Source of the DNA: an uncultured Elusimicrobiales bacterium
GTDB lineage: Bacteria > Elusimicrobiota > Elusimicrobia > Elusimicrobiales > Elusimicrobiaceae
DNA: 53,226 nucleotides
NCBI GenBank assembly: GCA_944324685.1
Contig: CALUXG010000018.1
Span: 1 to 53,226, forward strand
Direction of reading: 5' to 3'
Shown here: positions 1 to 53,226 of the stretch, in pieces
Position numbering within the stretch: position 1 is the first letter of the stretch
How the letters are laid out: each line of letters begins with the position of its first letter
The notes under the pieces: generated by a model
Told to the model about the DNA's origin: nothing
The model's input: the letters and a program-made list of their open reading frames with translations, nothing else
Database searches by the model: none
Translations under genes and position numbers: made by a program

Positions 1-120
1 GGAAATGTGAGAGAAAGAGCTATAAGAGTATCGTCGTTACTTGCTGCCCCAAATAATTTACGGAGCGATTATCTAGACAGGGAAAATCCTTGTAACAGAG
101 AACGTGTTCCGTATCCGTGA
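1..120 (+). CDS. Possible C-terminal end of an unidentified gene (partial)
   Basis: Frame 1 is open from the window edge and ends at a TGA at 118-120, giving 39 codons. A strong plus-strand terminator begins six bases later, which is why this frame was chosen. The visible residues are polar, with a single Cys, and match no family I know. A competing frame ends at a TAA at 54-56 and cannot be excluded. An open frame of this length could occur by chance. Confidence 0.3.
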   Translation, partial: GNVRERAIRVSSLLAAPNNLRSDYLDRENPCNRERVPYP

Positions 121-125
121 ACGAG

Positions 126-158
126 AACCCCGCCGGCGATAAGCCGGCGGGGTTTTGT
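126..158 (+). terminator. Intrinsic terminator closing a gene upstream of the window
   Basis: A 12-bp perfect stem (126-137 with 143-154), GC-rich, has a five-base loop and ends in a T-rich tail on the plus strand. It implies that a plus-strand gene ends near the left edge. Confidence 0.75.
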
Positions 159-479
159 TGGATGTTGGCGGGTAGCAAAAAACACCGTCTATGACGGCGA
201 CGGAAGGAAAGGTTTGCCGGTGAGAACGACAGGAAAACCCCTTGTGCCAGAATGCACTTGCCTGTGTCTGCAGGTACATGAAAGCAGAAGGTATGGATAA
301 GGACATAAATGCGTTGGCACATACAAGTGGCCGTAGTGGTTGTGCCGTGGCCGTTTATTTGTTGAAAATCCGGTACAGCTTGATTTGTTTTTTTTTTTTT
401 TTTTCCCTATACATGGCGGAAAATCAAATGCCGCTGAGAGGTGTTTTTGAACGATTAAACGCTGTTATAGGAAGAAAAA
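159..479. other. Intergenic stretch with a T17 tract, no supported gene
   Basis: Open frames here have no ribosome binding site and no recognisable product. The only striking element is an uninterrupted run of 17 T at 388-404, about 75 bases upstream of the pilin start at 480. I found no convincing -35/-10 pair. Confidence 0.5.
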
Positions 480-992
480 ATGAGAAAAGGTTTTACATTA
501 ATTGAACTGTTGGTTGTTGTGCTTATCATCGGTATATTGACCGCTATTGCATTGCCCTCCTATCAATTGACGGTGGCCAAGGCCCGCACGGCGGAAATAT
601 TGCCTTTGCTTGACGCCATACGCAAAGCGCAGGAAATATATTATATGTCCAATGGAAGCTATTGCAATACATGGAGTGATTTGGGCGTGGAAATAAGCGG
701 CGTTTCAAATGTGAGGGATTGCATCGTCGGTACAATTGAGACGCAGTGCTTTTTTTTTAATGGCTATTCCTGTTCCATGAACAGTTGGGGAAATTCGGCC
801 GCTTGCAGCAGCGGAACCGGAAAATTGCCGCAAGTGGGCGTGAATTTCGCCCATGGACGAAACAAAACAAATTTCGGCCAAAATATTTGCATTGCCGAAG
901 AAGACGATAAATGGATGAACCGCGTGTGTATGGCCTTGGGCGGCAAACTGGGGCCGTCCATGGGAGCCGGAAACAATTATTACAGTTTTTAA
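480..992 (+). CDS. Type IV pilin-like protein
   Basis: This is a 170-residue class III prepilin. A short basic leader MRKG precedes the mature N-terminus FTLIELLVVV, so prepilin peptidase would cut after Gly4 and Glu at mature position 5 is present. One hydrophobic helix spans about residues 5-28. The rest is a small globular domain with several cysteines, probably disulfide-bonded outside the inner membrane. An AGGA ribosome binding site lies about eight bases before the ATG. The gene stands alone, with no prepilin peptidase or assembly ATPase beside it, so it probably uses the machinery encoded at 20-28 kb. A run of nine T (750-758) lies inside the coding region. Whether it is a pilus subunit or a pseudopilin cannot be told from sequence. 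Confidence 0.88.
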   Translation: MRKGFTLIELLVVVLIIGILTAIALPSYQLTVAKARTAEILPLLDAIRKAQEIYYMSNGSYCNTWSDLGVEISGVSNVRDCIVGTIETQCFFFNGYSCSMNSWGNSAACSSGTGKLPQVGVNFAHGRNKTNFGQNICIAEEDDKWMNRVCMALGGKLGPSMGAGNNYYSF

Positions 993-1022
993 GCCGCTGA
1001 GCCAACCGGCTTGTCAAATATG

Positions 1023-1051
1023 GCAAAACCCCCGCTTTTTAGGCGGGGGTT
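1023..1051 (-). terminator. Intrinsic terminator of the FKBP gene
   Basis: A nine-bp stem AACCCCCGC/GCGGGGGTT is followed by TTTT when read on the minus strand, just downstream of the isomerase stop. The plus-strand side has only a weak tail, though it may also slow transcription from the pilin gene. Confidence 0.75.
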
Positions 1052-1069
1052 AAAATCGGAGGCGGAAAT

Positions 1070-1489
1070 TTATTCGTTGATTTCTTTAATTTCCACTTCA
1101 AACGTCAGATCTTTGCCCGCCAACGGATGATTGAAATCCAGCGTGATTTCTTTATCCGATATTTCTTTAACCACCGCGCGGAATGTGTGGCCGGCATTGC
1201 TGGCGCCCACCATATCGCCTATTTTCAGTTGGTCCGCGTTCATAATGGCTTCTTTCGGCACGCGTTTAATGGCTTGCTCCAAGACGGGGCCGTATGCTTT
1301 TTCGGCTTTGATTTCCACGGTTTTTTTATCTCCGACGTTCATGGCTTCCAACACTTCTTCCAGCCCTTGTATAATTTGCCCCGCCCCATGCGTATATTCC
1401 AACGGCCCGCGGCCGGAGGAAGTGTCCTGCACTTTTCCGTCTACGGTCAAGGTGTAGTCAAATTTTACTTTGGAACCTTTTTTAATCAT
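1070..1489 (-). CDS. FKBP-type peptidyl-prolyl cis-trans isomerase, SlyD-like
   Basis: This 139-residue protein catalyses proline isomerisation and probably acts as a cytoplasmic folding helper. The order is SlyD-like: an FKBP strand segment with VKFDYTLTVDGK, the motif GAGQIIQGLEEVLEAMNVG, an inserted flap domain of about 70 residues, and a return to FKBP at the C-terminus ending in FEVEIKEI. The His/Cys-rich metal-binding tail of Escherichia coli SlyD is absent. The start was moved eight codons inside the longest frame because AAGGAG sits six bases before that ATG. GMP reductase lies 95 bases upstream on the same strand, so the two may be cotranscribed. Confidence 0.9.
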   Translation of the reverse strand: MIKKGSKVKFDYTLTVDGKVQDTSSGRGPLEYTHGAGQIIQGLEEVLEAMNVGDKKTVEIKAEKAYGPVLEQAIKRVPKEAIMNADQLKIGDMVGASNAGHTFRAVVKEISDKEITLDFNHPLAGKDLTFEVEIKEINE

Positions 1490-1584
1490 ATGTTTCTCCT
1501 TTAGGCCGCACATAGGCGGAACTGTTTTTATTGTAACATTTTATCGGTGATAAACCGCCGTTTGCTCAGACGGTTTTCGGCCGG

Positions 1585-2688
1585 TTATTCTTCTCCGAAG
1601 ATATTGTTCAGCTGGCGGTTAACACGGTAGAACGTGGCGCACTTGGGCATATCTTTCAGACGCTTCGCGCCGATATAAGTCATACAGCTGCGCAGCCCGC
1701 CTAAAATGGCCAAAAGCGTATGCTCTATGGGCCCACGGAAAGGAATTTCCACCACTTTGCCCTCGCTGGCGCGGTATTTTTTCATGCCGCCGTAATGAGC
1801 CTGTTGGGCATACTCGGAACTCATGCCGTAAAACTTTTTGAAACGCTTCTCTTCCAGCCGCATGGCGCAGGTTTTGTCATCCAGCATTTCCGCCTCTCCC
1901 GTCTGGAAAAATTTGGTGCACGTTTCTCCGGCGCTTTCTTCGTGGCCGGCCAACATGCCGCCCAACATGACAAAATCCGCCCCCGCGCAGAAACTTTTAC
2001 ATACATCCCCGGGAACGGTGCAGCCGCCATCTGCGCAAATCATGCCGCCCACGCCGTGTGCGGCGTCGGCACATTCAATGACGGTGGAAAATTGCGGCCG
2101 GCCCACGCCCGTCAGTTTGCGCGTGGTACAGACGGATCCGGGCCCTATGCCCACTTTTACGATGTCGGCCCCGCTTAAAATTAAATCTTCCGTCATGTCT
2201 CCGGTAACGACATTGCCCGCCATGATCAAACTTTCGGGCCATGCGGCGCGAACTTTTTTGACATAATTGACCAGATATGGGGAATATCCGTTGGCAACGT
2301 CAATGCAAATATTGTTTACTAAGCCGCTGTTTATGACGGAGGTTAATTTGTCAAAATCCGCATCCGATACGCCGGAACTGACAAAAATCAAATCATTGCT
2401 GCCGTATGTTTTTGCATTATCTTTTAGGAAAGCCAATATTTCGGCGGCGCCATAATGTTTATGCAGCGCGGTAAAAAGTTTTTGTTTTTGCATTTCGCGC
2501 GCAATTTCCATGGTCCCCGTCGTAAACATATTGGCCGCCACAATGCCGGTGGCGTCTATGGCGCGCGGACACCACTTGAAGGTGTATTGGCGGATAATCT
2601 CCACCTGTGAACGCGACGCCAAAGCCGAGCGTTTGGGGCGCAACAGCACGTCGCAGTAATCCAGTTGTACATCGTCTTGAATTCTCAT
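1585..2688 (-). CDS. guaC: GMP reductase
   Basis: GMP reductase converts GMP to IMP with NADPH in cytoplasmic purine salvage. At 367 residues it is slightly longer than Escherichia coli GuaC (347). It is a TIM-barrel of the IMPDH/GMPR family. The loop GIGPGSVCTTR carries the catalytic cysteine at residue 187 and Thr189. The stretch VIECADAAHG followed by DGGC and ADFVMLGGMLAGHEES is characteristic of GMPR rather than IMP dehydrogenase, and there is no CBS insert. A GGAG sits about seven bases before the ATG. A TTTGCTATCAT extended -10 box lies about 50 bases upstream, divergent from the pilin promoter. Confidence 0.93.
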   Translation of the reverse strand: MRIQDDVQLDYCDVLLRPKRSALASRSQVEIIRQYTFKWCPRAIDATGIVAANMFTTGTMEIAREMQKQKLFTALHKHYGAAEILAFLKDNAKTYGSNDLIFVSSGVSDADFDKLTSVINSGLVNNICIDVANGYSPYLVNYVKKVRAAWPESLIMAGNVVTGDMTEDLILSGADIVKVGIGPGSVCTTRKLTGVGRPQFSTVIECADAAHGVGGMICADGGCTVPGDVCKSFCAGADFVMLGGMLAGHEESAGETCTKFFQTGEAEMLDDKTCAMRLEEKRFKKFYGMSSEYAQQAHYGGMKKYRASEGKVVEIPFRGPIEHTLLAILGGLRSCMTYIGAKRLKDMPKCATFYRVNRQLNNIFGEE

Positions 2689-2738
2689 TTATTGCTCCAT
2701 CCGGACAAATTGGTCTTGCGGCCTCCGGTCCGTTAAAT

Positions 2739-2748
2739 ATGATAGCAA
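2739..2748 (-). promoter_or_regulatory. Extended -10 box upstream of guaC
   Basis: Read on the minus strand the sequence is TTTGCTATCAT, an extended -10 with no good -35 partner. The same motif precedes kdsA. It lies back to back with the promoter for the pilin trio. Confidence 0.45.
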
Positions 2749-2766
2749 ATTTGGCGGTGCGGGCAG

Positions 2767-2795
2767 TTGCCCGGCCGGAGCGATTTAGTTATAAT
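2767..2795 (+). promoter_or_regulatory. Promoter of the pilin trio
   Basis: TTGCCC at 2767-2772 and TATAAT at 2790-2795 are separated by 17 bases, about 50 bases before the first pilin start. This fits a housekeeping sigma promoter with a weak -35. Confidence 0.6.
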
Positions 2796-2846
2796 GAATA
2801 TTGTGAATAGCCGTATCCTAAATATTTCTTCTGACAGGAGCCGATT

Positions 2847-3329
2847 ATGGGTAAGTTTTCCGCCGGCCGCCGCGCCGGTTTTACGTTGATAGAATTGTTG
2901 GTCATTATCATTATTTTGGGCATTTTGGCCACCATTGCGCTGCCGCAGTACCGCCGCGCGGTGGAGCGTACGCGCGTGGCCGAAGCCCTGACCATGCTCC
3001 GTTCCATTTATGATTCCTGCGAGCGCTATGCATGGGAAAACAATATGGACAGCTGTGTAACGGCGCTCAAACAACGCAGGATAGCGTTTCAGAAATTAGA
3101 TGTTGTGGCGAAAGGAACCTATCAGGGGACCCTAGCTTTACAGACTAAGAATTTTCTTTATGGACTGTCTCCGTTGGGGTTTGTCGGTGCGGAAGCAACG
3201 AGGGGGGATTATGAAGGGGCCGTCATTTCCTTTAACGGGCAGACTTTTAGCTGTGATGCCATGGGCGCAAAGCCGCCGGAGGGACGCAAAGCATGCGTCG
3301 TATGGGGCGCGTCTACATGGAATGAGTGA
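2847..3329 (+). CDS. Type IV pilin-like protein, first of a tandem trio
   Basis: This 160-residue prepilin has an 11-residue leader ending in Arg-Ala-Gly and a mature N-terminus FTLIELLVIIIILG with Glu at +5. The hydrophobic helix covers about residues 12-35 and continues into the usual PQYRRAVERTR segment. The C-terminal domain has four cysteines. AGGAG precedes the ATG by about seven bases. The segment IYDSCER after the helix recurs in the next gene as LYDSCER, so the two are tandem paralogs. The next pilin start lies eight bases after this stop, which indicates cotranscription. Confidence 0.9.
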   Translation: MGKFSAGRRAGFTLIELLVIIIILGILATIALPQYRRAVERTRVAEALTMLRSIYDSCERYAWENNMDSCVTALKQRRIAFQKLDVVAKGTYQGTLALQTKNFLYGLSPLGFVGAEATRGDYEGAVISFNGQTFSCDAMGAKPPEGRKACVVWGASTWNE

Positions 3330-3337
3330 GGCAAAAT

Positions 3338-3838
3338 ATGAATCAGTTACTGAAAACCAAAAAGGGTTTTACGTTGATGGAACTTTTGACCGTGGTTATT
3401 ATCATCGGTATTTTATCGTCGGTGGCTTTGCCGCAGTACCGCAAGGTAATAGAAAGAAGCCGTTTTACCAAAGCGCAGGTGATGGCCAAATCCCTGTATG
3501 ATTCCTGCGAACGTTTGGTGGCGGAATGGGGCGGAGAAACCTATGGCGATTTACAAAATATGGGCGCCAGCGCCAGACAAGCGCATGCACAAGGCATACG
3601 CCGTTTTGACGTGGGCGGCGTAAATGATTTGCCCGCGGGGATACGTTATGTGGGCAATAACGTCCGCAAGCTGCAAGGCTCCGGCTTTGAATATACCATG
3701 GGGACAAGCAACTGCAGTGTCGTGATTAGAAGAACCGTGGGGCCGTATCAGGATACCACTATTTGGTATGCCGGCGGCCAATTTATTAAATGCACCAGCA
3801 ATACTGACGGATGCTACGTCTATGGCGTGCAGGACTAA
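3338..3838 (+). CDS. Type IV pilin-like protein, second of a tandem trio
   Basis: This 166-residue prepilin has a 10-residue leader MNQLLKTKKG and a mature start FTLMELLTVVIII. Glu +5 is present, followed by PQYRKVIERSR. The ATG at 3338 was preferred to an upstream in-frame GTG because GAGG lies just before it and the GTG overlaps the preceding stop. It shares the YDSCER motif with its upstream neighbour but diverges in the globular part, where C-terminal cysteines may form the D-loop typical of pilins. The next gene starts 11 bases downstream. Confidence 0.9.
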   Translation: MNQLLKTKKGFTLMELLTVVIIIGILSSVALPQYRKVIERSRFTKAQVMAKSLYDSCERLVAEWGGETYGDLQNMGASARQAHAQGIRRFDVGGVNDLPAGIRYVGNNVRKLQGSGFEYTMGTSNCSVVIRRTVGPYQDTTIWYAGGQFIKCTSNTDGCYVYGVQD

Positions 3839-3849
3839 GGGAGAAATAT

Positions 3850-4386
3850 ATGCAAAACAATAAAAAGAAGGGTTGCCCTTTTGTTTTGGGCCGCGGCGGG
3901 TTTACGCTGATGGAAATTTTGGTTTCCGTCATTATTTTGACGATTTTAATTACCATAGCCGTGCCAATGTACGACCGTGCCATAGAAAAATCCCGCATGG
4001 CCGAAGTAAGCGCCATGCTGAAACGCATCAGCGAGGCCAAGCTGCGTACGATGGATTCCATGGATATGCTGAATTTTAACAATTCGTTCAATTTGAGCAT
4101 GCTGGACGTGGACGTGCCGGTAAGCAAAGATTTTACGTATGGCCTTTATCCTTCTTCTTTTCCAAATGCCGTTTGCGCCACGCGTGCGCGCGGAAATAAC
4201 AAAGGAACCATCTTTCTGTATTTGGGCGAGACGGCGCCGGATTATTGCAACACTTCCGGTTCCCGTTCTACAATCTGCAACGAATACCTTTCCAGCGGCC
4301 GCAAACTGTTCTGCCAAAACGCCGCCAACACGACAAGCTGCAGTTCTTACGGTTTGACCAGTTACAGGGTGGGAAAGTGCAATTAA
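3850..4386 (+). CDS. Type IV pilin-like protein, third of a tandem trio
   Basis: This 178-residue prepilin has an unusually long leader of 17 residues ending in Arg-Gly-Gly, then FTLMEILVSVIIL. Glu +5 is kept. The segment MYDRAIEKSRMAEVSAML matches the other pilins. Six or more cysteines lie in the C-terminal half. The start at 3850 was chosen over the longer frame because GGAG lies eight bases upstream. It is the last gene of the trio and is followed by a strong terminator at 4411. Confidence 0.88.
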   Translation: MQNNKKKGCPFVLGRGGFTLMEILVSVIILTILITIAVPMYDRAIEKSRMAEVSAMLKRISEAKLRTMDSMDMLNFNNSFNLSMLDVDVPVSKDFTYGLYPSSFPNAVCATRARGNNKGTIFLYLGETAPDYCNTSGSRSTICNEYLSSGRKLFCQNAANTTSCSSYGLTSYRVGKCN

Positions 4387-4410
4387 AACATGCTTTTTAT
4401 GATGTGTCTA

Positions 4411-4439
4411 AAAAAAACCCCGCTTAAAGCGGGGTTTTT
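4411..4439. terminator. Bidirectional intrinsic terminator
   Basis: A 13-bp stem AAAAACCCCGCTT/AAGCGGGGTTTTT with a one-base centre has A and T flanks, so it works in both directions. It separates the convergent pilin trio and the lpt/kds gene run. Confidence 0.85.
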
Positions 4440-4474
4440 AGGTATAAGATGAAACGCAGGAAGGCGTACAGAGG

Positions 4475-5194
4475 TTACATTTTGAAATCTTCCCCCAAAT
4501 ACAGCCGTCTGGCGTCGGGATCGTTAAGCAATGTGTTTTGGTTGCCTTCCACCAGAATTTTCCCGTCGTAGATCAAATAAGCCCTTTCGGTCAGCGGCAG
4601 TGTTTCGCGTACATTGTGATCGGTAATCAATACGCCGATGCCCTTGTCTTTTAGCTTAAAGATCATATGCCTTAAATCGGACACGGTAATGGGGTCAATG
4701 CCTACAAAAGGTTCGTCCAGCAGGATGATTTTTGGATTGCTTATCATGCAGCGCGCAATTTCCATGCGGCGCTTTTCTCCGCCGGATAGCGTCCATGCTT
4801 TTTGTTTGGCCAGTTTGCTCAGTCCAAATTCCGCCAGCAGACTGTCCACGCGGCGCTTTTGTTCCTGTTTGTCGTCCAGTGTGCGTTCCAATACCGCCAA
4901 CAGGTTTTCTTCCACGGTCAGACCTTTGAAAATGGTCGGTTCCTGCGCCAGATAACCCAGCCCGTGGCGCGCTCGTTCGTACATGGGCAGGGAGGTAACG
5001 TCTTCATTGTCAATAAATACGCGGCCTTTGGTGGGACGTATAAAACCCGTCATCATGTAAAACGTGGTTGTTTTTCCCGCGCCGTTGGGGCCTAGCAGCC
5101 CCACAATTTCGCCGGATTTTACATGGATATCCACACCTTTGACAACCATGCGGTCTTTGTAAGTTTTAACGACGTTATCGCTGCGTAATTGCAT
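4475..5194 (-). CDS. lptB: LPS export ABC transporter ATPase LptB
   Basis: LptB powers extraction of lipopolysaccharide from the inner membrane through LptFG. The 239-residue length is normal. Walker A GPNGAGKTT lies at residues 35-43, the Q-loop at Gln84, the signature LSGGE at 136-140 and Walker B IILLDEP at 156-162, followed by a switch histidine in the ITDHNVRE motif that is typical of LptB. It is the last gene of a minus-strand run after lptC and the lptA-like gene, 17 bases downstream. lptF and lptG are not in the window. Confidence 0.95.
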   Translation of the reverse strand: MQLRSDNVVKTYKDRMVVKGVDIHVKSGEIVGLLGPNGAGKTTTFYMMTGFIRPTKGRVFIDNEDVTSLPMYERARHGLGYLAQEPTIFKGLTVEENLLAVLERTLDDKQEQKRRVDSLLAEFGLSKLAKQKAWTLSGGEKRRMEIARCMISNPKIILLDEPFVGIDPITVSDLRHMIFKLKDKGIGVLITDHNVRETLPLTERAYLIYDGKILVEGNQNTLLNDPDARRLYLGEDFKM

Positions 5195-5211
5195 AAGATT
5201 TCCGTTATAAG

Positions 5212-6165
5212 CTATAAAGTTTCGTTGGTGCGGGAGCTGTTTAATTTTTCAGATATCGTCCAGCCTTCCACCCGACCCGTCAATTTAATTTTTCGCGTGG
5301 AATTTTCCGCGCGTATTTCGTCTGCTATTATAGCAAATGTTCCGTCCGGTGTTTTGCCCTGTACCAAAGGCCGTCCGCCGTAAGCGTATGTATAGCCCTC
5401 TTGTCCATTGTATTCAATGGTTTGGGATTTCAGAAGATAATCGGCGTTCTGCGCTTGGGCTCCTCCCTGCAAAACGGCATAATTTTCTTTTTGTTTGGCG
5501 GTAATTTCTTGGGCTTTCAACGTAACTGTTTGCCCGTGAATGTCTTGATAGGTAACGACGGCATTACCGATTAAGTGATAAATTTCGTCCTGCGTATTAA
5601 ATTCCGCCTGCTTCGCCCAAGCGGTGATCGTTTCGTTGTCGGACGTGCGGTAAACGAGTTTGATTCTTTGCATTCCGTCCGCCTGCGCATGACCCGCGCC
5701 GCTTTGATAGTTGTATACGGCTTTGTCTGCGTATAATTCATACCACGCTCCGTCCGGCGCATTATAACGGCCGTATACATTGCCCGTAACGGTAATGCGG
5801 TTCAGTTTGCGCTGAGAAAGCGCATATCCGGCTCGGAAAGCGTAAACGCCGTTGTCATAGCGGACATTGCCTTCAAAGACTTCTTCTTCTTTTTCCTGAT
5901 ATACCACCCATCGGTCGCTGGCTATGACTCCGCCCAGCGTTTCTGGCAACTGGCTTGGTTTTTTTTGTTTCAGCGCCTGTGCTTTTTCTTGTACGGAGGC
6001 GGTTTTGGCCGCCGCGGCGGGGGGAAGGGAAAAAGAACGGTTCTTTTTATCGGATACCGAAAAACAGCCGCTTACTAAAAACGCCGCCAAGCATAAGCCT
6101 GCGCCGGCCGTTATTTTGCGGCGACTCAATACGGCGGGGATGAGGGAGCGCTGGGAGGCGTTCAT
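5212..6165 (-). CDS. LptA/OstA-like LPS transport protein, predicted lipoprotein
   Basis: This 317-residue protein sits between lptC and lptB, where LptA, the periplasmic LPS bridge, is expected. Repeated OstA-type beta segments are visible, for example RAGYALSQRKLNRITVTGNV, VTLKAQEITAKQ and IIADEIRAENSTRKIKLTGRV. It differs from Escherichia coli LptA (185 residues, soluble) by being longer and by a lipobox LVSGC with Cys34 after a long basic N-region. That suggests membrane anchoring. Its ATG overlaps the lptC stop by four bases and GAGG precedes it. It could also be a fused or duplicated OstA protein. The family is clear; the lipoprotein state is inferred. Confidence 0.8.
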   Translation of the reverse strand: MNASQRSLIPAVLSRRKITAGAGLCLAAFLVSGCFSVSDKKNRSFSLPPAAAAKTASVQEKAQALKQKKPSQLPETLGGVIASDRWVVYQEKEEEVFEGNVRYDNGVYAFRAGYALSQRKLNRITVTGNVYGRYNAPDGAWYELYADKAVYNYQSGAGHAQADGMQRIKLVYRTSDNETITAWAKQAEFNTQDEIYHLIGNAVVTYQDIHGQTVTLKAQEITAKQKENYAVLQGGAQAQNADYLLKSQTIEYNGQEGYTYAYGGRPLVQGKTPDGTFAIIADEIRAENSTRKIKLTGRVEGWTISEKLNSSRTNETL

Positions 6166-6698
6166 TTTGTTACCTCTTGCAGTTCTGTCATGGTTTGAGG
6201 AAGATGGGTGATTTGTTTTTTAAATTCAATGACGCGCAGTTTGGAATCCGTCTCTATGCCGCCGCGTGCAACAACCTGCGTGTTTGCGCGCGTAACGACG
6301 GTTTTTTTATCTGACCAAATACGGTCTTTGTCCACATCATAGAAAAAACGGTCCGTACTTAAATCGGTTCGTTCGGTAAAAGAACGTACATGGGCATTGC
6401 CTTCAATACTGACAATCTTAGTCGTATAATTAAACGAGCCTTTGCGTCCGGTAACTTCGGCCCCGGGCTGGCCGTTTTCGCTTAGCAGCAAATGAGGATG
6501 GTGCAGCACAGCGCTGTTTAAGTCCGCAAAATCTACTTCATCAGCATGTAAAATCCATTTTTTTTGGCTGTCTTTGGATTCAAAAATCGTTACGTTTTCC
6601 GCGCGCTGCATATCTTCGCCTTCCGGAGAAAGACTTTTTTCTCCGCCGCAGGCGGCTAAAAACAATACCAAAAAGCAAAGCGCGGATAATTTTTTCAT
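6162..6698 (-). CDS. lptC: LPS export protein LptC, lipoprotein form
   Basis: LptC links LptBFG to LptA. At 178 residues it is close to the family length (about 190). The N-terminus has a lipobox LAAC with Cys17, instead of the transmembrane anchor of Escherichia coli LptC. The LptC fold is seen in the segments NVTIFESKDSQKKWILHADE, VTGRKGSFNYTTK and EGNAHVRS. Four-base ATGA overlaps join it to kdsD upstream and the lptA-like gene downstream, so translation is probably coupled. Confidence 0.85.
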   Translation of the reverse strand: MKKLSALCFLVLFLAACGGEKSLSPEGEDMQRAENVTIFESKDSQKKWILHADEVDFADLNSAVLHHPHLLLSENGQPGAEVTGRKGSFNYTTKIVSIEGNAHVRSFTERTDLSTDRFFYDVDKDRIWSDKKTVVTRANTQVVARGGIETDSKLRVIEFKKQITHLPQTMTELQEVTK

Positions 6699-7690
6699 GA
6701 TTTTTTGTCCAGCATGGCGATAAATTCAATGAGGTCTTTTTCATCGATAATTCCAACCACTTTGCCTGTTTTGTCCAAAACAGGGATATTGTCTACGTGC
6801 GTAGAATGGATCATTTTGGCGGCGTCTATGGCGGGAGCCGTGTCCAAAATATGATATGGATTTTTGGTCATGACTTCGGTGATTTTTTTATTGATAATAT
6901 CCGCGCCGCGCTGCAATTCTCTCCGCAAATCTCCGTCGGTAAAATAGCCAAGCAATTTGCCTTTTTTGTCTACCACGCTGGTTGCGCCGGCGGCATTGCT
7001 TTTGGTCATGACCAAAAGCGCGTCTTTTACGGAAGCCGTTTGCGCTACGATGGGATTATTTTTTCCTTTTCGCATTAAATCTTTGACCTGCTGCGTGAGC
7101 AGTTTGCCCAGAGAACCTCCCGGGTGAAACAGGGCAAAATCCGTTTTTTCAAAATGTTTAATTTTCATCAGGCATACGGCCAAAGCGTCGCCCACGGCCA
7201 AAGTGGCGGTGGTGGAAGCCGTCGGAGCCAGATTATACGGGCAGGCTTCTCTTTCAATATAAATTTTAACATGAATGTCTGACATTAAAGCCAATTTGGA
7301 GTTTTCATGCCCCGTCATGGAAATGATGGTCAGCTTGCGTCTGGCCAAAGAGGGGAGTATTTTGTTGATTTCTTCCGTCTGGCCCGAAAAAGAAATGGCC
7401 AAAATAACGTCTCCACTGGTAATCATGCCCAAATCTCCGTGCAACGCTTCCACCGGATGTACAAAAAAAGACGGCGTCCCCGTAGAAGCTAGTGTAGCCG
7501 CAATCTTTCTTCCTATCAAACCGCTTTTGCCTATGCCAAGCACGACGACGCGTCCCTTGGTTTCGGCACAGGCTTTAACGGCTTGCAGGAAATGCACGTC
7601 CAAACTTTTGCGCGACAATTCCAGCGCTTTATGTTCTACGTTTAAGACTTGGCGGGCGGTATTTATAATGTCTCTATCGTTATATTTCAT
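6695..7690 (-). CDS. kdsD: Arabinose 5-phosphate isomerase
   Basis: KdsD converts ribulose 5-phosphate to arabinose 5-phosphate, the first step of Kdo synthesis. The 331-residue length is normal. An N-terminal SIS domain (about residues 35-180) shows VVLGIGKSGLIGRKIAATL, HGDLGM and ISFSGQTEE. Two CBS domains follow (about 210-330), with FTDGDLRR and MTKNP. AGAGG precedes the ATG. It follows a 55-residue membrane protein and kdsA. The phosphatase kdsC, often found here in other genomes, is not seen. Confidence 0.95.
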   Translation of the reverse strand: MKYNDRDIINTARQVLNVEHKALELSRKSLDVHFLQAVKACAETKGRVVVLGIGKSGLIGRKIAATLASTGTPSFFVHPVEALHGDLGMITSGDVILAISFSGQTEEINKILPSLARRKLTIISMTGHENSKLALMSDIHVKIYIEREACPYNLAPTASTTATLAVGDALAVCLMKIKHFEKTDFALFHPGGSLGKLLTQQVKDLMRKGKNNPIVAQTASVKDALLVMTKSNAAGATSVVDKKGKLLGYFTDGDLRRELQRGADIINKKITEVMTKNPYHILDTAPAIDAAKMIHSTHVDNIPVLDKTGKVVGIIDEKDLIEFIAMLDKKS

Positions 7691-7699
7691 GATTTGCCT

Positions 7700-7867
7700 C
7701 TAGTGAAGCCACGGCGTAGTTTCAGGTGCCGGCGCTTTGGGCTGGTACGGCGCGGGCAGACGGCTGAGGGCGTAAGAGAAAACAAAAAACGCCGCCGTAC
7801 ACAGCACCAGCAATACGGCCAAAATTTTTAAGTGCCATTTTATTGTCGGAACAAAAGGCTGCGGCAT
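7700..7867 (-). CDS. Small single-pass membrane protein between kdsA and kdsD
   Basis: A 55-codon open frame fills the gap between kdsA and kdsD almost exactly, starting eight bases after the kdsA stop and ending nine bases before kdsD. The product begins MPQPFVPTIKWHLK and has one hydrophobic helix (about residues 14-34, ILAVLLVLCTAAFFVF). A proline-rich tail PAPYQPKAPAPETTPW follows. I do not recognise a family. It occupies the place where kdsC or an Lpt component sits in other bacteria, so a role in LPS synthesis or export at the inner membrane is plausible but unproven. Confidence 0.65.
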   Translation of the reverse strand: MPQPFVPTIKWHLKILAVLLVLCTAAFFVFSYALSRLPAPYQPKAPAPETTPWLH

Positions 7868-7874
7868 AATGTAC

Positions 7875-8702
7875 CTACTTGAATGTTTTTACCAAAGCGT
7901 CAATTTGACAGAGCTGGCGCGTCATTTTTTGCACTTGTTTCATGTCCAAGGAATTAGGCCCGTCGGACAAAGCTTCTTGCGGGTGGGGGTGCGCTTCAAA
8001 GAATACGCCCGCTATGCCCAAAGCCGTGGCTGCTTTGGCCAGTACGGGGGCCAAAAGACGGTTCCCGCCCGTGGCCGTACCTAAAGCCCCGGGTTTTTGT
8101 ACGGAGTGAGTCGCGTCAAAAATAACGGGATAGCCAAACTGTTTCATGATTTCCAAGGAACGCATGTCTACCACCAAATCTCCGTAGCCGAAGCTGGCGC
8201 CTCTTTCGGTCAGCAAAATATGGCGGTTTCCTTCGGACTCTATCTTTTTAATAATTTGTTCCATAGCCGCCGGCGCAAGGAATTGGCCTTTTTTGACGTT
8301 AACGGCTTTTCCTGTGGCGGCGCAGGCCAATATTAAATCGGTTTGACGGCATAAGAATGCCGGTATTTGTAAAATATCGGCCACGCGGGCGGCTTCTTCG
8401 GCCTGCCACGGCTCATGTACGTCCACCAAAAGCGGCAGCTTCAGCAGATTTTTGGCTTTTTGCAAAATTTCCAATCCTTTGGCCAACCCGGGTCCGCGGT
8501 AAGCGGACAGAGACGTGCGGTTGGCTTTGTCAAAGGAAGCTTTTAATATATATGGATGACCCGTTTTAGCGATGATTTTTTTTAATGTGCGTGCGGTGTC
8601 CAAATAATGGCGCTCGCTTTCAATAACGCAGGTACCCGCCATGAACACCAGCGGGAGATTGTTTGAAATACGTACAGAGCCTATTTTGACTGTTTTTTGC
8701 AT
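7875..8702 (-). CDS. kdsA: 3-deoxy-8-phosphooctulonate synthase
   Basis: KdsA condenses phosphoenolpyruvate with arabinose 5-phosphate to Kdo 8-phosphate. The 275-residue length fits. Clear motifs are LKASFDKANRTS, VDVHEPWQAE, PAFLCRQTDL, AVNVKKGQFLAP, VIFDATHSVQ and FFEAHPHP. In the N-terminal motif AGTCVIES a cysteine (Cys25) stands where Escherichia coli KdsA has Asn26. That cysteine marks the metal-dependent class known from Aquifex. There is no clear ribosome binding site: a TATCAT box ends only six bases before the ATG, so the message may be leaderless or read through from the pilin gene upstream. Confidence 0.95.
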   Translation of the reverse strand: MQKTVKIGSVRISNNLPLVFMAGTCVIESERHYLDTARTLKKIIAKTGHPYILKASFDKANRTSLSAYRGPGLAKGLEILQKAKNLLKLPLLVDVHEPWQAEEAARVADILQIPAFLCRQTDLILACAATGKAVNVKKGQFLAPAAMEQIIKKIESEGNRHILLTERGASFGYGDLVVDMRSLEIMKQFGYPVIFDATHSVQKPGALGTATGGNRLLAPVLAKAATALGIAGVFFEAHPHPQEALSDGPNSLDMKQVQKMTRQLCQIDALVKTFK

Positions 8703-8708
8703 AGTTAT

Positions 8709-8718
8709 ATGATAGCAA
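8709..8718 (-). promoter_or_regulatory. Extended -10 box directly upstream of kdsA
   Basis: The minus strand reads TTTGCTATCAT, identical to the box before guaC. Its distance to the kdsA ATG would put the transcription start at or within a base or two of the A of ATG. Confidence 0.45.
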
Positions 8719-8745
8719 ATTTAAGGTTTTTCAAGACGCATGCGG

Positions 8746-9219
8746 TTAGTAACGGATGATATAACCCTCTTGTCCTTCAATCTCCGTGTCCGGACCGTTT
8801 TCGTGTCCCGCCAGCGTCAGGCAGAAATCCGCCCCCGCGTCGTTTAAGGGGACGCATACCAATTGCTGCAATTCTTTCTGCGAGGCCAAAAAATAATGTA
8901 TGTGCGGGGAGTCGTCTTTTTGGCGCAGCTCCAATTCCCAACAGTTTTTTGTGGGGTCTTGTTTGGTGCGGCAGATGAAATCCAACGTAAAATATTTCAA
9001 TTTTCCTTCTTCATTTACGTTTTTTTCCATGTTTTCCGCTCGTTCCTTCGTCATATGGCGCGCGCTGCCCATACGTTTGAACTGGCCCCACCAAAGCGTG
9101 GCTTCGGTGTTGCGTGCGCTTTGTACCGCATTCTGATATGCGGGCAGCGCCACGGATGCTAAAATACCGATAATCAGGACCACCACCAACATTTCTATCA
9201 GTGTAAAAGCTTTTTGCAT
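8746..9219 (-). CDS. Type IV pilin-like protein
   Basis: This 157-residue prepilin has the short leader MQKA and a mature start FTLIEMLVVVLIIG with Glu +5. Alanine replaces the usual glycine at -1, which prepilin peptidases tolerate less well. The helix is followed by PAYQNAVQSARNTEA and a Cys-containing globular domain. GGAGG lies about eight bases before the ATG. The AlbA_2 gene ends 15 bases upstream and kdsA starts 43 bases downstream, all on the minus strand, so a shared transcript is likely. Confidence 0.85.
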   Translation of the reverse strand: MQKAFTLIEMLVVVLIIGILASVALPAYQNAVQSARNTEATLWWGQFKRMGSARHMTKERAENMEKNVNEEGKLKYFTLDFICRTKQDPTKNCWELELRQKDDSPHIHYFLASQKELQQLVCVPLNDAGADFCLTLAGHENGPDTEIEGQEGYIIRY

Positions 9220-9233
9220 AGCGGATACCTCCG

Positions 9234-10409
9234 TTAATGCGGATGTTGCCCCAGCAGTTTTTCCACCAGCGCGCGCATGGCGTCATCTCCGATTCGCAGC
9301 CCCAATGACCAAGCGGCGGCCTGCAGGGTGTTTTGCAAAATTTCTGGCAGATGGGCGTTAATTTGACTGATGTTGTAATTGTCGTCCATGCGCAAATAAT
9401 CTTCAAGCACGGTGGCGCTTTGTTGCGCAAACAAGGCGCGTCTGCCGCGGGTGTTATTAAGTTTCAAACGGAAATACAAAGGGCCGCCAAAAGAAAGTTT
9501 ATTAAAAAACTTAATGGAACAGAGGAAAAACCGCGCGGTGGAGGAGGCCAATTCTTCAAAGTTGACGGCTTGCGTTTCGTGTCCGTTAAACGCTACGGTA
9601 TGTGATGCTTCCCACTTGCTCATCAGCAAGCCGTATGCGTTAAATTCCACCATGTGATGTATGTCACGCGCACCGCTTATGGCGGCTATGCCGTCTTGCA
9701 CCGGCTGCAGCGTGATATGCTGTTGCCGAACCAAGCTTTCGGCGCAGTGCTGCATCAGCTGCGGCAGCCAGCGGTAATCGGTCAGGGGGTCCTCCGGATA
9801 AAGCGGAACAAGCGACAGCGTGGCTACCGTGCGACCGTCGGGACTGACGTTTTTTGTTTTCAGGTAATTTTCAAAATGACTTTCGGCCTTGTCGTATAAA
9901 ATATGGCGCAGACGTTCGGATTTTTTACGGTGGTCCAGCAGCCACGGCAGGCGTTCGGGGTGAACAATCGTTTCGGGCCGACTGCTTTGGCCCGTGCGGA
10001 TATAGGCCCGCTTTAACTTGCCCACCAGATGCGGCGTTAAATTGCTTTGAGGAATATTGACCACCACAAACATGCGCTGTCCGTCTTTGCTTACGCAGGT
10101 ATTTATGTCCACAAATACGATGGGATCAATGTAAGTCTGTATGATGTCCTCTATGGTGTTGCGCATTTTTTCGTGATAGGGTATGCCGTTGAAAGGAGGT
10201 TTTGGCTTGTCGTTTTTATCATCGTTTACGCCCACAATCACCGTTCCTCCCATGGCATTGGCAAAAGAGGCTATGGTCTTGGCGAATTTTTCTTTATTTT
10301 TTGGCAGGAAGTATTTATAGTCCAGCTGTTTTCCTTCCGGCTGCTGGGTTTGGCAAAAAGCGGCTATGTCTTCAAAGGTTAAGTCGTTTATGGGCTTGTC
10401 AAAAAGCAT
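9234..10409 (-). CDS. AlbA_2 (Schlafen-like) domain protein
   Basis: This 391-residue cytoplasmic protein has an N-terminal AlbA_2 domain (about residues 10-130). The signature LDYKYFLPKNKEKFAKTIAS leads into FANAMGGTVIVGVNDD, the strand-loop typical of this putative nucleic-acid or nucleotide-binding domain. The C-terminal 250 residues resemble nothing I can name. Such proteins are variously linked to transcription control or defence. The order AlbA_2 then pilin, 15 bases apart, is unusual. The ATG is preceded by a G-rich tract. Confidence 0.7.
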   Translation of the reverse strand: MLFDKPINDLTFEDIAAFCQTQQPEGKQLDYKYFLPKNKEKFAKTIASFANAMGGTVIVGVNDDKNDKPKPPFNGIPYHEKMRNTIEDIIQTYIDPIVFVDINTCVSKDGQRMFVVVNIPQSNLTPHLVGKLKRAYIRTGQSSRPETIVHPERLPWLLDHRKKSERLRHILYDKAESHFENYLKTKNVSPDGRTVATLSLVPLYPEDPLTDYRWLPQLMQHCAESLVRQQHITLQPVQDGIAAISGARDIHHMVEFNAYGLLMSKWEASHTVAFNGHETQAVNFEELASSTARFFLCSIKFFNKLSFGGPLYFRLKLNNTRGRRALFAQQSATVLEDYLRMDDNYNISQINAHLPEILQNTLQAAAWSLGLRIGDDAMRALVEKLLGQHPH

Positions 10410-10491
10410 AGGCCCCCCATAGAGCGTATAATATTTATTATAATAAAAACAGCCGGATTTGGAAGTCCGCTTTTTCGGAGTTGTAAAACAA

Positions 10492-11235
10492 ATGAATGAA
10501 ACAAATAATCACTTAAGCGCATGGATAACGGAAAAATTTATTGCCGCCGCGCCGCAAGCCGCCGCGAAATCTCTGGCCGCTTTGGCTACACATGAGGCCG
10601 TGCTGCTTTTGAAACCCCTGAAAGCGGAATACATTATCGCTTGTCTTGATCCCATGCCTGCCGATAAGGCCGCCGCCATTTTGCGCCGCCTGCCCTCCCG
10701 CCAAAGCGCGTATGTGCTGGCGCGGTTGGATTTGCGGCAAGGAGCCGAGGTTTTTGCGGCTTTTTCCTCTCCGCAACGCGAAAAAATGAAAACGTTGCTG
10801 CCGGCGTCTGTGGTGCATGCTTTGCAGGCCCGTGCGTCGTGGCCGGAAGGCAGCGCCGGAGCGCTGATGAATACAGACTTTTTGATGTTTAAGACGGAAG
10901 CAAAGCTGACGGAAATGATTGAGAAATTAAAATTATTGCCGCGCAAAAAATTACCCCCAGCCTGTCTGGTAACGGCGCGCGACGGCAAGTTAAAAGGGAT
11001 GATCCGGACGGGAGAACTGGCTTTTTATGCTTCTTCCAGCACGGCCGGTTCCATTATGACGCCTGTGCAAAGTCTGCATGCGCAAATTCCCGCGCGGGAA
11101 GCGCAAAAAATTTTAGAAGACGGACAGCCCTTGGTTCCCGTTACCGATGAGAACGGCATACCGCTGGGCATACTGACGGAAAAATCTTTGCTTGCGGGCG
11201 TTTGCCCATCTAAGAAACGTTTTAGTTGGTTTTGA
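10492..11235 (+). CDS. Orphan MgtE N-terminal and CBS domain protein
   Basis: This 247-residue soluble protein resembles the cytoplasmic half of the MgtE magnesium channel. The helical MgtE_N superhelix covers about residues 30-125, with LKPLKAEYIIACLDPMPADK and ILRRLPSRQSAYVLARLD. A weak CBS pair follows (about 130-240), with SIMTPVQSLHAQIP and PLVPVTDENGIPLGILTEKS. No transmembrane segment follows, and a terminator sits just after the stop, so this is not a truncated frame. The ATG at 10492 was chosen over an upstream TTG because GGAG precedes it. A regulatory role sensing Mg or nucleotides is possible. Confidence 0.75.
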   Translation: MNETNNHLSAWITEKFIAAAPQAAAKSLAALATHEAVLLLKPLKAEYIIACLDPMPADKAAAILRRLPSRQSAYVLARLDLRQGAEVFAAFSSPQREKMKTLLPASVVHALQARASWPEGSAGALMNTDFLMFKTEAKLTEMIEKLKLLPRKKLPPACLVTARDGKLKGMIRTGELAFYASSSTAGSIMTPVQSLHAQIPAREAQKILEDGQPLVPVTDENGIPLGILTEKSLLAGVCPSKKRFSWF

Positions 11236-11257
11236 CGCTTTGCCAAACTGTTTGCAT

Positions 11258-11286
11258 AGGCTCTCCCGAAGGGGGAGCCTTTTTTA
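11258..11286 (+). terminator. Intrinsic terminator after the MgtE_N gene
   Basis: The stem AGGCTCTCCC/GGGGGAGCCT has a short loop and is followed by a run of T on the plus strand. Confidence 0.85.
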
Positions 11287-11304
11287 TGCCGTTTGATGCC
11301 GCAG

Positions 11305-11342
11305 AAAAATAAAAACAGGGCAGGCCCGTGAACAGCCTGCCC
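11305..11342 (-). terminator. Intrinsic terminator downstream of trigger factor
   Basis: The stem GGGCAGGC/GCCTGCCC is followed on the minus strand by TGTTTTTATTTTT. It lies about 140 bases after the tig stop. Between them is a second hairpin (GTCCCGCG, 11435-11442 with 11453-11460) that lacks a T tail. No gene is supported in this gap. Confidence 0.75.
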
Positions 11343-11482
11343 CTGAGGTTAAACTAATTGTCTTAGGTTTCTAAAACAAGAAGTTTAATTGCCTTCCGGC
11401 AAATCTTTTTTCATCTGAAAAAGCGTATCTTTCCGTCCCGCGTTTTTTCAGACGCGGGACAGACAGCATAGCATTTTGGAAT

Positions 11483-12772
11483 TTATTTTACAACCGCTTC
11501 TTTTTTCAAGAAATCAAATACTTTGCGTTCGTTGAGGGTAGCCAAAATATGATCTTTGCGTTCTTGGAAGAAAGCTCGGATTTTCTTTTCGTCTTCTTTG
11601 TTTTTGGCGTTGGCGGTCAGGCTTTTGTCCAGCTCGGCTTGCCAGTCGGCTTCTGACGCCTGCAGGTTTTCTTTTTTGGCGATGGCGTGTATGATGTAGC
11701 CGATGCGCAGATCTTTTTCCACCGTGGGGCGAATGCGTTCTTCAAATCCTTTGCGCTGTTCTTCATTTAATTGTCCGGGCTTAAGCTGCGTAACATTGCG
11801 CAGGAAATTTTCCAAAGAACTGTTTGTGTATTCGTCCACCAGCGTTTGCGGCAAGGGGAAGTTGTTCATCTTGACCAGATGGTCTTCTATTTGATGCGTG
11901 AAATCTCTCTGGGAGTTTTCTTTGGCTTCGGCGTTCATGGAGTCCTGTACTTGTTTTTTCAGGGCGTCTAATGTTTCAAAGCCCATGTCTTTGGCAAAAG
12001 AATCGTCCAAGACAGGCACGACTTTGTTCTTGATATCTTCCACCGTTACGTGAAAAGATAAAGTGTCTTCTCCTTCTTTTGCTTCAAAATCTTTGCTTTC
12101 GCCTTTTTTCATGCCCAGCACAGCTTTGGCCAATTCCGGCAGCGTTTGGGGGGCGGACATGTCTATTAATTCATTGTCGGCGCTGAGTTTGGCGTCATCT
12201 TTTCCGTTTCGTTTGCCGGTATACTGTACGGCGGCATAGACTTTTTCGTCCACGACGGCGCCTTCGGAGGCGCTTTCCAATCGGGCATTGTTTTGCAAGA
12301 TTAAATCCAGCCGGGCTTTGACTTCTTCTTCCGAAGCCGTTTCCGGTTTCTTGGTAATGGGAATGCCTTTGTAATCTTTGACGTCAAATTCCGGCGCCAC
12401 GTCCACGGCCAATTCAAAGGAAAAAGATTGGCCGTCGTTAAAAGAAGCAAAATCCGCCTTAGTCAAAGCCGGTACGGTTACGGGGGCCAGCTGCAGCTGT
12501 TCCACCGCCGCCGCAATGGCGCTGCGAATGGCCAAATCCAGCGCGCGTTCTTTAATGTTGGCGGCAAAATTTTGTTTGACTAAATCCAAAGGCACTTTAC
12601 CGGTGCGGAATCCCTGCATTTGCGCGCGGGCCTGCACTTGTACGGCGGCATTTTGAAAAGATTTTGTAATAAGCTGCGGCGTAGCTTCTACGCTTACGTT
12701 AATGCGGCAGCCTTCTTTGCTTAATTGTTTGGTTTTCACTTCGTCCGCTGCGGCGGTTTTGAAAATGGACAT
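11483..12772 (-). CDS. tig: Trigger factor
   Basis: Trigger factor is the ribosome-bound chaperone for nascent chains. The 429-residue length matches the family (about 430). The ribosome-docking motif GFRTGKVP lies at residues 54-61. A central FKBP-type domain (about 155-245) includes VQYTGKRNGKDD and VLGMKKGESKDF. A helical C-terminal domain ends FLKKEAVV. AAGGAG precedes the ATG. The clpP/clpX genes often found beside tig are absent. Two tRNA genes lie immediately upstream on the same strand and may share its transcript. Confidence 0.95.
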   Translation of the reverse strand: MSIFKTAAADEVKTKQLSKEGCRINVSVEATPQLITKSFQNAAVQVQARAQMQGFRTGKVPLDLVKQNFAANIKERALDLAIRSAIAAAVEQLQLAPVTVPALTKADFASFNDGQSFSFELAVDVAPEFDVKDYKGIPITKKPETASEEEVKARLDLILQNNARLESASEGAVVDEKVYAAVQYTGKRNGKDDAKLSADNELIDMSAPQTLPELAKAVLGMKKGESKDFEAKEGEDTLSFHVTVEDIKNKVVPVLDDSFAKDMGFETLDALKKQVQDSMNAEAKENSQRDFTHQIEDHLVKMNNFPLPQTLVDEYTNSSLENFLRNVTQLKPGQLNEEQRKGFEERIRPTVEKDLRIGYIIHAIAKKENLQASEADWQAELDKSLTANAKNKEDEKKIRAFFQERKDHILATLNERKVFDFLKKEAVVK

Positions 12773-12801
12773 ATTTTACTCCTTGCATGATAAATAAAAT
12801 C

Positions 12802-12883
12802 TGGACGGAGAGGGACTTGAACCCTCAAGGGTTTCCCCACACGCTCCTAAGGCGTGCGCGTCTGCCGATTCCGCCATCCGTCC
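12802..12883 (-). tRNA. tRNA-Leu (anticodon TAG)
   Basis: The acceptor stem GGACGGA/TCCGTCC is followed by discriminator A. The anticodon loop CTTAGGA gives TAG, and a long variable arm typical of class II leucine tRNAs is present. The T-loop is GTTCAAG. CCA is not encoded. Confidence 0.93.
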
Positions 12884-12900
12884 TAATTGGTGATAAAAAA

Positions 12901-12973
12901 TGGGCCATGTGAGGCTCGAACTCACGACCTTACGCTTAAGAGGCGTCTGCTCTACCAGCTGAGCTAATGGCCC
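12901..12973 (-). tRNA. tRNA-Lys (anticodon CTT)
   Basis: The acceptor stem GGGCCAT/ATGGCCC is followed by discriminator A, and the D-arm is TAGCTCAGCTGGTAGAGCA. The anticodon loop CTCTTAA gives CTT, and the T-loop is TTCGAGC. CCA is not encoded. It lies 17 bases upstream of tRNA-Leu in the same direction. Confidence 0.93.
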
Positions 12974-12992
12974 TAAAACCGGATATAAGAAG

Positions 12993-13002
12993 ATTATAGC
13001 AA
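12993..13002 (-). promoter_or_regulatory. Extended -10 promoter for the tRNA pair
   Basis: The minus strand reads TTTTTGCTATAAT, an extended -10 about 20 bases before tRNA-Lys. No good -35 is visible at the expected distance. Confidence 0.55.
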
Positions 13003-13110
13003 AAAGAACGGCGGGTTGGGATACCGGCCGGATACGACGAATTGTTGTACTGATTTATTTTAACATATTTGCCGGCGCGGCGCAAAAAACATTTTGCCGA
13101 TGACATGCGC

Positions 13111-13138
13111 TTGCACGGCGCAAAAAATTAGCTATAAT
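13111..13138 (+). promoter_or_regulatory. Promoter of the DUF885 gene
   Basis: TTGCAC (13111-13116) and TATAAT (13133-13138) are separated by 16 bases. The expected start near 13145 makes the ATG at 13146 unlikely and supports the ATG at 13176. Confidence 0.75.
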
Positions 13139-13175
13139 ACTTGAGATGGTTATTTTCAGGGTTATGAGGGAATCA

Positions 13176-15131
13176 ATGAAAAATCTGATTTGTGCATTAC
13201 TGAGTTTTTCTTTACTGTTTTCACCGGCGGCGCAGGCGCTGGATTTGTCCGGTTTTAGCGATATAGACTCCATTATGGAAGACAATGCGTTAAACGAAGT
13301 GATCAACCGTTATTCGGCGGTGCAGCTTTCATTTTTTCCGGAATATGCCACGCGGCTGGGTTTTGAGTCGGCCAACGGCAGACTGGATCAGCGCGACGCC
13401 GAAAGAGAGGCGCAAGCCGTGCGCGCATACGACATTGTGGAAGAATCCTTGGCAGAAATAAATCCCAAAGAACTTTCCGAACCCAAAAAAACCGATTATG
13501 AAGTATTAAAGGGCATGCTGGCGTTTAATCAGTGGAATTTGCGCCGTTCCCGTCCGGCTTTAGACCCTTTGATGTATTCGCAGGTTTTTTCCTCCATCTA
13601 TGATTTAACGATGAAGACGCTGACCTATCAAGATTTGCAGGACCGTGATTTGGCCGCCCGTTTGCGCGCTTTGCCGCAGACGGCGCAGGAGGCGGAAAAC
13701 AATTTGACCAATCCGCCGGCTTTTTTGGCGCAGCTGGCCATGGAGGACGCTTATTACGCCTATTTGGCTTTTGACGCCGTGCCGGATTATTTGATTAGCC
13801 GCGCGCAGGATACCGTCAGCCGCGCGCAGTTGCGCGCCGATGCGCGTGCTTCAAAAGAGGCGGTGCGGAAAATGTTTGAATTGTTTAAGCAGCTGGCTCA
13901 GGACAATGCGGAGCAGGACTTTCGTCTGGAAGAACAAGATTACCGTTTCTTGCTGAAGAATTATTATTTTATTGATGTAAAAATGCGTAAACTGGATAAA
14001 CAGCTTCGTAAAAACTTTGTTTCCGCACAGGAAAATTTAGCCGAAGCGATTAGCAGGTTTATGTTGCCGCAGACCGTGCAGGAAGATGAAATGGTGGTGG
14101 AAGAATGGCAGGTCCCGGGGGAAGAAGCGCAAGAAGGGGTAACGGTCAGCGTACTGGATGAAGCTCCGGCGGCGGAAGAAGAAACGTCCGGCGCAGGCGC
14201 CGTGCAGGAAGAAACTAAAAAAAGGGACAAAGATGCGCCTTTGGTGCTTGCTTCTGATTTTTACGCCTTGGCCGACCGTTTGGCGCAGAATGTGGAAGAG
14301 CAGAATTTTATTTCGGCTTTGGAACGTGAGGCGGAAAATTTGGCCAAATTCTTTGCCCAAGATGATACTCTGCCCACCTCTGACGTGGCGTTTTCCATCT
14401 ATAAAATGCCGGACTATTATGCGTATACGGCGGCGTATTTGTTCCTGCCTCCGTTTGGTACGCAGAGCAATGCCACCAATGATTTGTTCTTGCGCTTGCC
14501 CTCGGGAAATGAACTGACCAAGCAAGACATGCTGAACCGTGATTTCAACGGTCCGGCGCTGAAATTGCTGTTAGCCGGACAGTTGGTGCCGGGCTTGTTT
14601 TACCGTTCCGCTTATAATGACGCCAACCTCTCGCCGTTCCGTAAAATGTATCCCGTTCCTACGCTCAATAACGGTTGGGAAGTGTATGCTCAGCATTTGG
14701 CCAGCGAACGCGGCTATATTATTACGGACGAAGAACTCTTGTATCTGGCGTGGGCCGATTATGTGCGCGCGGCGGCGGCATTGACGGATTTTCGCCTGCA
14801 TACACAGTCTTACACTTATGCGGAGGCTTATAATTTCTTGACGCAGGAAAACGGTTTTGAAAAAACACAAGCCGAAAATATACTCAAACAAATCGCCCGC
14901 CGTCCCGGGGAAGCGGTAAGTTATGTTTACGGATACGACATGCTGAAGAAACTGCGTGAGAAATATCAGAAAAAAGAAGGCAAAAATTTCTCGCTGGCCG
15001 CTTTCCACGGCAAACTGCTCCAATTGGGAGCCATTCCGCCGGACCGGTTGGAGACGGAAATGGAATACGCGTACGAGATAGAAAAAAATCATCTGACTCA
15101 GGCGTTAAGCGCTCCGTTTTATATGCAGTAA
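13176..15131 (+). CDS. Exported DUF885 family protein with degenerate peptidase motif
   Basis: This 651-residue protein has a signal peptide (about residues 1-21, ending AAQA) and is probably periplasmic. The N-terminal segment FFPEYATRLGFES and the C-terminal segments AEAYNFLTQ, RRPGEAVSYVYGYDMLKKLREK and AFHGKLLQLGAIPPDRL match DUF885, a zincin-like metallopeptidase family. The active site is lost: where the family has HExxPGH this protein has GQLVPGL (residues 468-474), and the downstream EGW is NGW. An acidic insert lies at about 300-350. It is therefore probably a pseudoenzyme with a binding or structural role. GAGGG precedes the chosen ATG. A terminator follows the stop. Confidence 0.75.
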   Translation: MKNLICALLSFSLLFSPAAQALDLSGFSDIDSIMEDNALNEVINRYSAVQLSFFPEYATRLGFESANGRLDQRDAEREAQAVRAYDIVEESLAEINPKELSEPKKTDYEVLKGMLAFNQWNLRRSRPALDPLMYSQVFSSIYDLTMKTLTYQDLQDRDLAARLRALPQTAQEAENNLTNPPAFLAQLAMEDAYYAYLAFDAVPDYLISRAQDTVSRAQLRADARASKEAVRKMFELFKQLAQDNAEQDFRLEEQDYRFLLKNYYFIDVKMRKLDKQLRKNFVSAQENLAEAISRFMLPQTVQEDEMVVEEWQVPGEEAQEGVTVSVLDEAPAAEEETSGAGAVQEETKKRDKDAPLVLASDFYALADRLAQNVEEQNFISALEREAENLAKFFAQDDTLPTSDVAFSIYKMPDYYAYTAAYLFLPPFGTQSNATNDLFLRLPSGNELTKQDMLNRDFNGPALKLLLAGQLVPGLFYRSAYNDANLSPFRKMYPVPTLNNGWEVYAQHLASERGYIITDEELLYLAWADYVRAAAALTDFRLHTQSYTYAEAYNFLTQENGFEKTQAENILKQIARRPGEAVSYVYGYDMLKKLREKYQKKEGKNFSLAAFHGKLLQLGAIPPDRLETEMEYAYEIEKNHLTQALSAPFYMQ

Positions 15132-15150
15132 TCAAACAAGCGCTGCACAA

Positions 15151-15176
15151 AAACCCCGCTTGCGGCGGGGTTTTTT
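15151..15176 (+). terminator. Intrinsic terminator after the DUF885 gene
   Basis: The stem AAACCCCGC/GCGGGGTTT is followed by T residues on the plus strand. Confidence 0.88.
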
Positions 15177-15350
15177 ATGCCGTCGACGAAAAAGCGAAAG
15201 TGTTTTTTGGCGTTTTGGTCCGCCGCGCCGGCGTGCAAAATTCCGCCTGCCGTAGTCGCCGATATAAAAAAAGCTTTGACGGCACGGTCAAAAAAACTAC
15301 AATATATAAAATTTTGTTTTTAACGCTGGATTTTTTGTTTAGGAGAAGTT

Positions 15351-17957
15351 ATGCTGCCTGTTACCAAATCTTCCAAAGAAGGCTTGTATGTCAAAGTTAT
15401 GCGCATTTTGTTGGCAGCCTCTTTTTTGGCGGTTCCTTTATTGTTTTTCACCAATTTGACTTCCAATCCCTTTACGGCGCAGAGCGTGCTGCTTTATTTG
15501 CTTTTGGCGGCCATGTACGGCGCGTCTGCTGTGCGTTTTCTGCGTGCGGGACATATCAATTTTACCCGTACTTTTTTTGACTTGGCTTTTATGATATATG
15601 TGCTGGCCTGCGCCGTCAGCTGGCTTTCGGCCGTCTCCGCCGCGCCGCAATATATGCGCCAAACTTTGTTTTTTAATTTGTTGGATTACGGCACGCTCTT
15701 GCTGGTGGTGGCCTTGGGGGCTTACGTCATCAGCAAAAACGTGGTGTTCAGCGGCGTGATTGAAAGCAAAACGAATTACATTCTGCTTTTTATCGTATGG
15801 GGCGTTTTGTGGTTTTTGCTGCCCGTTTTGAAAACTTCAACGACGGGCGACGGTTTTTTTGCCAATGTTTTTGATATATACGGCTTGTTTCTCTGGGGCG
15901 TGGGCTTGTGGCTGGGAATGCGCGTGTTGGGCAAGTTAACGCAAGAAAACGTATTGGTGCTGAGTTTTGTGGCCTGTGCGCTGGCTTGCATGTACGGCGT
16001 ATTTCAAAGTTTCGGTTTGGACATTTTATGGCCGTTTGATATGAATCAGTTTGCCAGCCGAGCCTTTTCCACGTTCGGCAATCCTAATTTTTTGTCGTCG
16101 TTTGTCGTGATGCTTTTGCCGGCGCTTTTGGTGTATTATATGCGCGCACTCACTCGCAAAGATGTTTGCGTATACGGTTTTTTGGTATTGGTGTTTTTGT
16201 TTTATTTGTCTGCCGGATTGTGCCGTTCCTGTTGGCTGGCCGCCATAGTAGGATTGATGATGATGTGGATGTTCGGCACATTGCGCGCGCTGATTTTAAA
16301 ACGCAAAGCCCGTGTGTTTTGGCTGCTGGTGCTGGGAGTGGCGGTATCATATCTTCCGGCGTTTGTGCAAAGCACGCGTCCCGCTCTGCAACGGCGTGTG
16401 GCGGAAGCCGCCCAGATTACTCCTTCGTCGTTTACGCTTCATATCGCCCGCGAAAAAATATTTCCGTCTCTGCATCAGCGTTTATATATGTGGGACGTAT
16501 CCAAAGAAATTTTCTTGGACCGTCCCGTCATGGGGGCGGGCTTGGGGAATTTTTCGTCGGCTTTTGCCCAGACGCAGGAACGGACGTTGCTGCATTATCC
16601 AAATTTGCGTCAGCTTAAAACGAGGACGCAGTCTCCGCACAATGAGTTGTTTTTCCAATTGGCGCAAGGCGGCATGGTGGGGCTGGGACTGTTTCTGTTT
16701 ATGTTTATGGTGCTGTTTTTGGAAGTGCATGATTTCGCCGCCCGCAAAAAAGAAGGAGATAAGAAACAACTTTTGCAGGCTTTGTTTTGCGGCATCTTGG
16801 CCATGTTGACGGACAATATGCTCAATATTTCGCTGCATACGGTCGTGCCGGCTTTTATGTTTTGGTGGCTGGTGGGAGCGGAAGTCAGCGGCGTGGGACG
16901 CGAAGAAAGCCGTGTGGAAATACGGGCCAACCCCGTAACCAAAACCGCCGCACTGGCGCTGTTGGGAGGGTGCGCTTTGGTCGTGTTGTGGCAGGCGGCC
17001 GTATTGACCAGCCAATATCTGTCTTTCCGCGGTCAAAAACAGCTGGCGCGCAAAAATACTTCCGCCGCACAAACGGATTTGCAGCAAGCTTTGTATTTGT
17101 ACCCCGCCAATACGGAAGCGGGTTTTGTGCTAGGCAATATGCTTTTATCTCATCAAAAGTATGAAGAAGCGTTGGCGGCGTATGAAAAAACATTGTCGGC
17201 CGCGGCTTATTATGACCAAGTGTATTATCACGCGGCTTTGGCCGCGCTTGGCAAAAACGATCACGCCAAAGCCGTGCAGTATCTTCGTAAAACGCTGAGG
17301 CTGGATCCTTTCAATCTGGGCGCTTATGAAACTTTGGCGGCCTTGGCCAAAGAGGATATTATTTATGCGGATGCGGATACTTTGGCCTTGTTGGAACAGG
17401 GACTGAAGTTGTTTAGATATGACGCCGGTTTGTGGCATGCGGTGGGGGATATTCACGTCAAACGCGCCGAAACGGAATATGCCAAAACGGTTTATAAAGA
17501 CGCACTGGCCGTGGATACGTTGGACAAATCCCTTCGCCGCCGCTTGGACAAACTTTATGGCGCGGAAGATGAAAAGCCTGATATCTTGCAGCAGGCCAAA
17601 CAATTGCAAGGCTATTACGACAAAGTGCAGAATTTACGCGGTACGCCGCGTGCGCAGCTGCGCCGTCTGCGCAGTCAATTGGAAGAATACTGCTCGCAAT
17701 ATCCCGAAGACGCAAACGGATTTATTGTGTTGGCGCGGTATTTTTCTTTGACGGGAAATGACATAAAATCCAAGGAATTGCTGGAAAAAGTATTGGCTCG
17801 GGAGCCGGACAATTTGTCGGCTAATCTGGCTTTGGCGTCTCTGCTGCTGCAAGCCGAAGACGAAGCCGCTGCCAAAAAATATTTGCAAAACGCTTTGTTC
17901 TATTATCCGGGCAATCCTACAGCAGAAAACCGCTTGAAAAAGCTGGAAGAAAAATAA
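15351..17957 (+). CDS. Wzy_C family (O-antigen ligase-like) membrane protein with TPR domain
   Basis: This 868-residue inner membrane protein has about a dozen hydrophobic segments in residues 15-560. The Wzy_C signature includes FGNPNFLSSFVV, a large periplasmic loop with a LGNFSSAF segment, and SPHNELFFQLAQGGMVGLGLF. After the last membrane segment come tetratricopeptide repeats (about 580-868), such as ANTEAGFVLGNMLLSHQKYEEALAAYE. The family transfers lipid-linked glycans to lipid A core (WaaL) or to proteins (PglL/TfpO). The pilus locus begins 190 bases downstream, so pilin O-glycosylation is a reasonable alternative to O-antigen ligation. AGGAG precedes the ATG. A related protein is encoded at 50551. 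Confidence 0.82.
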   Translation: MLPVTKSSKEGLYVKVMRILLAASFLAVPLLFFTNLTSNPFTAQSVLLYLLLAAMYGASAVRFLRAGHINFTRTFFDLAFMIYVLACAVSWLSAVSAAPQYMRQTLFFNLLDYGTLLLVVALGAYVISKNVVFSGVIESKTNYILLFIVWGVLWFLLPVLKTSTTGDGFFANVFDIYGLFLWGVGLWLGMRVLGKLTQENVLVLSFVACALACMYGVFQSFGLDILWPFDMNQFASRAFSTFGNPNFLSSFVVMLLPALLVYYMRALTRKDVCVYGFLVLVFLFYLSAGLCRSCWLAAIVGLMMMWMFGTLRALILKRKARVFWLLVLGVAVSYLPAFVQSTRPALQRRVAEAAQITPSSFTLHIAREKIFPSLHQRLYMWDVSKEIFLDRPVMGAGLGNFSSAFAQTQERTLLHYPNLRQLKTRTQSPHNELFFQLAQGGMVGLGLFLFMFMVLFLEVHDFAARKKEGDKKQLLQALFCGILAMLTDNMLNISLHTVVPAFMFWWLVGAEVSGVGREESRVEIRANPVTKTAALALLGGCALVVLWQAAVLTSQYLSFRGQKQLARKNTSAAQTDLQQALYLYPANTEAGFVLGNMLLSHQKYEEALAAYEKTLSAAAYYDQVYYHAALAALGKNDHAKAVQYLRKTLRLDPFNLGAYETLAALAKEDIIYADADTLALLEQGLKLFRYDAGLWHAVGDIHVKRAETEYAKTVYKDALAVDTLDKSLRRRLDKLYGAEDEKPDILQQAKQLQGYYDKVQNLRGTPRAQLRRLRSQLEEYCSQYPEDANGFIVLARYFSLTGNDIKSKELLEKVLAREPDNLSANLALASLLLQAEDEAAAKKYLQNALFYYPGNPTAENRLKKLEEK

Positions 17958-18068
17958 AAAACGCGGGAAACGGAAAAAAGTAAATTTTTGCTTGCCATAG
18001 AGGGGCTTTTTATGCTTGAATAGAGACTGCGGTTTCGCGCGTACCTTGTATTAACGCGCGGCAGAGTC

Positions 18069-18096
18069 TTTACAAAAAGATGTAAATTGCTATAAT
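18069..18096 (+). promoter_or_regulatory. Promoter of the pilus assembly locus
   Basis: TTTACA (18069-18074) and TATAAT (18091-18096) are separated by 16 bases, with TTGCTATAAT forming an extended -10. A GC-rich hairpin (18036-18042 with 18054-18060) just upstream may end transcription from the Wzy_C gene. Confidence 0.7.
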
Positions 18097-18144
18097 TATC
18101 TGTAAAAGGTTGGGCCAATTAACAAAAGGGGCAATAACAAATCT

Positions 18145-20022
18145 ATGAGAATATTCAATGCAATCAACGTTAGATTTTTGGCGGCGCTGCTGGCCGTGTC
18201 TTTGATGACGGGACAGGGCGCTTTGTTTGCGGCGTCCGATTCCTCCAAGGACTTGCAAAAAGGCATTAAACTCTATGAAGAAAATAGAGACGATGAGGCC
18301 ATGGATTATTTTATTGACGTGTTGGTCAATGGTTCCCGTGCGGAAGTGGACGAGGCCAACCGATATATCAATTTGATTCACAACCGCATTGGCGGCATAC
18401 AGGATCCGGTGGAAGTGGATATAAATTTCAACGAAGGAGAACCGGTGCGTTTGGAAGCCTCGCAGGATCCCGCCGTGCTGGAAGCGCAGCTTGCTGCTGA
18501 AAACGCGCCTATTGAAGAAGAGTTGGACTCCGTTGGCCTGACTGATACGGCCGAACAAGACGCTGCCGCTATGAAGAGCCAAGAAGAAGCCGAACTGCTG
18601 GCTGCACAGCAGGCGCAGCTGCAATCCCAGAAAGCGCAAGAACAAGCCGAGTTGGAGGCTCTGCTGCAAGAGCAGGAGTTGTTGGAGCAACAAGCCCGCG
18701 AACGGGCTTTGCAGGCGCAGGCTCCTTCTGCCGTGGAAGAGAAAACAGAAGAGACAAAGGAAACCTCTTCTTCCACGTTTACCGATTTAACTTCTCCTTC
18801 AGCTTTGAAAGCTCGCCAGATTTATACCAGTCAGAAATTGGAAAGCATGAAGCAGGCCGCTATCGCCAAATTACAGCAAACCGACGGCGTACGCCTGTAT
18901 TTCCGCAATAATCTGCCCGATGCCATAGATATTGACAGCGACGTTCTGTTTAACGGTTACAAATTCCGCCCCGAAGCTTTGCCTCTGTTGGATGAAGTGT
19001 ATACCCTGATGGCTTTGACGCAGGGCGCCGGCTACATTATTTTGCCCCCGGGTTCTTATACCGATAATATTACGCTGGCCGGTATTCGCCAAGCGATGGC
19101 TTTGAATTCCTTCTTTGTTCACAAAGGTTTGTCGTCTGGCAAAATCAGCTATAATATGGGGCTGTTTGATCAAGAACCTCCTGCCAAGTTTGCCAATTTG
19201 GACGGTATATCCATTGTGTTTGATTTTGACGCCGCTTTGCCCGCTTCCATGCCGCAGGCTTCTTCCGTTACGAAGCTGCCCATGCTGAGCATGGCCGTCG
19301 TGCCGGTAAACAACAAAATTGATCCTTCTGCCGGAGAAGCGTTTGCCGTAGATTTCTCCGTTATAGAAACAGAAGAGCCTTTGGACAACTGGCTGTTCCA
19401 AGTGGTGCAGCACGCCGCTAACGGCGGATACTATGTGGTGCGCCAATTGGAAGGTTTCTCTCCCGTGTACCATCAAATTGTGTGGAACGGACGCAAAGGC
19501 ATCATCGGCCCCGAGCTGGCTTGCGGTACGTATACGCTGGCCTTAACGGCCAGAGACGTATTGGGCGGAAAACGCACTATACGCCGTCAAATTGAAGTAG
19601 CGTGCAAGAACCTGTCTGCCGATAAAAAAGAGGTTTCTGCCGAAACCGATAAAAATTTGGATTATAAAACGGCCCGCTTATGGAATAAACCGGCCCGTAT
19701 AATGAAATCAGCACCCGTAACGTCAGAACCGGAAATGGTTGATCCTTTGGCGGATTCCGCTTCTGCAGGCGTTGCGGCTCCCGCGGCCGGTGCGTCCGAT
19801 CCTTATGCGGCTTATGGCGCGCAGCAGCCCGCGGCCGGCACGGCCGATCCTTATGCGGCTTACGGCGCGCAGCAGCCCGCGGCGGGCGTGAGCAACCCCT
19901 ATGCGGCTCCCGCGGCCGCCACGGCCAATCCTTATGCGGCTCCGGCGACAGGAACCCAGCCGTCTGCCCAAGGGGTTACCAATCCGTATGATATGCCTTA
20001 TGAGGAATACGGCGCTCAGTAA
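18145..20022 (+). CDS. Exported TPR / OmpA-like protein with NPYAA repeats
   Basis: This 625-residue protein has a signal peptide (about residues 1-29). A short TPR-like segment comes first (about 34-75), with KGIKLYEENRDDEAMDYFIDVLV. A long Glu/Gln/Ala coiled coil follows (about 115-195). The next domain (about 245-345) recalls a degenerate OmpA C-terminal domain: a central SDVLFNGYKFRPEALPLLDE and a later IRQAMALNSFFVHKGLSSGKI. The C-terminus has a low-complexity tail with repeated DPYAAYGAQQPAAG and NPYAAP units. Standing first in the pilus locus, it may be a peptidoglycan or envelope linker similar in role to FimV or TsaP. That is inference. The ribosome binding site is weak. Confidence 0.6.
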   Translation: MRIFNAINVRFLAALLAVSLMTGQGALFAASDSSKDLQKGIKLYEENRDDEAMDYFIDVLVNGSRAEVDEANRYINLIHNRIGGIQDPVEVDINFNEGEPVRLEASQDPAVLEAQLAAENAPIEEELDSVGLTDTAEQDAAAMKSQEEAELLAAQQAQLQSQKAQEQAELEALLQEQELLEQQARERALQAQAPSAVEEKTEETKETSSSTFTDLTSPSALKARQIYTSQKLESMKQAAIAKLQQTDGVRLYFRNNLPDAIDIDSDVLFNGYKFRPEALPLLDEVYTLMALTQGAGYIILPPGSYTDNITLAGIRQAMALNSFFVHKGLSSGKISYNMGLFDQEPPAKFANLDGISIVFDFDAALPASMPQASSVTKLPMLSMAVVPVNNKIDPSAGEAFAVDFSVIETEEPLDNWLFQVVQHAANGGYYVVRQLEGFSPVYHQIVWNGRKGIIGPELACGTYTLALTARDVLGGKRTIRRQIEVACKNLSADKKEVSAETDKNLDYKTARLWNKPARIMKSAPVTSEPEMVDPLADSASAGVAAPAAGASDPYAAYGAQQPAAGTADPYAAYGAQQPAAGVSNPYAAPAAATANPYAAPATGTQPSAQGVTNPYDMPYEEYGAQ

Positions 20023-20053
20023 AATTTTGACTCTTGATTAAGGATTTGTTTTT

Positions 20054-21670
20054 ATGAAGAAAACGTCCATAAACCTTGCAGATACGCTCATAGGTAAAAA
20101 TATGAAAGCCCACCCCGATGCTTTGGGGTTGTATATCGGGCTGAATGAGATGTATATTGCTCAGAGTTCGCGTAAAGACGGAGGCATCGCTTTGGAGTCT
20201 TTGTTGCGCGTACCCATTTCGGAAGTGGATCCGAGTAAATTGAAAGCCTTGGAGCTGAACGAAGGTTTTTTTGCCGAGAATAATTGGCTGGATGCTTTGA
20301 CGAAAGTGGCCGCCAAGAAAAAATGGAACAATCAGCAGACGGTGGTGTCTTTGTCGGCTTCTTTTTCTCTGTTGCGTCATTTTGTCATACCGACGATGAT
20401 TGAACGTAAGCATTGGAAAGAAGCCATTCCTCTGCAAGCCCGAAAGTATATTCATTTTTCTTTTGAAAAGTCTTTATATTCTTATTATGTGTATGAGTTT
20501 GAAACCGCGGCGACAAAACAAAAACGCTTGGGCGTAATTTTTGCCATGACGCCTAAGGTTATTGTGGAGCGTCTGGAAAAAGCTTTGCGCAGTGTGGGGC
20601 TGGATCCGGTGGCTATAGAGCCTTCCGCCTTGTCTTTGAGCCGCGCTTTTTGCGACAGTGATAAAGAAGCCGTCGACGAAACCGGCCGTATTTATTCTTT
20701 CTTCGGAACGGATTTGGCCAGCTTTGTATTTACCAATCATAATGCGCCGGTGTTGCTGCGTGAAGTGGAAATAGCCGGTTCTCTGCCCATGGAACGCCGC
20801 CGTCTGGAAATTACCAATTATACGGAATTTATAGCCAAACAATTGGAAAAAGATCCGTTTGAAGAAGCCGTTATTATGGGCTGTGATACGGATAATTGGA
20901 CGCCGCTTTTGGAAGCTGATTCTAAAAAACCGGTGCGTAAATGGAATTTGAGTGAAGTTTACGGCATAGAAACCAAATCCGCCGGAGAGATAGCGGCTAT
21001 TGGCGCCAGCATGAAATTTTATGACAGCAAGAGTCCGGATGTTGATTTTATCAAGCGCAACCGTTTAAGCGATTATGAGTTCAACGCCGGATTGATGTTT
21101 TGGAAGATTACCGCCGTGGTGGTGGTGTTTTTCCTATTATTGCTGGGGAAGAGCTGGCTGGGTGTGCAGGCTGACAGCCGCGAACTCAAGCGCACCAAGA
21201 ATTCAAATAAAGCGCCTATCGCGGATTTTGACGGTCTGACCGCTTCTCAGATAGAAAGTAATTTGAACAGTATCCGCACCCAAAATACCAATCTGGGAAA
21301 TTTCATGCAGAAAAACACGATTACTCCGCTTTTGGTGGATGTGGTAGCCGTCATGCCGGAGACGATGTGGATTTCTTCTATGTCTTATAAAGAAAGTTTC
21401 CCGCCTAAAGGCGCAGACGAGCGGTCGTTGACCTTTGAAGGTTTTATTAAAACGGGACGGCCGGAGCAGGATTTGATCGTGGGAAAACAGTTTTACGACC
21501 AAATTATTCAGCAGCCTGCCATTAAGGCTTTGTGCGGTTCCTCGGCGGAAATACGTTACAGGGATGTGGCCACCGGCGCCCAAAGCGATGCGAAACGCAA
21601 TGACGCAAACAGCGGGCTTCAAACCTCGTTTACGTTTACCTGCGGCAAAGGGGGAGGAAACACAAGATGA
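20054..21670 (+). CDS. PilM-PilN fusion (GspL-like) inner membrane platform protein
   Basis: This 538-residue protein has a cytoplasmic PilM-like actin-fold domain (about residues 15-340), with ALGLYIGLNEMYIAQSS and VAIEPSALSLSRAF. One transmembrane segment lies at about 350-372. A PilN-like periplasmic part follows, with coiled coil and ferredoxin-like segments including MPETMWISSMSYKESF. In most type IV pilus loci PilM and PilN are separate; this arrangement matches GspL of type II secretion. It would connect the cytoplasmic ATPase to the periplasmic PilO/PilP. Its stop overlaps the pilO start. AAGGA lies nine bases before the ATG. Confidence 0.8.
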   Translation: MKKTSINLADTLIGKNMKAHPDALGLYIGLNEMYIAQSSRKDGGIALESLLRVPISEVDPSKLKALELNEGFFAENNWLDALTKVAAKKKWNNQQTVVSLSASFSLLRHFVIPTMIERKHWKEAIPLQARKYIHFSFEKSLYSYYVYEFETAATKQKRLGVIFAMTPKVIVERLEKALRSVGLDPVAIEPSALSLSRAFCDSDKEAVDETGRIYSFFGTDLASFVFTNHNAPVLLREVEIAGSLPMERRRLEITNYTEFIAKQLEKDPFEEAVIMGCDTDNWTPLLEADSKKPVRKWNLSEVYGIETKSAGEIAAIGASMKFYDSKSPDVDFIKRNRLSDYEFNAGLMFWKITAVVVVFFLLLLGKSWLGVQADSRELKRTKNSNKAPIADFDGLTASQIESNLNSIRTQNTNLGNFMQKNTITPLLVDVVAVMPETMWISSMSYKESFPPKGADERSLTFEGFIKTGRPEQDLIVGKQFYDQIIQQPAIKALCGSSAEIRYRDVATGAQSDAKRNDANSGLQTSFTFTCGKGGGNTR

Positions 21671-22293
21671 CGACTCCTATAAAAATACCCAATAAATTTG
21701 TGGAGCCTTTGAAAAAAGGGTTTAACGATATAAAAATGGTGATGGAGGAGGGCAATTATAAATTGTTCCTCAAACAGTTTGTTACCATTATTGCTGTTTT
21801 TCTGCTGTATCGCTATTTGAATGGCGTCATGCAGGAAAAATCGGCGAATATCCACGGGCAAATTGACGCCATAGAGGCGCAGTTTACCAATGAACAGGAA
21901 TATTTGTCCGAAAAGGCAAAATTGCTGGATTTGGAACCGCGTTTTCCTGACGTGAGCGAGAAAAACGAATGGCTTCTGCGCCAAATTATGGAAGTGTTCC
22001 GCACTTCCTCCATTACGCCGTCTTTGGATTCGGAACAATCGGAAGATTCTTCCAATTCCGGATATACGGTGGTGCGCCTGCCCGTATCGTTTGTCTCTTC
22101 GTATGGTGATTTCGGACGTTTGATGGCCAATATTGAAAATAAAAAAGAATATTTGCGCATTTCCGAATTTACTTTGAAAAAGAAAGCGGATAGTTTAGGC
22201 AACAACGACATTACCATCCGCATGAATACCATTTTCCCGAGGGAGAAAATAGCCGCTAAGATGTTTAAAGAAGCGTCGGGAGGGAAGAAATGA
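21667..22293 (+). CDS. pilO: PilO-like (GspM-like) pilus assembly protein
   Basis: This 208-residue bitopic protein has a short cytoplasmic N-terminus and one membrane helix (about 35-56). A coiled coil follows (MQEKSANIHGQIDAIEAQFTN begins it). The periplasmic domain contains VVRLPVSFVSSYGDFGRLMANIENKKEYLRI, the PilO pattern for a ferredoxin-like fold. It overlaps its neighbours on both sides by four bases, which implies translational coupling with PilMN and PilP. Its likely role is dimerisation with the PilN part and binding PilP. Confidence 0.78.
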   Translation: MTTPIKIPNKFVEPLKKGFNDIKMVMEEGNYKLFLKQFVTIIAVFLLYRYLNGVMQEKSANIHGQIDAIEAQFTNEQEYLSEKAKLLDLEPRFPDVSEKNEWLLRQIMEVFRTSSITPSLDSEQSEDSSNSGYTVVRLPVSFVSSYGDFGRLMANIENKKEYLRISEFTLKKKADSLGNNDITIRMNTIFPREKIAAKMFKEASGGKK

Positions 22294-23102
22294 TGCTCAG
22301 GCTCTTGTTAATGTTTGTATTATTGGGGGTTTCTTTCCAGCCGCTGCAGGTACATGCGCAGGTGGCGCCGCAAGTGCCGGATTTGAATTTGCCCGCCGAA
22401 CAGGAAGAACCCGTTGCGGTGGAAGAAGAAATAATAGCGCAGGAGCAGGAGCCGGCTCCGAGGCCGGCTGTTCCCGCTCAAACGGATGCGGCTTCGCAAG
22501 TGAATACGGAAGTGATTGCCGTAGAAAGCGTAACGCCTCCTTCCGTAACGCCGTCTGCTGAAAATGCCGCGCCGGAACCGTCCGCCGTCCAAACAGGGGC
22601 GGAGGCTCCCGCCGTTCAACCGCACGACGCCCATGCGGAGCTTGCTCCGCAGAATGCTTCTTCCGAAGCGAAAACACAGCCGCAAGAGACTCCCGCCGCC
22701 GCAGCTGCAGCGGCAGAGACGCAGTTGGTGCAATATAACCCGCCCACGGACCGCGATCCGACATTGTCTCCGGACGATACGCTGTTGTTGGCGCACCGTG
22801 AAGCGGAGCGTTTGCGTGCCTTGGAAGCGGAACGCCAGCGCAAGTTGGAAGAAGAAAGACGCCGCTTGGCCGAGCTGGAGCGGAAACGTCAGCTGGAACT
22901 GGAGCGCTTGCGCGATCCGTCCCGTGAAGTGCGCGGGAAAATCCGCGTCAGCGGTATTATTGGGCAGGAAGTGTTTATCGGAAATAAGATTTATTCCGTG
23001 GGCCAGACGATTCTGGGCGCACGCATTGTGGAAGTGCGTTCGGACTCGGTTGTGTTCACGTATAAAGGCCAACGGTTTATAAAACACGTAGACTTGAGGT
23101 AG
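22290..23102 (+). CDS. pilP: PilP-like (GspC-like) secretin-linking protein
   Basis: This 270-residue exported protein has a signal peptide (about 1-24), then a long Pro/Ala/Glu-rich linker and a charged helix (about 165-210, REAERLRALEAERQRK). The C-terminal beta domain (about 215-270) shows IRVSGIIGQEVFIGNKIYSVG then GARIVEVRSDSVVFTYKG. That pattern is the HR/PilP domain that binds the N0 domain of the secretin. The linker is longer than in classical PilP. Its N-terminus has no obvious lipobox, although PilP is often a lipoprotein. It is translationally coupled to pilO, and the secretin follows 33 bases later. Confidence 0.75.
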   Translation: MMLRLLLMFVLLGVSFQPLQVHAQVAPQVPDLNLPAEQEEPVAVEEEIIAQEQEPAPRPAVPAQTDAASQVNTEVIAVESVTPPSVTPSAENAAPEPSAVQTGAEAPAVQPHDAHAELAPQNASSEAKTQPQETPAAAAAAAETQLVQYNPPTDRDPTLSPDDTLLLAHREAERLRALEAERQRKLEEERRRLAELERKRQLELERLRDPSREVRGKIRVSGIIGQEVFIGNKIYSVGQTILGARIVEVRSDSVVFTYKGQRFIKHVDLR

Positions 23103-23135
23103 TAAATCATTTGTTGTTTACACACAGGAGGATAG

Positions 23136-24719
23136 ATGAAAAATCGGTTAGGAGTTTTTCTGGCTTTATTGATGGCGGCCGCGCCGTCGGTTTCTGTGTT
23201 TGCGCAGAACGCCGTGGCGGAAGCTACCACCATTACGGCTGAGGAAACCGTAAAGTTGTCCGGAGAGCCGGAACTGTATAAGGAAGCGGAGGTGTCTTCC
23301 CCGTTGGACCGCAAAGTGTCCATACGCGTGGCTAATGTGCCTATATCTGCTTTTCTTAACAGTATTACCACGCAAGCTGGCATCAACTTTATCATGAGCG
23401 AAGAATTCGCCAACAAAAAAGTAACGGCCTCTCTGAGCAGGGTGTCCGTTCGGGAAGCGTTGGATACTTTGCTTCGCGTACATGGTTTAACCTATCAGCG
23501 CATTGGCAAGAGCGACAGTTATGTGGTAACCAAACGCTCCAACGATGCGCCGGATACGATTACCAAAATATATACGCTGAGCTATATTTCCCTGCAGGCC
23601 ATCGGTTCGCCTTCAAGCGAATTGAGCAATATCATGCCGCAGGATGTATCCACGACCGGATCAAGCCTTGGCGGTTCTTCTTATGACAGCGGATACAGCT
23701 CTTCTACCTCCGTGGGTTCCACTTCCGGCGGAGACGCCTACTCCGGCACGGCGGAAATTATCGGCATTGTGCAAAGCATGCTTTCCGATGTGGGGCGCAT
23801 TGCGGTTGACCCCCGCACCAATAAGCTGATTGTTACCGATGTGCCTGAGGTTTTCCCGCAGATTGAGAACATTTTGGCCGAGCTGGATATTAAACCACCC
23901 CAGATTTTGATTGAAGCGCAGATTGTGGAAGTCTCCAAAACCAGCGGTTTGTCTTTGGGATTTGAATACGGCGGTTCGGACGGCACGTTGGTGTCGTTTA
24001 CCGGCCCCAGCCGTGAGGTTACTTCCGAATACATGCGCGGTTATGCTTCCGACGGCACGACAAAATTGTCCGGCTGGGATTGGATTTTCCCCAGCAATGA
24101 CGACTTAAACGGCGGCGAAACCGGCAGCGGTTCCTCCTCATCCTCTTCTTCTTCGGACAGCGAAGGAGAGACGGAAGGCGGCCTGTTGGATTTTACGGCC
24201 TTTAAGATTGTGCTGCGCAGTTTGTTAACCCGCGGTGAAGCCAAATACTTGGGTAAACCGAAAGTCGTAACGCTCAATAACAAAACCGCCACCATTACGA
24301 CCTCAACGGATGCGACGGTGGGTTATACGCAGTCTCAGTCCGGCGGCGGGGACAATACCCTGACCGTGTCCGGTGCGGAAAGAAAACGCGTAGGTTTAAC
24401 TTTGCAGGTTACCCCGCAGGTAAACCGTGAAGGCTATGTTACGTTGTATGTACAGCCCTCTTATTCCGATGTGGTCAGCTCCGGCTTTGAAGACACCATG
24501 GATACCACTACGCGCGCCGCGTCTACGTTGGTACGCGTGAAAAACGGCCAGACGGTGGTTATCGGCGGTTTGCTGACTTCTCGTGAGACGGATCAAACCC
24601 GCAAAGTGCCGCTCTTGGGAGATATTCCTATATTGGGTTGGCTGTTTACCAGCCGCACTACTTCCAAGACGACGACGGACTTGGTTATTTTCATCACGCC
24701 CACCATTTTGGCGGAGTAA
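23136..24719 (+). CDS. pilQ: Type IV pilus secretin PilQ (GspD family)
   Basis: This 527-residue outer membrane secretin has a signal peptide to about residue 23. An N0/STN-like domain follows (about 60-130), with RVANVPISAFLNSITTQAGINF and VREALDTLLRVHGL. An N1 KH-like domain is interrupted by a Ser/Gly-rich loop. VDPRTNKLIVTDVPEVF leads into the secretin domain (about 255-527) with ILIEAQIVEVSK, LQVTPQVNREGYVTL and VIGGLLTSRETDQTRKVPLLGDIPILG, then LVIFITPTIL. A Ser-rich tract near residue 335 lies in the gate region. AGGAGG precedes the ATG. No pilotin gene is seen. Confidence 0.93.
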   Translation: MKNRLGVFLALLMAAAPSVSVFAQNAVAEATTITAEETVKLSGEPELYKEAEVSSPLDRKVSIRVANVPISAFLNSITTQAGINFIMSEEFANKKVTASLSRVSVREALDTLLRVHGLTYQRIGKSDSYVVTKRSNDAPDTITKIYTLSYISLQAIGSPSSELSNIMPQDVSTTGSSLGGSSYDSGYSSSTSVGSTSGGDAYSGTAEIIGIVQSMLSDVGRIAVDPRTNKLIVTDVPEVFPQIENILAELDIKPPQILIEAQIVEVSKTSGLSLGFEYGGSDGTLVSFTGPSREVTSEYMRGYASDGTTKLSGWDWIFPSNDDLNGGETGSGSSSSSSSSDSEGETEGGLLDFTAFKIVLRSLLTRGEAKYLGKPKVVTLNNKTATITTSTDATVGYTQSQSGGGDNTLTVSGAERKRVGLTLQVTPQVNREGYVTLYVQPSYSDVVSSGFEDTMDTTTRAASTLVRVKNGQTVVIGGLLTSRETDQTRKVPLLGDIPILGWLFTSRTTSKTTTDLVIFITPTILAE

Positions 24720-24745
24720 AAAAGGGCGTTGCAGAAATGAATTTT

Positions 24746-24778
24746 GCTTGCCCCCTTTTTAGAGAAAAGGGGGCAAGC
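24746..24778. other. Perfect 14-bp hairpin between pilQ and pilB
   Basis: Arms 24746-24759 and 24765-24778 are fully complementary (GCTTGCCCCCTTTT and its complement) around a five-base loop. Neither strand has a T tail, so it is not a typical intrinsic terminator. It may protect or tune the mRNA between the secretin and the ATPase. Confidence 0.6.
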
Positions 24779-24823
24779 GGTAAAAAAGGGAAGTTTCCCA
24801 GCTAGGGTGTAAAGGAAAGCAAA

Positions 24824-26557
24824 ATGGCGAAAGAGTTAAGTGAAATTTTAATTGAACAAGGCACGCTGTCTCCGGAACAAATCAAACGTTCCGAGCTGTA
24901 CGCGCGCCAAAATAATACCACGCTGGCGGACGCAATTGTTTTGTTCGGGTTTGCTACGGAAGAACAGGTAACTTCCGCCATGGCCAAACATTTTTCTCTC
25001 CCTTACGCCTCTAAAGAAAACGGTATTTTAATGCCGGAGCGCGAACAGGATTTGCAAAAGCTGATTCCGGAAAAATTCGCGCGCGAGAATTTGGTTATTC
25101 CATTGTTTATTGAAGACGATGAATTGGCGGTGGCGCTGTATGATCCCTCCAACCTGTTTTTAATAGACAATATACGTATGATGGCCGGAAAAGAAGTGCA
25201 GGTGTTCATTGCCAGCAAGAGTCAAATTTTGGCGGCGGTGGATACTTTTTACGGACATAAGAATTTGTTGGATGAAGTCGTGCGGGAAACCGGCGCCGCC
25301 AAAGAAGCTGCTTCTACCGCTACGGATGAAGACGTTCAGATTGAGGGCGGCAGTTTGGATTTGGACAAGTCTTCAGCCAACAGCTCCCAGTATATTAAAC
25401 TGGTTAACGCCATTTTGAAACAGGCCATTTCGGAACGCACTTCGGATATTCACTTGGAAATGTTTGACGAACGTGTGAGTTTGCGTTTTCGCATTGACGG
25501 TTCTTTGTATGAACGCACTCCGCCGAATAAAGATTCCGTGGCGGCCATTATTTCACGTATTAAAATTTTGTCTAAATTGGATATTGCCGAAAAGCGTTTG
25601 CCGCAGGACGGCAGTTTCAGTATTAAATATCAGAACCGCACCATTGAAGTCCGCGTTTCCGTATGTCCCGCTGTGTACGGTGAAAAGCTTGTGCTTCGTA
25701 TTTTGGACCGCGGAACCGGTGAAATGAACGTGGACAAATTGGGGTTTGAACCGGAGCAAAAAAAGGCGTTTCTGGAAGCGGCCAATTTACCGCACGGTTT
25801 AATTTTCTTGACCGGTCCCACAGGATCCGGTAAATCCACGACGCTGAACGCCGTTTTGACCACTATTCGTACGCCGGAGCTGAACTTTATGACGTTAGAA
25901 GACCCCGTGGAATATAAGCTGGCCGGTATCAGCCAAGTACAGGTCAAACCGCAGATAGGCTTGACGTTTGCGGCCGGTCTCCGTTCGTTCTTGCGTCAGG
26001 ATCCGGACGTGATTCTGGTGGGGGAGGTGCGCGACAGCGAAACCGCCGAAGCTTGCTTAAAAGCCGCTTTAACGGGTCACTTGGTGCTTTCCACTTTGCA
26101 CACCAACGACGCTTTAGGCGCCATTCCCCGTTTGATTGATATGGGCATGGAACCATTTTTGCTTTCCAGCTCTTTGGCGTTGGTGGCCGCCCAGCGTTTG
26201 GTGCGTATATTGTGCCCGTATTGTAAAGCGCCCTACCAGCCAGATCCGGCGACTGTCGCCAAAATCATTAATGAAGGGCGTTTCAATCCCCGTGAGGTTA
26301 ATTCGTGGACGTTTTATAAAGCGGTGGGCTGCCCTAAATGCGTGGGGACGGGTTATTTAGGCCGTCGCGCCATTTATGAAGTATACCGCGTTAATGAAGA
26401 ATTGCGCAACATTATTTATAAATCGCAGGATTTGATTGAAATGCGCAAAGCCATGAACCGCAGCGGCGCGTTAAATTTGCGCGGCAATGGTTGGCGCAAA
26501 GTGGTAAAAGGTTTGACCACCGTAGATGAAATATTGAATATTACGACCGAAGAATAA
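24824..26557 (+). CDS. pilB: Pilus assembly ATPase PilB (GspE family)
   Basis: This 577-residue cytoplasmic hexameric ATPase powers pilus extension. It has an N-terminal MshEN/GspE-N domain (about 1-150) and a helical linker. The ATPase core has Walker A GPTGSGKST at about 331-339, an Asp box (LEDPVEYK), Walker B VGEVRDSETAE and His box TGHLVLSTLHTNDA. A zinc-binding CPYC...CPKC tetracysteine lies near residue 465-510, typical of PilB/GspE and absent from PilT. The retraction ATPase PilT is not in the window. pilC starts 11 bases downstream. Confidence 0.95.
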   Translation: MAKELSEILIEQGTLSPEQIKRSELYARQNNTTLADAIVLFGFATEEQVTSAMAKHFSLPYASKENGILMPEREQDLQKLIPEKFARENLVIPLFIEDDELAVALYDPSNLFLIDNIRMMAGKEVQVFIASKSQILAAVDTFYGHKNLLDEVVRETGAAKEAASTATDEDVQIEGGSLDLDKSSANSSQYIKLVNAILKQAISERTSDIHLEMFDERVSLRFRIDGSLYERTPPNKDSVAAIISRIKILSKLDIAEKRLPQDGSFSIKYQNRTIEVRVSVCPAVYGEKLVLRILDRGTGEMNVDKLGFEPEQKKAFLEAANLPHGLIFLTGPTGSGKSTTLNAVLTTIRTPELNFMTLEDPVEYKLAGISQVQVKPQIGLTFAAGLRSFLRQDPDVILVGEVRDSETAEACLKAALTGHLVLSTLHTNDALGAIPRLIDMGMEPFLLSSSLALVAAQRLVRILCPYCKAPYQPDPATVAKIINEGRFNPREVNSWTFYKAVGCPKCVGTGYLGRRAIYEVYRVNEELRNIIYKSQDLIEMRKAMNRSGALNLRGNGWRKVVKGLTTVDEILNITTEE

Positions 26558-26568
26558 AAAGGGGTTTT

Positions 26569-27795
26569 ATGCAAAAATATAGTTATGTTGTGAAAGACGG
26601 TTCAGGCAAAACCATCAAAGGCAGCATTAACGCCGAAAGCCGCGAACGCGTTATTTTTGCCCTTCAAAACAAAGGGTTTATCATCTTGGAAGTGCGTGAA
26701 GGGTCTGGCGGTACATTGTTTGGCAAAACGGCGGGACCCAAAAAAGTGGGCGGCAAAGTCCCCGGGCATGTGCTGGCTTTCTTTGCTGAGCAGCTCTCTA
26801 CGCTGATTGCCGGCGGTGTGCCGTTGGTGCGCGCCATTGCGCTGCTGAGCGAATATTCTTCCGATCCGCGTCTGGGCGTGGTGCTGAACCAAGTGGCCAA
26901 AGACATTGCGGGCGGTAATTCGCTGCATTCCGCCTTGGCCCGCCATCCCAAAACATTTGACAATATTTGGCTTTCACTGGTGCAGGCGGGCGAAGTGGGC
27001 GGTCAGCTTGCTGAAACGCTGGGCCAAATAGCCGCATATATTAAAATGCAGGAAGGCATGAAAAGCAAAATCATTACGGCTATTACCTATCCCGCTATTT
27101 TGATGGTGGCGTCCGTGGGCGTATTGATTTACTTTGTGCTGGGCATTGTGCCTACTTTTGCTCAGATTTTTAAGGACTTTAACATTGATTTGCCCATGAT
27201 AACGGTAGTCGTCTTGGCGATATCGGACTTTTTTGTCAGCCACGGGATTTTGCTGATTGTGGGGCTGATTGTGCTGTTTTTGGCGTTTCGTTTTTATACC
27301 AAAACTCCGGAAGGGAAAAAGCGCTGGCATTCGTTTTTGCTTTCTATTCCGTTGTTTGGCAACTTCTTGCGCAATATTTATTATTCGCGCATGTTGACGA
27401 CTTTATCTACATTGCTGCGCAGCGGTGTAACGATTTTGAACGCCATAGCTGTTTTGGAAGAATCGTTTAATACCAACGTGATTATTCAAAACGCTTTGCG
27501 TGTGGCCAAAGCGGACGTTGCCGCTGGCCGGTCCATATCCGATTCTTTCCGCGCTGCCGGCGTATTTCCCGGGCTGATGACGGAGATGATGCTGATGGGT
27601 GAAGAATCTGGTAAATTGCCCAGCATTATTGGCACGCTGTCTAAGTTTTATTCGGATAACGTGGATCAGTTTATCGCCCGCTTTTCCGCCGTCATTGACC
27701 CGATTTTGGTGGTCGGCGTCGGTGTACTGATTGGTATTATCGTGGCGTCTATCTTCCTGCCGATTTTCAAATTGTCTCAGATCGGCGGCCAATAA
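26569..27795 (+). CDS. pilC: Inner membrane platform protein PilC (GspF family)
   Basis: This 408-residue polytopic protein has two GspF domains (about 65-190 and 270-395). Visible motifs are FAEQLSTLIAGGVPLVRAI, ALARHPKTFDNIWLSLVQAGEVGGQLAETL and MLTTLSTLLRSGVTILNAI. Three or four membrane helices are seen, the last near the C-terminus (VGVGVLIGIIVASIFLPIF). It is the platform that PilB rotates or presses during assembly. It lies directly after pilB and ten bases before a pilin gene. Confidence 0.93.
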   Translation: MQKYSYVVKDGSGKTIKGSINAESRERVIFALQNKGFIILEVREGSGGTLFGKTAGPKKVGGKVPGHVLAFFAEQLSTLIAGGVPLVRAIALLSEYSSDPRLGVVLNQVAKDIAGGNSLHSALARHPKTFDNIWLSLVQAGEVGGQLAETLGQIAAYIKMQEGMKSKIITAITYPAILMVASVGVLIYFVLGIVPTFAQIFKDFNIDLPMITVVVLAISDFFVSHGILLIVGLIVLFLAFRFYTKTPEGKKRWHSFLLSIPLFGNFLRNIYYSRMLTTLSTLLRSGVTILNAIAVLEESFNTNVIIQNALRVAKADVAAGRSISDSFRAAGVFPGLMTEMMLMGEESGKLPSIIGTLSKFYSDNVDQFIARFSAVIDPILVVGVGVLIGIIVASIFLPIFKLSQIGGQ

Positions 27796-27805
27796 GGGGG
27801 CGGAC

Positions 27806-28321
27806 ATGAAACGGTTTTGTCCTGCATTTTTTCTTGTGTCCAAACGCGGTTTTACGCTGTTGGAAGTGCTGATTGTCGTGGTCATAGCGGTGTTGGTTAC
27901 GACGTTTGCCGTTCCCGCCTATAGAAAAGCGCAAATGCGCACCCGTTTTATGGCGGCTACCGGCGTTTTGACCGATATCGGCAATGCCGCCCGCATGGTG
28001 CATGAAGACTTTCCTACGGTGGTTTTTAACAGTACCATCTCCTCCAATCTTTTGGCGACGGGTTCGTGCGTGTCAGACCCCAGAGAAAACCCTATACTGT
28101 TTTTGTTTTGCAACCGCTATTTGAATGAAATTCCGTTTGATGCTTCTGGAGGAACTTATCAAGGTTATATCTTTTCTATTAGTTTTCAAGGAACTTATTC
28201 ATGCAGAACTTGCGGTTCCGGTATGGTGGCTTGTATGGAGGCGGCCGCTTCCACTCCTGCAGAATATCAATGCGCCGGCATAGATATGGCTGGTAATTTA
28301 CATATTCCGAAAGCGCAGTAA
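27806..28321 (+). CDS. Type IV pilin-like protein in the pilus operon
   Basis: This 171-residue prepilin has a 15-residue leader ending Lys-Arg-Gly, then FTLLEVLIVVVIAVLV. Glu +5 is present and VPAYRKAQMRTRFMAA follows. The C-terminal half has six or so cysteines. The start was set at the ATG after GGGGGCGGAC, ten bases beyond pilC, rather than the longer frame that overlaps pilC. With the two next genes it forms a divergent paralog set, each with a Cys plus Tyr-Leu segment in mid-sequence (CNRYLNEIPFD here). Confidence 0.88.
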   Translation: MKRFCPAFFLVSKRGFTLLEVLIVVVIAVLVTTFAVPAYRKAQMRTRFMAATGVLTDIGNAARMVHEDFPTVVFNSTISSNLLATGSCVSDPRENPILFLFCNRYLNEIPFDASGGTYQGYIFSISFQGTYSCRTCGSGMVACMEAAASTPAEYQCAGIDMAGNLHIPKAQ

Positions 28322-28331
28322 AGAGGACGGT

Positions 28332-28844
28332 ATGGCAAAATTTAACGGAAATAAAAAAGGATTTACTTTGGTGGAGCTTTTGGTGGCGGCTACGATTATA
28401 GGCATTTTGGCCATATTCGCCACCACATCGTACCGCAACAGCGTGGCCGAAACGCGCTGGACGCAGGCCAAAGCCAATGTGGATTTGCTGGCGTCGGCGG
28501 TACAGCGTGCGCAAATGGACTTTAACGGGGTGGCTTTTTTGACGGGTCCGATACAGAATTCCAATTCTTCCAACTGCCCGTTGTCCAATTTGAGAGGTTT
28601 TGCCAAAACCTATGATCCCAACAGTATTTTAATTCCCTGCGGATATTTGGAAAATAAAGATTGGACAAATGCATACTTTACCTATTATACTTGTAACAGT
28701 ATGAAATCTACGTCGGAATGTCCCAATCACAACGGTGCGCCGTTGGCCTGTGTATCGGTAAAACCTTCCGCCAAAGTGCCGACGTCATACAAAAGCTACA
28801 GGTATTGCGTATATCGCCGTTCCGGCGGCATAGAAAACCCGTAA
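28332..28844 (+). CDS. Type IV pilin-like protein in the pilus operon
   Basis: This 170-residue prepilin has leader MAKFNGNKKG and a mature start FTLVELLVAATIIG. After the helix comes SYRNSVAETRWTQAKANVDL. The middle segment ILIPCGYLENKDW parallels CNRYL in the previous gene and LFACGYLDWRDF in the next, indicating common descent. There are several C-terminal cysteines. GAGGA precedes the ATG by about six bases. It lies ten bases after the previous stop. Confidence 0.9.
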   Translation: MAKFNGNKKGFTLVELLVAATIIGILAIFATTSYRNSVAETRWTQAKANVDLLASAVQRAQMDFNGVAFLTGPIQNSNSSNCPLSNLRGFAKTYDPNSILIPCGYLENKDWTNAYFTYYTCNSMKSTSECPNHNGAPLACVSVKPSAKVPTSYKSYRYCVYRRSGGIENP

Positions 28845-28854
28845 AGGAAAAATT

Positions 28855-29385
28855 ATGAAAAAAGGCTTTACGTTAATGGAAATGCTGTTTGTGGTGCTGG
28901 TCATTGCGCTGATAGTCAGTTTTGCCGTACCGGCTCTGCGCAATGTGCGTTATGACATCTATAATGCGCGTGCCAAAACGGCTCTTAAAAAACTGGCGGA
29001 GGCGCAGAGGTCTTTTTATCAGCTTAGCAAAGGATCGGCGGTGTCGGGTATATTTCAAGGTTCCAGTGCGAAAAGCATGGCCAATAGCCAGTGCCATAAT
29101 ATTCCTTCCAGCGGCATTCCCGGGCAGTATCTCAACGCTGGACCGGAACAGCTGTTTGCCTGCGGTTATCTGGACTGGCGTGATTTTGACGGTTTGCCGT
29201 ACGCTTTTCATGTTTGTCCGTTTTCAGGCAATGTGTCGGGCATGAACTGTCAAATAACAGTAAACGGCAGGCGCATATATTCGTCAGCTGTAGGCGTTGG
29301 GAACAATGCCGGAAAGAAATACACCAGCGGCAACTACATGATGTACATTGGCTCAGATATGGAAGTGCAGGATACGGCCGAATAA
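28855..29385 (+). CDS. Type IV pilin-like protein in the pilus operon
   Basis: This 176-residue prepilin has the short leader MKKG and a mature start FTLMEMLFVVLVIAL. Glu +5 is present, and VPALRNVRYDIYNARAKTAL follows the helix. It shares the CGYLDW motif with the preceding pilin. AAGGA precedes the ATG. It stands just before the GspI/J/K-like minor pilins and could be the GspH-like member of the tip complex or another major-type subunit. Confidence 0.88.
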   Translation: MKKGFTLMEMLFVVLVIALIVSFAVPALRNVRYDIYNARAKTALKKLAEAQRSFYQLSKGSAVSGIFQGSSAKSMANSQCHNIPSSGIPGQYLNAGPEQLFACGYLDWRDFDGLPYAFHVCPFSGNVSGMNCQITVNGRRIYSSAVGVGNNAGKKYTSGNYMMYIGSDMEVQDTAE

Positions 29386-29394
29386 GAGGAAGCT

Positions 29395-29928
29395 ATGCGG
29401 AAATTCTTAAAAAGTAAAAAAGGCGTAACAATTTTGGAGGGCTTAATTGCATTGTCGCTTTTGGCCTTGGTGGCTACCGGTACGTTTGCGGTGCTGCTGT
29501 CTTCCTCGCGTACGTCCTCTCAGCCGGATATTCGCGAAGAAATGGCCTTGGCCGTGGAAAATGCATACCAGCGTATGCAGATGTATGTGTTGCCGAAAAA
29601 TATGGATCTGGACGATGTCTCCGATCTGGCGGAGGATTTGGACAAGGGATTATGTCCTACCGACTATCCGGACGATGATCCGTTTGCCACGAATAAATCT
29701 CATAATATTTCCTGTTTGCTGCCGCCTATCTGTGATAGGCATAATTCTTCTTTTGTTTATTATGTCTTTAATTTAGATGGCGGTTTATTGGGAGAGGCAA
29801 CCAATTTGCGCAATGTGGACAGATTGCAAAAGAAAAGCGCCACCGGAAGTTATATAGGAGCAGATGTCGGCGGACAGAATGCCTATGTACTGCGTTTTGA
29901 TATTACATGCAATGGGTTTACTTTATGA
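29395..29928 (+). CDS. Minor pilin, GspI/PilV-like
   Basis: This 177-residue minor pilin has leader MRKFLKSKKG and mature start VTILEGLIALSLLALVATG. Val replaces Phe at +1 and Glu +5 is kept. The TILEGLIAL helix pattern is the one seen in GspI/PilV minor pseudopilins. The globular part has four cysteines. GAGGA precedes the start. Its stop overlaps the next start by four bases, in keeping with the I-J-K gene order of pilus tip complexes. Confidence 0.8.
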   Translation: MRKFLKSKKGVTILEGLIALSLLALVATGTFAVLLSSSRTSSQPDIREEMALAVENAYQRMQMYVLPKNMDLDDVSDLAEDLDKGLCPTDYPDDDPFATNKSHNISCLLPPICDRHNSSFVYYVFNLDGGLLGEATNLRNVDRLQKKSATGSYIGADVGGQNAYVLRFDITCNGFTL

Positions 29929-30611
29929 AAAAAAATATTTTTCATTTTACCGCACATAAACGCGGTTTTACATTGACGGAAGTTTTGTTGGCGGTTATGA
30001 TTGTGGGGCTTATATCCGTGGCTTTGGCCGCGCTTACGCGTGCGGCGGCGCGGGAGTCCGGCGTGGGCCGCAGCAAAATCATATTGCGCAATAATTTGTC
30101 TTCGTTTGTGCGTACCTTGCGCAACGATTTGGCTCATGCGACTACCGTAAATACAAGGTCGATTACTACTCCCTGCGCTACCGGAAATGGTTCTGCCCTA
30201 TTTGATGTTATTCAGAATATTGACAAAAACAATCAGCCCGTCATCAGCGGCGTTTCCGGCGGGTGGCCTATGCCGGTTATGACGACTCCCGTATATATAA
30301 CATATTGTTTTGTTTGCGGCAGTGATACGCAGAATATTTCTCCGTCCGGCGCCACAAGAGGCGGAAAAATTTACCGTAAAATTTCCACTACTTCTCTTCC
30401 CCGATGCTCTTCCTATCAGAAAAACGAACTGGTATTGGACAATGTAAAATATCTTTCGGAGGGGACTGGCTATCCGGTGCCGTTTTTTCGGATTGACCCG
30501 ATCAGTCGTTTGGGCAGTTTGCTGCGGGTAAAGCTTATTGTGGAGTTGAACTCCGTGCCGGTGGTCAATGAAGTGATAGACGAAACTTTTGCCGTGCCTA
30601 TAGGCTATTAA
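29925..30611 (+). CDS. Minor pilin, GspJ/PilW-like
   Basis: This 228-residue minor pilin has a 14-residue leader ending Lys-Arg-Gly and mature start FTLTEVLLAVMIVGLISVAL. Thr-Glu at +4/+5 and the larger size fit GspJ/PilW. The ATG was placed at the ATGA overlap with the preceding gene, six codons inside the longest frame. The C-terminal domain ends EVIDETFAVPIGY and contains three to four cysteines. It probably caps the fiber with the GspI- and GspK-like neighbours. Confidence 0.8.
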   Translation: MKKNIFHFTAHKRGFTLTEVLLAVMIVGLISVALAALTRAAARESGVGRSKIILRNNLSSFVRTLRNDLAHATTVNTRSITTPCATGNGSALFDVIQNIDKNNQPVISGVSGGWPMPVMTTPVYITYCFVCGSDTQNISPSGATRGGKIYRKISTTSLPRCSSYQKNELVLDNVKYLSEGTGYPVPFFRIDPISRLGSLLRVKLIVELNSVPVVNEVIDETFAVPIGY

Positions 30612-30621
30612 GGGGAATCGT

Positions 30622-31077
30622 ATGAAACGAAACAGAAAAGGCGCCGCTTTAATGCAAGTGTTGCTGATAACCATTATTTTAGCGGGTATTGCTACCATGA
30701 TTTTGCGAGCCACTCTTTCCCGCACGACGTCCGCCCGCCGTACGCGGCGCATAGTGTCCAGCCAAGTGCTGATACAGGCCTGTATGGCGGAAGTGAATAT
30801 GCTGTGGTCCAAAAAAACGCCGGAGGCTTTCCGCCGTGATTTGGTGGGAGATACCAACGGACCTTATATGTATTGCAAAGGCACCAACACCAATCCAGAC
30901 GTCTGCCCCAGCGGCGATATTGTACGCGAATATACCTGCCAGTTCACGGCCGACTATCCCTATGTGGTGCGCGCACGTTTTGTTCCCGCGAATAAAGGGA
31001 ACAGGGTCCATAATTCCTATGGCGGCACGATGTGGCAGCTGGAATATGAGGTAGTGTCGGGTAGTAATGCGCTCTAA
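30622..31077 (+). CDS. Minor pilin, GspK/PilX-like
   Basis: This 151-residue protein has leader MKRNRKG and mature start AALMQVLLITIILAGIATM. Position +5 is Gln rather than Glu, as expected for GspK, which sits at the very tip and needs no preceding subunit to pair with. It is shorter than GspK of type II secretion (about 300 residues) and so lacks the large alpha domain, closer to PilX in size. It has three cysteines. AAGGGG precedes the ATG. It ends one base into the upstream part of the next frame. Confidence 0.75.
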   Translation: MKRNRKGAALMQVLLITIILAGIATMILRATLSRTTSARRTRRIVSSQVLIQACMAEVNMLWSKKTPEAFRRDLVGDTNGPYMYCKGTNTNPDVCPSGDIVREYTCQFTADYPYVVRARFVPANKGNRVHNSYGGTMWQLEYEVVSGSNAL

Positions 31078-31097
31078 TGCGGAAGGAGGGGCGGCCT

Positions 31098-32792
31098 ATG
31101 AAAAAATTATCGCTTTTTGTTTTTTTTGCATGGTATGCTGCCACCATCGTGTGGGGACAGGCGGTGCCGTATCCTCAGGACGATGCCTCCGATGCGGCAC
31201 AGGCCCCCGCTTCCAGTATTGATTTATTGCGTCGCTCTTTAGGTTCTTCCGATGTGGCTTCGGCCGCCGGCGTGTCTGCCGCTCCTGCCGCGTCTTCCGC
31301 CGCACCGTCTTCCAATGCCCAGCCGGCTCGGACGGACGCTCAGACAGGGCGTTCCGCTGCTTCAGAACGGCAATCCTCTGCCGCGGAGGCAGTTTCGGCC
31401 TCCGTTCCTGCCGATGCTTCTGTTTCTTTGCCGCGCACCTCTGCAAAATCATCTGTTTCCGCCGCTGAAGCACCTGCCCCCGCCGCATCGGTTTCTGCAC
31501 CGCGTACTTCGGCGGTTTCGGCCTCTTCCGCCGCATCTGTCCGCCGCCCGCGCCGAACGCGGCCGGCTGCTTCTTCCGCGTCTGCGTCGCTGCCTAAAAA
31601 TGTTTCTACGGCCACGGTTTCATCTTCCCTGCAAACAGCGGCGGAAAATGAATTAACCGTTCCTCCGGCGGCCGGTACGGCCGCGGATATGGAGCAAGCT
31701 TCACAAGACGCTATCGCTCAGGAAGAATTGGATTATGCCGCGCGTATGCTGCAACAAACGCGGGATATGATGTCTTCCGGCCGTTTTATTCCTCCTTCCG
31801 CCTCTGAAACGGCGCAAAGCGTTCCTTCCGTTGAGCGAGGACCGTTTCATCCGGAGGATTTCCGCCCGAACGTGCAATGGCAGCGCTCCAATACAACGCA
31901 TTTTACTATTTATACGCAAAAACGCGACAACGGGATAGGCTCTTCCAACATGGGTATGATTTTTGAATCGGCTTATTCTACGCTGCGCCGCAATATTCCG
32001 TGGATGATGTCGGACAAAGTGCGCGTATTTGTTTATCAAGACCATAACAGTTATCTGAAGCATGAACCCAACGCCAAAGCGTGGACGCGTGCGCTGGCTT
32101 ACCCGACCAGAGGAGAAATCGTCGTGTATGATGAGCCGGGCAAACAGCAAGAACTGAAAGAAGTATTTACGCATGAACTGGTACATATTTTTACGCAGAA
32201 ATATTTTGACAGCCACCATACGGGGCGTTTAATGACGCCCGAATGGCTGGATGAGGGACTGGCCGTATATATGGAAGACCAAGCTTACAGCGGCCGCCGC
32301 GGCGGGCCGTGGGCCAATGATTTTAGGACGCTGAATTTTCAGCGCAGCAAAGAAACGCAACTAGCAAACTTTTCCTCCAGCAATATGTTCGGCGGCGCCC
32401 GTTCTTTTACTTCGGGCAGACAAGGCGGCGGACCCGTTCTGTATTTTATGCCGTTTGATGATTTTATGCAAAATGGATCTTTGGCTTCCATGGAGGGACG
32501 GGATAAAACGCAGGATTGGTATTTTCAGGCTTATACCATGGTACGCTTTTTGCTGAATCCTTCCGGCGGAATGTCTCCTTCCAACCGCATGCAATTTGAA
32601 CAGTTTACGCGGTTGATCGCTCAGGGAGAACAAGTGCGTGATTCTCGCACCGGTTTCCCTGCGCGTGATGCAGACGGCCGGCCGATCTATAGACCCTATC
32701 CGGTGGAACAAGCTTTGAGCCGTGCCTATCGCTACAATTCCATAGCCAGCTTTGAAGACGCTTTTTGGCGCTGGGCCGACAACGCCCGCTGA
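31098..32792 (+). CDS. Exported MA-type zinc metallopeptidase-like protein
   Basis: This 564-residue protein has a signal peptide (about residues 1-20). A Ser/Ala/Pro-rich low-complexity region extends to about residue 250. The C-terminal peptidase MA-like domain carries HELVH at 359-363 and EWLDEG with the probable third ligand Glu386, a gluzincin arrangement. It is probably active in the periplasm or at the surface. The substrate is unknown. It is the last gene of the pilus operon, 20 bases after the GspK-like gene, and a terminator-like hairpin follows. The ATG at 31098 was chosen because GGAGG lies just upstream. Confidence 0.78.
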   Translation: MKKLSLFVFFAWYAATIVWGQAVPYPQDDASDAAQAPASSIDLLRRSLGSSDVASAAGVSAAPAASSAAPSSNAQPARTDAQTGRSAASERQSSAAEAVSASVPADASVSLPRTSAKSSVSAAEAPAPAASVSAPRTSAVSASSAASVRRPRRTRPAASSASASLPKNVSTATVSSSLQTAAENELTVPPAAGTAADMEQASQDAIAQEELDYAARMLQQTRDMMSSGRFIPPSASETAQSVPSVERGPFHPEDFRPNVQWQRSNTTHFTIYTQKRDNGIGSSNMGMIFESAYSTLRRNIPWMMSDKVRVFVYQDHNSYLKHEPNAKAWTRALAYPTRGEIVVYDEPGKQQELKEVFTHELVHIFTQKYFDSHHTGRLMTPEWLDEGLAVYMEDQAYSGRRGGPWANDFRTLNFQRSKETQLANFSSSNMFGGARSFTSGRQGGGPVLYFMPFDDFMQNGSLASMEGRDKTQDWYFQAYTMVRFLLNPSGGMSPSNRMQFEQFTRLIAQGEQVRDSRTGFPARDADGRPIYRPYPVEQALSRAYRYNSIASFEDAFWRWADNAR

Positions 32793-32818
32793 CGTTTTTT
32801 CCTTTTTGTCTTCTTTTC

Positions 32819-32856
32819 TTTTCCCTCGCTTTTTGCGTGCGAGGGAAAATCCTTTT
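32819..32856 (+). terminator. Probable terminator of the pilus operon
   Basis: An 11-bp stem TTTTCCCTCGC/GCGAGGGAAAA is followed by TCCTTTT. It lies 27 bases after the metallopeptidase stop and marks the left border of the phage cassette. Confidence 0.65.
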
Positions 32857-32973
32857 GTATACAAGTTTTTTCTTTGGCCAAGGAAATGTCCTTTTTTATA
32901 CTGTTTTTTTCAAATATTTTTAGTGTGAACGGGGAATCTGAAACATTTTTTGAGCAACGTTTTGAAATTTTAT

Positions 32974-33002
32974 TTGACAAAAATGATAAAATTTGCTATA
33001 AT
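32974..33002 (+). promoter_or_regulatory. Consensus sigma-70 promoter of the phage packaging genes
   Basis: TTGACA (32974-32979), 17 bases, then TATAAT (32997-33002) match the full consensus, with TTTGC forming an extended -10. The expected start is near 33009, at the left edge of the palindrome at 33010. The upstream DNA is AT-rich, like an UP element. Confidence 0.88.
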
Positions 33003-33009
33003 ATAAAAG

Positions 33010-33038
33010 TACAAACAATCTTCTGTTTGTATTTTTTT
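33010..33038 (+). promoter_or_regulatory. Palindrome at +1: operator or early terminator
   Basis: TACAAACA (33010-33017), six bases, and TGTTTGTA (33024-33031) form a perfect inverted repeat starting at the predicted transcription start, followed by seven T. As DNA it looks like a repressor operator. As RNA it looks like an AU-rich terminator or attenuator. Confidence 0.6.
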
Positions 33039-33107
33039 GTCCTTATTTTCTTCTATTTGCTTTATCAGGCCCCTCTTTGCGGAGTGCGGCTTGAGCATGG
33101 AGCTTCC

Positions 33108-33626
33108 TTGACTTCAAAATCTATACAGTCCGTCGGCGCGGATGTTTCTATGCCGGCGGAACAAACACCGTCCTCTGCCGTGAAACACGGTCGGCCGCGC
33201 AAAACGCCCACTAAAACGCGACGTCGCATAAAAAATACGGTTCCGTACCGGCCGGAATTTTGCGCGCGGCTTTTGGCCTTTTTTGACGTTCCTCCTTTCA
33301 AAATAACGGAGGTGCAAAAAAAAGACGGTTCTGTTTCTTTGGTGGAGACCGCTTCGGAGCTGCCCACTTTTGCCGCATTTGCGCGCATTTTGGGCGTTAC
33401 GCAAAGCACGCTGCTGGCTTGGGAAGAAGAACACGCCGAGTTTGCCGAAGCGGCCAAAAAAGCGCGTGATTTGCAGGGAGATATATTAATCCAAAACAGC
33501 TTGCGCGGCAATTATTCGTCTTCATTTGCCGTATTTACGGCCAAGAACATTTTGGGTTGGAGCGACGGAAAAGACGAAGTAAAAACCCCGCAAGCTCCTT
33601 TGGTGGTCCGTTGGGAGAAAGAATGA
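33108..33626 (+). CDS. Terminase small subunit
   Basis: This protein of about 172 residues would recognise phage DNA for packaging. The C-terminal half carries the motif FAAFARILGVTQSTLLAWEE, a helix-turn-helix, followed by EFAEAAKKARDLQGDILIQNSLRG and FTAKNILGWSD, the usual end of phage DNA-packaging small subunits. A basic AT-hook-like stretch GRPRKTPTKTRRR precedes it. The start is uncertain: TTG at 33108 has GGAG five bases upstream, and ATG at 33150 is the alternative. The longer open frame reaches above the promoter and cannot be translated from it. It overlaps the large subunit by four bases. Confidence 0.75.
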   Translation: MTSKSIQSVGADVSMPAEQTPSSAVKHGRPRKTPTKTRRRIKNTVPYRPEFCARLLAFFDVPPFKITEVQKKDGSVSLVETASELPTFAAFARILGVTQSTLLAWEEEHAEFAEAAKKARDLQGDILIQNSLRGNYSSSFAVFTAKNILGWSDGKDEVKTPQAPLVVRWEKE

Positions 33627-34933
33627 AACAATATTCCCGCACCGTCATTATTCCTTATAAACCGCGTTACCCGCAAAATGTGATTCATGAGGCTTTGCAG
33701 ACGCACCGTTTTTGCGTATTGGTCACCCACCGGCAGATGGGCAAAACCGTCTGTGCCGTAAATCATTTGCTCAAGCAGGCCTTACTTAACAAACGTCCTT
33801 CTCCACGTTATTTTTATATTGCGCCTTTTTTGAAGCAGACCAAATTGATCGCATGGGACTATGTAAAACGTTTTTGCAGTCCGCTGCCTGAGGTGAAACT
33901 TTCCGAAACGGAACTATGTGTGCGTTTGCCTAACGGAGCCAAAATATGGCTGCTGGGAGCTGATAATCCGGACGCTTTGCGCGGTACATATGCCGACGGC
34001 GTTGTTTTGGATGAATATGCGCAAATAAAACCGGATGTGTTTGATGAGATTGTGCGTCCTATGTTGCTTTCTCGCAATGGATGGGTTTTGTTTACAGGGA
34101 CGCCCAAAGGACAAAATCAATTTTATGAGCTGTATCAATATGCGCAAAAAGCGCAGGCGGGGGGAGACGGACAATGGTGGAGCGGCTTGTTCTCCGCCGA
34201 TGAAACGGGGGTAATTTCTCCCGACGAACTGGAAGAAATACGGCGCCGTACGCCCCAGCGTTTATTTAGACAGGAATATTTGTGTGATTTTACGGCAGAC
34301 GCCGAAGATGTGCTGATTGCCTCTTCGTTGGTTTCTGAAGCGTGTATGCGCCGCTACGGAGCTTCGGAGGTAGCGCATGCGCCTAGAATTATTGGCGTGG
34401 ATCCGGCGCGTTTTGGTGCGGACCGCAGCGTCATTTTTTGCCGACAGGGGCAGCAGGCTTTTGCGCCGTACGTATGGCATAAAATGGATAACATGTCCTT
34501 GGCTTCCCATACGGCGCGCACCATAGAATCTTTCCGTCCGGACGCAGTTTTTATAGACGCCGGCTGCGGCGGAGGAGTGATTGACCGTTTGCGGCAATTA
34601 GGTTTTCATGTAACGGAAATAAGTTTCGGCTCCTCCGCGATGAAAACGGCGCAATACGCCAATAAACGGGCGGAAATGTGGGGCGAGATGTTACTGTGGC
34701 TGCAAGCCGGCGGGGCCTTGCCGTCTTCGGGCGAACTAAAAGCGGATTTGTGCGGTGTGCGATATGGTTTTGACGCCGCGGGACGAATGAAATTGGAAAG
34801 TAAGGAAGAACTAAAAGCCCGTACGGGCCGAAGCCCTGATTTGGCGGATGCGTTGGCTTTGACGTTTGCAATGCCCGTACGCAGACATGCGGGCGGAGGC
34901 GAGTTCGGGCGTTCGGAATATGACGTACTATAA
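33623..34933 (+). CDS. terL: Terminase large subunit
   Basis: This 436-residue motor-nuclease packages DNA into the procapsid. A Walker A variant HRQMGKT lies at about 36-42, Walker B VVLDE at 127-131 and the coupling motif FTGTPKGQ near 155-162. The RNase H-like nuclease follows, with GVDPARFGADRS, FIDAGCGGGVIDRL and SPDLADALALTFA carrying the acidic residues. All key motifs are intact. The ATG overlaps the small-subunit stop and AGAAAG precedes it. Confidence 0.92.
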   Translation: MKQYSRTVIIPYKPRYPQNVIHEALQTHRFCVLVTHRQMGKTVCAVNHLLKQALLNKRPSPRYFYIAPFLKQTKLIAWDYVKRFCSPLPEVKLSETELCVRLPNGAKIWLLGADNPDALRGTYADGVVLDEYAQIKPDVFDEIVRPMLLSRNGWVLFTGTPKGQNQFYELYQYAQKAQAGGDGQWWSGLFSADETGVISPDELEEIRRRTPQRLFRQEYLCDFTADAEDVLIASSLVSEACMRRYGASEVAHAPRIIGVDPARFGADRSVIFCRQGQQAFAPYVWHKMDNMSLASHTARTIESFRPDAVFIDAGCGGGVIDRLRQLGFHVTEISFGSSAMKTAQYANKRAEMWGEMLLWLQAGGALPSSGELKADLCGVRYGFDAAGRMKLESKEELKARTGRSPDLADALALTFAMPVRRHAGGGEFGRSEYDVL

Positions 34934-35037
34934 GAAATTGGAACGGAATAAAAGTAAAAACGCTAACATGTTATATGCGAATTAAATAATAAATGAAATA
35001 TTTTTAGAAGAAAAAAATAAAATTGCTAACAAAAATA

Positions 35038-35066
35038 TTGACAAAACTAACAAAAAATGCTATAAT
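35038..35066 (+). promoter_or_regulatory. Second consensus sigma-70 promoter, upstream of the portal gene
   Basis: TTGACA (35038-35043), 17 bases, then TATAAT (35061-35066) match the full consensus. The -35 is flanked by two copies of CTAACAAAAA 21 bases apart (35026 and 35047). The palindrome TAACATGTTA lies at 34964-34973. The leader to the portal gene would be about 310 bases and would run antisense to the small gene at 35124. Confidence 0.85.
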
Positions 35067-35123
35067 TGCTTAAAAGCGGCTCCCAGAGGTCCCCTTAATC
35101 TTTTTCAAGTTGTTTATTTGTGT

Positions 35124-35297
35124 TTATACGCCCGTCATCAGCACGGCCAAAAGTCCTACAAACAGCAGTGTAACTCCCGCAGAAAGCCACCAAGCGTTTT
35201 TGCGGCTGCCGCCCTTAAATACTTTTCGCGTAATAATATAAAACCCCGGAAATCCCACCAGAACCGCAAATATCAAAATTAAAATCATACCGCCCAT
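35124..35297 (-). CDS. Small two-helix membrane protein, antisense within the phage cassette
   Basis: A 57-residue frame lies on the minus strand between terL and the portal gene, with an ideal AAGGAGG seven bases before its ATG. The product has two hydrophobic helices (about 3-22 and 38-56) joined by a basic loop RKVFKGGSRKN. It begins MGGMILILIFAVLVGFPG. It matches no family I know. As a lone oppositely directed gene it resembles a phage moron, for example a superinfection-exclusion or toxin-like membrane protein. The consensus promoter at 35038 would produce RNA antisense to it. Confidence 0.65.
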   Translation of the reverse strand: MGGMILILIFAVLVGFPGFYIITRKVFKGGSRKNAWWLSAGVTLLFVGLLAVLMTGV

Positions 35298-35381
35298 AAA
35301 TGGCCTCCTTAAAACCTTTTCTATATCCTAATAAATTTTGTTTTGAATGATAAGCCGTATATATAAACTAACAGGTGAGTT

Positions 35382-36950
35382 ATGAATACGATACAGAGTC
35401 AAAACGCGGGGTATTTTCTTACCCGTTATGAAGACATGAAAACCCAAGCGCAGAGTTGGCAGAGCGCATGGAAAGAGCTGGCGAAATATATAGCTCCTAC
35501 GCGCGGTTTTTTTGACGGAGACAAACCTTCCGACGGGCGCAAAATAGATCACCGTGCATTGATAGATTCAGACCCGTTGTTGGCGGTGGAAATTCTCAGC
35601 GCGGGCATGATGAGCGGCCTGACAAGCCCCAGCCGAAACTGGTTTGAATTGGCTCTGCCGCAGACTGAGCTGATGAAAGACGGTGCGGTGCGCGCATGGA
35701 CGCATGAAGTACGCCGGCGGATGGAAGAAGTGTTCTCTCGTTCCAATTTATACCATGTTCTGCACGGGTTTTATCAAGAAATTGCCGTGTTTGGTACGGC
35801 GGCGTTTTTATTGGAAGAAGATTTTGACCGCGTGATTTCCTGCCGTTTGTTTACAGCGGGGGAATATGTGTTGGACTGCGACGATAAAGGCAACGTAAAT
35901 TCTTTCGGACGGGAGTTCTGGATGACGCCCGTTCAAATGGCCGAAAAGTTTGGCAAAGAAAATCTGCCGTTGCAAATTCGGCGTGCGGCGGAAGAAAAGC
36001 GCGGCGGTTGGTTCAAAGTACTGCACGTCATCTTGCCCAACAAACAATATGATGAACGCAAAGCCGATTTTATGCATATGCCGTATGCGTCCGTCTATAT
36101 GAGTGCGCGCGGAGAAATTTTGCGTCGGTCGGGATACCGTGAATTTCCCGTTATAGCCGCGCGCTGGGAAGTGAAAAATTCTTCCGACATATATGGCCGA
36201 GGGCCGGGTTGGAAAGCTCTTGGTGATGTGAAAATGCTGCAAAAAATGCAAAAGAGCAAACTGGTGGCTTTGGATAAAAACACCAATCCTCCCATGCAGG
36301 TGTCGGCCAATGTGCAGGGCGAGGTGAATTTGCTGCCCGGGGGACTGACGCGCTACAGCGGCAGCGGCGGAGATGCCGCCGTCAAGCCGGCCTATCAGGT
36401 GCCTGTGGATTTGGCGGCTTTGGAAAACAGCATGGAACGCGTGAAACAAACCATTCGGGGACAGTTTTTTGCCGATGTGTTTTTAATGCTCAGTTCTCAG
36501 AATTTTACCCATATGACCGCGACGGAAGTGGCGGAGCGGCACCAAGAAAAAATGTTGGTGTTGGGGCCGGTGTTGGAACGCTTGAAAAATGAACTGTTGG
36601 ACCCTTTAATAGAGAGAACTTTTGCGCTCATGTACCGCCGAGGCGTCGTGCCTCTGCCCCCGCCGCAAATACAGGGCGGAGAGCTGAAAGTGCGTTATGT
36701 CTCCATGATTGCGCAAGCACAAAAACAGAGCGGTATGGCGGCTTTGCAGCAGGCGGTGGCTTTTGCAGGCAGTTTGGCGCAGGGAAATGCGGAAGTGTTG
36801 GATAAAGTGAATTTTGACGCCGCGTTGGAAGAAGGATTGGATATGCTGGGCGTGGCGCCCAATTTGATTCGTTCCGACCAAGAAGCCGCGCAAATACGTC
36901 TTAGACGCACACAATTGGCGGCGCAGTTGGCGCAGCCGTCTTCTAAATAA
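35382..36950 (+). CDS. Phage portal (head-tail connector), podovirus type
   Basis: This 522-residue protein would form the dodecameric portal through which DNA enters. Features of the podovirus head-tail connector family are W...WKELAKYIAPTRGFF near the start, ALIDSDPLLAVEILSAGMMSGLTSPSRNWFEL, and FFADVFLMLSSQNFTHMTATEVAERHQEKMLVLGPVLERL in the C-terminal third. The length is normal (about 500-550). AGGTGAG precedes the ATG. It is the first gene after the second phage promoter. Confidence 0.9.
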   Translation: MNTIQSQNAGYFLTRYEDMKTQAQSWQSAWKELAKYIAPTRGFFDGDKPSDGRKIDHRALIDSDPLLAVEILSAGMMSGLTSPSRNWFELALPQTELMKDGAVRAWTHEVRRRMEEVFSRSNLYHVLHGFYQEIAVFGTAAFLLEEDFDRVISCRLFTAGEYVLDCDDKGNVNSFGREFWMTPVQMAEKFGKENLPLQIRRAAEEKRGGWFKVLHVILPNKQYDERKADFMHMPYASVYMSARGEILRRSGYREFPVIAARWEVKNSSDIYGRGPGWKALGDVKMLQKMQKSKLVALDKNTNPPMQVSANVQGEVNLLPGGLTRYSGSGGDAAVKPAYQVPVDLAALENSMERVKQTIRGQFFADVFLMLSSQNFTHMTATEVAERHQEKMLVLGPVLERLKNELLDPLIERTFALMYRRGVVPLPPPQIQGGELKVRYVSMIAQAQKQSGMAALQQAVAFAGSLAQGNAEVLDKVNFDAALEEGLDMLGVAPNLIRSDQEAAQIRLRRTQLAAQLAQPSSK

Positions 36951-37025
36951 CGGACGGCAGCGCCGGACAGGCTTATTCAAAGCGTGATGCGGGAGAGTCT
37001 AAAATTAACGTACGCCCGCACGCGT

Positions 37026-37056
37026 CGGGGGAAGACGCTCCGGACGTTTTCCCCCG
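37026..37056 (+). other. Strong hairpin before the Bbp19-like gene
   Basis: The arms CGGGGGAAGACG and CGTTTTCCCCCG form a 12-bp stem with one G-T pair around a seven-base loop. No T run follows. It lies in the 126-base gap after the portal gene and may be an RNA processing or stability element. Confidence 0.5.
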
Positions 37057-37076
37057 TAAAAACGGAGAAAAATTTT

Positions 37077-37385
37077 ATGGGAAAAAGAAATTTGGAAAAG
37101 AGACATGAGGCCGATTTGGCTGCCATACTCAAACTGCCGCAGGGGCGCAGGCTTTTGTGGCGGCTACTGCAGGCGACGCAAGTGGACGGACACGGCTTTG
37201 TGCCCGCCGATCCGTATGCGACGGCTTTTCATTGCGGGCAGCGAAGCATAGGGGTTTTTTTGAAAGAACAAATTATGCAAATTTCGCCGTTTGTCTTGGC
37301 GCAGATGAGGGCGGAATATGTATCGGAACTGACGTCGCAGCAGAACGAAATCAACAGAGAAAGCGAGGAAATGCACAATGTCTGA
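37077..37385 (+). CDS. Bbp19-like phage protein
   Basis: This 102-residue protein contains LPQGRRLLWRLLQATQVDGHGF, then FHCGQRSIGVFLKEQI. That pattern is known from the small Bbp19 family that sits between portal and capsid genes in Bordetella phage BPP-1 and relatives. Its exact role is unknown. It is highly charged and helical. The start at 37077 was taken because CGGAG lies ten bases upstream. It overlaps the scaffold gene by eight bases. Confidence 0.7.
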   Translation: MGKRNLEKRHEADLAAILKLPQGRRLLWRLLQATQVDGHGFVPADPYATAFHCGQRSIGVFLKEQIMQISPFVLAQMRAEYVSELTSQQNEINRESEEMHNV

Positions 37386-37965
37386 ATCTTTACAAGAGAC
37401 GCCGCAAACGGCGCAGACGGATTTTAGGGCTGAAGAATTAAACGGCCGGCCCAGCGGGGCGGACGCAACCGCCGACGATAGGCCAAAGAATGAAAAAGAA
37501 GCGGCTTTGCCCGATGGGCCGTATGCGGATATTCAACTGCCGCCAAACTTACGGGGGCAGGAAGAAGCTTTTGCCGAATTTAAGAAGCTGGCCACTTCTT
37601 TGCAGCTGTCTGGCGAAGCGGTAAAACAACTGGTACAGTGGGAAGCTCAAACCGCAGACGGCGGCCGCCGCCGCGCTCAGGACGGACGCACGCAAATTTT
37701 AGAACGCTGGAAAAAAGAAACGCGGGACATGTTTGGTCCCGCTTATGAGCGGGAATTGGCGCGTGCGTTGGGGGCGGTGCAGCGTTTTGGCGGAGAGGAA
37801 CTGAGGGCGCTGTTAGACGCTACGGGATTGGGGAATCATCCTGTGTTGGTAAAGACGTTTCATGAAATCAGCAAACAAATCGGAGAAGATCAATCCGTAT
37901 CGGGGCAAATACGCGCTTCGGCGGACAAAACCTTTTCCGAAGCGTTGTATGGAAAAGCGCAATAA
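37378..37965 (+). CDS. Probable capsid scaffolding protein
   Basis: This 195-residue acidic protein has a disordered N-terminus, a helical middle (FAEFKKLATSLQLSGEAVKQLVQW) and a conserved-looking C-terminal region. That region, with MFGPAYERELARALGAVQRFGG followed by LLDATGLGNHPVLVKTFHEI, is typical of phage proteins encoded just before the major capsid gene. It would shape the procapsid and leave before DNA filling. Function rests on composition and position. GAGGA precedes the ATG. Confidence 0.68.
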   Translation: MSESLQETPQTAQTDFRAEELNGRPSGADATADDRPKNEKEAALPDGPYADIQLPPNLRGQEEAFAEFKKLATSLQLSGEAVKQLVQWEAQTADGGRRRAQDGRTQILERWKKETRDMFGPAYERELARALGAVQRFGGEELRALLDATGLGNHPVLVKTFHEISKQIGEDQSVSGQIRASADKTFSEALYGKAQ

Positions 37966-38001
37966 ACGCTTTTCCAATAAACAAAAATAAAGAGGAGCTT
38001 T

Positions 38002-38979
38002 ATGGCAATTATTGCAGACAAATATTACAACTTGTTGGACTACGCCAAACAATTTGACGAGTCCGGACAAGAGCTGGCTATAGCCGAAGTGTTAAGCAAA
38101 TCCAATGACATCATCGGTGATGCTATGGTCGTGGAAAGCAATCTGGATAGCGGCCACGAATATGCCGTGCGCACGGGTATCCCCGAGGGAACGTGGCGCC
38201 GTGCTTATCAGGGTATAGAACCGGCTAAAGCAACTACAAAAGTGGTGGTGGAAAGTTACGGCACCTTATCGGCTTACAGCGTGGTGGACAAGCTGATTGC
38301 GGAAAAAGGAGGCAATTTGCAGGCAGTGCGTACCGGACAGAGCAAAGCCATTATTGCGGGTATGTCCAACACCATGGCGCGCAATTTGATTTACGGCAAT
38401 GCCGGAGAGACGCCGGAACGTTTTACGGGATTGGCCGCGCGTTACAATACGCTGAGCGAAGCGGAAAGCGCCCGAAACGTTATAGACGCCGGAGGAGAAA
38501 CCGACGGCCAGAATTCTTCCATTTATCTGGTGGTATGGGATACGGACAAAGTGTTTACTTTTTTCCCAAAAGGTTCCAAAGCTGGCATACAACGCGTGGA
38601 TCACGGGTTGGTCAACCATACGGACGCCGATGGCAATGAATATCCGGCTTATAAAGAATATTTTGAATGGAAGCTGGGTTTGGCTGTGCAGGATTGGCGC
38701 TATGCGGGACGCATTTGCAATATTGACGTAAAAAATGTTCCAGCCGGCCTCATTGACCATATGTGTGAACTGGAAGAACGCATCCAAAGCCTAAATCTGG
38801 GCAAACCGTTCTGGTATATGAACCGCACCGTCAAAGCCGCTTTGCGCAAACTGACCAGCAATAAACAAAACGTCCAATATACGCCGGATCAGGTAACGTC
38901 TCGCCCGTTAATGACGTTTAATGAAATTCCCGTGCATATTTGTGACGCGATTACGGATACGGAAGACGTCGTGTCTTAA
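38002..38979 (+). CDS. Major capsid protein, Bbp17-like (HK97 fold)
   Basis: This 325-residue capsid protein resembles the BPP-1 Bbp17 family. The N-terminus has LLDYAKQFDESGQELAIAEVLSKSNDII. A middle segment VVESYGTLSAYSVVDKLIAEKGGN follows. The C-terminal part LGLAVQDWRYAGRICNIDVKN resembles the axial domain of HK97-fold capsids. No N-terminal delta domain is present, consistent with a separate scaffold gene upstream. GAGGAG precedes the ATG. A hairpin and the cement gene follow. Confidence 0.88.
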   Translation: MAIIADKYYNLLDYAKQFDESGQELAIAEVLSKSNDIIGDAMVVESNLDSGHEYAVRTGIPEGTWRRAYQGIEPAKATTKVVVESYGTLSAYSVVDKLIAEKGGNLQAVRTGQSKAIIAGMSNTMARNLIYGNAGETPERFTGLAARYNTLSEAESARNVIDAGGETDGQNSSIYLVVWDTDKVFTFFPKGSKAGIQRVDHGLVNHTDADGNEYPAYKEYFEWKLGLAVQDWRYAGRICNIDVKNVPAGLIDHMCELEERIQSLNLGKPFWYMNRTVKAALRKLTSNKQNVQYTPDQVTSRPLMTFNEIPVHICDAITDTEDVVS

Positions 38980-39008
38980 TATGTCTGAAATCGCCTAAGA
39001 CGGGATAT

Positions 39009-39037
39009 AACGGGGTCTGAAGAAGGCAGACCCCGTT
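39009..39037 (+). other. Hairpin between capsid and cement genes
   Basis: An 11-bp perfect stem, AACGGGGTCTG/CAGACCCCGTT, with a seven-base loop and no T tail. Such an element can set the ratio of capsid to cement transcripts. Confidence 0.55.
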
Positions 39038-39073
39038 TAGGAAGCAGTATTCCTGTGAAAAGAAGGAGAAAAT

Positions 39074-39448
39074 ATGTTAATAGATTCTACATTGATGCTG
39101 TCGGATAAACAAAGCGTAACGGTTTCCGCCGCGTCAGAATACATAATTGATCAAACGGCGGCGGGTGATGCGCGCCATGCTACAGTGGTGGCGCTGGCCG
39201 ACGAAGAGTTTGCCGGTTTGAGCGGACTGAAAATCAGTTTGCAAACCTCCGATGATGATACATTTGCCTCCAGTGAGGAATTGGCATCGGTATCTTTTGG
39301 TTTGGAGGATTTGAAAACGGGCCGCGCATTGTTGAAAATGCCTTTGCCCAGCGGAACCTTGCGTTATATCCGCGGATATTATACGGTAACCGGTACGGCT
39401 TCGGCGGGGAAAATCTCATTGTTTATTACGGATGAGGCCGGCCGGTAA
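39074..39448 (+). CDS. Bbp16-like capsid cement protein
   Basis: This 124-residue beta-rich protein follows the capsid gene directly. The start MLIDSTLMLSDKQSVT and the end YTVTGTASAGKISLFITDE fit the Bbp16 family, a capsid-stabilising cement protein in BPP-1. Gene order capsid then cement is the same as in that phage. GGAG lies before the ATG. A terminator follows the stop. Confidence 0.75.
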   Translation: MLIDSTLMLSDKQSVTVSAASEYIIDQTAAGDARHATVVALADEEFAGLSGLKISLQTSDDDTFASSEELASVSFGLEDLKTGRALLKMPLPSGTLRYIRGYYTVTGTASAGKISLFITDEAGR

Positions 39449-39455
39449 AATACAG

Positions 39456-39486
39456 TGGGGCGCGTAATAATGCCGCGCCCCATTTT
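39456..39486 (+). terminator. Terminator after the cement gene
   Basis: The nine-bp stem TGGGGCGCG/CGCGCCCCA is followed by TTTT on the plus strand. It ends the head gene block. Confidence 0.75.
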
Positions 39487-39489
39487 CCA

Positions 39490-40086
39490 AAACGATTTTT
39501 TGGAAAGCATCATCTCCCAAAACAGTTTTTTGCCATATTTAGATATAATGCGTTTTTCCAAAACATTCTTTTTGCCAAGTCTTTCCCACGCAGCTTTCTT
39601 GTTTGCTTTTGGGGCTTTTTATTTTATTTTTCTGTAAATAAACCCTTAGGGACAAGAGAAAAAGCGCTGTAAAGGCCAAAAATGGCGAAAAATAGACTAA
39701 AAAAGCTTCAAAGAGTCTGAAAAAGTTGAAAAAACGCACTGTTTCTATCAAAACATCTTTATTTTTTTCTTAAGAAAGAGGTAATTCTGCTGCCTAACAA
39801 AAGAATGATTTGATAACTTTTCAGCACTAAAAAACTAAATATATCTTTTGATAAAAAAATACATGTAATTTTGAAAATCATTAAAATTTAATAATTTTCA
39901 AATTTAATATTGAATTTTGATGTTGTGAAAAGTGGCGATTTTGTGTTTTTTGTATTTATTAAAAACATATTTAATTTTATAAATATATAAAAAATAATAA
40001 TTAATAAAAATAGAAATGATTTTTTGATTTTATGTTAAATATGAAAAAACTTTATTTTTTAATATAAATTAAAATTGGAGATTAAA
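39490..40086. other. 600-base AT-rich non-coding island in the phage cassette
   Basis: No open frame here has a credible start or ribosome binding site. Base composition falls sharply, and the last 250 bases are almost only A and T. A 31-bp near-perfect palindrome lies at 39871-39901, with arms TTGAAAAT and ATTTTCAA and one mismatched pair. It may be a regulatory region for the tail genes, a replication or packaging site, or the scar of a lost gene. Confidence 0.6.
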
Positions 40087-40674
40087 ATGTCATTAAAAAT
40101 TGATATTTGTAATATGGCTTTTGCTCATTTAGGGTTAGAGTCCATTTCTTCACTAACGCAAGATGATGAACGCACCAGACGCTGTCTGTTATTTTATGAA
40201 CCGGTCAAAAAAGAGTTGCTGCGTACACATAATTGGGGTTTTGCCAATGTCATGGAACCCTTGACTTTATTGGCAGCTGCAGATGAACCGGAAAAACCTT
40301 ATATGTATGCTTATCCGGCAGATTGTCTCTTTTTGCGCCGTATTTTTGGCGATTCCGCCGGCCAAAAAAATGTTTCTTTTCGGGAGGTTTTTCGGCCGGA
40401 TTTGCATGCTCGGGTTATTTTTTGTGCGCTGCCGCAGGCACAGGTTGAATATACTCGGGACATAAAAGACGAAAATTTGTTTGACAGCGCCTTTGTCTAT
40501 GCTTTTTCATTGGCTTTGGCGGCGGATTTGGCGCTTACGCTGACGGGAGACCGTGCGCTTGCCCAACAAATATGGCAGAAGTATACGCTGGCCCTGCAGG
40601 AAGCCCGCCGCAGCAATATGAGCGAGCGCTTTGACGTTCAAAACGCCGCCGGCGCTTTTGTGGAGGTGCGCTGA
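40087..40674 (+). CDS. Tail tubular protein A-like (head-tail adaptor)
   Basis: This 195-residue protein begins MSLKIDICNMAFAHLGLESI and continues with TRRCLLFYEPVKKELLRTHNWGFA, the pattern of podovirus tail tubular protein A (T7 gp11-like). That protein forms the ring below the portal. A later segment YTRDIKDENLFDSAFVYAFSLALAADLA also fits. The ATG was chosen because GGAG lies seven bases upstream. It ends two bases before the next gene. Confidence 0.82.
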   Translation: MSLKIDICNMAFAHLGLESISSLTQDDERTRRCLLFYEPVKKELLRTHNWGFANVMEPLTLLAAADEPEKPYMYAYPADCLFLRRIFGDSAGQKNVSFREVFRPDLHARVIFCALPQAQVEYTRDIKDENLFDSAFVYAFSLALAADLALTLTGDRALAQQIWQKYTLALQEARRSNMSERFDVQNAAGAFVEVR

Positions 40675-40675
40675 T

Positions 40676-43279
40676 ATGCCCCAACATATGATACAAACCA
40701 ATTTTGCCGGCGGAGAGATCAGTCCGCAGCTTTACAGCCGCGCCGCAGGCGCCGGAGAGGGTTTTTTGAAGACCGCCCGTAATTTTTTGATACATCCGCA
40801 GGGGTGTGTTTCCAACCGTTCCGGCACGGCATACGTACACAGCGCCAAATATGCAGACAAAGCCTGCCGTTTGATTCCTTTTGTGCTTAGCGAAGAAGAA
40901 GCCTATGTGTTAGAGGTGGGGCATGAGTATATACGCGTACACACACAAGCGGGGACGCTGCTTGATGGCGACGGAGATGACTATGAATTGGCGTCGCCTT
41001 ATCAGGAAATAGAATTGGCGGTTTTGAATTATGTGCAGTATGACCAAACGCTTTTTTTGGTGCATCCGAATCATTGTCCGAAAAAATTATTCCGCGGTAA
41101 CGACGGTTATTTTACTTTGCAGGACATGACGATAAAAGACGGCCCGTTCATGTTGGCCAATACGGATGAAAATAGAAAAATACGTTTGGTGGCGCAAAGC
41201 GGAACGGTGGTTTCGGAAGGAGTCAAAGCCGTATTGTCATTTTTACCGGTTAGTTATCCGAATTATTTTATTCAGGTCTTTTGGCAGGGGCAGATGTTTT
41301 TTATGGCTATGGAATACGGTTTTAATGTCGCCGACGTAGTCAATGCTTTTAACAATACTTACGCCGCCTCCGGATGCAAAGCCTACAATCAGGGAGGGGT
41401 ACTTCGTATAGAATCGCCGCAAAGCAGCGGCGGCGATTATAACGGCGCACAGCTGACCATTTATTATTGTTCGGGCGTCGTCACGCCGCCTCAGCTGGTG
41501 GTAACGCAGCAGATGAGCGGCGGCTGTAACGCCGGAGAGAGCGTCAGTCAAGGCGAAACGAAATATTATTTGGAATCAAACGTTGATTTATTTCAGCCCG
41601 GGCAAGTGGGCGCGCTGTTTGCTTTGCGCCAACGCGTGGAAAGCCCTTATGAAAGCGGTACCTTGGGATATGAAGACATTTCCAAGGTCATAAAAACGGG
41701 AGGAGACTGGACTTTGCGCACAACGGGCAGCTGGTATGGCGATATTGTTTTAGAATCTTCGGAAGACAACAATGTCTGGGAGAAAGTAAAACATTTCAGC
41801 AAAGCCCAAGACGAGGAAAATTTTAATACGGTGGGCAGTTTGGCTTTGTCAGCCAAAATGCATTATTTGCGCATACGCTGTTTGGGCATATCCGGAGAAA
41901 TGGGATATGTGCTTCAGGCGGAATCTTTTCATCAGGAAGGCATTGTGAAATTGTCCAGTTATGTCAGCGCTGATAAAGTGCAAGTAACTTTACAGCGGCA
42001 CGCCGCGTTGTTGGACGAATGGACGGATGATTGGTCGGAGGGTTCGTTCAGTCCGCAGGCGGGGTATCCGCGCTGTGTTTTTTTCTATCAGGATCGGCTG
42101 GGGTTTGCCGGTACGAAAAAAGAACCGCAAACCGTTTGGTTTTCTAAGACGGGCGAGCATGAGGATTTCGGCTATTCCCGCACATTGGAAGATTCCGACG
42201 CGCTGAGCATTAATCTTTCAGGAAAAAAATTAAACGCCATTCATTCCGTAGCCGTCGGCGCGCGCTTGTTGCTTTTTACCGCCGGCAGCGAGTGGAGTCT
42301 GGGCTGCAGCGGCGCTTTGACCCCTTATAATATGGACATACATCAAGAAGGAGAGCGCGGCGCCAGCCCCGTCCCTCCCATTGTGGCGGGCAACCGCACG
42401 CTGTATGTGCAGGCGCGCGGCGGAGTATTGAGGGATTTTTTCTACCAATATACCAGTGCTTCATATACGGGGCGGGATTTAACGTTGCGCGCGCGCCATT
42501 TGTTTTTTAATCGGGAAATTAAAGAAATGGCTTATCAGCAGGAACCGGATAATTTAATCTGGTGTGTCATGAATGACGGCAGTTTATTGTCTTTGACCTA
42601 TTTGGCGGAGGAGGAAGTTTTTGCGTGGGCGCAACATCAAACGCAAGGGCAGTTCGTCAGCGTATGCAGCATACCGGCGCAGGGCAGCGACGAAACGTGG
42701 TTTGTCGTAAAGCGGGGGGAAAAATATTTTATAGAACGTTTGCTGCCGCGCTTGACCAGCCGTGTACCCGAAGATCAAATTTTTTTGGATTGCAGTATTT
42801 CCAAAAAAAATACGCAGGCTTTCAGCGAAGTGGAAGGACTGGCGCATTTAGAGGGCAGGGAAGTCGGCGTGCTGGCTGACGGAAGTCCTTTAGGAGCTTT
42901 GACGGTAACCAACGGCAAAATTATTTTGCCCTCCGCCGTACATACAGCCCATGTAGGCCTGCCTTATGAAGCCGTTTTGCAAACCCTTCCGCCGGATATG
43001 GCGTTCTCAGACGGAACGGCGCAAGACCGTTTGCGCCGGCCTGTGCAAGTCATGCTGAAATTGATGGACAGCCGCGGCGGAGCCGTAGGAGTCGGAGAGG
43101 GAAAACTGGAAGGGCTGGTTAATATTCCCGCTCAAAATTATGGAGAAGCCGCCTCTTTGCAAACGGGCGATTTTATCAAACAATTGTCTTCTTCTTACAG
43201 TTATTTCCCGTCTATAACATTTGTTCAGCAAGAACCGCTGCCCGTAACGTTGCTGGCGGTAATTTCCCGCTTTTGCTGA
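40676..43279 (+). CDS. Tail tubular protein B-like (tail nozzle)
   Basis: This 867-residue tail protein begins with NFAGGEISPQLYSRAAGAGEG and NFLIHPQGCVSNRSGTAYV, the signature of large podovirus tail nozzle proteins (T7 gp12-like). The rest is beta-rich, with QDRLGFAGTKKEPQTVWFSKTG and EEVFAWAQHQTQGQF as typical later motifs. GGAGG precedes the ATG. It follows the gp11-like gene directly, matching the usual order. Confidence 0.85.
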   Translation: MPQHMIQTNFAGGEISPQLYSRAAGAGEGFLKTARNFLIHPQGCVSNRSGTAYVHSAKYADKACRLIPFVLSEEEAYVLEVGHEYIRVHTQAGTLLDGDGDDYELASPYQEIELAVLNYVQYDQTLFLVHPNHCPKKLFRGNDGYFTLQDMTIKDGPFMLANTDENRKIRLVAQSGTVVSEGVKAVLSFLPVSYPNYFIQVFWQGQMFFMAMEYGFNVADVVNAFNNTYAASGCKAYNQGGVLRIESPQSSGGDYNGAQLTIYYCSGVVTPPQLVVTQQMSGGCNAGESVSQGETKYYLESNVDLFQPGQVGALFALRQRVESPYESGTLGYEDISKVIKTGGDWTLRTTGSWYGDIVLESSEDNNVWEKVKHFSKAQDEENFNTVGSLALSAKMHYLRIRCLGISGEMGYVLQAESFHQEGIVKLSSYVSADKVQVTLQRHAALLDEWTDDWSEGSFSPQAGYPRCVFFYQDRLGFAGTKKEPQTVWFSKTGEHEDFGYSRTLEDSDALSINLSGKKLNAIHSVAVGARLLLFTAGSEWSLGCSGALTPYNMDIHQEGERGASPVPPIVAGNRTLYVQARGGVLRDFFYQYTSASYTGRDLTLRARHLFFNREIKEMAYQQEPDNLIWCVMNDGSLLSLTYLAEEEVFAWAQHQTQGQFVSVCSIPAQGSDETWFVVKRGEKYFIERLLPRLTSRVPEDQIFLDCSISKKNTQAFSEVEGLAHLEGREVGVLADGSPLGALTVTNGKIILPSAVHTAHVGLPYEAVLQTLPPDMAFSDGTAQDRLRRPVQVMLKLMDSRGGAVGVGEGKLEGLVNIPAQNYGEAASLQTGDFIKQLSSSYSYFPSITFVQQEPLPVTLLAVISRFC

Positions 43280-43308
43280 CAAAACGCGCCCGAATATATC
43301 AGGCGCGT
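43279..43308 (-). terminator. Terminator of the minus-strand membrane protein gene
   Basis: The stem ACGCGCC/GGCGCGT is followed by TTTTG on the minus strand, about 20 bases after the stop at 43328. It gives the inserted gene its own transcription unit. Confidence 0.65.
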
Positions 43309-43327
43309 GAAGAGAAAATACGAATTG

Positions 43328-44125
43328 TCAAAATGCGGGAGAACCCATCGCTTCCGCCGGAAAGGCGGGAGAAGGCTGCCAACTCTGGGCGTTAAAACGG
43401 AAACTGCGAAGCGTTTGTTCCGTTTGTTGGCCGTTGTGTTGTCCGTAAAAACCCAGTAACGCGTAGAGCACATTGTTATTCTTGGCCAGCAACAGCTTAA
43501 AAGACATCTCCGCACCGGAAGAAGATGACAAAACGCCGTCCATAATGGCCGCCGAAGCATTTGTCCCCGCATAAATTTCTTCAGGCTCTTCTATGGAGAT
43601 TTGCCCGTTAAATTGCGCTTGCTGGGCTTGTCTGATAACGGTATGGGCTATTTCCATAGCGTCAGACGGATTATTGGGCAATTGCACGCGCGCCAGTAGA
43701 TAAGCGGAAAAAGGATTTTCTTCTTGCGGCGCCGTATTCAAAAAGAAGTTTGTGTCCACGCCCACCAACAAAGAAGGTCCGCCGTCCGGCAGGTCAATCC
43801 AGTCGCTTAGCACCGTACCGTCATAAAGCGTCAAGCCGAAGCCGAAGCGTTGGTCCTTGTATGCGTGCGGACCGTATACGGGTTGCTGTTGCGTTTGTAT
43901 GGTTTCAACAATGGGAGTCAGCGGAAGCAAATATTTGTTTACCGTACTGTACACGGCCCATACCATGGCGATAATCGTCAGCAGCGTAGCGGCGCCGGCC
44001 AAAATCAAAGGCCAGAAATTGCGTTGTTTGCTGCACAGCACCCAAATCAGCTTAAAAAGCAAAAAGAAAATGCCGTATAAAATAGCCGCAGCCAGCAGAG
44101 CTAATACAAACAAAAAAATCAACAT
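43328..44125 (-). CDS. Membrane-anchored protein of unknown function (moron-like)
   Basis: This 265-residue protein has two N-terminal membrane helices (about 1-23 and 35-58) and a soluble C-terminal domain (about 70-265). The domain has a repeated pattern of beta strands and YGPHAYKDQRFGFGLTLYDG near its start. I recognise no family. It lies opposite to all surrounding tail genes and has an ideal AGGAGG before its ATG and its own terminator. These are features of a moron expressed from the integrated element, for example for host protection or surface change. The start is 32 codons inside the longest frame. Confidence 0.75.
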   Translation of the reverse strand: MLIFLFVLALLAAAILYGIFFLLFKLIWVLCSKQRNFWPLILAGAATLLTIIAMVWAVYSTVNKYLLPLTPIVETIQTQQQPVYGPHAYKDQRFGFGLTLYDGTVLSDWIDLPDGGPSLLVGVDTNFFLNTAPQEENPFSAYLLARVQLPNNPSDAMEIAHTVIRQAQQAQFNGQISIEEPEEIYAGTNASAAIMDGVLSSSSGAEMSFKLLLAKNNNVLYALLGFYGQHNGQQTEQTLRSFRFNAQSWQPSPAFPAEAMGSPAF

Positions 44126-44146
44126 ACAGCCTCCTGATAAGAAAAT

Positions 44147-44638
44147 ATGAAACACGCCTTTTATCATGATATTAGTTTGGAGCCCCTTTGTAAAGCGCAT
44201 CTGGACGATTTGGCCGTGCATTTGCGCCGAGAGGACAAGGCGGAGTTGTGGGCGGCATATCGGCTGCCCGTGAGGCAGGCTTTGCAGGATTGCGCCCGAA
44301 AGTCAGCGGCGGCGTTTGCGTTGGTGCGGCGGGGACGGACCATGGCTGCGGCGGGGGTGGAAGCGCAAAGTTTGCTGGGGCGTCGGGCTTGTGTATGGTC
44401 TTGGACGGGGAGGGACGTTCTTTTTTGTCCAAAGCTTTTTTGGCGTTTTTCATGTATTGTCCGGGATTATTTTTTGTCTTTGTATCCGCAGTTATATGCG
44501 GCGTGCGATGTGCGCTATGCGGCGGCGCAGAGATATTTGCGGCGTTTGGGAGCTTGTGCAACAAAAGAAAAAATTTATTTGGCGGGAAAAGAAACCCGCT
44601 TTGTGCTGTATGTGTTTGAACGCCCGAAAGAGGCGTAA
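44147..44638 (+). CDS. Small phage virion protein, possibly GNAT-fold (T7 gp13-like)
   Basis: This 163-residue basic protein follows the tail nozzle block. Its pattern HLRREDKAELWAAY, a central MAAAGVEAQSLLGRRACVWSW, and a C-terminal YLRRLGACATKEKIYL resembles the DUF2833/GNAT-like proteins found at the gp13 position of T7-type phages. The likeness is weak. The ribosome binding site is poor, and the start lies 21 bases from the divergent membrane protein start. Confidence 0.55.
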   Translation: MKHAFYHDISLEPLCKAHLDDLAVHLRREDKAELWAAYRLPVRQALQDCARKSAAAFALVRRGRTMAAAGVEAQSLLGRRACVWSWTGRDVLFCPKLFWRFSCIVRDYFLSLYPQLYAACDVRYAAAQRYLRRLGACATKEKIYLAGKETRFVLYVFERPKEA

Positions 44639-44660
44639 CTTTTAGGTCAAGGAGAAAAAT

Positions 44661-45173
44661 ATGGGAGGAGCCCTAGGAGGCGTATTATTTACGGGAGGAA
44701 CGGTTCTGTCCACGGCGGCGGAACTTTTGGGGCAGGATGCGGCGGAGGAGGAATATTATCAATCTATGGCCGCCGCTGCCGAAACGCAGGCGCGGCTGAC
44801 GCAGGAAAACGCCGCGCGCAATGCGCGCTATATTGTGGAAGACGCCGCTTATCAAAATAATGAACTGCTGCGTGATTATTCTTCTTTATTGGGCCGGCAA
44901 AAAACGGCGCTGGCGGCCAGCGGGCTTACGTCTGCTTCTGCCACGGCGCAGATGATTTTGAAAAACAGTCGGTTGAATGCGCTTTTAGATCAGGAAATGC
45001 TTAATGAAAATCTGGAGCGCGAAATCTATGAAAATAATTTCACCGCCAATGTAAAAATGGAACAGCAGTATACGCAGGCGCAGCAATATCGTCGTGCGGA
45101 AAAGCTGAGACCTAGCTGGTGGTCTAAAATGGGCGGAGTTTTGGGCGGATTATTTTCTGGCAGAGGCTATTGA
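44661..45173 (+). CDS. Internal virion protein-like (gp14 position)
   Basis: This 170-residue protein begins with a glycine-rich hydrophobic stretch GGALGGVLFTGGTVLSTAAELLG. A long Ala/Gln/Glu-rich helix with RQKTALAASGLTSASATAQMIL follows. The tail is glycine-rich and ends SKMGGVLGGLFSGRGY. This fits podovirus internal core proteins that are ejected into the envelope. AAGGAG lies before the ATG. Assignment rests on composition and position. Confidence 0.65.
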   Translation: MGGALGGVLFTGGTVLSTAAELLGQDAAEEEYYQSMAAAAETQARLTQENAARNARYIVEDAAYQNNELLRDYSSLLGRQKTALAASGLTSASATAQMILKNSRLNALLDQEMLNENLEREIYENNFTANVKMEQQYTQAQQYRRAEKLRPSWWSKMGGVLGGLFSGRGY

Positions 45174-45182
45174 GGGGGGAAA

Positions 45183-46718
45183 ATGAAAATACCCGTTTAC
45201 CGTCGTTCTATTTCTTATCGCCGCGCGCATGCGGCGGATATGTCTCCGGCTCCTGTGCTGGAAGATGCTATGGGGGAAGAAAAGTTTTCGCAATGGCAGA
45301 ACGCGGCCGGCGCTTTGCTGGGGTTATATGAATTGCCTGCCGCATTAAACCGAACGGTGCAGGCCTATAAAGGCGCCGCCCAGCGGTGGGAAACAGAATG
45401 GAAAGAGGCGGCATCTTTGATTAACGCCAAGGAGAAGCCGAAAGAAAGAGAGGAAACTTTGGAAGACTCCAACGCGGCAGAGAAAAAGGAGGGGGAGAAA
45501 AATTTTTCTTCTTCTCGGCGTATGCTTCAGCTGAATTTTGCGCGTGCGGAAGCGTTTGAACCGCAGACGTCCGGAGGCGGGAACGCAAACGATCCCGTTC
45601 GGCGTTTGGACGAACATTTTGCCAAGTATATGACTCGCTATGGGCAGAATAATGATTTATTGGCACAGGACTATGTCATTTTGCGTCGGGAATTAGGCGT
45701 TTTGCAAGAGAAAGAGAAGCAAAATCAGGCGCAGGAAATGCTGAAACAGGGCGCGGGGACATTTGTACAAACCGCCGCCATGGTCCGTACTCCGTCGGCT
45801 TTGGAGGCGTATATGCGCGACAATTTGGCCGCCGCTTCGCGGGAAGCCCGTGCGGCGGGTTGGAACGGTAAACAAATACGCGGCCGAATGAAAACGCTGA
45901 GAGCGCAGGCGGTGCGGCACAATGTGCAAGCGGCTTTGCAAAGCGGAGAAATGCGTCAAGCGGAAACAATATACCGGCATTTTTCTTCGTTTTTATCCGA
46001 AGAAGACCAAGCATTGCTTCGGAGAAAACTGACCGCGCGCAAGGCGGATTTGGCGGCGGCGGAGCTTTGGCCGCAGGCGCATGCAATGACCGCCGGCGCC
46101 ATGGAGGAGGACGAAGAAAAATTGCGTCTTTTCTCCAACAATGCCGCGGCCGGAGAAGATGCGGAGTTTGCGGAAGATTTGCATCAGGCTTTGAAAGCTC
46201 GGGCGAGGCAGGCTTCCCTGCGGCATTTGCGCCGCCGAGCACAGGCTTATCAAACATTGGCCTCGATGGATGCAAATGCGGATTTGACAAGCGTTTTACG
46301 GGAGGATTGTTTTGATAAAGATGAGTTTGAACAGAATCAAAAAGTTTTACGCGCATGTCAAATCCGCCGCGGCGGACGTTCGGTCCGCGGCGTATTTAAC
46401 CGTTTGCAGCGGCAATTAATGGACGGAAAACTGCAAGAGGAAGATTTGAGGAAATCTTTCGGAGCGGGGGAATTGTCCGCCCGAGATTATTGGTTGTTGC
46501 AAGGTCGCCGCTTTTCTCTGCAAGCCGGAGACAGCGCGTCTCAAGACCGTTTGCTTGCAGCCGCTTTAAGCAAGTTCTGCCGCCAAAACGGATTAGACGA
46601 GGAGCAAAGCGACGAAGTAATGTACTTTGTGTTTGCGCAGGGAAGCAATCCGTCGGAACAATTGGCCGCGGCACAAACGGTAAAACAAATATTTCTTTTA
46701 CAGGAGAAAAATCAATGA
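45183..46718 (+). CDS. Large internal virion protein-like (gp15 position)
   Basis: This 511-residue, highly helical and charged protein follows the gp14-position gene. Segments such as LDEHFAKYMTRYGQNNDLLAQDYVIL and NVQAALQSGEMRQAETIYRHFSSFLSEED are long amphipathic helices. There is no lytic transglycosylase motif, so it does not supply the missing muralytic activity in an obvious way. A GAGGGGGG tract precedes the ATG. It overlaps the fiber gene by four bases. Confidence 0.6.
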   Translation: MKIPVYRRSISYRRAHAADMSPAPVLEDAMGEEKFSQWQNAAGALLGLYELPAALNRTVQAYKGAAQRWETEWKEAASLINAKEKPKEREETLEDSNAAEKKEGEKNFSSSRRMLQLNFARAEAFEPQTSGGGNANDPVRRLDEHFAKYMTRYGQNNDLLAQDYVILRRELGVLQEKEKQNQAQEMLKQGAGTFVQTAAMVRTPSALEAYMRDNLAAASREARAAGWNGKQIRGRMKTLRAQAVRHNVQAALQSGEMRQAETIYRHFSSFLSEEDQALLRRKLTARKADLAAAELWPQAHAMTAGAMEEDEEKLRLFSNNAAAGEDAEFAEDLHQALKARARQASLRHLRRRAQAYQTLASMDANADLTSVLREDCFDKDEFEQNQKVLRACQIRRGGRSVRGVFNRLQRQLMDGKLQEEDLRKSFGAGELSARDYWLLQGRRFSLQAGDSASQDRLLAAALSKFCRQNGLDEEQSDEVMYFVFAQGSNPSEQLAAAQTVKQIFLLQEKNQ

Positions 46719-49012
46719 CTTTGTCTTATTCTCAGGCAAAAATTGTGTATCAGGGGGACGGGGAAACTACCCGCTGGGAAATACCTTTCCCCTATCTGCA
46801 AACGCAGGATTTGCAGATTGTCCGCGTGGCGCAGGACGGAACGGAGACGGTTTTGGACGGAGGTTTCAGTATAGATACGGACTTAAACGTTGTATGTTAT
46901 CCCGTATCCGACAGCCAGCTCTTGCCGCTGGCCCAAGGAGAGAAACTGCTCATCCGCCGACGTACGCCGCTTACCCAGCAAACGGATTTGCAGATGCAGC
47001 AGGCTTTTGATCCCGCCGTTTTGGAAGCGGGGTACGACAAAGCCATGATGATTGCACAGGAACAGGCCGAAGAAATTTCACGGGCGGTGCGTTTTCCGCC
47101 TTCGTCCGCATTGACACAAACGGATGCCGGACAATATCTGCGTAATTTACAGCAAGCGGCTGAGCAAGCGGCGGCGGCCAATAGCGCCGCACAAAGCGCG
47201 CTTTTGGCTTCACAAACGGCTTTAGAGGCGGCACAGCAAGCTGAAGAGGCTGTTCAAAATTATGTTTCCGCGGCGCAGGATTATGCCGCTCAGGCGCAAT
47301 TAAAAGCCGAAGCGGCGGCAGAAAGCGCAAGCGACGCCGGTGATTATGCGGACAATGCTTCCGACAGTGCAGCGGAGGCGGCCGAATCCGCCGCAGAGGC
47401 GGAGCAAAACGCGGCGGAAGCGGAGGAAGCTTTGGCGGATAAAGCGGATTTGGATGAAAACGGACATATCCCGTACAGCCAGCTACCGGCGGAAGCGCAA
47501 ATTTTGCTGGGTGTGGATTTTGACGGCGTTCATGCACAGGGCGTACGCACGTACGGCGCTATAGGCAAACAATGGACAAAATCCACCGACAGCGTAGCAG
47601 GCGTAGATGATTTTAAGGACAATCCGATTTACCAAGGTTATTATGCGTTGGTCAAATACAACCCTGCGCTAGGCCGTGCGGAAATAGTGGCCAGAGAGGG
47701 TACGGCGGAATACGAAGCCATGCTGGCCTCCGGTACGGAAGATTTTGACGTGGTGCGGATGTTCCATGTGTTTTATTACAAAAAAACGGTGAACGCGGAC
47801 GGAAGCCAAAGCATCGTATTAAGTCCTGTGGCGCTGGAGGGATTTAAGCCTTCTCCCATGCACTGGCGTAACGGCGTATTGCATGAGTGGATAGGCATTA
47901 CGCGGTATGCATGGGGAAAAGCAAGTGCGGCGCTGGGAGGCATGGCTTCGCGTACGGGACTGGTGATGCAGACGGCGCAGACGAATGAATGGTTTGAAGA
48001 GCGGGCGCGCGCCCGCGGTATGCGGATATTCGGGATAAAAGAAGCGTCGGCGCTGCAGATGTTAGGCACGGTCAAATACGCCCATTTGAACTGGCAGGCG
48101 GTATTGGGGGATGGTTGTTCTTTGACGGCGCGTACGGAGAGGGAAGTAACGGTTGGGCAGACGGAAGCGAACAGCGTGATCATATCCAAAGAATATAGGG
48201 ATGATTTTACGCAGGGATATAGTTTTAGGATAGGCAATGAGCTTTACAAAATAGTATCGGTGGAAGATTATGATACGCAGAACATACGCATCAATACGGA
48301 CACGGCGATCAGCAGCACGGCGGGGACCAAAGTAAGCGGTGCGCTGGCGTTAAACGGTACGGCGGACGCAGTAAAAGGAGAAGACGGGGAGAACGCAAGT
48401 ATGCATACCATCACTACGCGTCGTGCCATTATAGCCATGGGGATAGAAAATTTATATGGGAACGGATGGAAAAAGCTAAGCGGGATTATGCGCATGGGCG
48501 GCTACAGTTATATCAATCCTGCTCCGGATGAGCAGTATGCGTGCCCGACGCAGACGGATACGAAAGGTTGGGAAAAAGGACCGGCGGTGATGACGACGAC
48601 GGGTTATATCAAACGTTTTGCGGACAATGAAGCTTTGGGCAAACATGGGTATTTGTCCATACCGGTGGAATTGGGGGGCAATGCCGACAATCCTGTGGGA
48701 GATTATCAATACTCCACGGCAGACAGCGTCCCTCGGCTCTGTACCTTTGGCGGTTCCATGGAAAACGGAGCGGGGGACGGGGCGTATTATTTGGACTGGA
48801 ACTCCGCCGTCAATGCGGTGCGTTGGAACAGCGGTGCACTGGGGGTATTTGTGCCGATGAGTGTGCAGGAAGAAATACGCGGATTAAAGACGGCATTGGC
48901 GGCGTTGGAAACAAACGGTGCTGCCATGGCGCAGACAAATGCATTGGCGTCGGAGGCAAGTGCGGGCGTAGCGCAAGCGGAGGTGCAGGGCAATGACGGC
49001 GGAAACATTTGA
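46715..49012 (+). CDS. Tail fiber with C-type-lectin-like receptor-binding domain
   Basis: This 765-residue fiber has an N-terminal domain (about 1-125) like the T7 fiber virion-attachment part, with YQGDGETTRWEIPFPYL and LIRRRTPLTQQTDLQ. An Ala/Glu-rich coiled coil follows (about 145-245). After a mid domain the C-terminal segment carries FGGSMENGAGDGAYYLDWN then WNSGALGVF, the pattern of C-type-lectin-fold phage receptor-binding tips, including targets of diversity-generating retroelements. A final helical tail follows. CAGGAG precedes the ATG. No reverse transcriptase or template repeat is seen in the window. Confidence 0.82.
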   Translation: MTLSYSQAKIVYQGDGETTRWEIPFPYLQTQDLQIVRVAQDGTETVLDGGFSIDTDLNVVCYPVSDSQLLPLAQGEKLLIRRRTPLTQQTDLQMQQAFDPAVLEAGYDKAMMIAQEQAEEISRAVRFPPSSALTQTDAGQYLRNLQQAAEQAAAANSAAQSALLASQTALEAAQQAEEAVQNYVSAAQDYAAQAQLKAEAAAESASDAGDYADNASDSAAEAAESAAEAEQNAAEAEEALADKADLDENGHIPYSQLPAEAQILLGVDFDGVHAQGVRTYGAIGKQWTKSTDSVAGVDDFKDNPIYQGYYALVKYNPALGRAEIVAREGTAEYEAMLASGTEDFDVVRMFHVFYYKKTVNADGSQSIVLSPVALEGFKPSPMHWRNGVLHEWIGITRYAWGKASAALGGMASRTGLVMQTAQTNEWFEERARARGMRIFGIKEASALQMLGTVKYAHLNWQAVLGDGCSLTARTEREVTVGQTEANSVIISKEYRDDFTQGYSFRIGNELYKIVSVEDYDTQNIRINTDTAISSTAGTKVSGALALNGTADAVKGEDGENASMHTITTRRAIIAMGIENLYGNGWKKLSGIMRMGGYSYINPAPDEQYACPTQTDTKGWEKGPAVMTTTGYIKRFADNEALGKHGYLSIPVELGGNADNPVGDYQYSTADSVPRLCTFGGSMENGAGDGAYYLDWNSAVNAVRWNSGALGVFVPMSVQEEIRGLKTALAALETNGAAMAQTNALASEASAGVAQAEVQGNDGGNI

Positions 49013-49214
49013 AATGCTGTGGAAAGTGGCGGCCATTGTGTTTGCCGCGGGCGGTGTGTGGAATGAACTGCGCGCCATACGCAAAGACATTGCGCGACTG
49101 GAAGCCAAGCAGGACAAATACAACAATTTGCAAGTGCGCGTGGCGAAACTAGAGGACAGCGTGAGCAGTGCGCACAAGCGCATCAGTGAATTGCATTTTG
49201 GCCGTCATATCTGA
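48993..49214 (+). CDS. Small membrane protein with coiled coil, holin-associated
   Basis: This 73-residue protein has one N-terminal membrane helix (about 8-26) and a coiled coil with RKDIARLEAKQDKYNNLQVRV. The shape matches XhlA-like or other holin partner proteins at the start of phage lysis cassettes. GGAGG precedes the ATG, which lies 20 bases inside the fiber gene. Function is inferred. Confidence 0.65.
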   Translation: MTAETFEMLWKVAAIVFAAGGVWNELRAIRKDIARLEAKQDKYNNLQVRVAKLEDSVSSAHKRISELHFGRHI

Positions 49215-49274
49215 AGTTTGTTCTATGCGTATATATTAGCTGTAAATGAAATATTCATATAACAGGAGGAAATC

Positions 49275-49466
49275 ATGTTTGAATGGTTACAAAATAATTG
49301 GAACGATGTATTGGCCATTATCGGAGGTGCGGTGCTGATTGTATCCACGATTGTCAAATTGACGGCGACGGATAAAGACGACACGGTGTGGGCCAAGGTG
49401 CTGAAAGTGCTTTCTGCGCTGTCTTTGGTCAATCCCGATGGTTCCGTGGCGGGCAAAGGCAGATGA
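49275..49466 (+). CDS. Holin-like small membrane protein
   Basis: This 63-residue protein has one strong membrane helix (about 12-30, VLAIIGGAVLIVSTIVKL). The short tail KDDTVWAKVLKVLSALSLVNPDGS recalls small phage holins encoded near fibers. An ideal AGGAGG lies upstream. Its stop overlaps the i-spanin start by four bases. Confidence 0.65.
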   Translation: MFEWLQNNWNDVLAIIGGAVLIVSTIVKLTATDKDDTVWAKVLKVLSALSLVNPDGSVAGKGR

Positions 49467-49675
49467 CGGCGCGTCTTGTCTGTCTCTGTGCGGCATGCGG
49501 CATGCTGTGTGCGTTTGGCGCGGTGTTATACCGCGCCGGACGCCAAAGCGCTGAAAACAAGGCCCGCCGCGGCAAGGAAAAAGAGTATGAACAAACGGAT
49601 AAAATTATTCGCGCTGTGTCTGTTATGGGCCGCGGGGAGCTGCTTAAGCGGCTGCGCGGCGGCGGTAAAAAGTAA
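49463..49675 (+). CDS. i-spanin-like (Rz-like) protein
   Basis: This 70-residue protein has an N-terminal membrane helix (about 3-25) and a charged periplasmic tail with NKARRGKEKEYEQTDKII. It matches a short inner-membrane spanin. Its 3' half contains the o-spanin gene in the +1 frame, the arrangement typical of Rz/Rz1. The start was set at the ATGA overlap with the holin gene. Confidence 0.65.
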   Translation: MTARLVCLCAACGMLCAFGAVLYRAGRQSAENKARRGKEKEYEQTDKIIRAVSVMGRGELLKRLRGGGKK

Positions 49676-49784
49676 CGCCGCCGTATGCCGCATCACGTTT
49701 GATTACAGCGACGATAACTTGGAGCGGTTAAATACGCAAAACTTGCGCGCTTTGGTCAGTTTTAAGCAAATATGCGGCGGATAA
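49587..49784 (+). CDS. o-spanin-like (Rz1-like) lipoprotein
   Basis: This 65-residue lipoprotein has a signal sequence and lipobox LSGC with Cys23. The mature part is short and polar. It starts inside the i-spanin gene in another frame and extends 109 bases past its stop. AAGGA lies nine bases before the ATG. With the i-spanin it would join inner and outer membranes at lysis. Confidence 0.75.
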   Translation: MNKRIKLFALCLLWAAGSCLSGCAAAVKSNAAVCRITFDYSDDNLERLNTQNLRALVSFKQICGG

Positions 49785-49856
49785 AGAAACGGCTCTTGGC
49801 GCCCTCTTTTGCGAATGGGCCATGTGTATAAAACGCATGTATATTTTGGCAGTGCA

Positions 49857-49886
49857 TAAAATCCGCCCTTAAAAGGGCGGATTTTA
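49857..49886. terminator. Bidirectional terminator at the right edge of the phage cassette
   Basis: The 14-bp stem TAAAATCCGCCCTT/AAGGGCGGATTTTA has a two-base loop and A/T flanks on both sides. It closes the lysis genes on the plus strand. Confidence 0.8.
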
Positions 49887-49894
49887 TGGATTAA

Positions 49895-49926
49895 AAAAAC
49901 CCGCTTCCTTGCGGGAGCGGGTTTTT
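49895..49926 (-). terminator. Terminator of the pilin gene at 49931
   Basis: An 11-bp stem AAAAACCCGCT/AGCGGGTTTTT is followed by a T run on the minus strand. It lies five bases after the pilin stop. Confidence 0.85.
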
Positions 49927-49930
49927 GAAA

Positions 49931-50395
49931 CTAGAAGTCACTGTTTTTGCCGGAGGTGATGGCATTGCAAATCTTAGTGCCGTCATCGTCCGCGCCGGTG
50001 CAGCTGCGTACAGCCGTTCCATCCGCATTTACCACGGTTTGCAGAGAATAGTTGGAGTCGGTGCCGTCGCTGTTAATGCGCTGGGCCGTAATGGTATAGG
50101 TCGCCGTACCGGTGCCGCTGATTTTAAAGTTTTTCGTCTTAGCCGTGCAGCTGCCTCCGGTGCAGGTAACGCTGGGCAGTTCAATATCCAAGGATTCCAA
50201 GTCCGTCCCCGGGAAAGTACCGGTCTGCAAGCGATAGCGTTCGGCCGCATAGCGCAGCGTACCCATCAGCGTAATAGCCTCCGTAGAGCGGGATTTCTCC
50301 ACGGCGGTGGTGTATTGCGGCAAAGCAATTGCCGACAGAATGCCGATGATCAGCACGACCACCAGCAATTCAATTAAGGTAAAACCTTTTTTCAT
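49931..50395 (-). CDS. Type IV pilin, major-pilin type
   Basis: This 154-residue prepilin has leader MKKG and mature start FTLIELLVVVLIIGILSAIALPQYTTAVEKSR (shown only as a textbook-like helix, residues 5-36). Glu +5 is present. The globular part is rich in Thr, Gly and Ser, with two Cys pairs (CTGGSC and CTGADDDGTKIC), the latter a likely D-loop. AAGGAG lies before the ATG, and the gene has its own promoter and terminator. A strong single-gene unit of this type suits an abundant major subunit. That is an inference. It lies next to a Wzy_C/TPR gene in divergent orientation. Confidence 0.88.
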   Translation of the reverse strand: MKKGFTLIELLVVVLIIGILSAIALPQYTTAVEKSRSTEAITLMGTLRYAAERYRLQTGTFPGTDLESLDIELPSVTCTGGSCTAKTKNFKISGTGTATYTITAQRINSDGTDSNYSLQTVVNADGTAVRSCTGADDDGTKICNAITSGKNSDF

Positions 50396-50445
50396 AACCT
50401 TTTCTCCTTTTAACCACAAAATAAGCACAAACTATGCTCCTAAAT

Positions 50446-50473
50446 AGTATATCAAAAAAAATGGAAAAAACAA
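50446..50473 (-). promoter_or_regulatory. Promoter of the pilin gene at 49931
   Basis: On the minus strand TTGTTT and TATACT are separated by 16 bases, 50 bases before the start codon. The spacer contains a run of eight T. Confidence 0.65.
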
Positions 50474-50550
50474 GGGTGTTTTCAGTACGGACTTTTTGAA
50501 AGGAAAGCTTTTTCCGTCTTCATTTGCGAAAAAATTGATACTATATATAC

Positions 50551-52962
50551 ATGGGTAAAAAGGCTCGTAAAACCAAACATTCTCCCTTGGCGGCTGCCGC
50601 GTCTCGTTCGGCCGCCGTTGCGCAGACGGCGGAGGGAAAGACTTCTTTTGTTTCTTTTATTGACAAAGCCCTTTCGTGGGGGTTGGGGCTTTTGTGTTTG
50701 TTTGTAAGCATCAGTTTTTATACGGGCCTTACTTATGATACGGCTTATGTCAAAATTACCTTGCTGCAAACGGGGGCAACGGCGCTGATTGCTTTGTGGC
50801 TGTCCTTGCTGTTGGTACAGAAACGCTGCCCCGTAACGCGCCGAAACCTGCCTTGGCTGCTGCCTTTTTTGATTTATTTCGGATGGAATTTTTTAGGTTA
50901 TGCCTTATCGGACTATAAGGCGGAAGGGTTTGACGAATTTTTCCGTTATGTTTTGTATTTTATGCTGGGATTGATGGTGCTGGACCGTTTTACCCGCCAG
51001 AGCGTACGCATAGTGAGCAAGTGTATTGTGCTGGCGGCATGGATCAGCTGCCTGTATGGATTGGTGCAAATACTGGACCGCTGGCTGCCCGGACTGGACT
51101 TCTTGATGTGGAGAGGGTATTTCGGCACGCGTATTTTTTCCACACACGCCAATCCAAACTTTTTTGCCGATTTTGTTCTTTTTTCTTCTTTTATTGTTTT
51201 GGCGGAATTTTTACGCACCAGACAAAAACGCCTGTTGTTACTGCTGGGTGCGGCGGCGGTGAATTTATTTTTTACGGAAAGCAAGGGCGCATGGCTGGGC
51301 TTTGCCGCGGCGGCGGCTTTTTGTGCGGCGTTGTATACAAATGGCATCGGGGGATTGGCGGTAAAAACGCTGCGCAAAGTGAATATCGCCGCGGCGGCGC
51401 TGCTGTTGGGAGCCGTATTGCTGGCGGGCGCGTACGCTTCCAAACGTTTCCAATCCGTCAGTTTCCGTGCCTATACGTGGAGCAGTACTTTTGCCATGGT
51501 GCAGGACAGTCCTGTCATAGGTACGGGGCTGGGCAGTTTTAAGACGATTTATCCCGCTTACCGCAAACCGCAGATTTTCTATATAGAAAAAATGCACAAC
51601 AACGAAACCCAGCACGCCGAAAACGAATATTTAGAACAGTGGGCCACGGCGGGAACGGTGGGGTTGGCGGTATTTTTGTGGCTGTTGTTTTTTGTGTTGT
51701 ATGCTGCGGGCCGCCATTTGGCTTTGTGCGCCGCACAGGCGCGTGCGGCCGGACGGAAACCAAGCGGCCAAACATGGTGGCTTTTGGGATATTCGGCGGC
51801 GCTTTTCGGCATGCTGGTTCACAACTTTTTTGATATCAGCATGCGGTTTGCTTCTTCGGGACTTTTCTTTGCGGTGTTTTGCGCTTTGTTGCTTCGGCTT
51901 TGTATGCCCGAGCGGGAAACGGAGCCGGAGCCGGATCTGAAACCCGCGCCCGTGTGGTGGATAAGATGCCTGCAGCTGGCTCTTTTTGCCGGCGTATTGT
52001 ATTTGGCGGGTTATTATATTTATATGTTTGCACAGGTAGCGGGCCATATCGGCGTTAAAAATACAGGGGACGGAATGCTGCGAATCACCGCGTGGATCGT
52101 TCTGTGTGCGCTGACGTTTTTGGGCGCGTGGACGTATATGCGCGCGGCTTTTCTGGCACGTTGGGCGCGCGTGCCTGCGTTGTTGCTGCTGAGTATTTTG
52201 CCTCTGCAATGGGTGTTTGGATTTTTTGTATCGGACCATTGTTACGGCATGGCGACGGAATTTACGCGGCTTGGCATGTCGGGCGGAGTAGGGGCGTATT
52301 ATAACCCAAAAAACAGCGCCAAAGCACAAGCCGTCGCCAATATGCTGGACGGAGCGTTGGAATATTACACCAAAGCCATACGTTATAATCCTTTTGTGGC
52401 CGCTTATTACCAGTACCGTGCGTATGTCTTGCGCACCACCATGAATATGCAGCGTGTCTATGCCCCCATCAAAGGCGACGCCAAACCGCGTGCGGGAGAA
52501 GAACCGCTCAATGATTATGAACGCGTCTTGCGGGATTTGGACGTAGTGCGCCGGCGTTCGCCCAATCATGCGCTGCTGCATCAGACGTATGGAGAATTCT
52601 ATTATGGATATGCGGTGTATTACACGGAGCTGTCCAAAAAAGAATCGCTGGCTTACCAGCGGCGGGAGTATGAAAAAGAGGCCGTAAAAAATATGGAACT
52701 GGCCAAAAAAAGTTTTCAGCGTTCGTTGTTGCTTGACCCCGTCAATGAAGCTACGTATATGTTTTTAATCAGCATTGCCATGATGGAGCGCGACCCCGCC
52801 GGCGCGCAAGCGTGGATAGACGCCTATCGTCGGGGGCCCGAAGGCGTAACGGAGCCGGAATTTTTACAAACGCACAAACACAATGCGCGCATAGACGCGC
52901 AGGAGCGCCGCCTGCGCCAGCCGCCGTTTAATTATTTTCCGCCGGAAGAGAATGCAAAATGA
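50551..52962 (+). CDS. Wzy_C family (O-antigen ligase-like) membrane protein with TPR domain
   Basis: This 803-residue inner membrane protein has a basic N-terminus of about 35 residues, then ten or more membrane helices. Wzy_C motifs are STHANPNFFADFVLF, IGTGLGSFKTIYPAYR and ETQHAENEYLEQWATAGTVGLAVFL. Two extra helices follow around residues 475-560, then a soluble TPR-like end (about 600-803) with ALEYYTKAIRYNPFVAAYYQYRAYVL. It resembles the protein at 15351 in layout. Candidate roles are O-antigen ligase or pilin glycosyltransferase. No ribosome binding site is visible: the ATG follows TATATAC directly and an in-frame stop lies just upstream, so translation may be leaderless. Confidence 0.8.
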   Translation: MGKKARKTKHSPLAAAASRSAAVAQTAEGKTSFVSFIDKALSWGLGLLCLFVSISFYTGLTYDTAYVKITLLQTGATALIALWLSLLLVQKRCPVTRRNLPWLLPFLIYFGWNFLGYALSDYKAEGFDEFFRYVLYFMLGLMVLDRFTRQSVRIVSKCIVLAAWISCLYGLVQILDRWLPGLDFLMWRGYFGTRIFSTHANPNFFADFVLFSSFIVLAEFLRTRQKRLLLLLGAAAVNLFFTESKGAWLGFAAAAAFCAALYTNGIGGLAVKTLRKVNIAAAALLLGAVLLAGAYASKRFQSVSFRAYTWSSTFAMVQDSPVIGTGLGSFKTIYPAYRKPQIFYIEKMHNNETQHAENEYLEQWATAGTVGLAVFLWLLFFVLYAAGRHLALCAAQARAAGRKPSGQTWWLLGYSAALFGMLVHNFFDISMRFASSGLFFAVFCALLLRLCMPERETEPEPDLKPAPVWWIRCLQLALFAGVLYLAGYYIYMFAQVAGHIGVKNTGDGMLRITAWIVLCALTFLGAWTYMRAAFLARWARVPALLLLSILPLQWVFGFFVSDHCYGMATEFTRLGMSGGVGAYYNPKNSAKAQAVANMLDGALEYYTKAIRYNPFVAAYYQYRAYVLRTTMNMQRVYAPIKGDAKPRAGEEPLNDYERVLRDLDVVRRRSPNHALLHQTYGEFYYGYAVYYTELSKKESLAYQRREYEKEAVKNMELAKKSFQRSLLLDPVNEATYMFLISIAMMERDPAGAQAWIDAYRRGPEGVTEPEFLQTHKHNARIDAQERRLRQPPFNYFPPEENAK

Positions 52963-53038
52963 CGGCGCGCAAAAATAAAACCGATGCAAAAACGTTTGAT
53001 TTTTGGTAAAATATATCAATAGTTAAGAAACGTTTTTC

Positions 53039-53111
53039 GCCAAGATAGCTCAGCTGGTAGAGCAGCCGCTTCGTAAGCGGCAGGTCCGGGGTTCGATCCC
53101 CCGTCTTGGCT
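53039..53111 (+). tRNA. tRNA-Thr (anticodon CGT)
   Basis: The acceptor stem GCCAAGA/TCTTGGC is followed by discriminator T, and the D-arm is TAGCTCAGCTGGTAGAGCA. The anticodon loop TTCGTAA gives CGT, and the T-loop is TTCGATC. CCA is not encoded. A terminator follows immediately. Confidence 0.95.
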
Positions 53112-53118
53112 GGATATA

Positions 53119-53145
53119 AAGCCCGCTTTCAAGCGGGCTTTTTTC
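53119..53145 (+). terminator. Terminator after tRNA-Thr
   Basis: The ten-bp stem AAGCCCGCTT/AAGCGGGCTT is followed by T residues on the plus strand. Further on, a GCACACCAA/TTGGTGTGC inverted repeat (53157-53178) without a T run lies near the window end. Confidence 0.88.
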
Positions 53146-53226
53146 AGGCAAGACAAGCACACCAACTGCTTGGTGTGCGGGGGGGAGCGAAAGACGGAGC
53201 GATGTTTTTGTTTGAGGCCTTAGGCC

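Follow-up and report, generated by a model that had tools for sequence, protein, structure and literature searches.

A conserved hairpin at the predicted start site of the packaging genes in a gene-transfer-agent-like cassette of Elusimicrobiaceae

Described systems and the elusimicrobial locus

The late promoters of the lambdoid phages lambda, 21 and 82 combine a promoter-proximal terminator with Q antitermination. In the ompA and T7 gene 10 leaders, stem-loops at the 5' end have a stabilising effect. The gene transfer agent (GTA) cluster of Caulobacter is controlled by a repressor of the regulator operon and by anti-termination (PMC11150451).

In this study, the window, that is, the whole stretch of 53,226 nucleotides from an uncultured Elusimicrobiales bacterium, was analysed around a consensus promoter (P1) that is directly followed by a palindrome and a T run. 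This feature is real and conserved. It lies where transcription of the packaging genes is predicted to begin, in a GTA-like cassette that looks domesticated, and attenuation is favoured over an operator as its putative function.

With the GTA of Caulobacter crescentus (CcGTA; RogA, GafY, GafZ; PMC11150451), the locus has in common a cluster of structural genes of phage origin and comparable length (14 kb in CcGTA), a regulator operon under a dedicated repressor, and one or more terminators, here putative, in the transcription unit of the cluster. Anti-termination was shown for CcGTA, whereas it is proposed for P1. In CcGTA, the terminator lies behind the first gene and is formed by three GC-rich repeats of 150 bp, whereas P1 has an AU-rich hairpin of about 22 nt at +1, and the CcGTA promoter has a degenerate -35 and depends on activators (PMC11150451), whereas P1 is a full consensus. 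For CcGTA, the same paper also describes a putative GafZ element, located between the -35 and the -10; between the -35 and -10 of P1, inspection by eye for a conserved motif that could be a Q or GafZ loading site gave nothing beyond TG(C/A).

P1 resembles the lambdoid late promoters in its strong promoter, its putative early terminator and the late virion genes behind it, and differs in that no Q homologue or pause element was identified. We know of no lambdoid case in which the terminator is as close to the promoter as the P1 hairpin at +1. The ompA and T7 gene 10 leaders are similar in that their mRNA opens with a hairpin at its very 5' end, and to our knowledge those stems are without a conserved run of six to eight T at the foot.

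The cassette derives from a podovirus of the BPP-1/BcepC6B type, and its portal, Bbp16, capsid and tail families are those of the Bordetella phage BPP-1 and the Burkholderia phage BcepC6B. It differs from these phages in that its capsid protein is about 41% identical to the best phages among the matches listed (the nearest viral-contig large terminase is 55% identical), and no integrase, replication or repressor gene was found among the ORFs searched from 33.1 to 49.8 kb, several small ORFs of which had no family.

The start-site element and the cassette behind it

On the forward strand, P1 (32974-33002) consists of TTGACA at 32974-32979, a 17-nt spacer ending in TGC (extended -10) and TATAAT at 32997-33002. 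After seven bases, the palindrome TACAAACA-ATCTTC-TGTTTGTA occupies 33010-33031 and is followed by seven T at 33032-33038; the transcription start is predicted at 33009 from the distance to the -10. The sequence-only reading had already described this promoter, palindrome and T run, and all of its positions were exact when the sequence was read again. It had also suggested that the genome be searched for the 22-bp palindrome, and in the 1.40 Mb of the own genome the perfect copy was unique, with one further copy at two mismatches that has no T run in the matched stretch. In the window, the palindrome pattern with up to three mismatches occurred once, against 0.17 expected in shuffled sequences. 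Perfect TTGACA-N17/18-TATAAT promoters are just four in the own genome, two of them being P1 and a second promoter, P2 (35038-35066, forward strand), which was found by promoter pattern search.

A repeat search extended the inverted repeat to 33005-33036 at 92%. The RNA folded from the predicted +1 had a dG of -7.8 kcal/mol (z -4.0), which was equalled by 1 of 200 shuffles for the P1 stem, and the bare stem had a dG of -6.5. A simple terminator scan that required at least three G-C pairs in the stem did not list the hairpin, because its stem has fewer than three. An Rfam search of the whole window at the gathering threshold returned three tRNAs and no other RNA family, and the hairpin was accordingly rejected as a riboswitch or known RNA family. 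It was also rejected as a bidirectional terminator or a terminator of the upstream gene: the peptidase gene upstream has its own inverted repeat at 32819-32849 (forward strand; 11-nt arms, 100% complementary, dG -17.3), likely its terminator, and the A run on the left of the palindrome is not conserved. The repeat at 32819-32849 likely insulates P1 from upstream transcription.

The following cassette genes are on the forward strand. P1 heads the small terminase subunit (33108-33626; phrog_3064, E 3e-19; PF16677), whose start codon is uncertain (33084, 33108 or 33150), and the large subunit, TerL (33623-34933; phrog_2, E 1e-51). P2 heads the portal or head-tail connector (35382-36950; phrog_332, E 1e-149; PF12236), a scaffold/protease-like protein (37378-37965; phrog_458), the major capsid protein (38002-38979; phrog_212), a Bbp16-like virion protein (39074-39448; PF21190, E 2.8e-17), two tail proteins (40090-40674 and 40673-43279; phrog_394 and phrog_376), two internal virion proteins (44147-44638 and 44661-45173; phrog_308, and phrog_418 with T7_gp14) and the tail fibre protein (46706-49012; phrog_5302, phrog_1640), reaching to about 49 kb. 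Because P2 stands before the genes from the portal onward, the hairpin would gate the terminase pair and not the whole cassette, and the earlier description of the element as a master switch of the cassette was too strong. The host genes on the same contig are pseudopilin-like proteins and the peptidase upstream, and a pilin-like protein, an O-antigen-ligase-like protein (both labelled by eye) and tRNA-Thr downstream.

Some smaller ORFs were also observed. A membrane-protein-like gene on the reverse strand (43328-44221) lies inside the cassette and is retained in many relatives, with no match in Pfam or PHROGs. Opposite the P2 leader, a small possible membrane-protein ORF lies at about 35124-35297 (reverse strand), and its DNA is conserved in the clade of the window; the query for it was translated one base out of frame, with a stop replaced by X, and the matches therefore speak for the DNA and not for a protein. 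Short ORFs past the fibre gene (48993-49784) have the look of a lysis cassette, with weak holin/XhlA-like matches and a spanin-like ORF by eye, which would fit particle release.

The genus examined was Candidatus Avelusimicrobium of the Elusimicrobiaceae, as judged by named relatives. Of 37 genus genomes, 33 contain TerL, and none of 24 genomes from a second family of this order does; under a stricter limit, TerL was detected in 24 of 27 genomes that were additional or repeated. The capsid was present in 57 of 61 genus genomes, 56 times at full length (85-100% identity) and once as a contig-end fragment, with internal stops in none. An RpoB family search matched in 18 of 30 genomes, and in the 17 genomes with all three genes the identities were 83-97% for RpoB, 62-89% for TerL and 83-99% for the capsid. 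Mantel correlations of the RpoB distances were 0.89 with TerL and 0.88 with the capsid, and none of 5000 permutations was as high. The cassette (33108-49466) is therefore genus-wide, and it is mostly single-copy. In 8 of 29 main loci of relatives the cassette is preceded by the same host peptidase gene, with different flanks in others, and in several relatives the two terminase genes are kilobases apart from the portal. Separate and more divergent prophage-like loci, distinct from the conserved cassette, were seen in L062, L063, L064, L066 and L067 (TerL 26-59% identical, capsid 36-64% where found).

From these comparisons, the cassette looks to be kept by the genus, inherited vertically and domesticated. 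It is most likely a GTA-like element: structural and packaging genes occur without integrase or replication genes among the ORFs searched, and the 17-genome correlations agree with vertical inheritance and long-term purifying selection. In the literature searched, as judged by titles among the matches listed, no GTA has been described in Elusimicrobiota, and the cassette, if it is one, would be a GTA-like element in a phylum without a described GTA.

The hairpin across relatives and its possible functions

A total of 54 TerL loci (30 and 24) were examined, of which two (L009 and L219) end too early to judge. P1 with the hairpin and T run precedes the terminase genes in 43 of the 52 testable loci. 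One of the 43, L212 (genome G061), has a C followed by five T, fell outside the first filter and was counted on sequence reading. The element is missing in nine genomes (G003, G009, G017, G026, G027, G036, G063, G078 and G082). In a second collection, all 13 Elusimicrobiales loci with upstream sequence carry P1 and the hairpin, several of these being the same assemblies as above. Conservation of the palindrome in related loci, on which the sequence-only reading had staked its proposal, was thus borne out. L098, L124 and L135 were excluded because their upstream sequence was too short. Among 45 phage or other-host loci, a loose filter of at most three promoter mismatches let three through, two of them identical in sequence, and none was like P1; P1 was accordingly rejected as a general late-phage feature.

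The stem was analysed in 39 of the 43 leaders, after removal of four near-duplicates. Of the 234 cells of the six core pairs, 233 are paired, and the stem is paired in 93% of cells versus 28-51% when the partner was slid. The core sequence TACAAA...TTTGTA hardly varies, and the flanking pairs, outer and inner, co-vary across leaders. Pair 0 (TA, AT, GT) was formed in 33 of 39 leaders (shuffled mean 18.2; 0 of 2000 shuffles as high), pair -1 in 32 of 39 (23.8; 1 of 2000), pair 7 in 25 of 39 (18.4; 11 of 2000), pair 8 in 34 of 39 (17.2; 0 of 2000) and pair 9 in 20 of 36 (13.6; 10 of 2000), and these shuffle counts are not probabilities because the leader rows are related. Pair -2 had no covariation support and was at the shuffled level (22 of 39). 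Taken together, the start-site element has very probably been selected as an RNA hairpin.

In 42 of the 43 loci, six or more T lie within 2 nt of the stem, whereas shuffling of the following 40 nt would give 2.9 such loci, and a terminator score after d'Aubenton-Carafa was positive in 35 of 39 leaders. The stem-loop and the U run of an intrinsic terminator are therefore present. A G+C-rich stem base and a strong folding energy are not, since the base of the stem is AU-rich and dG was -5.0 to -15.6 over the 39 leaders (-6.5 to -7.8 in the window). The element is termed terminator-like rather than a classical terminator because the lower stem is AU-rich, the fold is weak and the terminator scan gave no match.

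We lean slightly towards the view that the hairpin with its U run would act as a terminator or attenuator. In this mechanism, P1 would initiate often at about 33009, the first 24 nt or so would fold into the hairpin, and the U run at about +24 to +30 would make it an intrinsic terminator or a strong early attenuator. A very strong promoter would then give mostly aborted transcripts of about 30 nt, and terminase would be produced only once something lets RNA polymerase past the hairpin. Because the hairpin is at +1, an alternative antiterminator fold could not form ahead of it, and release would need a trans-acting factor on the early RNA, the promoter or the polymerase. For the model in full, comprising a dedicated terminase promoter, a palindrome and T7 read as RNA, early attenuation and factor-dependent release, we regard the case for and against as about evenly balanced. 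Several observations count against an attenuator: a terminator does not require the position at +1, which would suit a 5' stabiliser just as well, the weak AU-rich stem is unlike classical terminators, P1 is missing from nine genomes, all of one clade, and the ~100-aa candidate for an antiterminator, described below, has a distribution that does not match that of P1. The leader is short enough for a reporter to probe the gate directly.

The main rival, which we consider possible but clearly less probable, is a 5' stabilising hairpin, in which the stem would shield the terminase mRNA from decay that depends on the 5' end, and the T run would be incidental or ribosome-friendly. The hairpin begins 6-13 nt past the -10 in the 43 P1-bearing loci, so that the stem starts a few nt from the predicted +1 in all of them, and the covariation reflects selection at the RNA level, both of which such a stabiliser would show. 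However, stabilising would not need the T run (six or more) at the foot of the stem, which occurs far above the shuffled expectation and is a mark of terminators.

A DNA operator, in which a dimeric repressor or activator would bind the palindrome at +1, appears improbable. The near-invariant core would suit it, as would the position at +1 for a repressor. However, a dimeric DNA-binding protein needs a fixed half-site spacing and an RNA hairpin does not, and TACAAA and TTTGTA are 7, 8, 9, 10, 11, 12, 13, 14 or 15 nt apart depending on the species, while the distance to the -10 also varies between species. Because the spacing drifts while the stem is kept, a dimer operator is disfavoured and an RNA hairpin is favoured. 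In addition, the genome has no second perfect site, and the repressor of the cassette has another likely operator. Of the earlier alternatives of operator or attenuator, it is thus the attenuator that is favoured, since the stem and T run are kept through these changes.

A tiny RNA gene, in which P1 and the terminator would yield a functional RNA of about 30 nt and terminase would arise by read-through, is very improbable; promoter, hairpin and T run do make a complete small transcription unit, but the sequence of the loop and upper stem is not conserved. A covariance model of the leaders, run over 46 sources, gave 34 rows, namely 23 P1 leaders, 10 opposite strands of the same palindromes and one weak match (L062, E 0.74), and so no convincing second copy of the hairpin. 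A functionless relic of a phage late promoter fits the descent of the cassette from a BPP-1/BcepC6B-type phage, but is the least credible reading of all, since 43 of 52 genomes keep the element although their RpoB identity falls to about 83% and the cassette has been rearranged, and the hairpin was not seen in the related phages.

The unlinked repressor and the P0 module

In relatives, a gene for an XRE-plus-S24 repressor lies a few kilobases upstream of the terminase genes and is divergent from a promoter, P0. The sequence-only reading had noted that no repressor gene is present in the window; none was found there, and in the own genome the cassette-conserved repressor sits on another contig (C30:106884-107570), with P0 at 106800-106829. 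Relatives of the repressor are present in 58 of 61 genus genomes. Its XRE DNA-binding domain is recognised from an N-terminus that is nearly invariant in the six aligned proteins and from HTH_3, for which the own copy is below the Pfam cut-off. The sequence-only reading had suggested a genome search for a repressor that binds the palindrome; a repressor was found, but its likely operator is CTAACA at P0 and P2, not the palindrome.

P0 is near-invariant in most of 57 genomes, as TTGACAAA(C/T)(G/A)CTAACAA(A/T)ACTTACTATACTAACA, and departs from this most in the clade with an intact S24 domain and in G029. The pattern TTGACA-N2-5-CTAACA-N6-10-TATA(A/C)T has exactly two sites in the whole own genome, P0 and P2. 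A motif search placed CTAACA at 35026-35031 and 35047-35052 (forward strand), around the -35 of P2, as the proposed operator of the unlinked repressor. P2 keeps CTAACA or CTTACA in the clade of the window; the P2 promoters of the other large clade have an 18-bp spacer and are without CTAACA, and direct repression of P2 is therefore not general. P1 has no CTAACA, and its palindrome is unlike this motif. Since P1 is a perfect consensus without CTAACA, another off-switch is expected there. Judging from these motifs, CTAACA is likely the operator of the repressor, which would probably control P0 and P2, with the terminase promoter gated by the hairpin.

The catalytic Ser (GDSM) and Lys of S24 were present in 9 of 57 repressors and absent in that of the own genome and 47 others; the own repressor, whose S24 domain is degenerate, is thus without the residues of an autocleaving S24 protein of the LexA/CI type. 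The nine repressors with both residues belong to exactly the nine genomes without P1, and the Ser is lost in all 42 P1-bearing genomes in which the repressor was found (in G035, P1 is present and the repressor was not found). The nine P1-less genomes form one nested clade in the TerL tree (100/98), and in the repressor tree a branch of weak support (85/58) separates them from the others. Because they are nested in the TerL tree, P1 and the hairpin are likely older than the loss there, and because they form one clade, the association between P1 loss and an intact S24 domain counts as one evolutionary contrast. This pattern suggests that where the repressor can no longer be cleaved by itself, the packaging genes may have a gated promoter of their own. 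In the one clade that has lost the gate, the repressor is intact and autocleavable, and this coincidence hints at how a prophage switch is rewired in domestication.

The other conserved product of this regulatory module is a protein of about 100 aa encoded downstream of P0, which is present in 54 of 61 genus genomes. Searches of Pfam, PHROGs, NCBIfam and PDB sequences gave no relative of note, with weak single rows only. The protein is kept in the clade without P1; in the two genomes of this clade whose upstream region was listed (L055 and L061), the terminase genes follow its gene with no P1 between. It was not detected in the P1-bearing genomes G028 (95% complete), G035 and G083, in two of which (G028 and G083) the ORFs after P0 were checked within 1-1.5 kb. 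This distribution, with the protein present where P1 is missing and apparently absent from three genomes that have P1, speaks against a dedicated role, and we consider it rather unlikely that this P0 product is the releasing factor.

We can imagine a still broader scheme, which we regard as doubtful in its entirety. In it, the cassette would be a functional, vertically inherited GTA in which a start-site terminator of about 30 nt gates nothing but the packaging motor, a new family of small antiterminators would come from the unlinked module (repressor, P0 and the ~100-aa protein), and a repressor without autocleavage residues would directly control the virion operon. If the attenuation model above is right, the control logic would parallel that of the Caulobacter GTA with other parts, namely a separate repressor locus and an anti-termination gate on the packaging genes.

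Between P0 and the gene of the ~100-aa protein, the own genome (C30:92000-110071, locus L071) has a 13-nt inverted repeat with GTTAGC/GCTAAC and a strong GC-rich hairpin without a T run; the repeat is possibly a further repressor site and the hairpin possibly a second attenuator. In the same interval, some relatives have a DcuC-family transporter gene (L053, 1491-2882; L056, 2210-3598, PF03606; L061, 2284-3678; coordinates with each locus oriented as its terminase genes).
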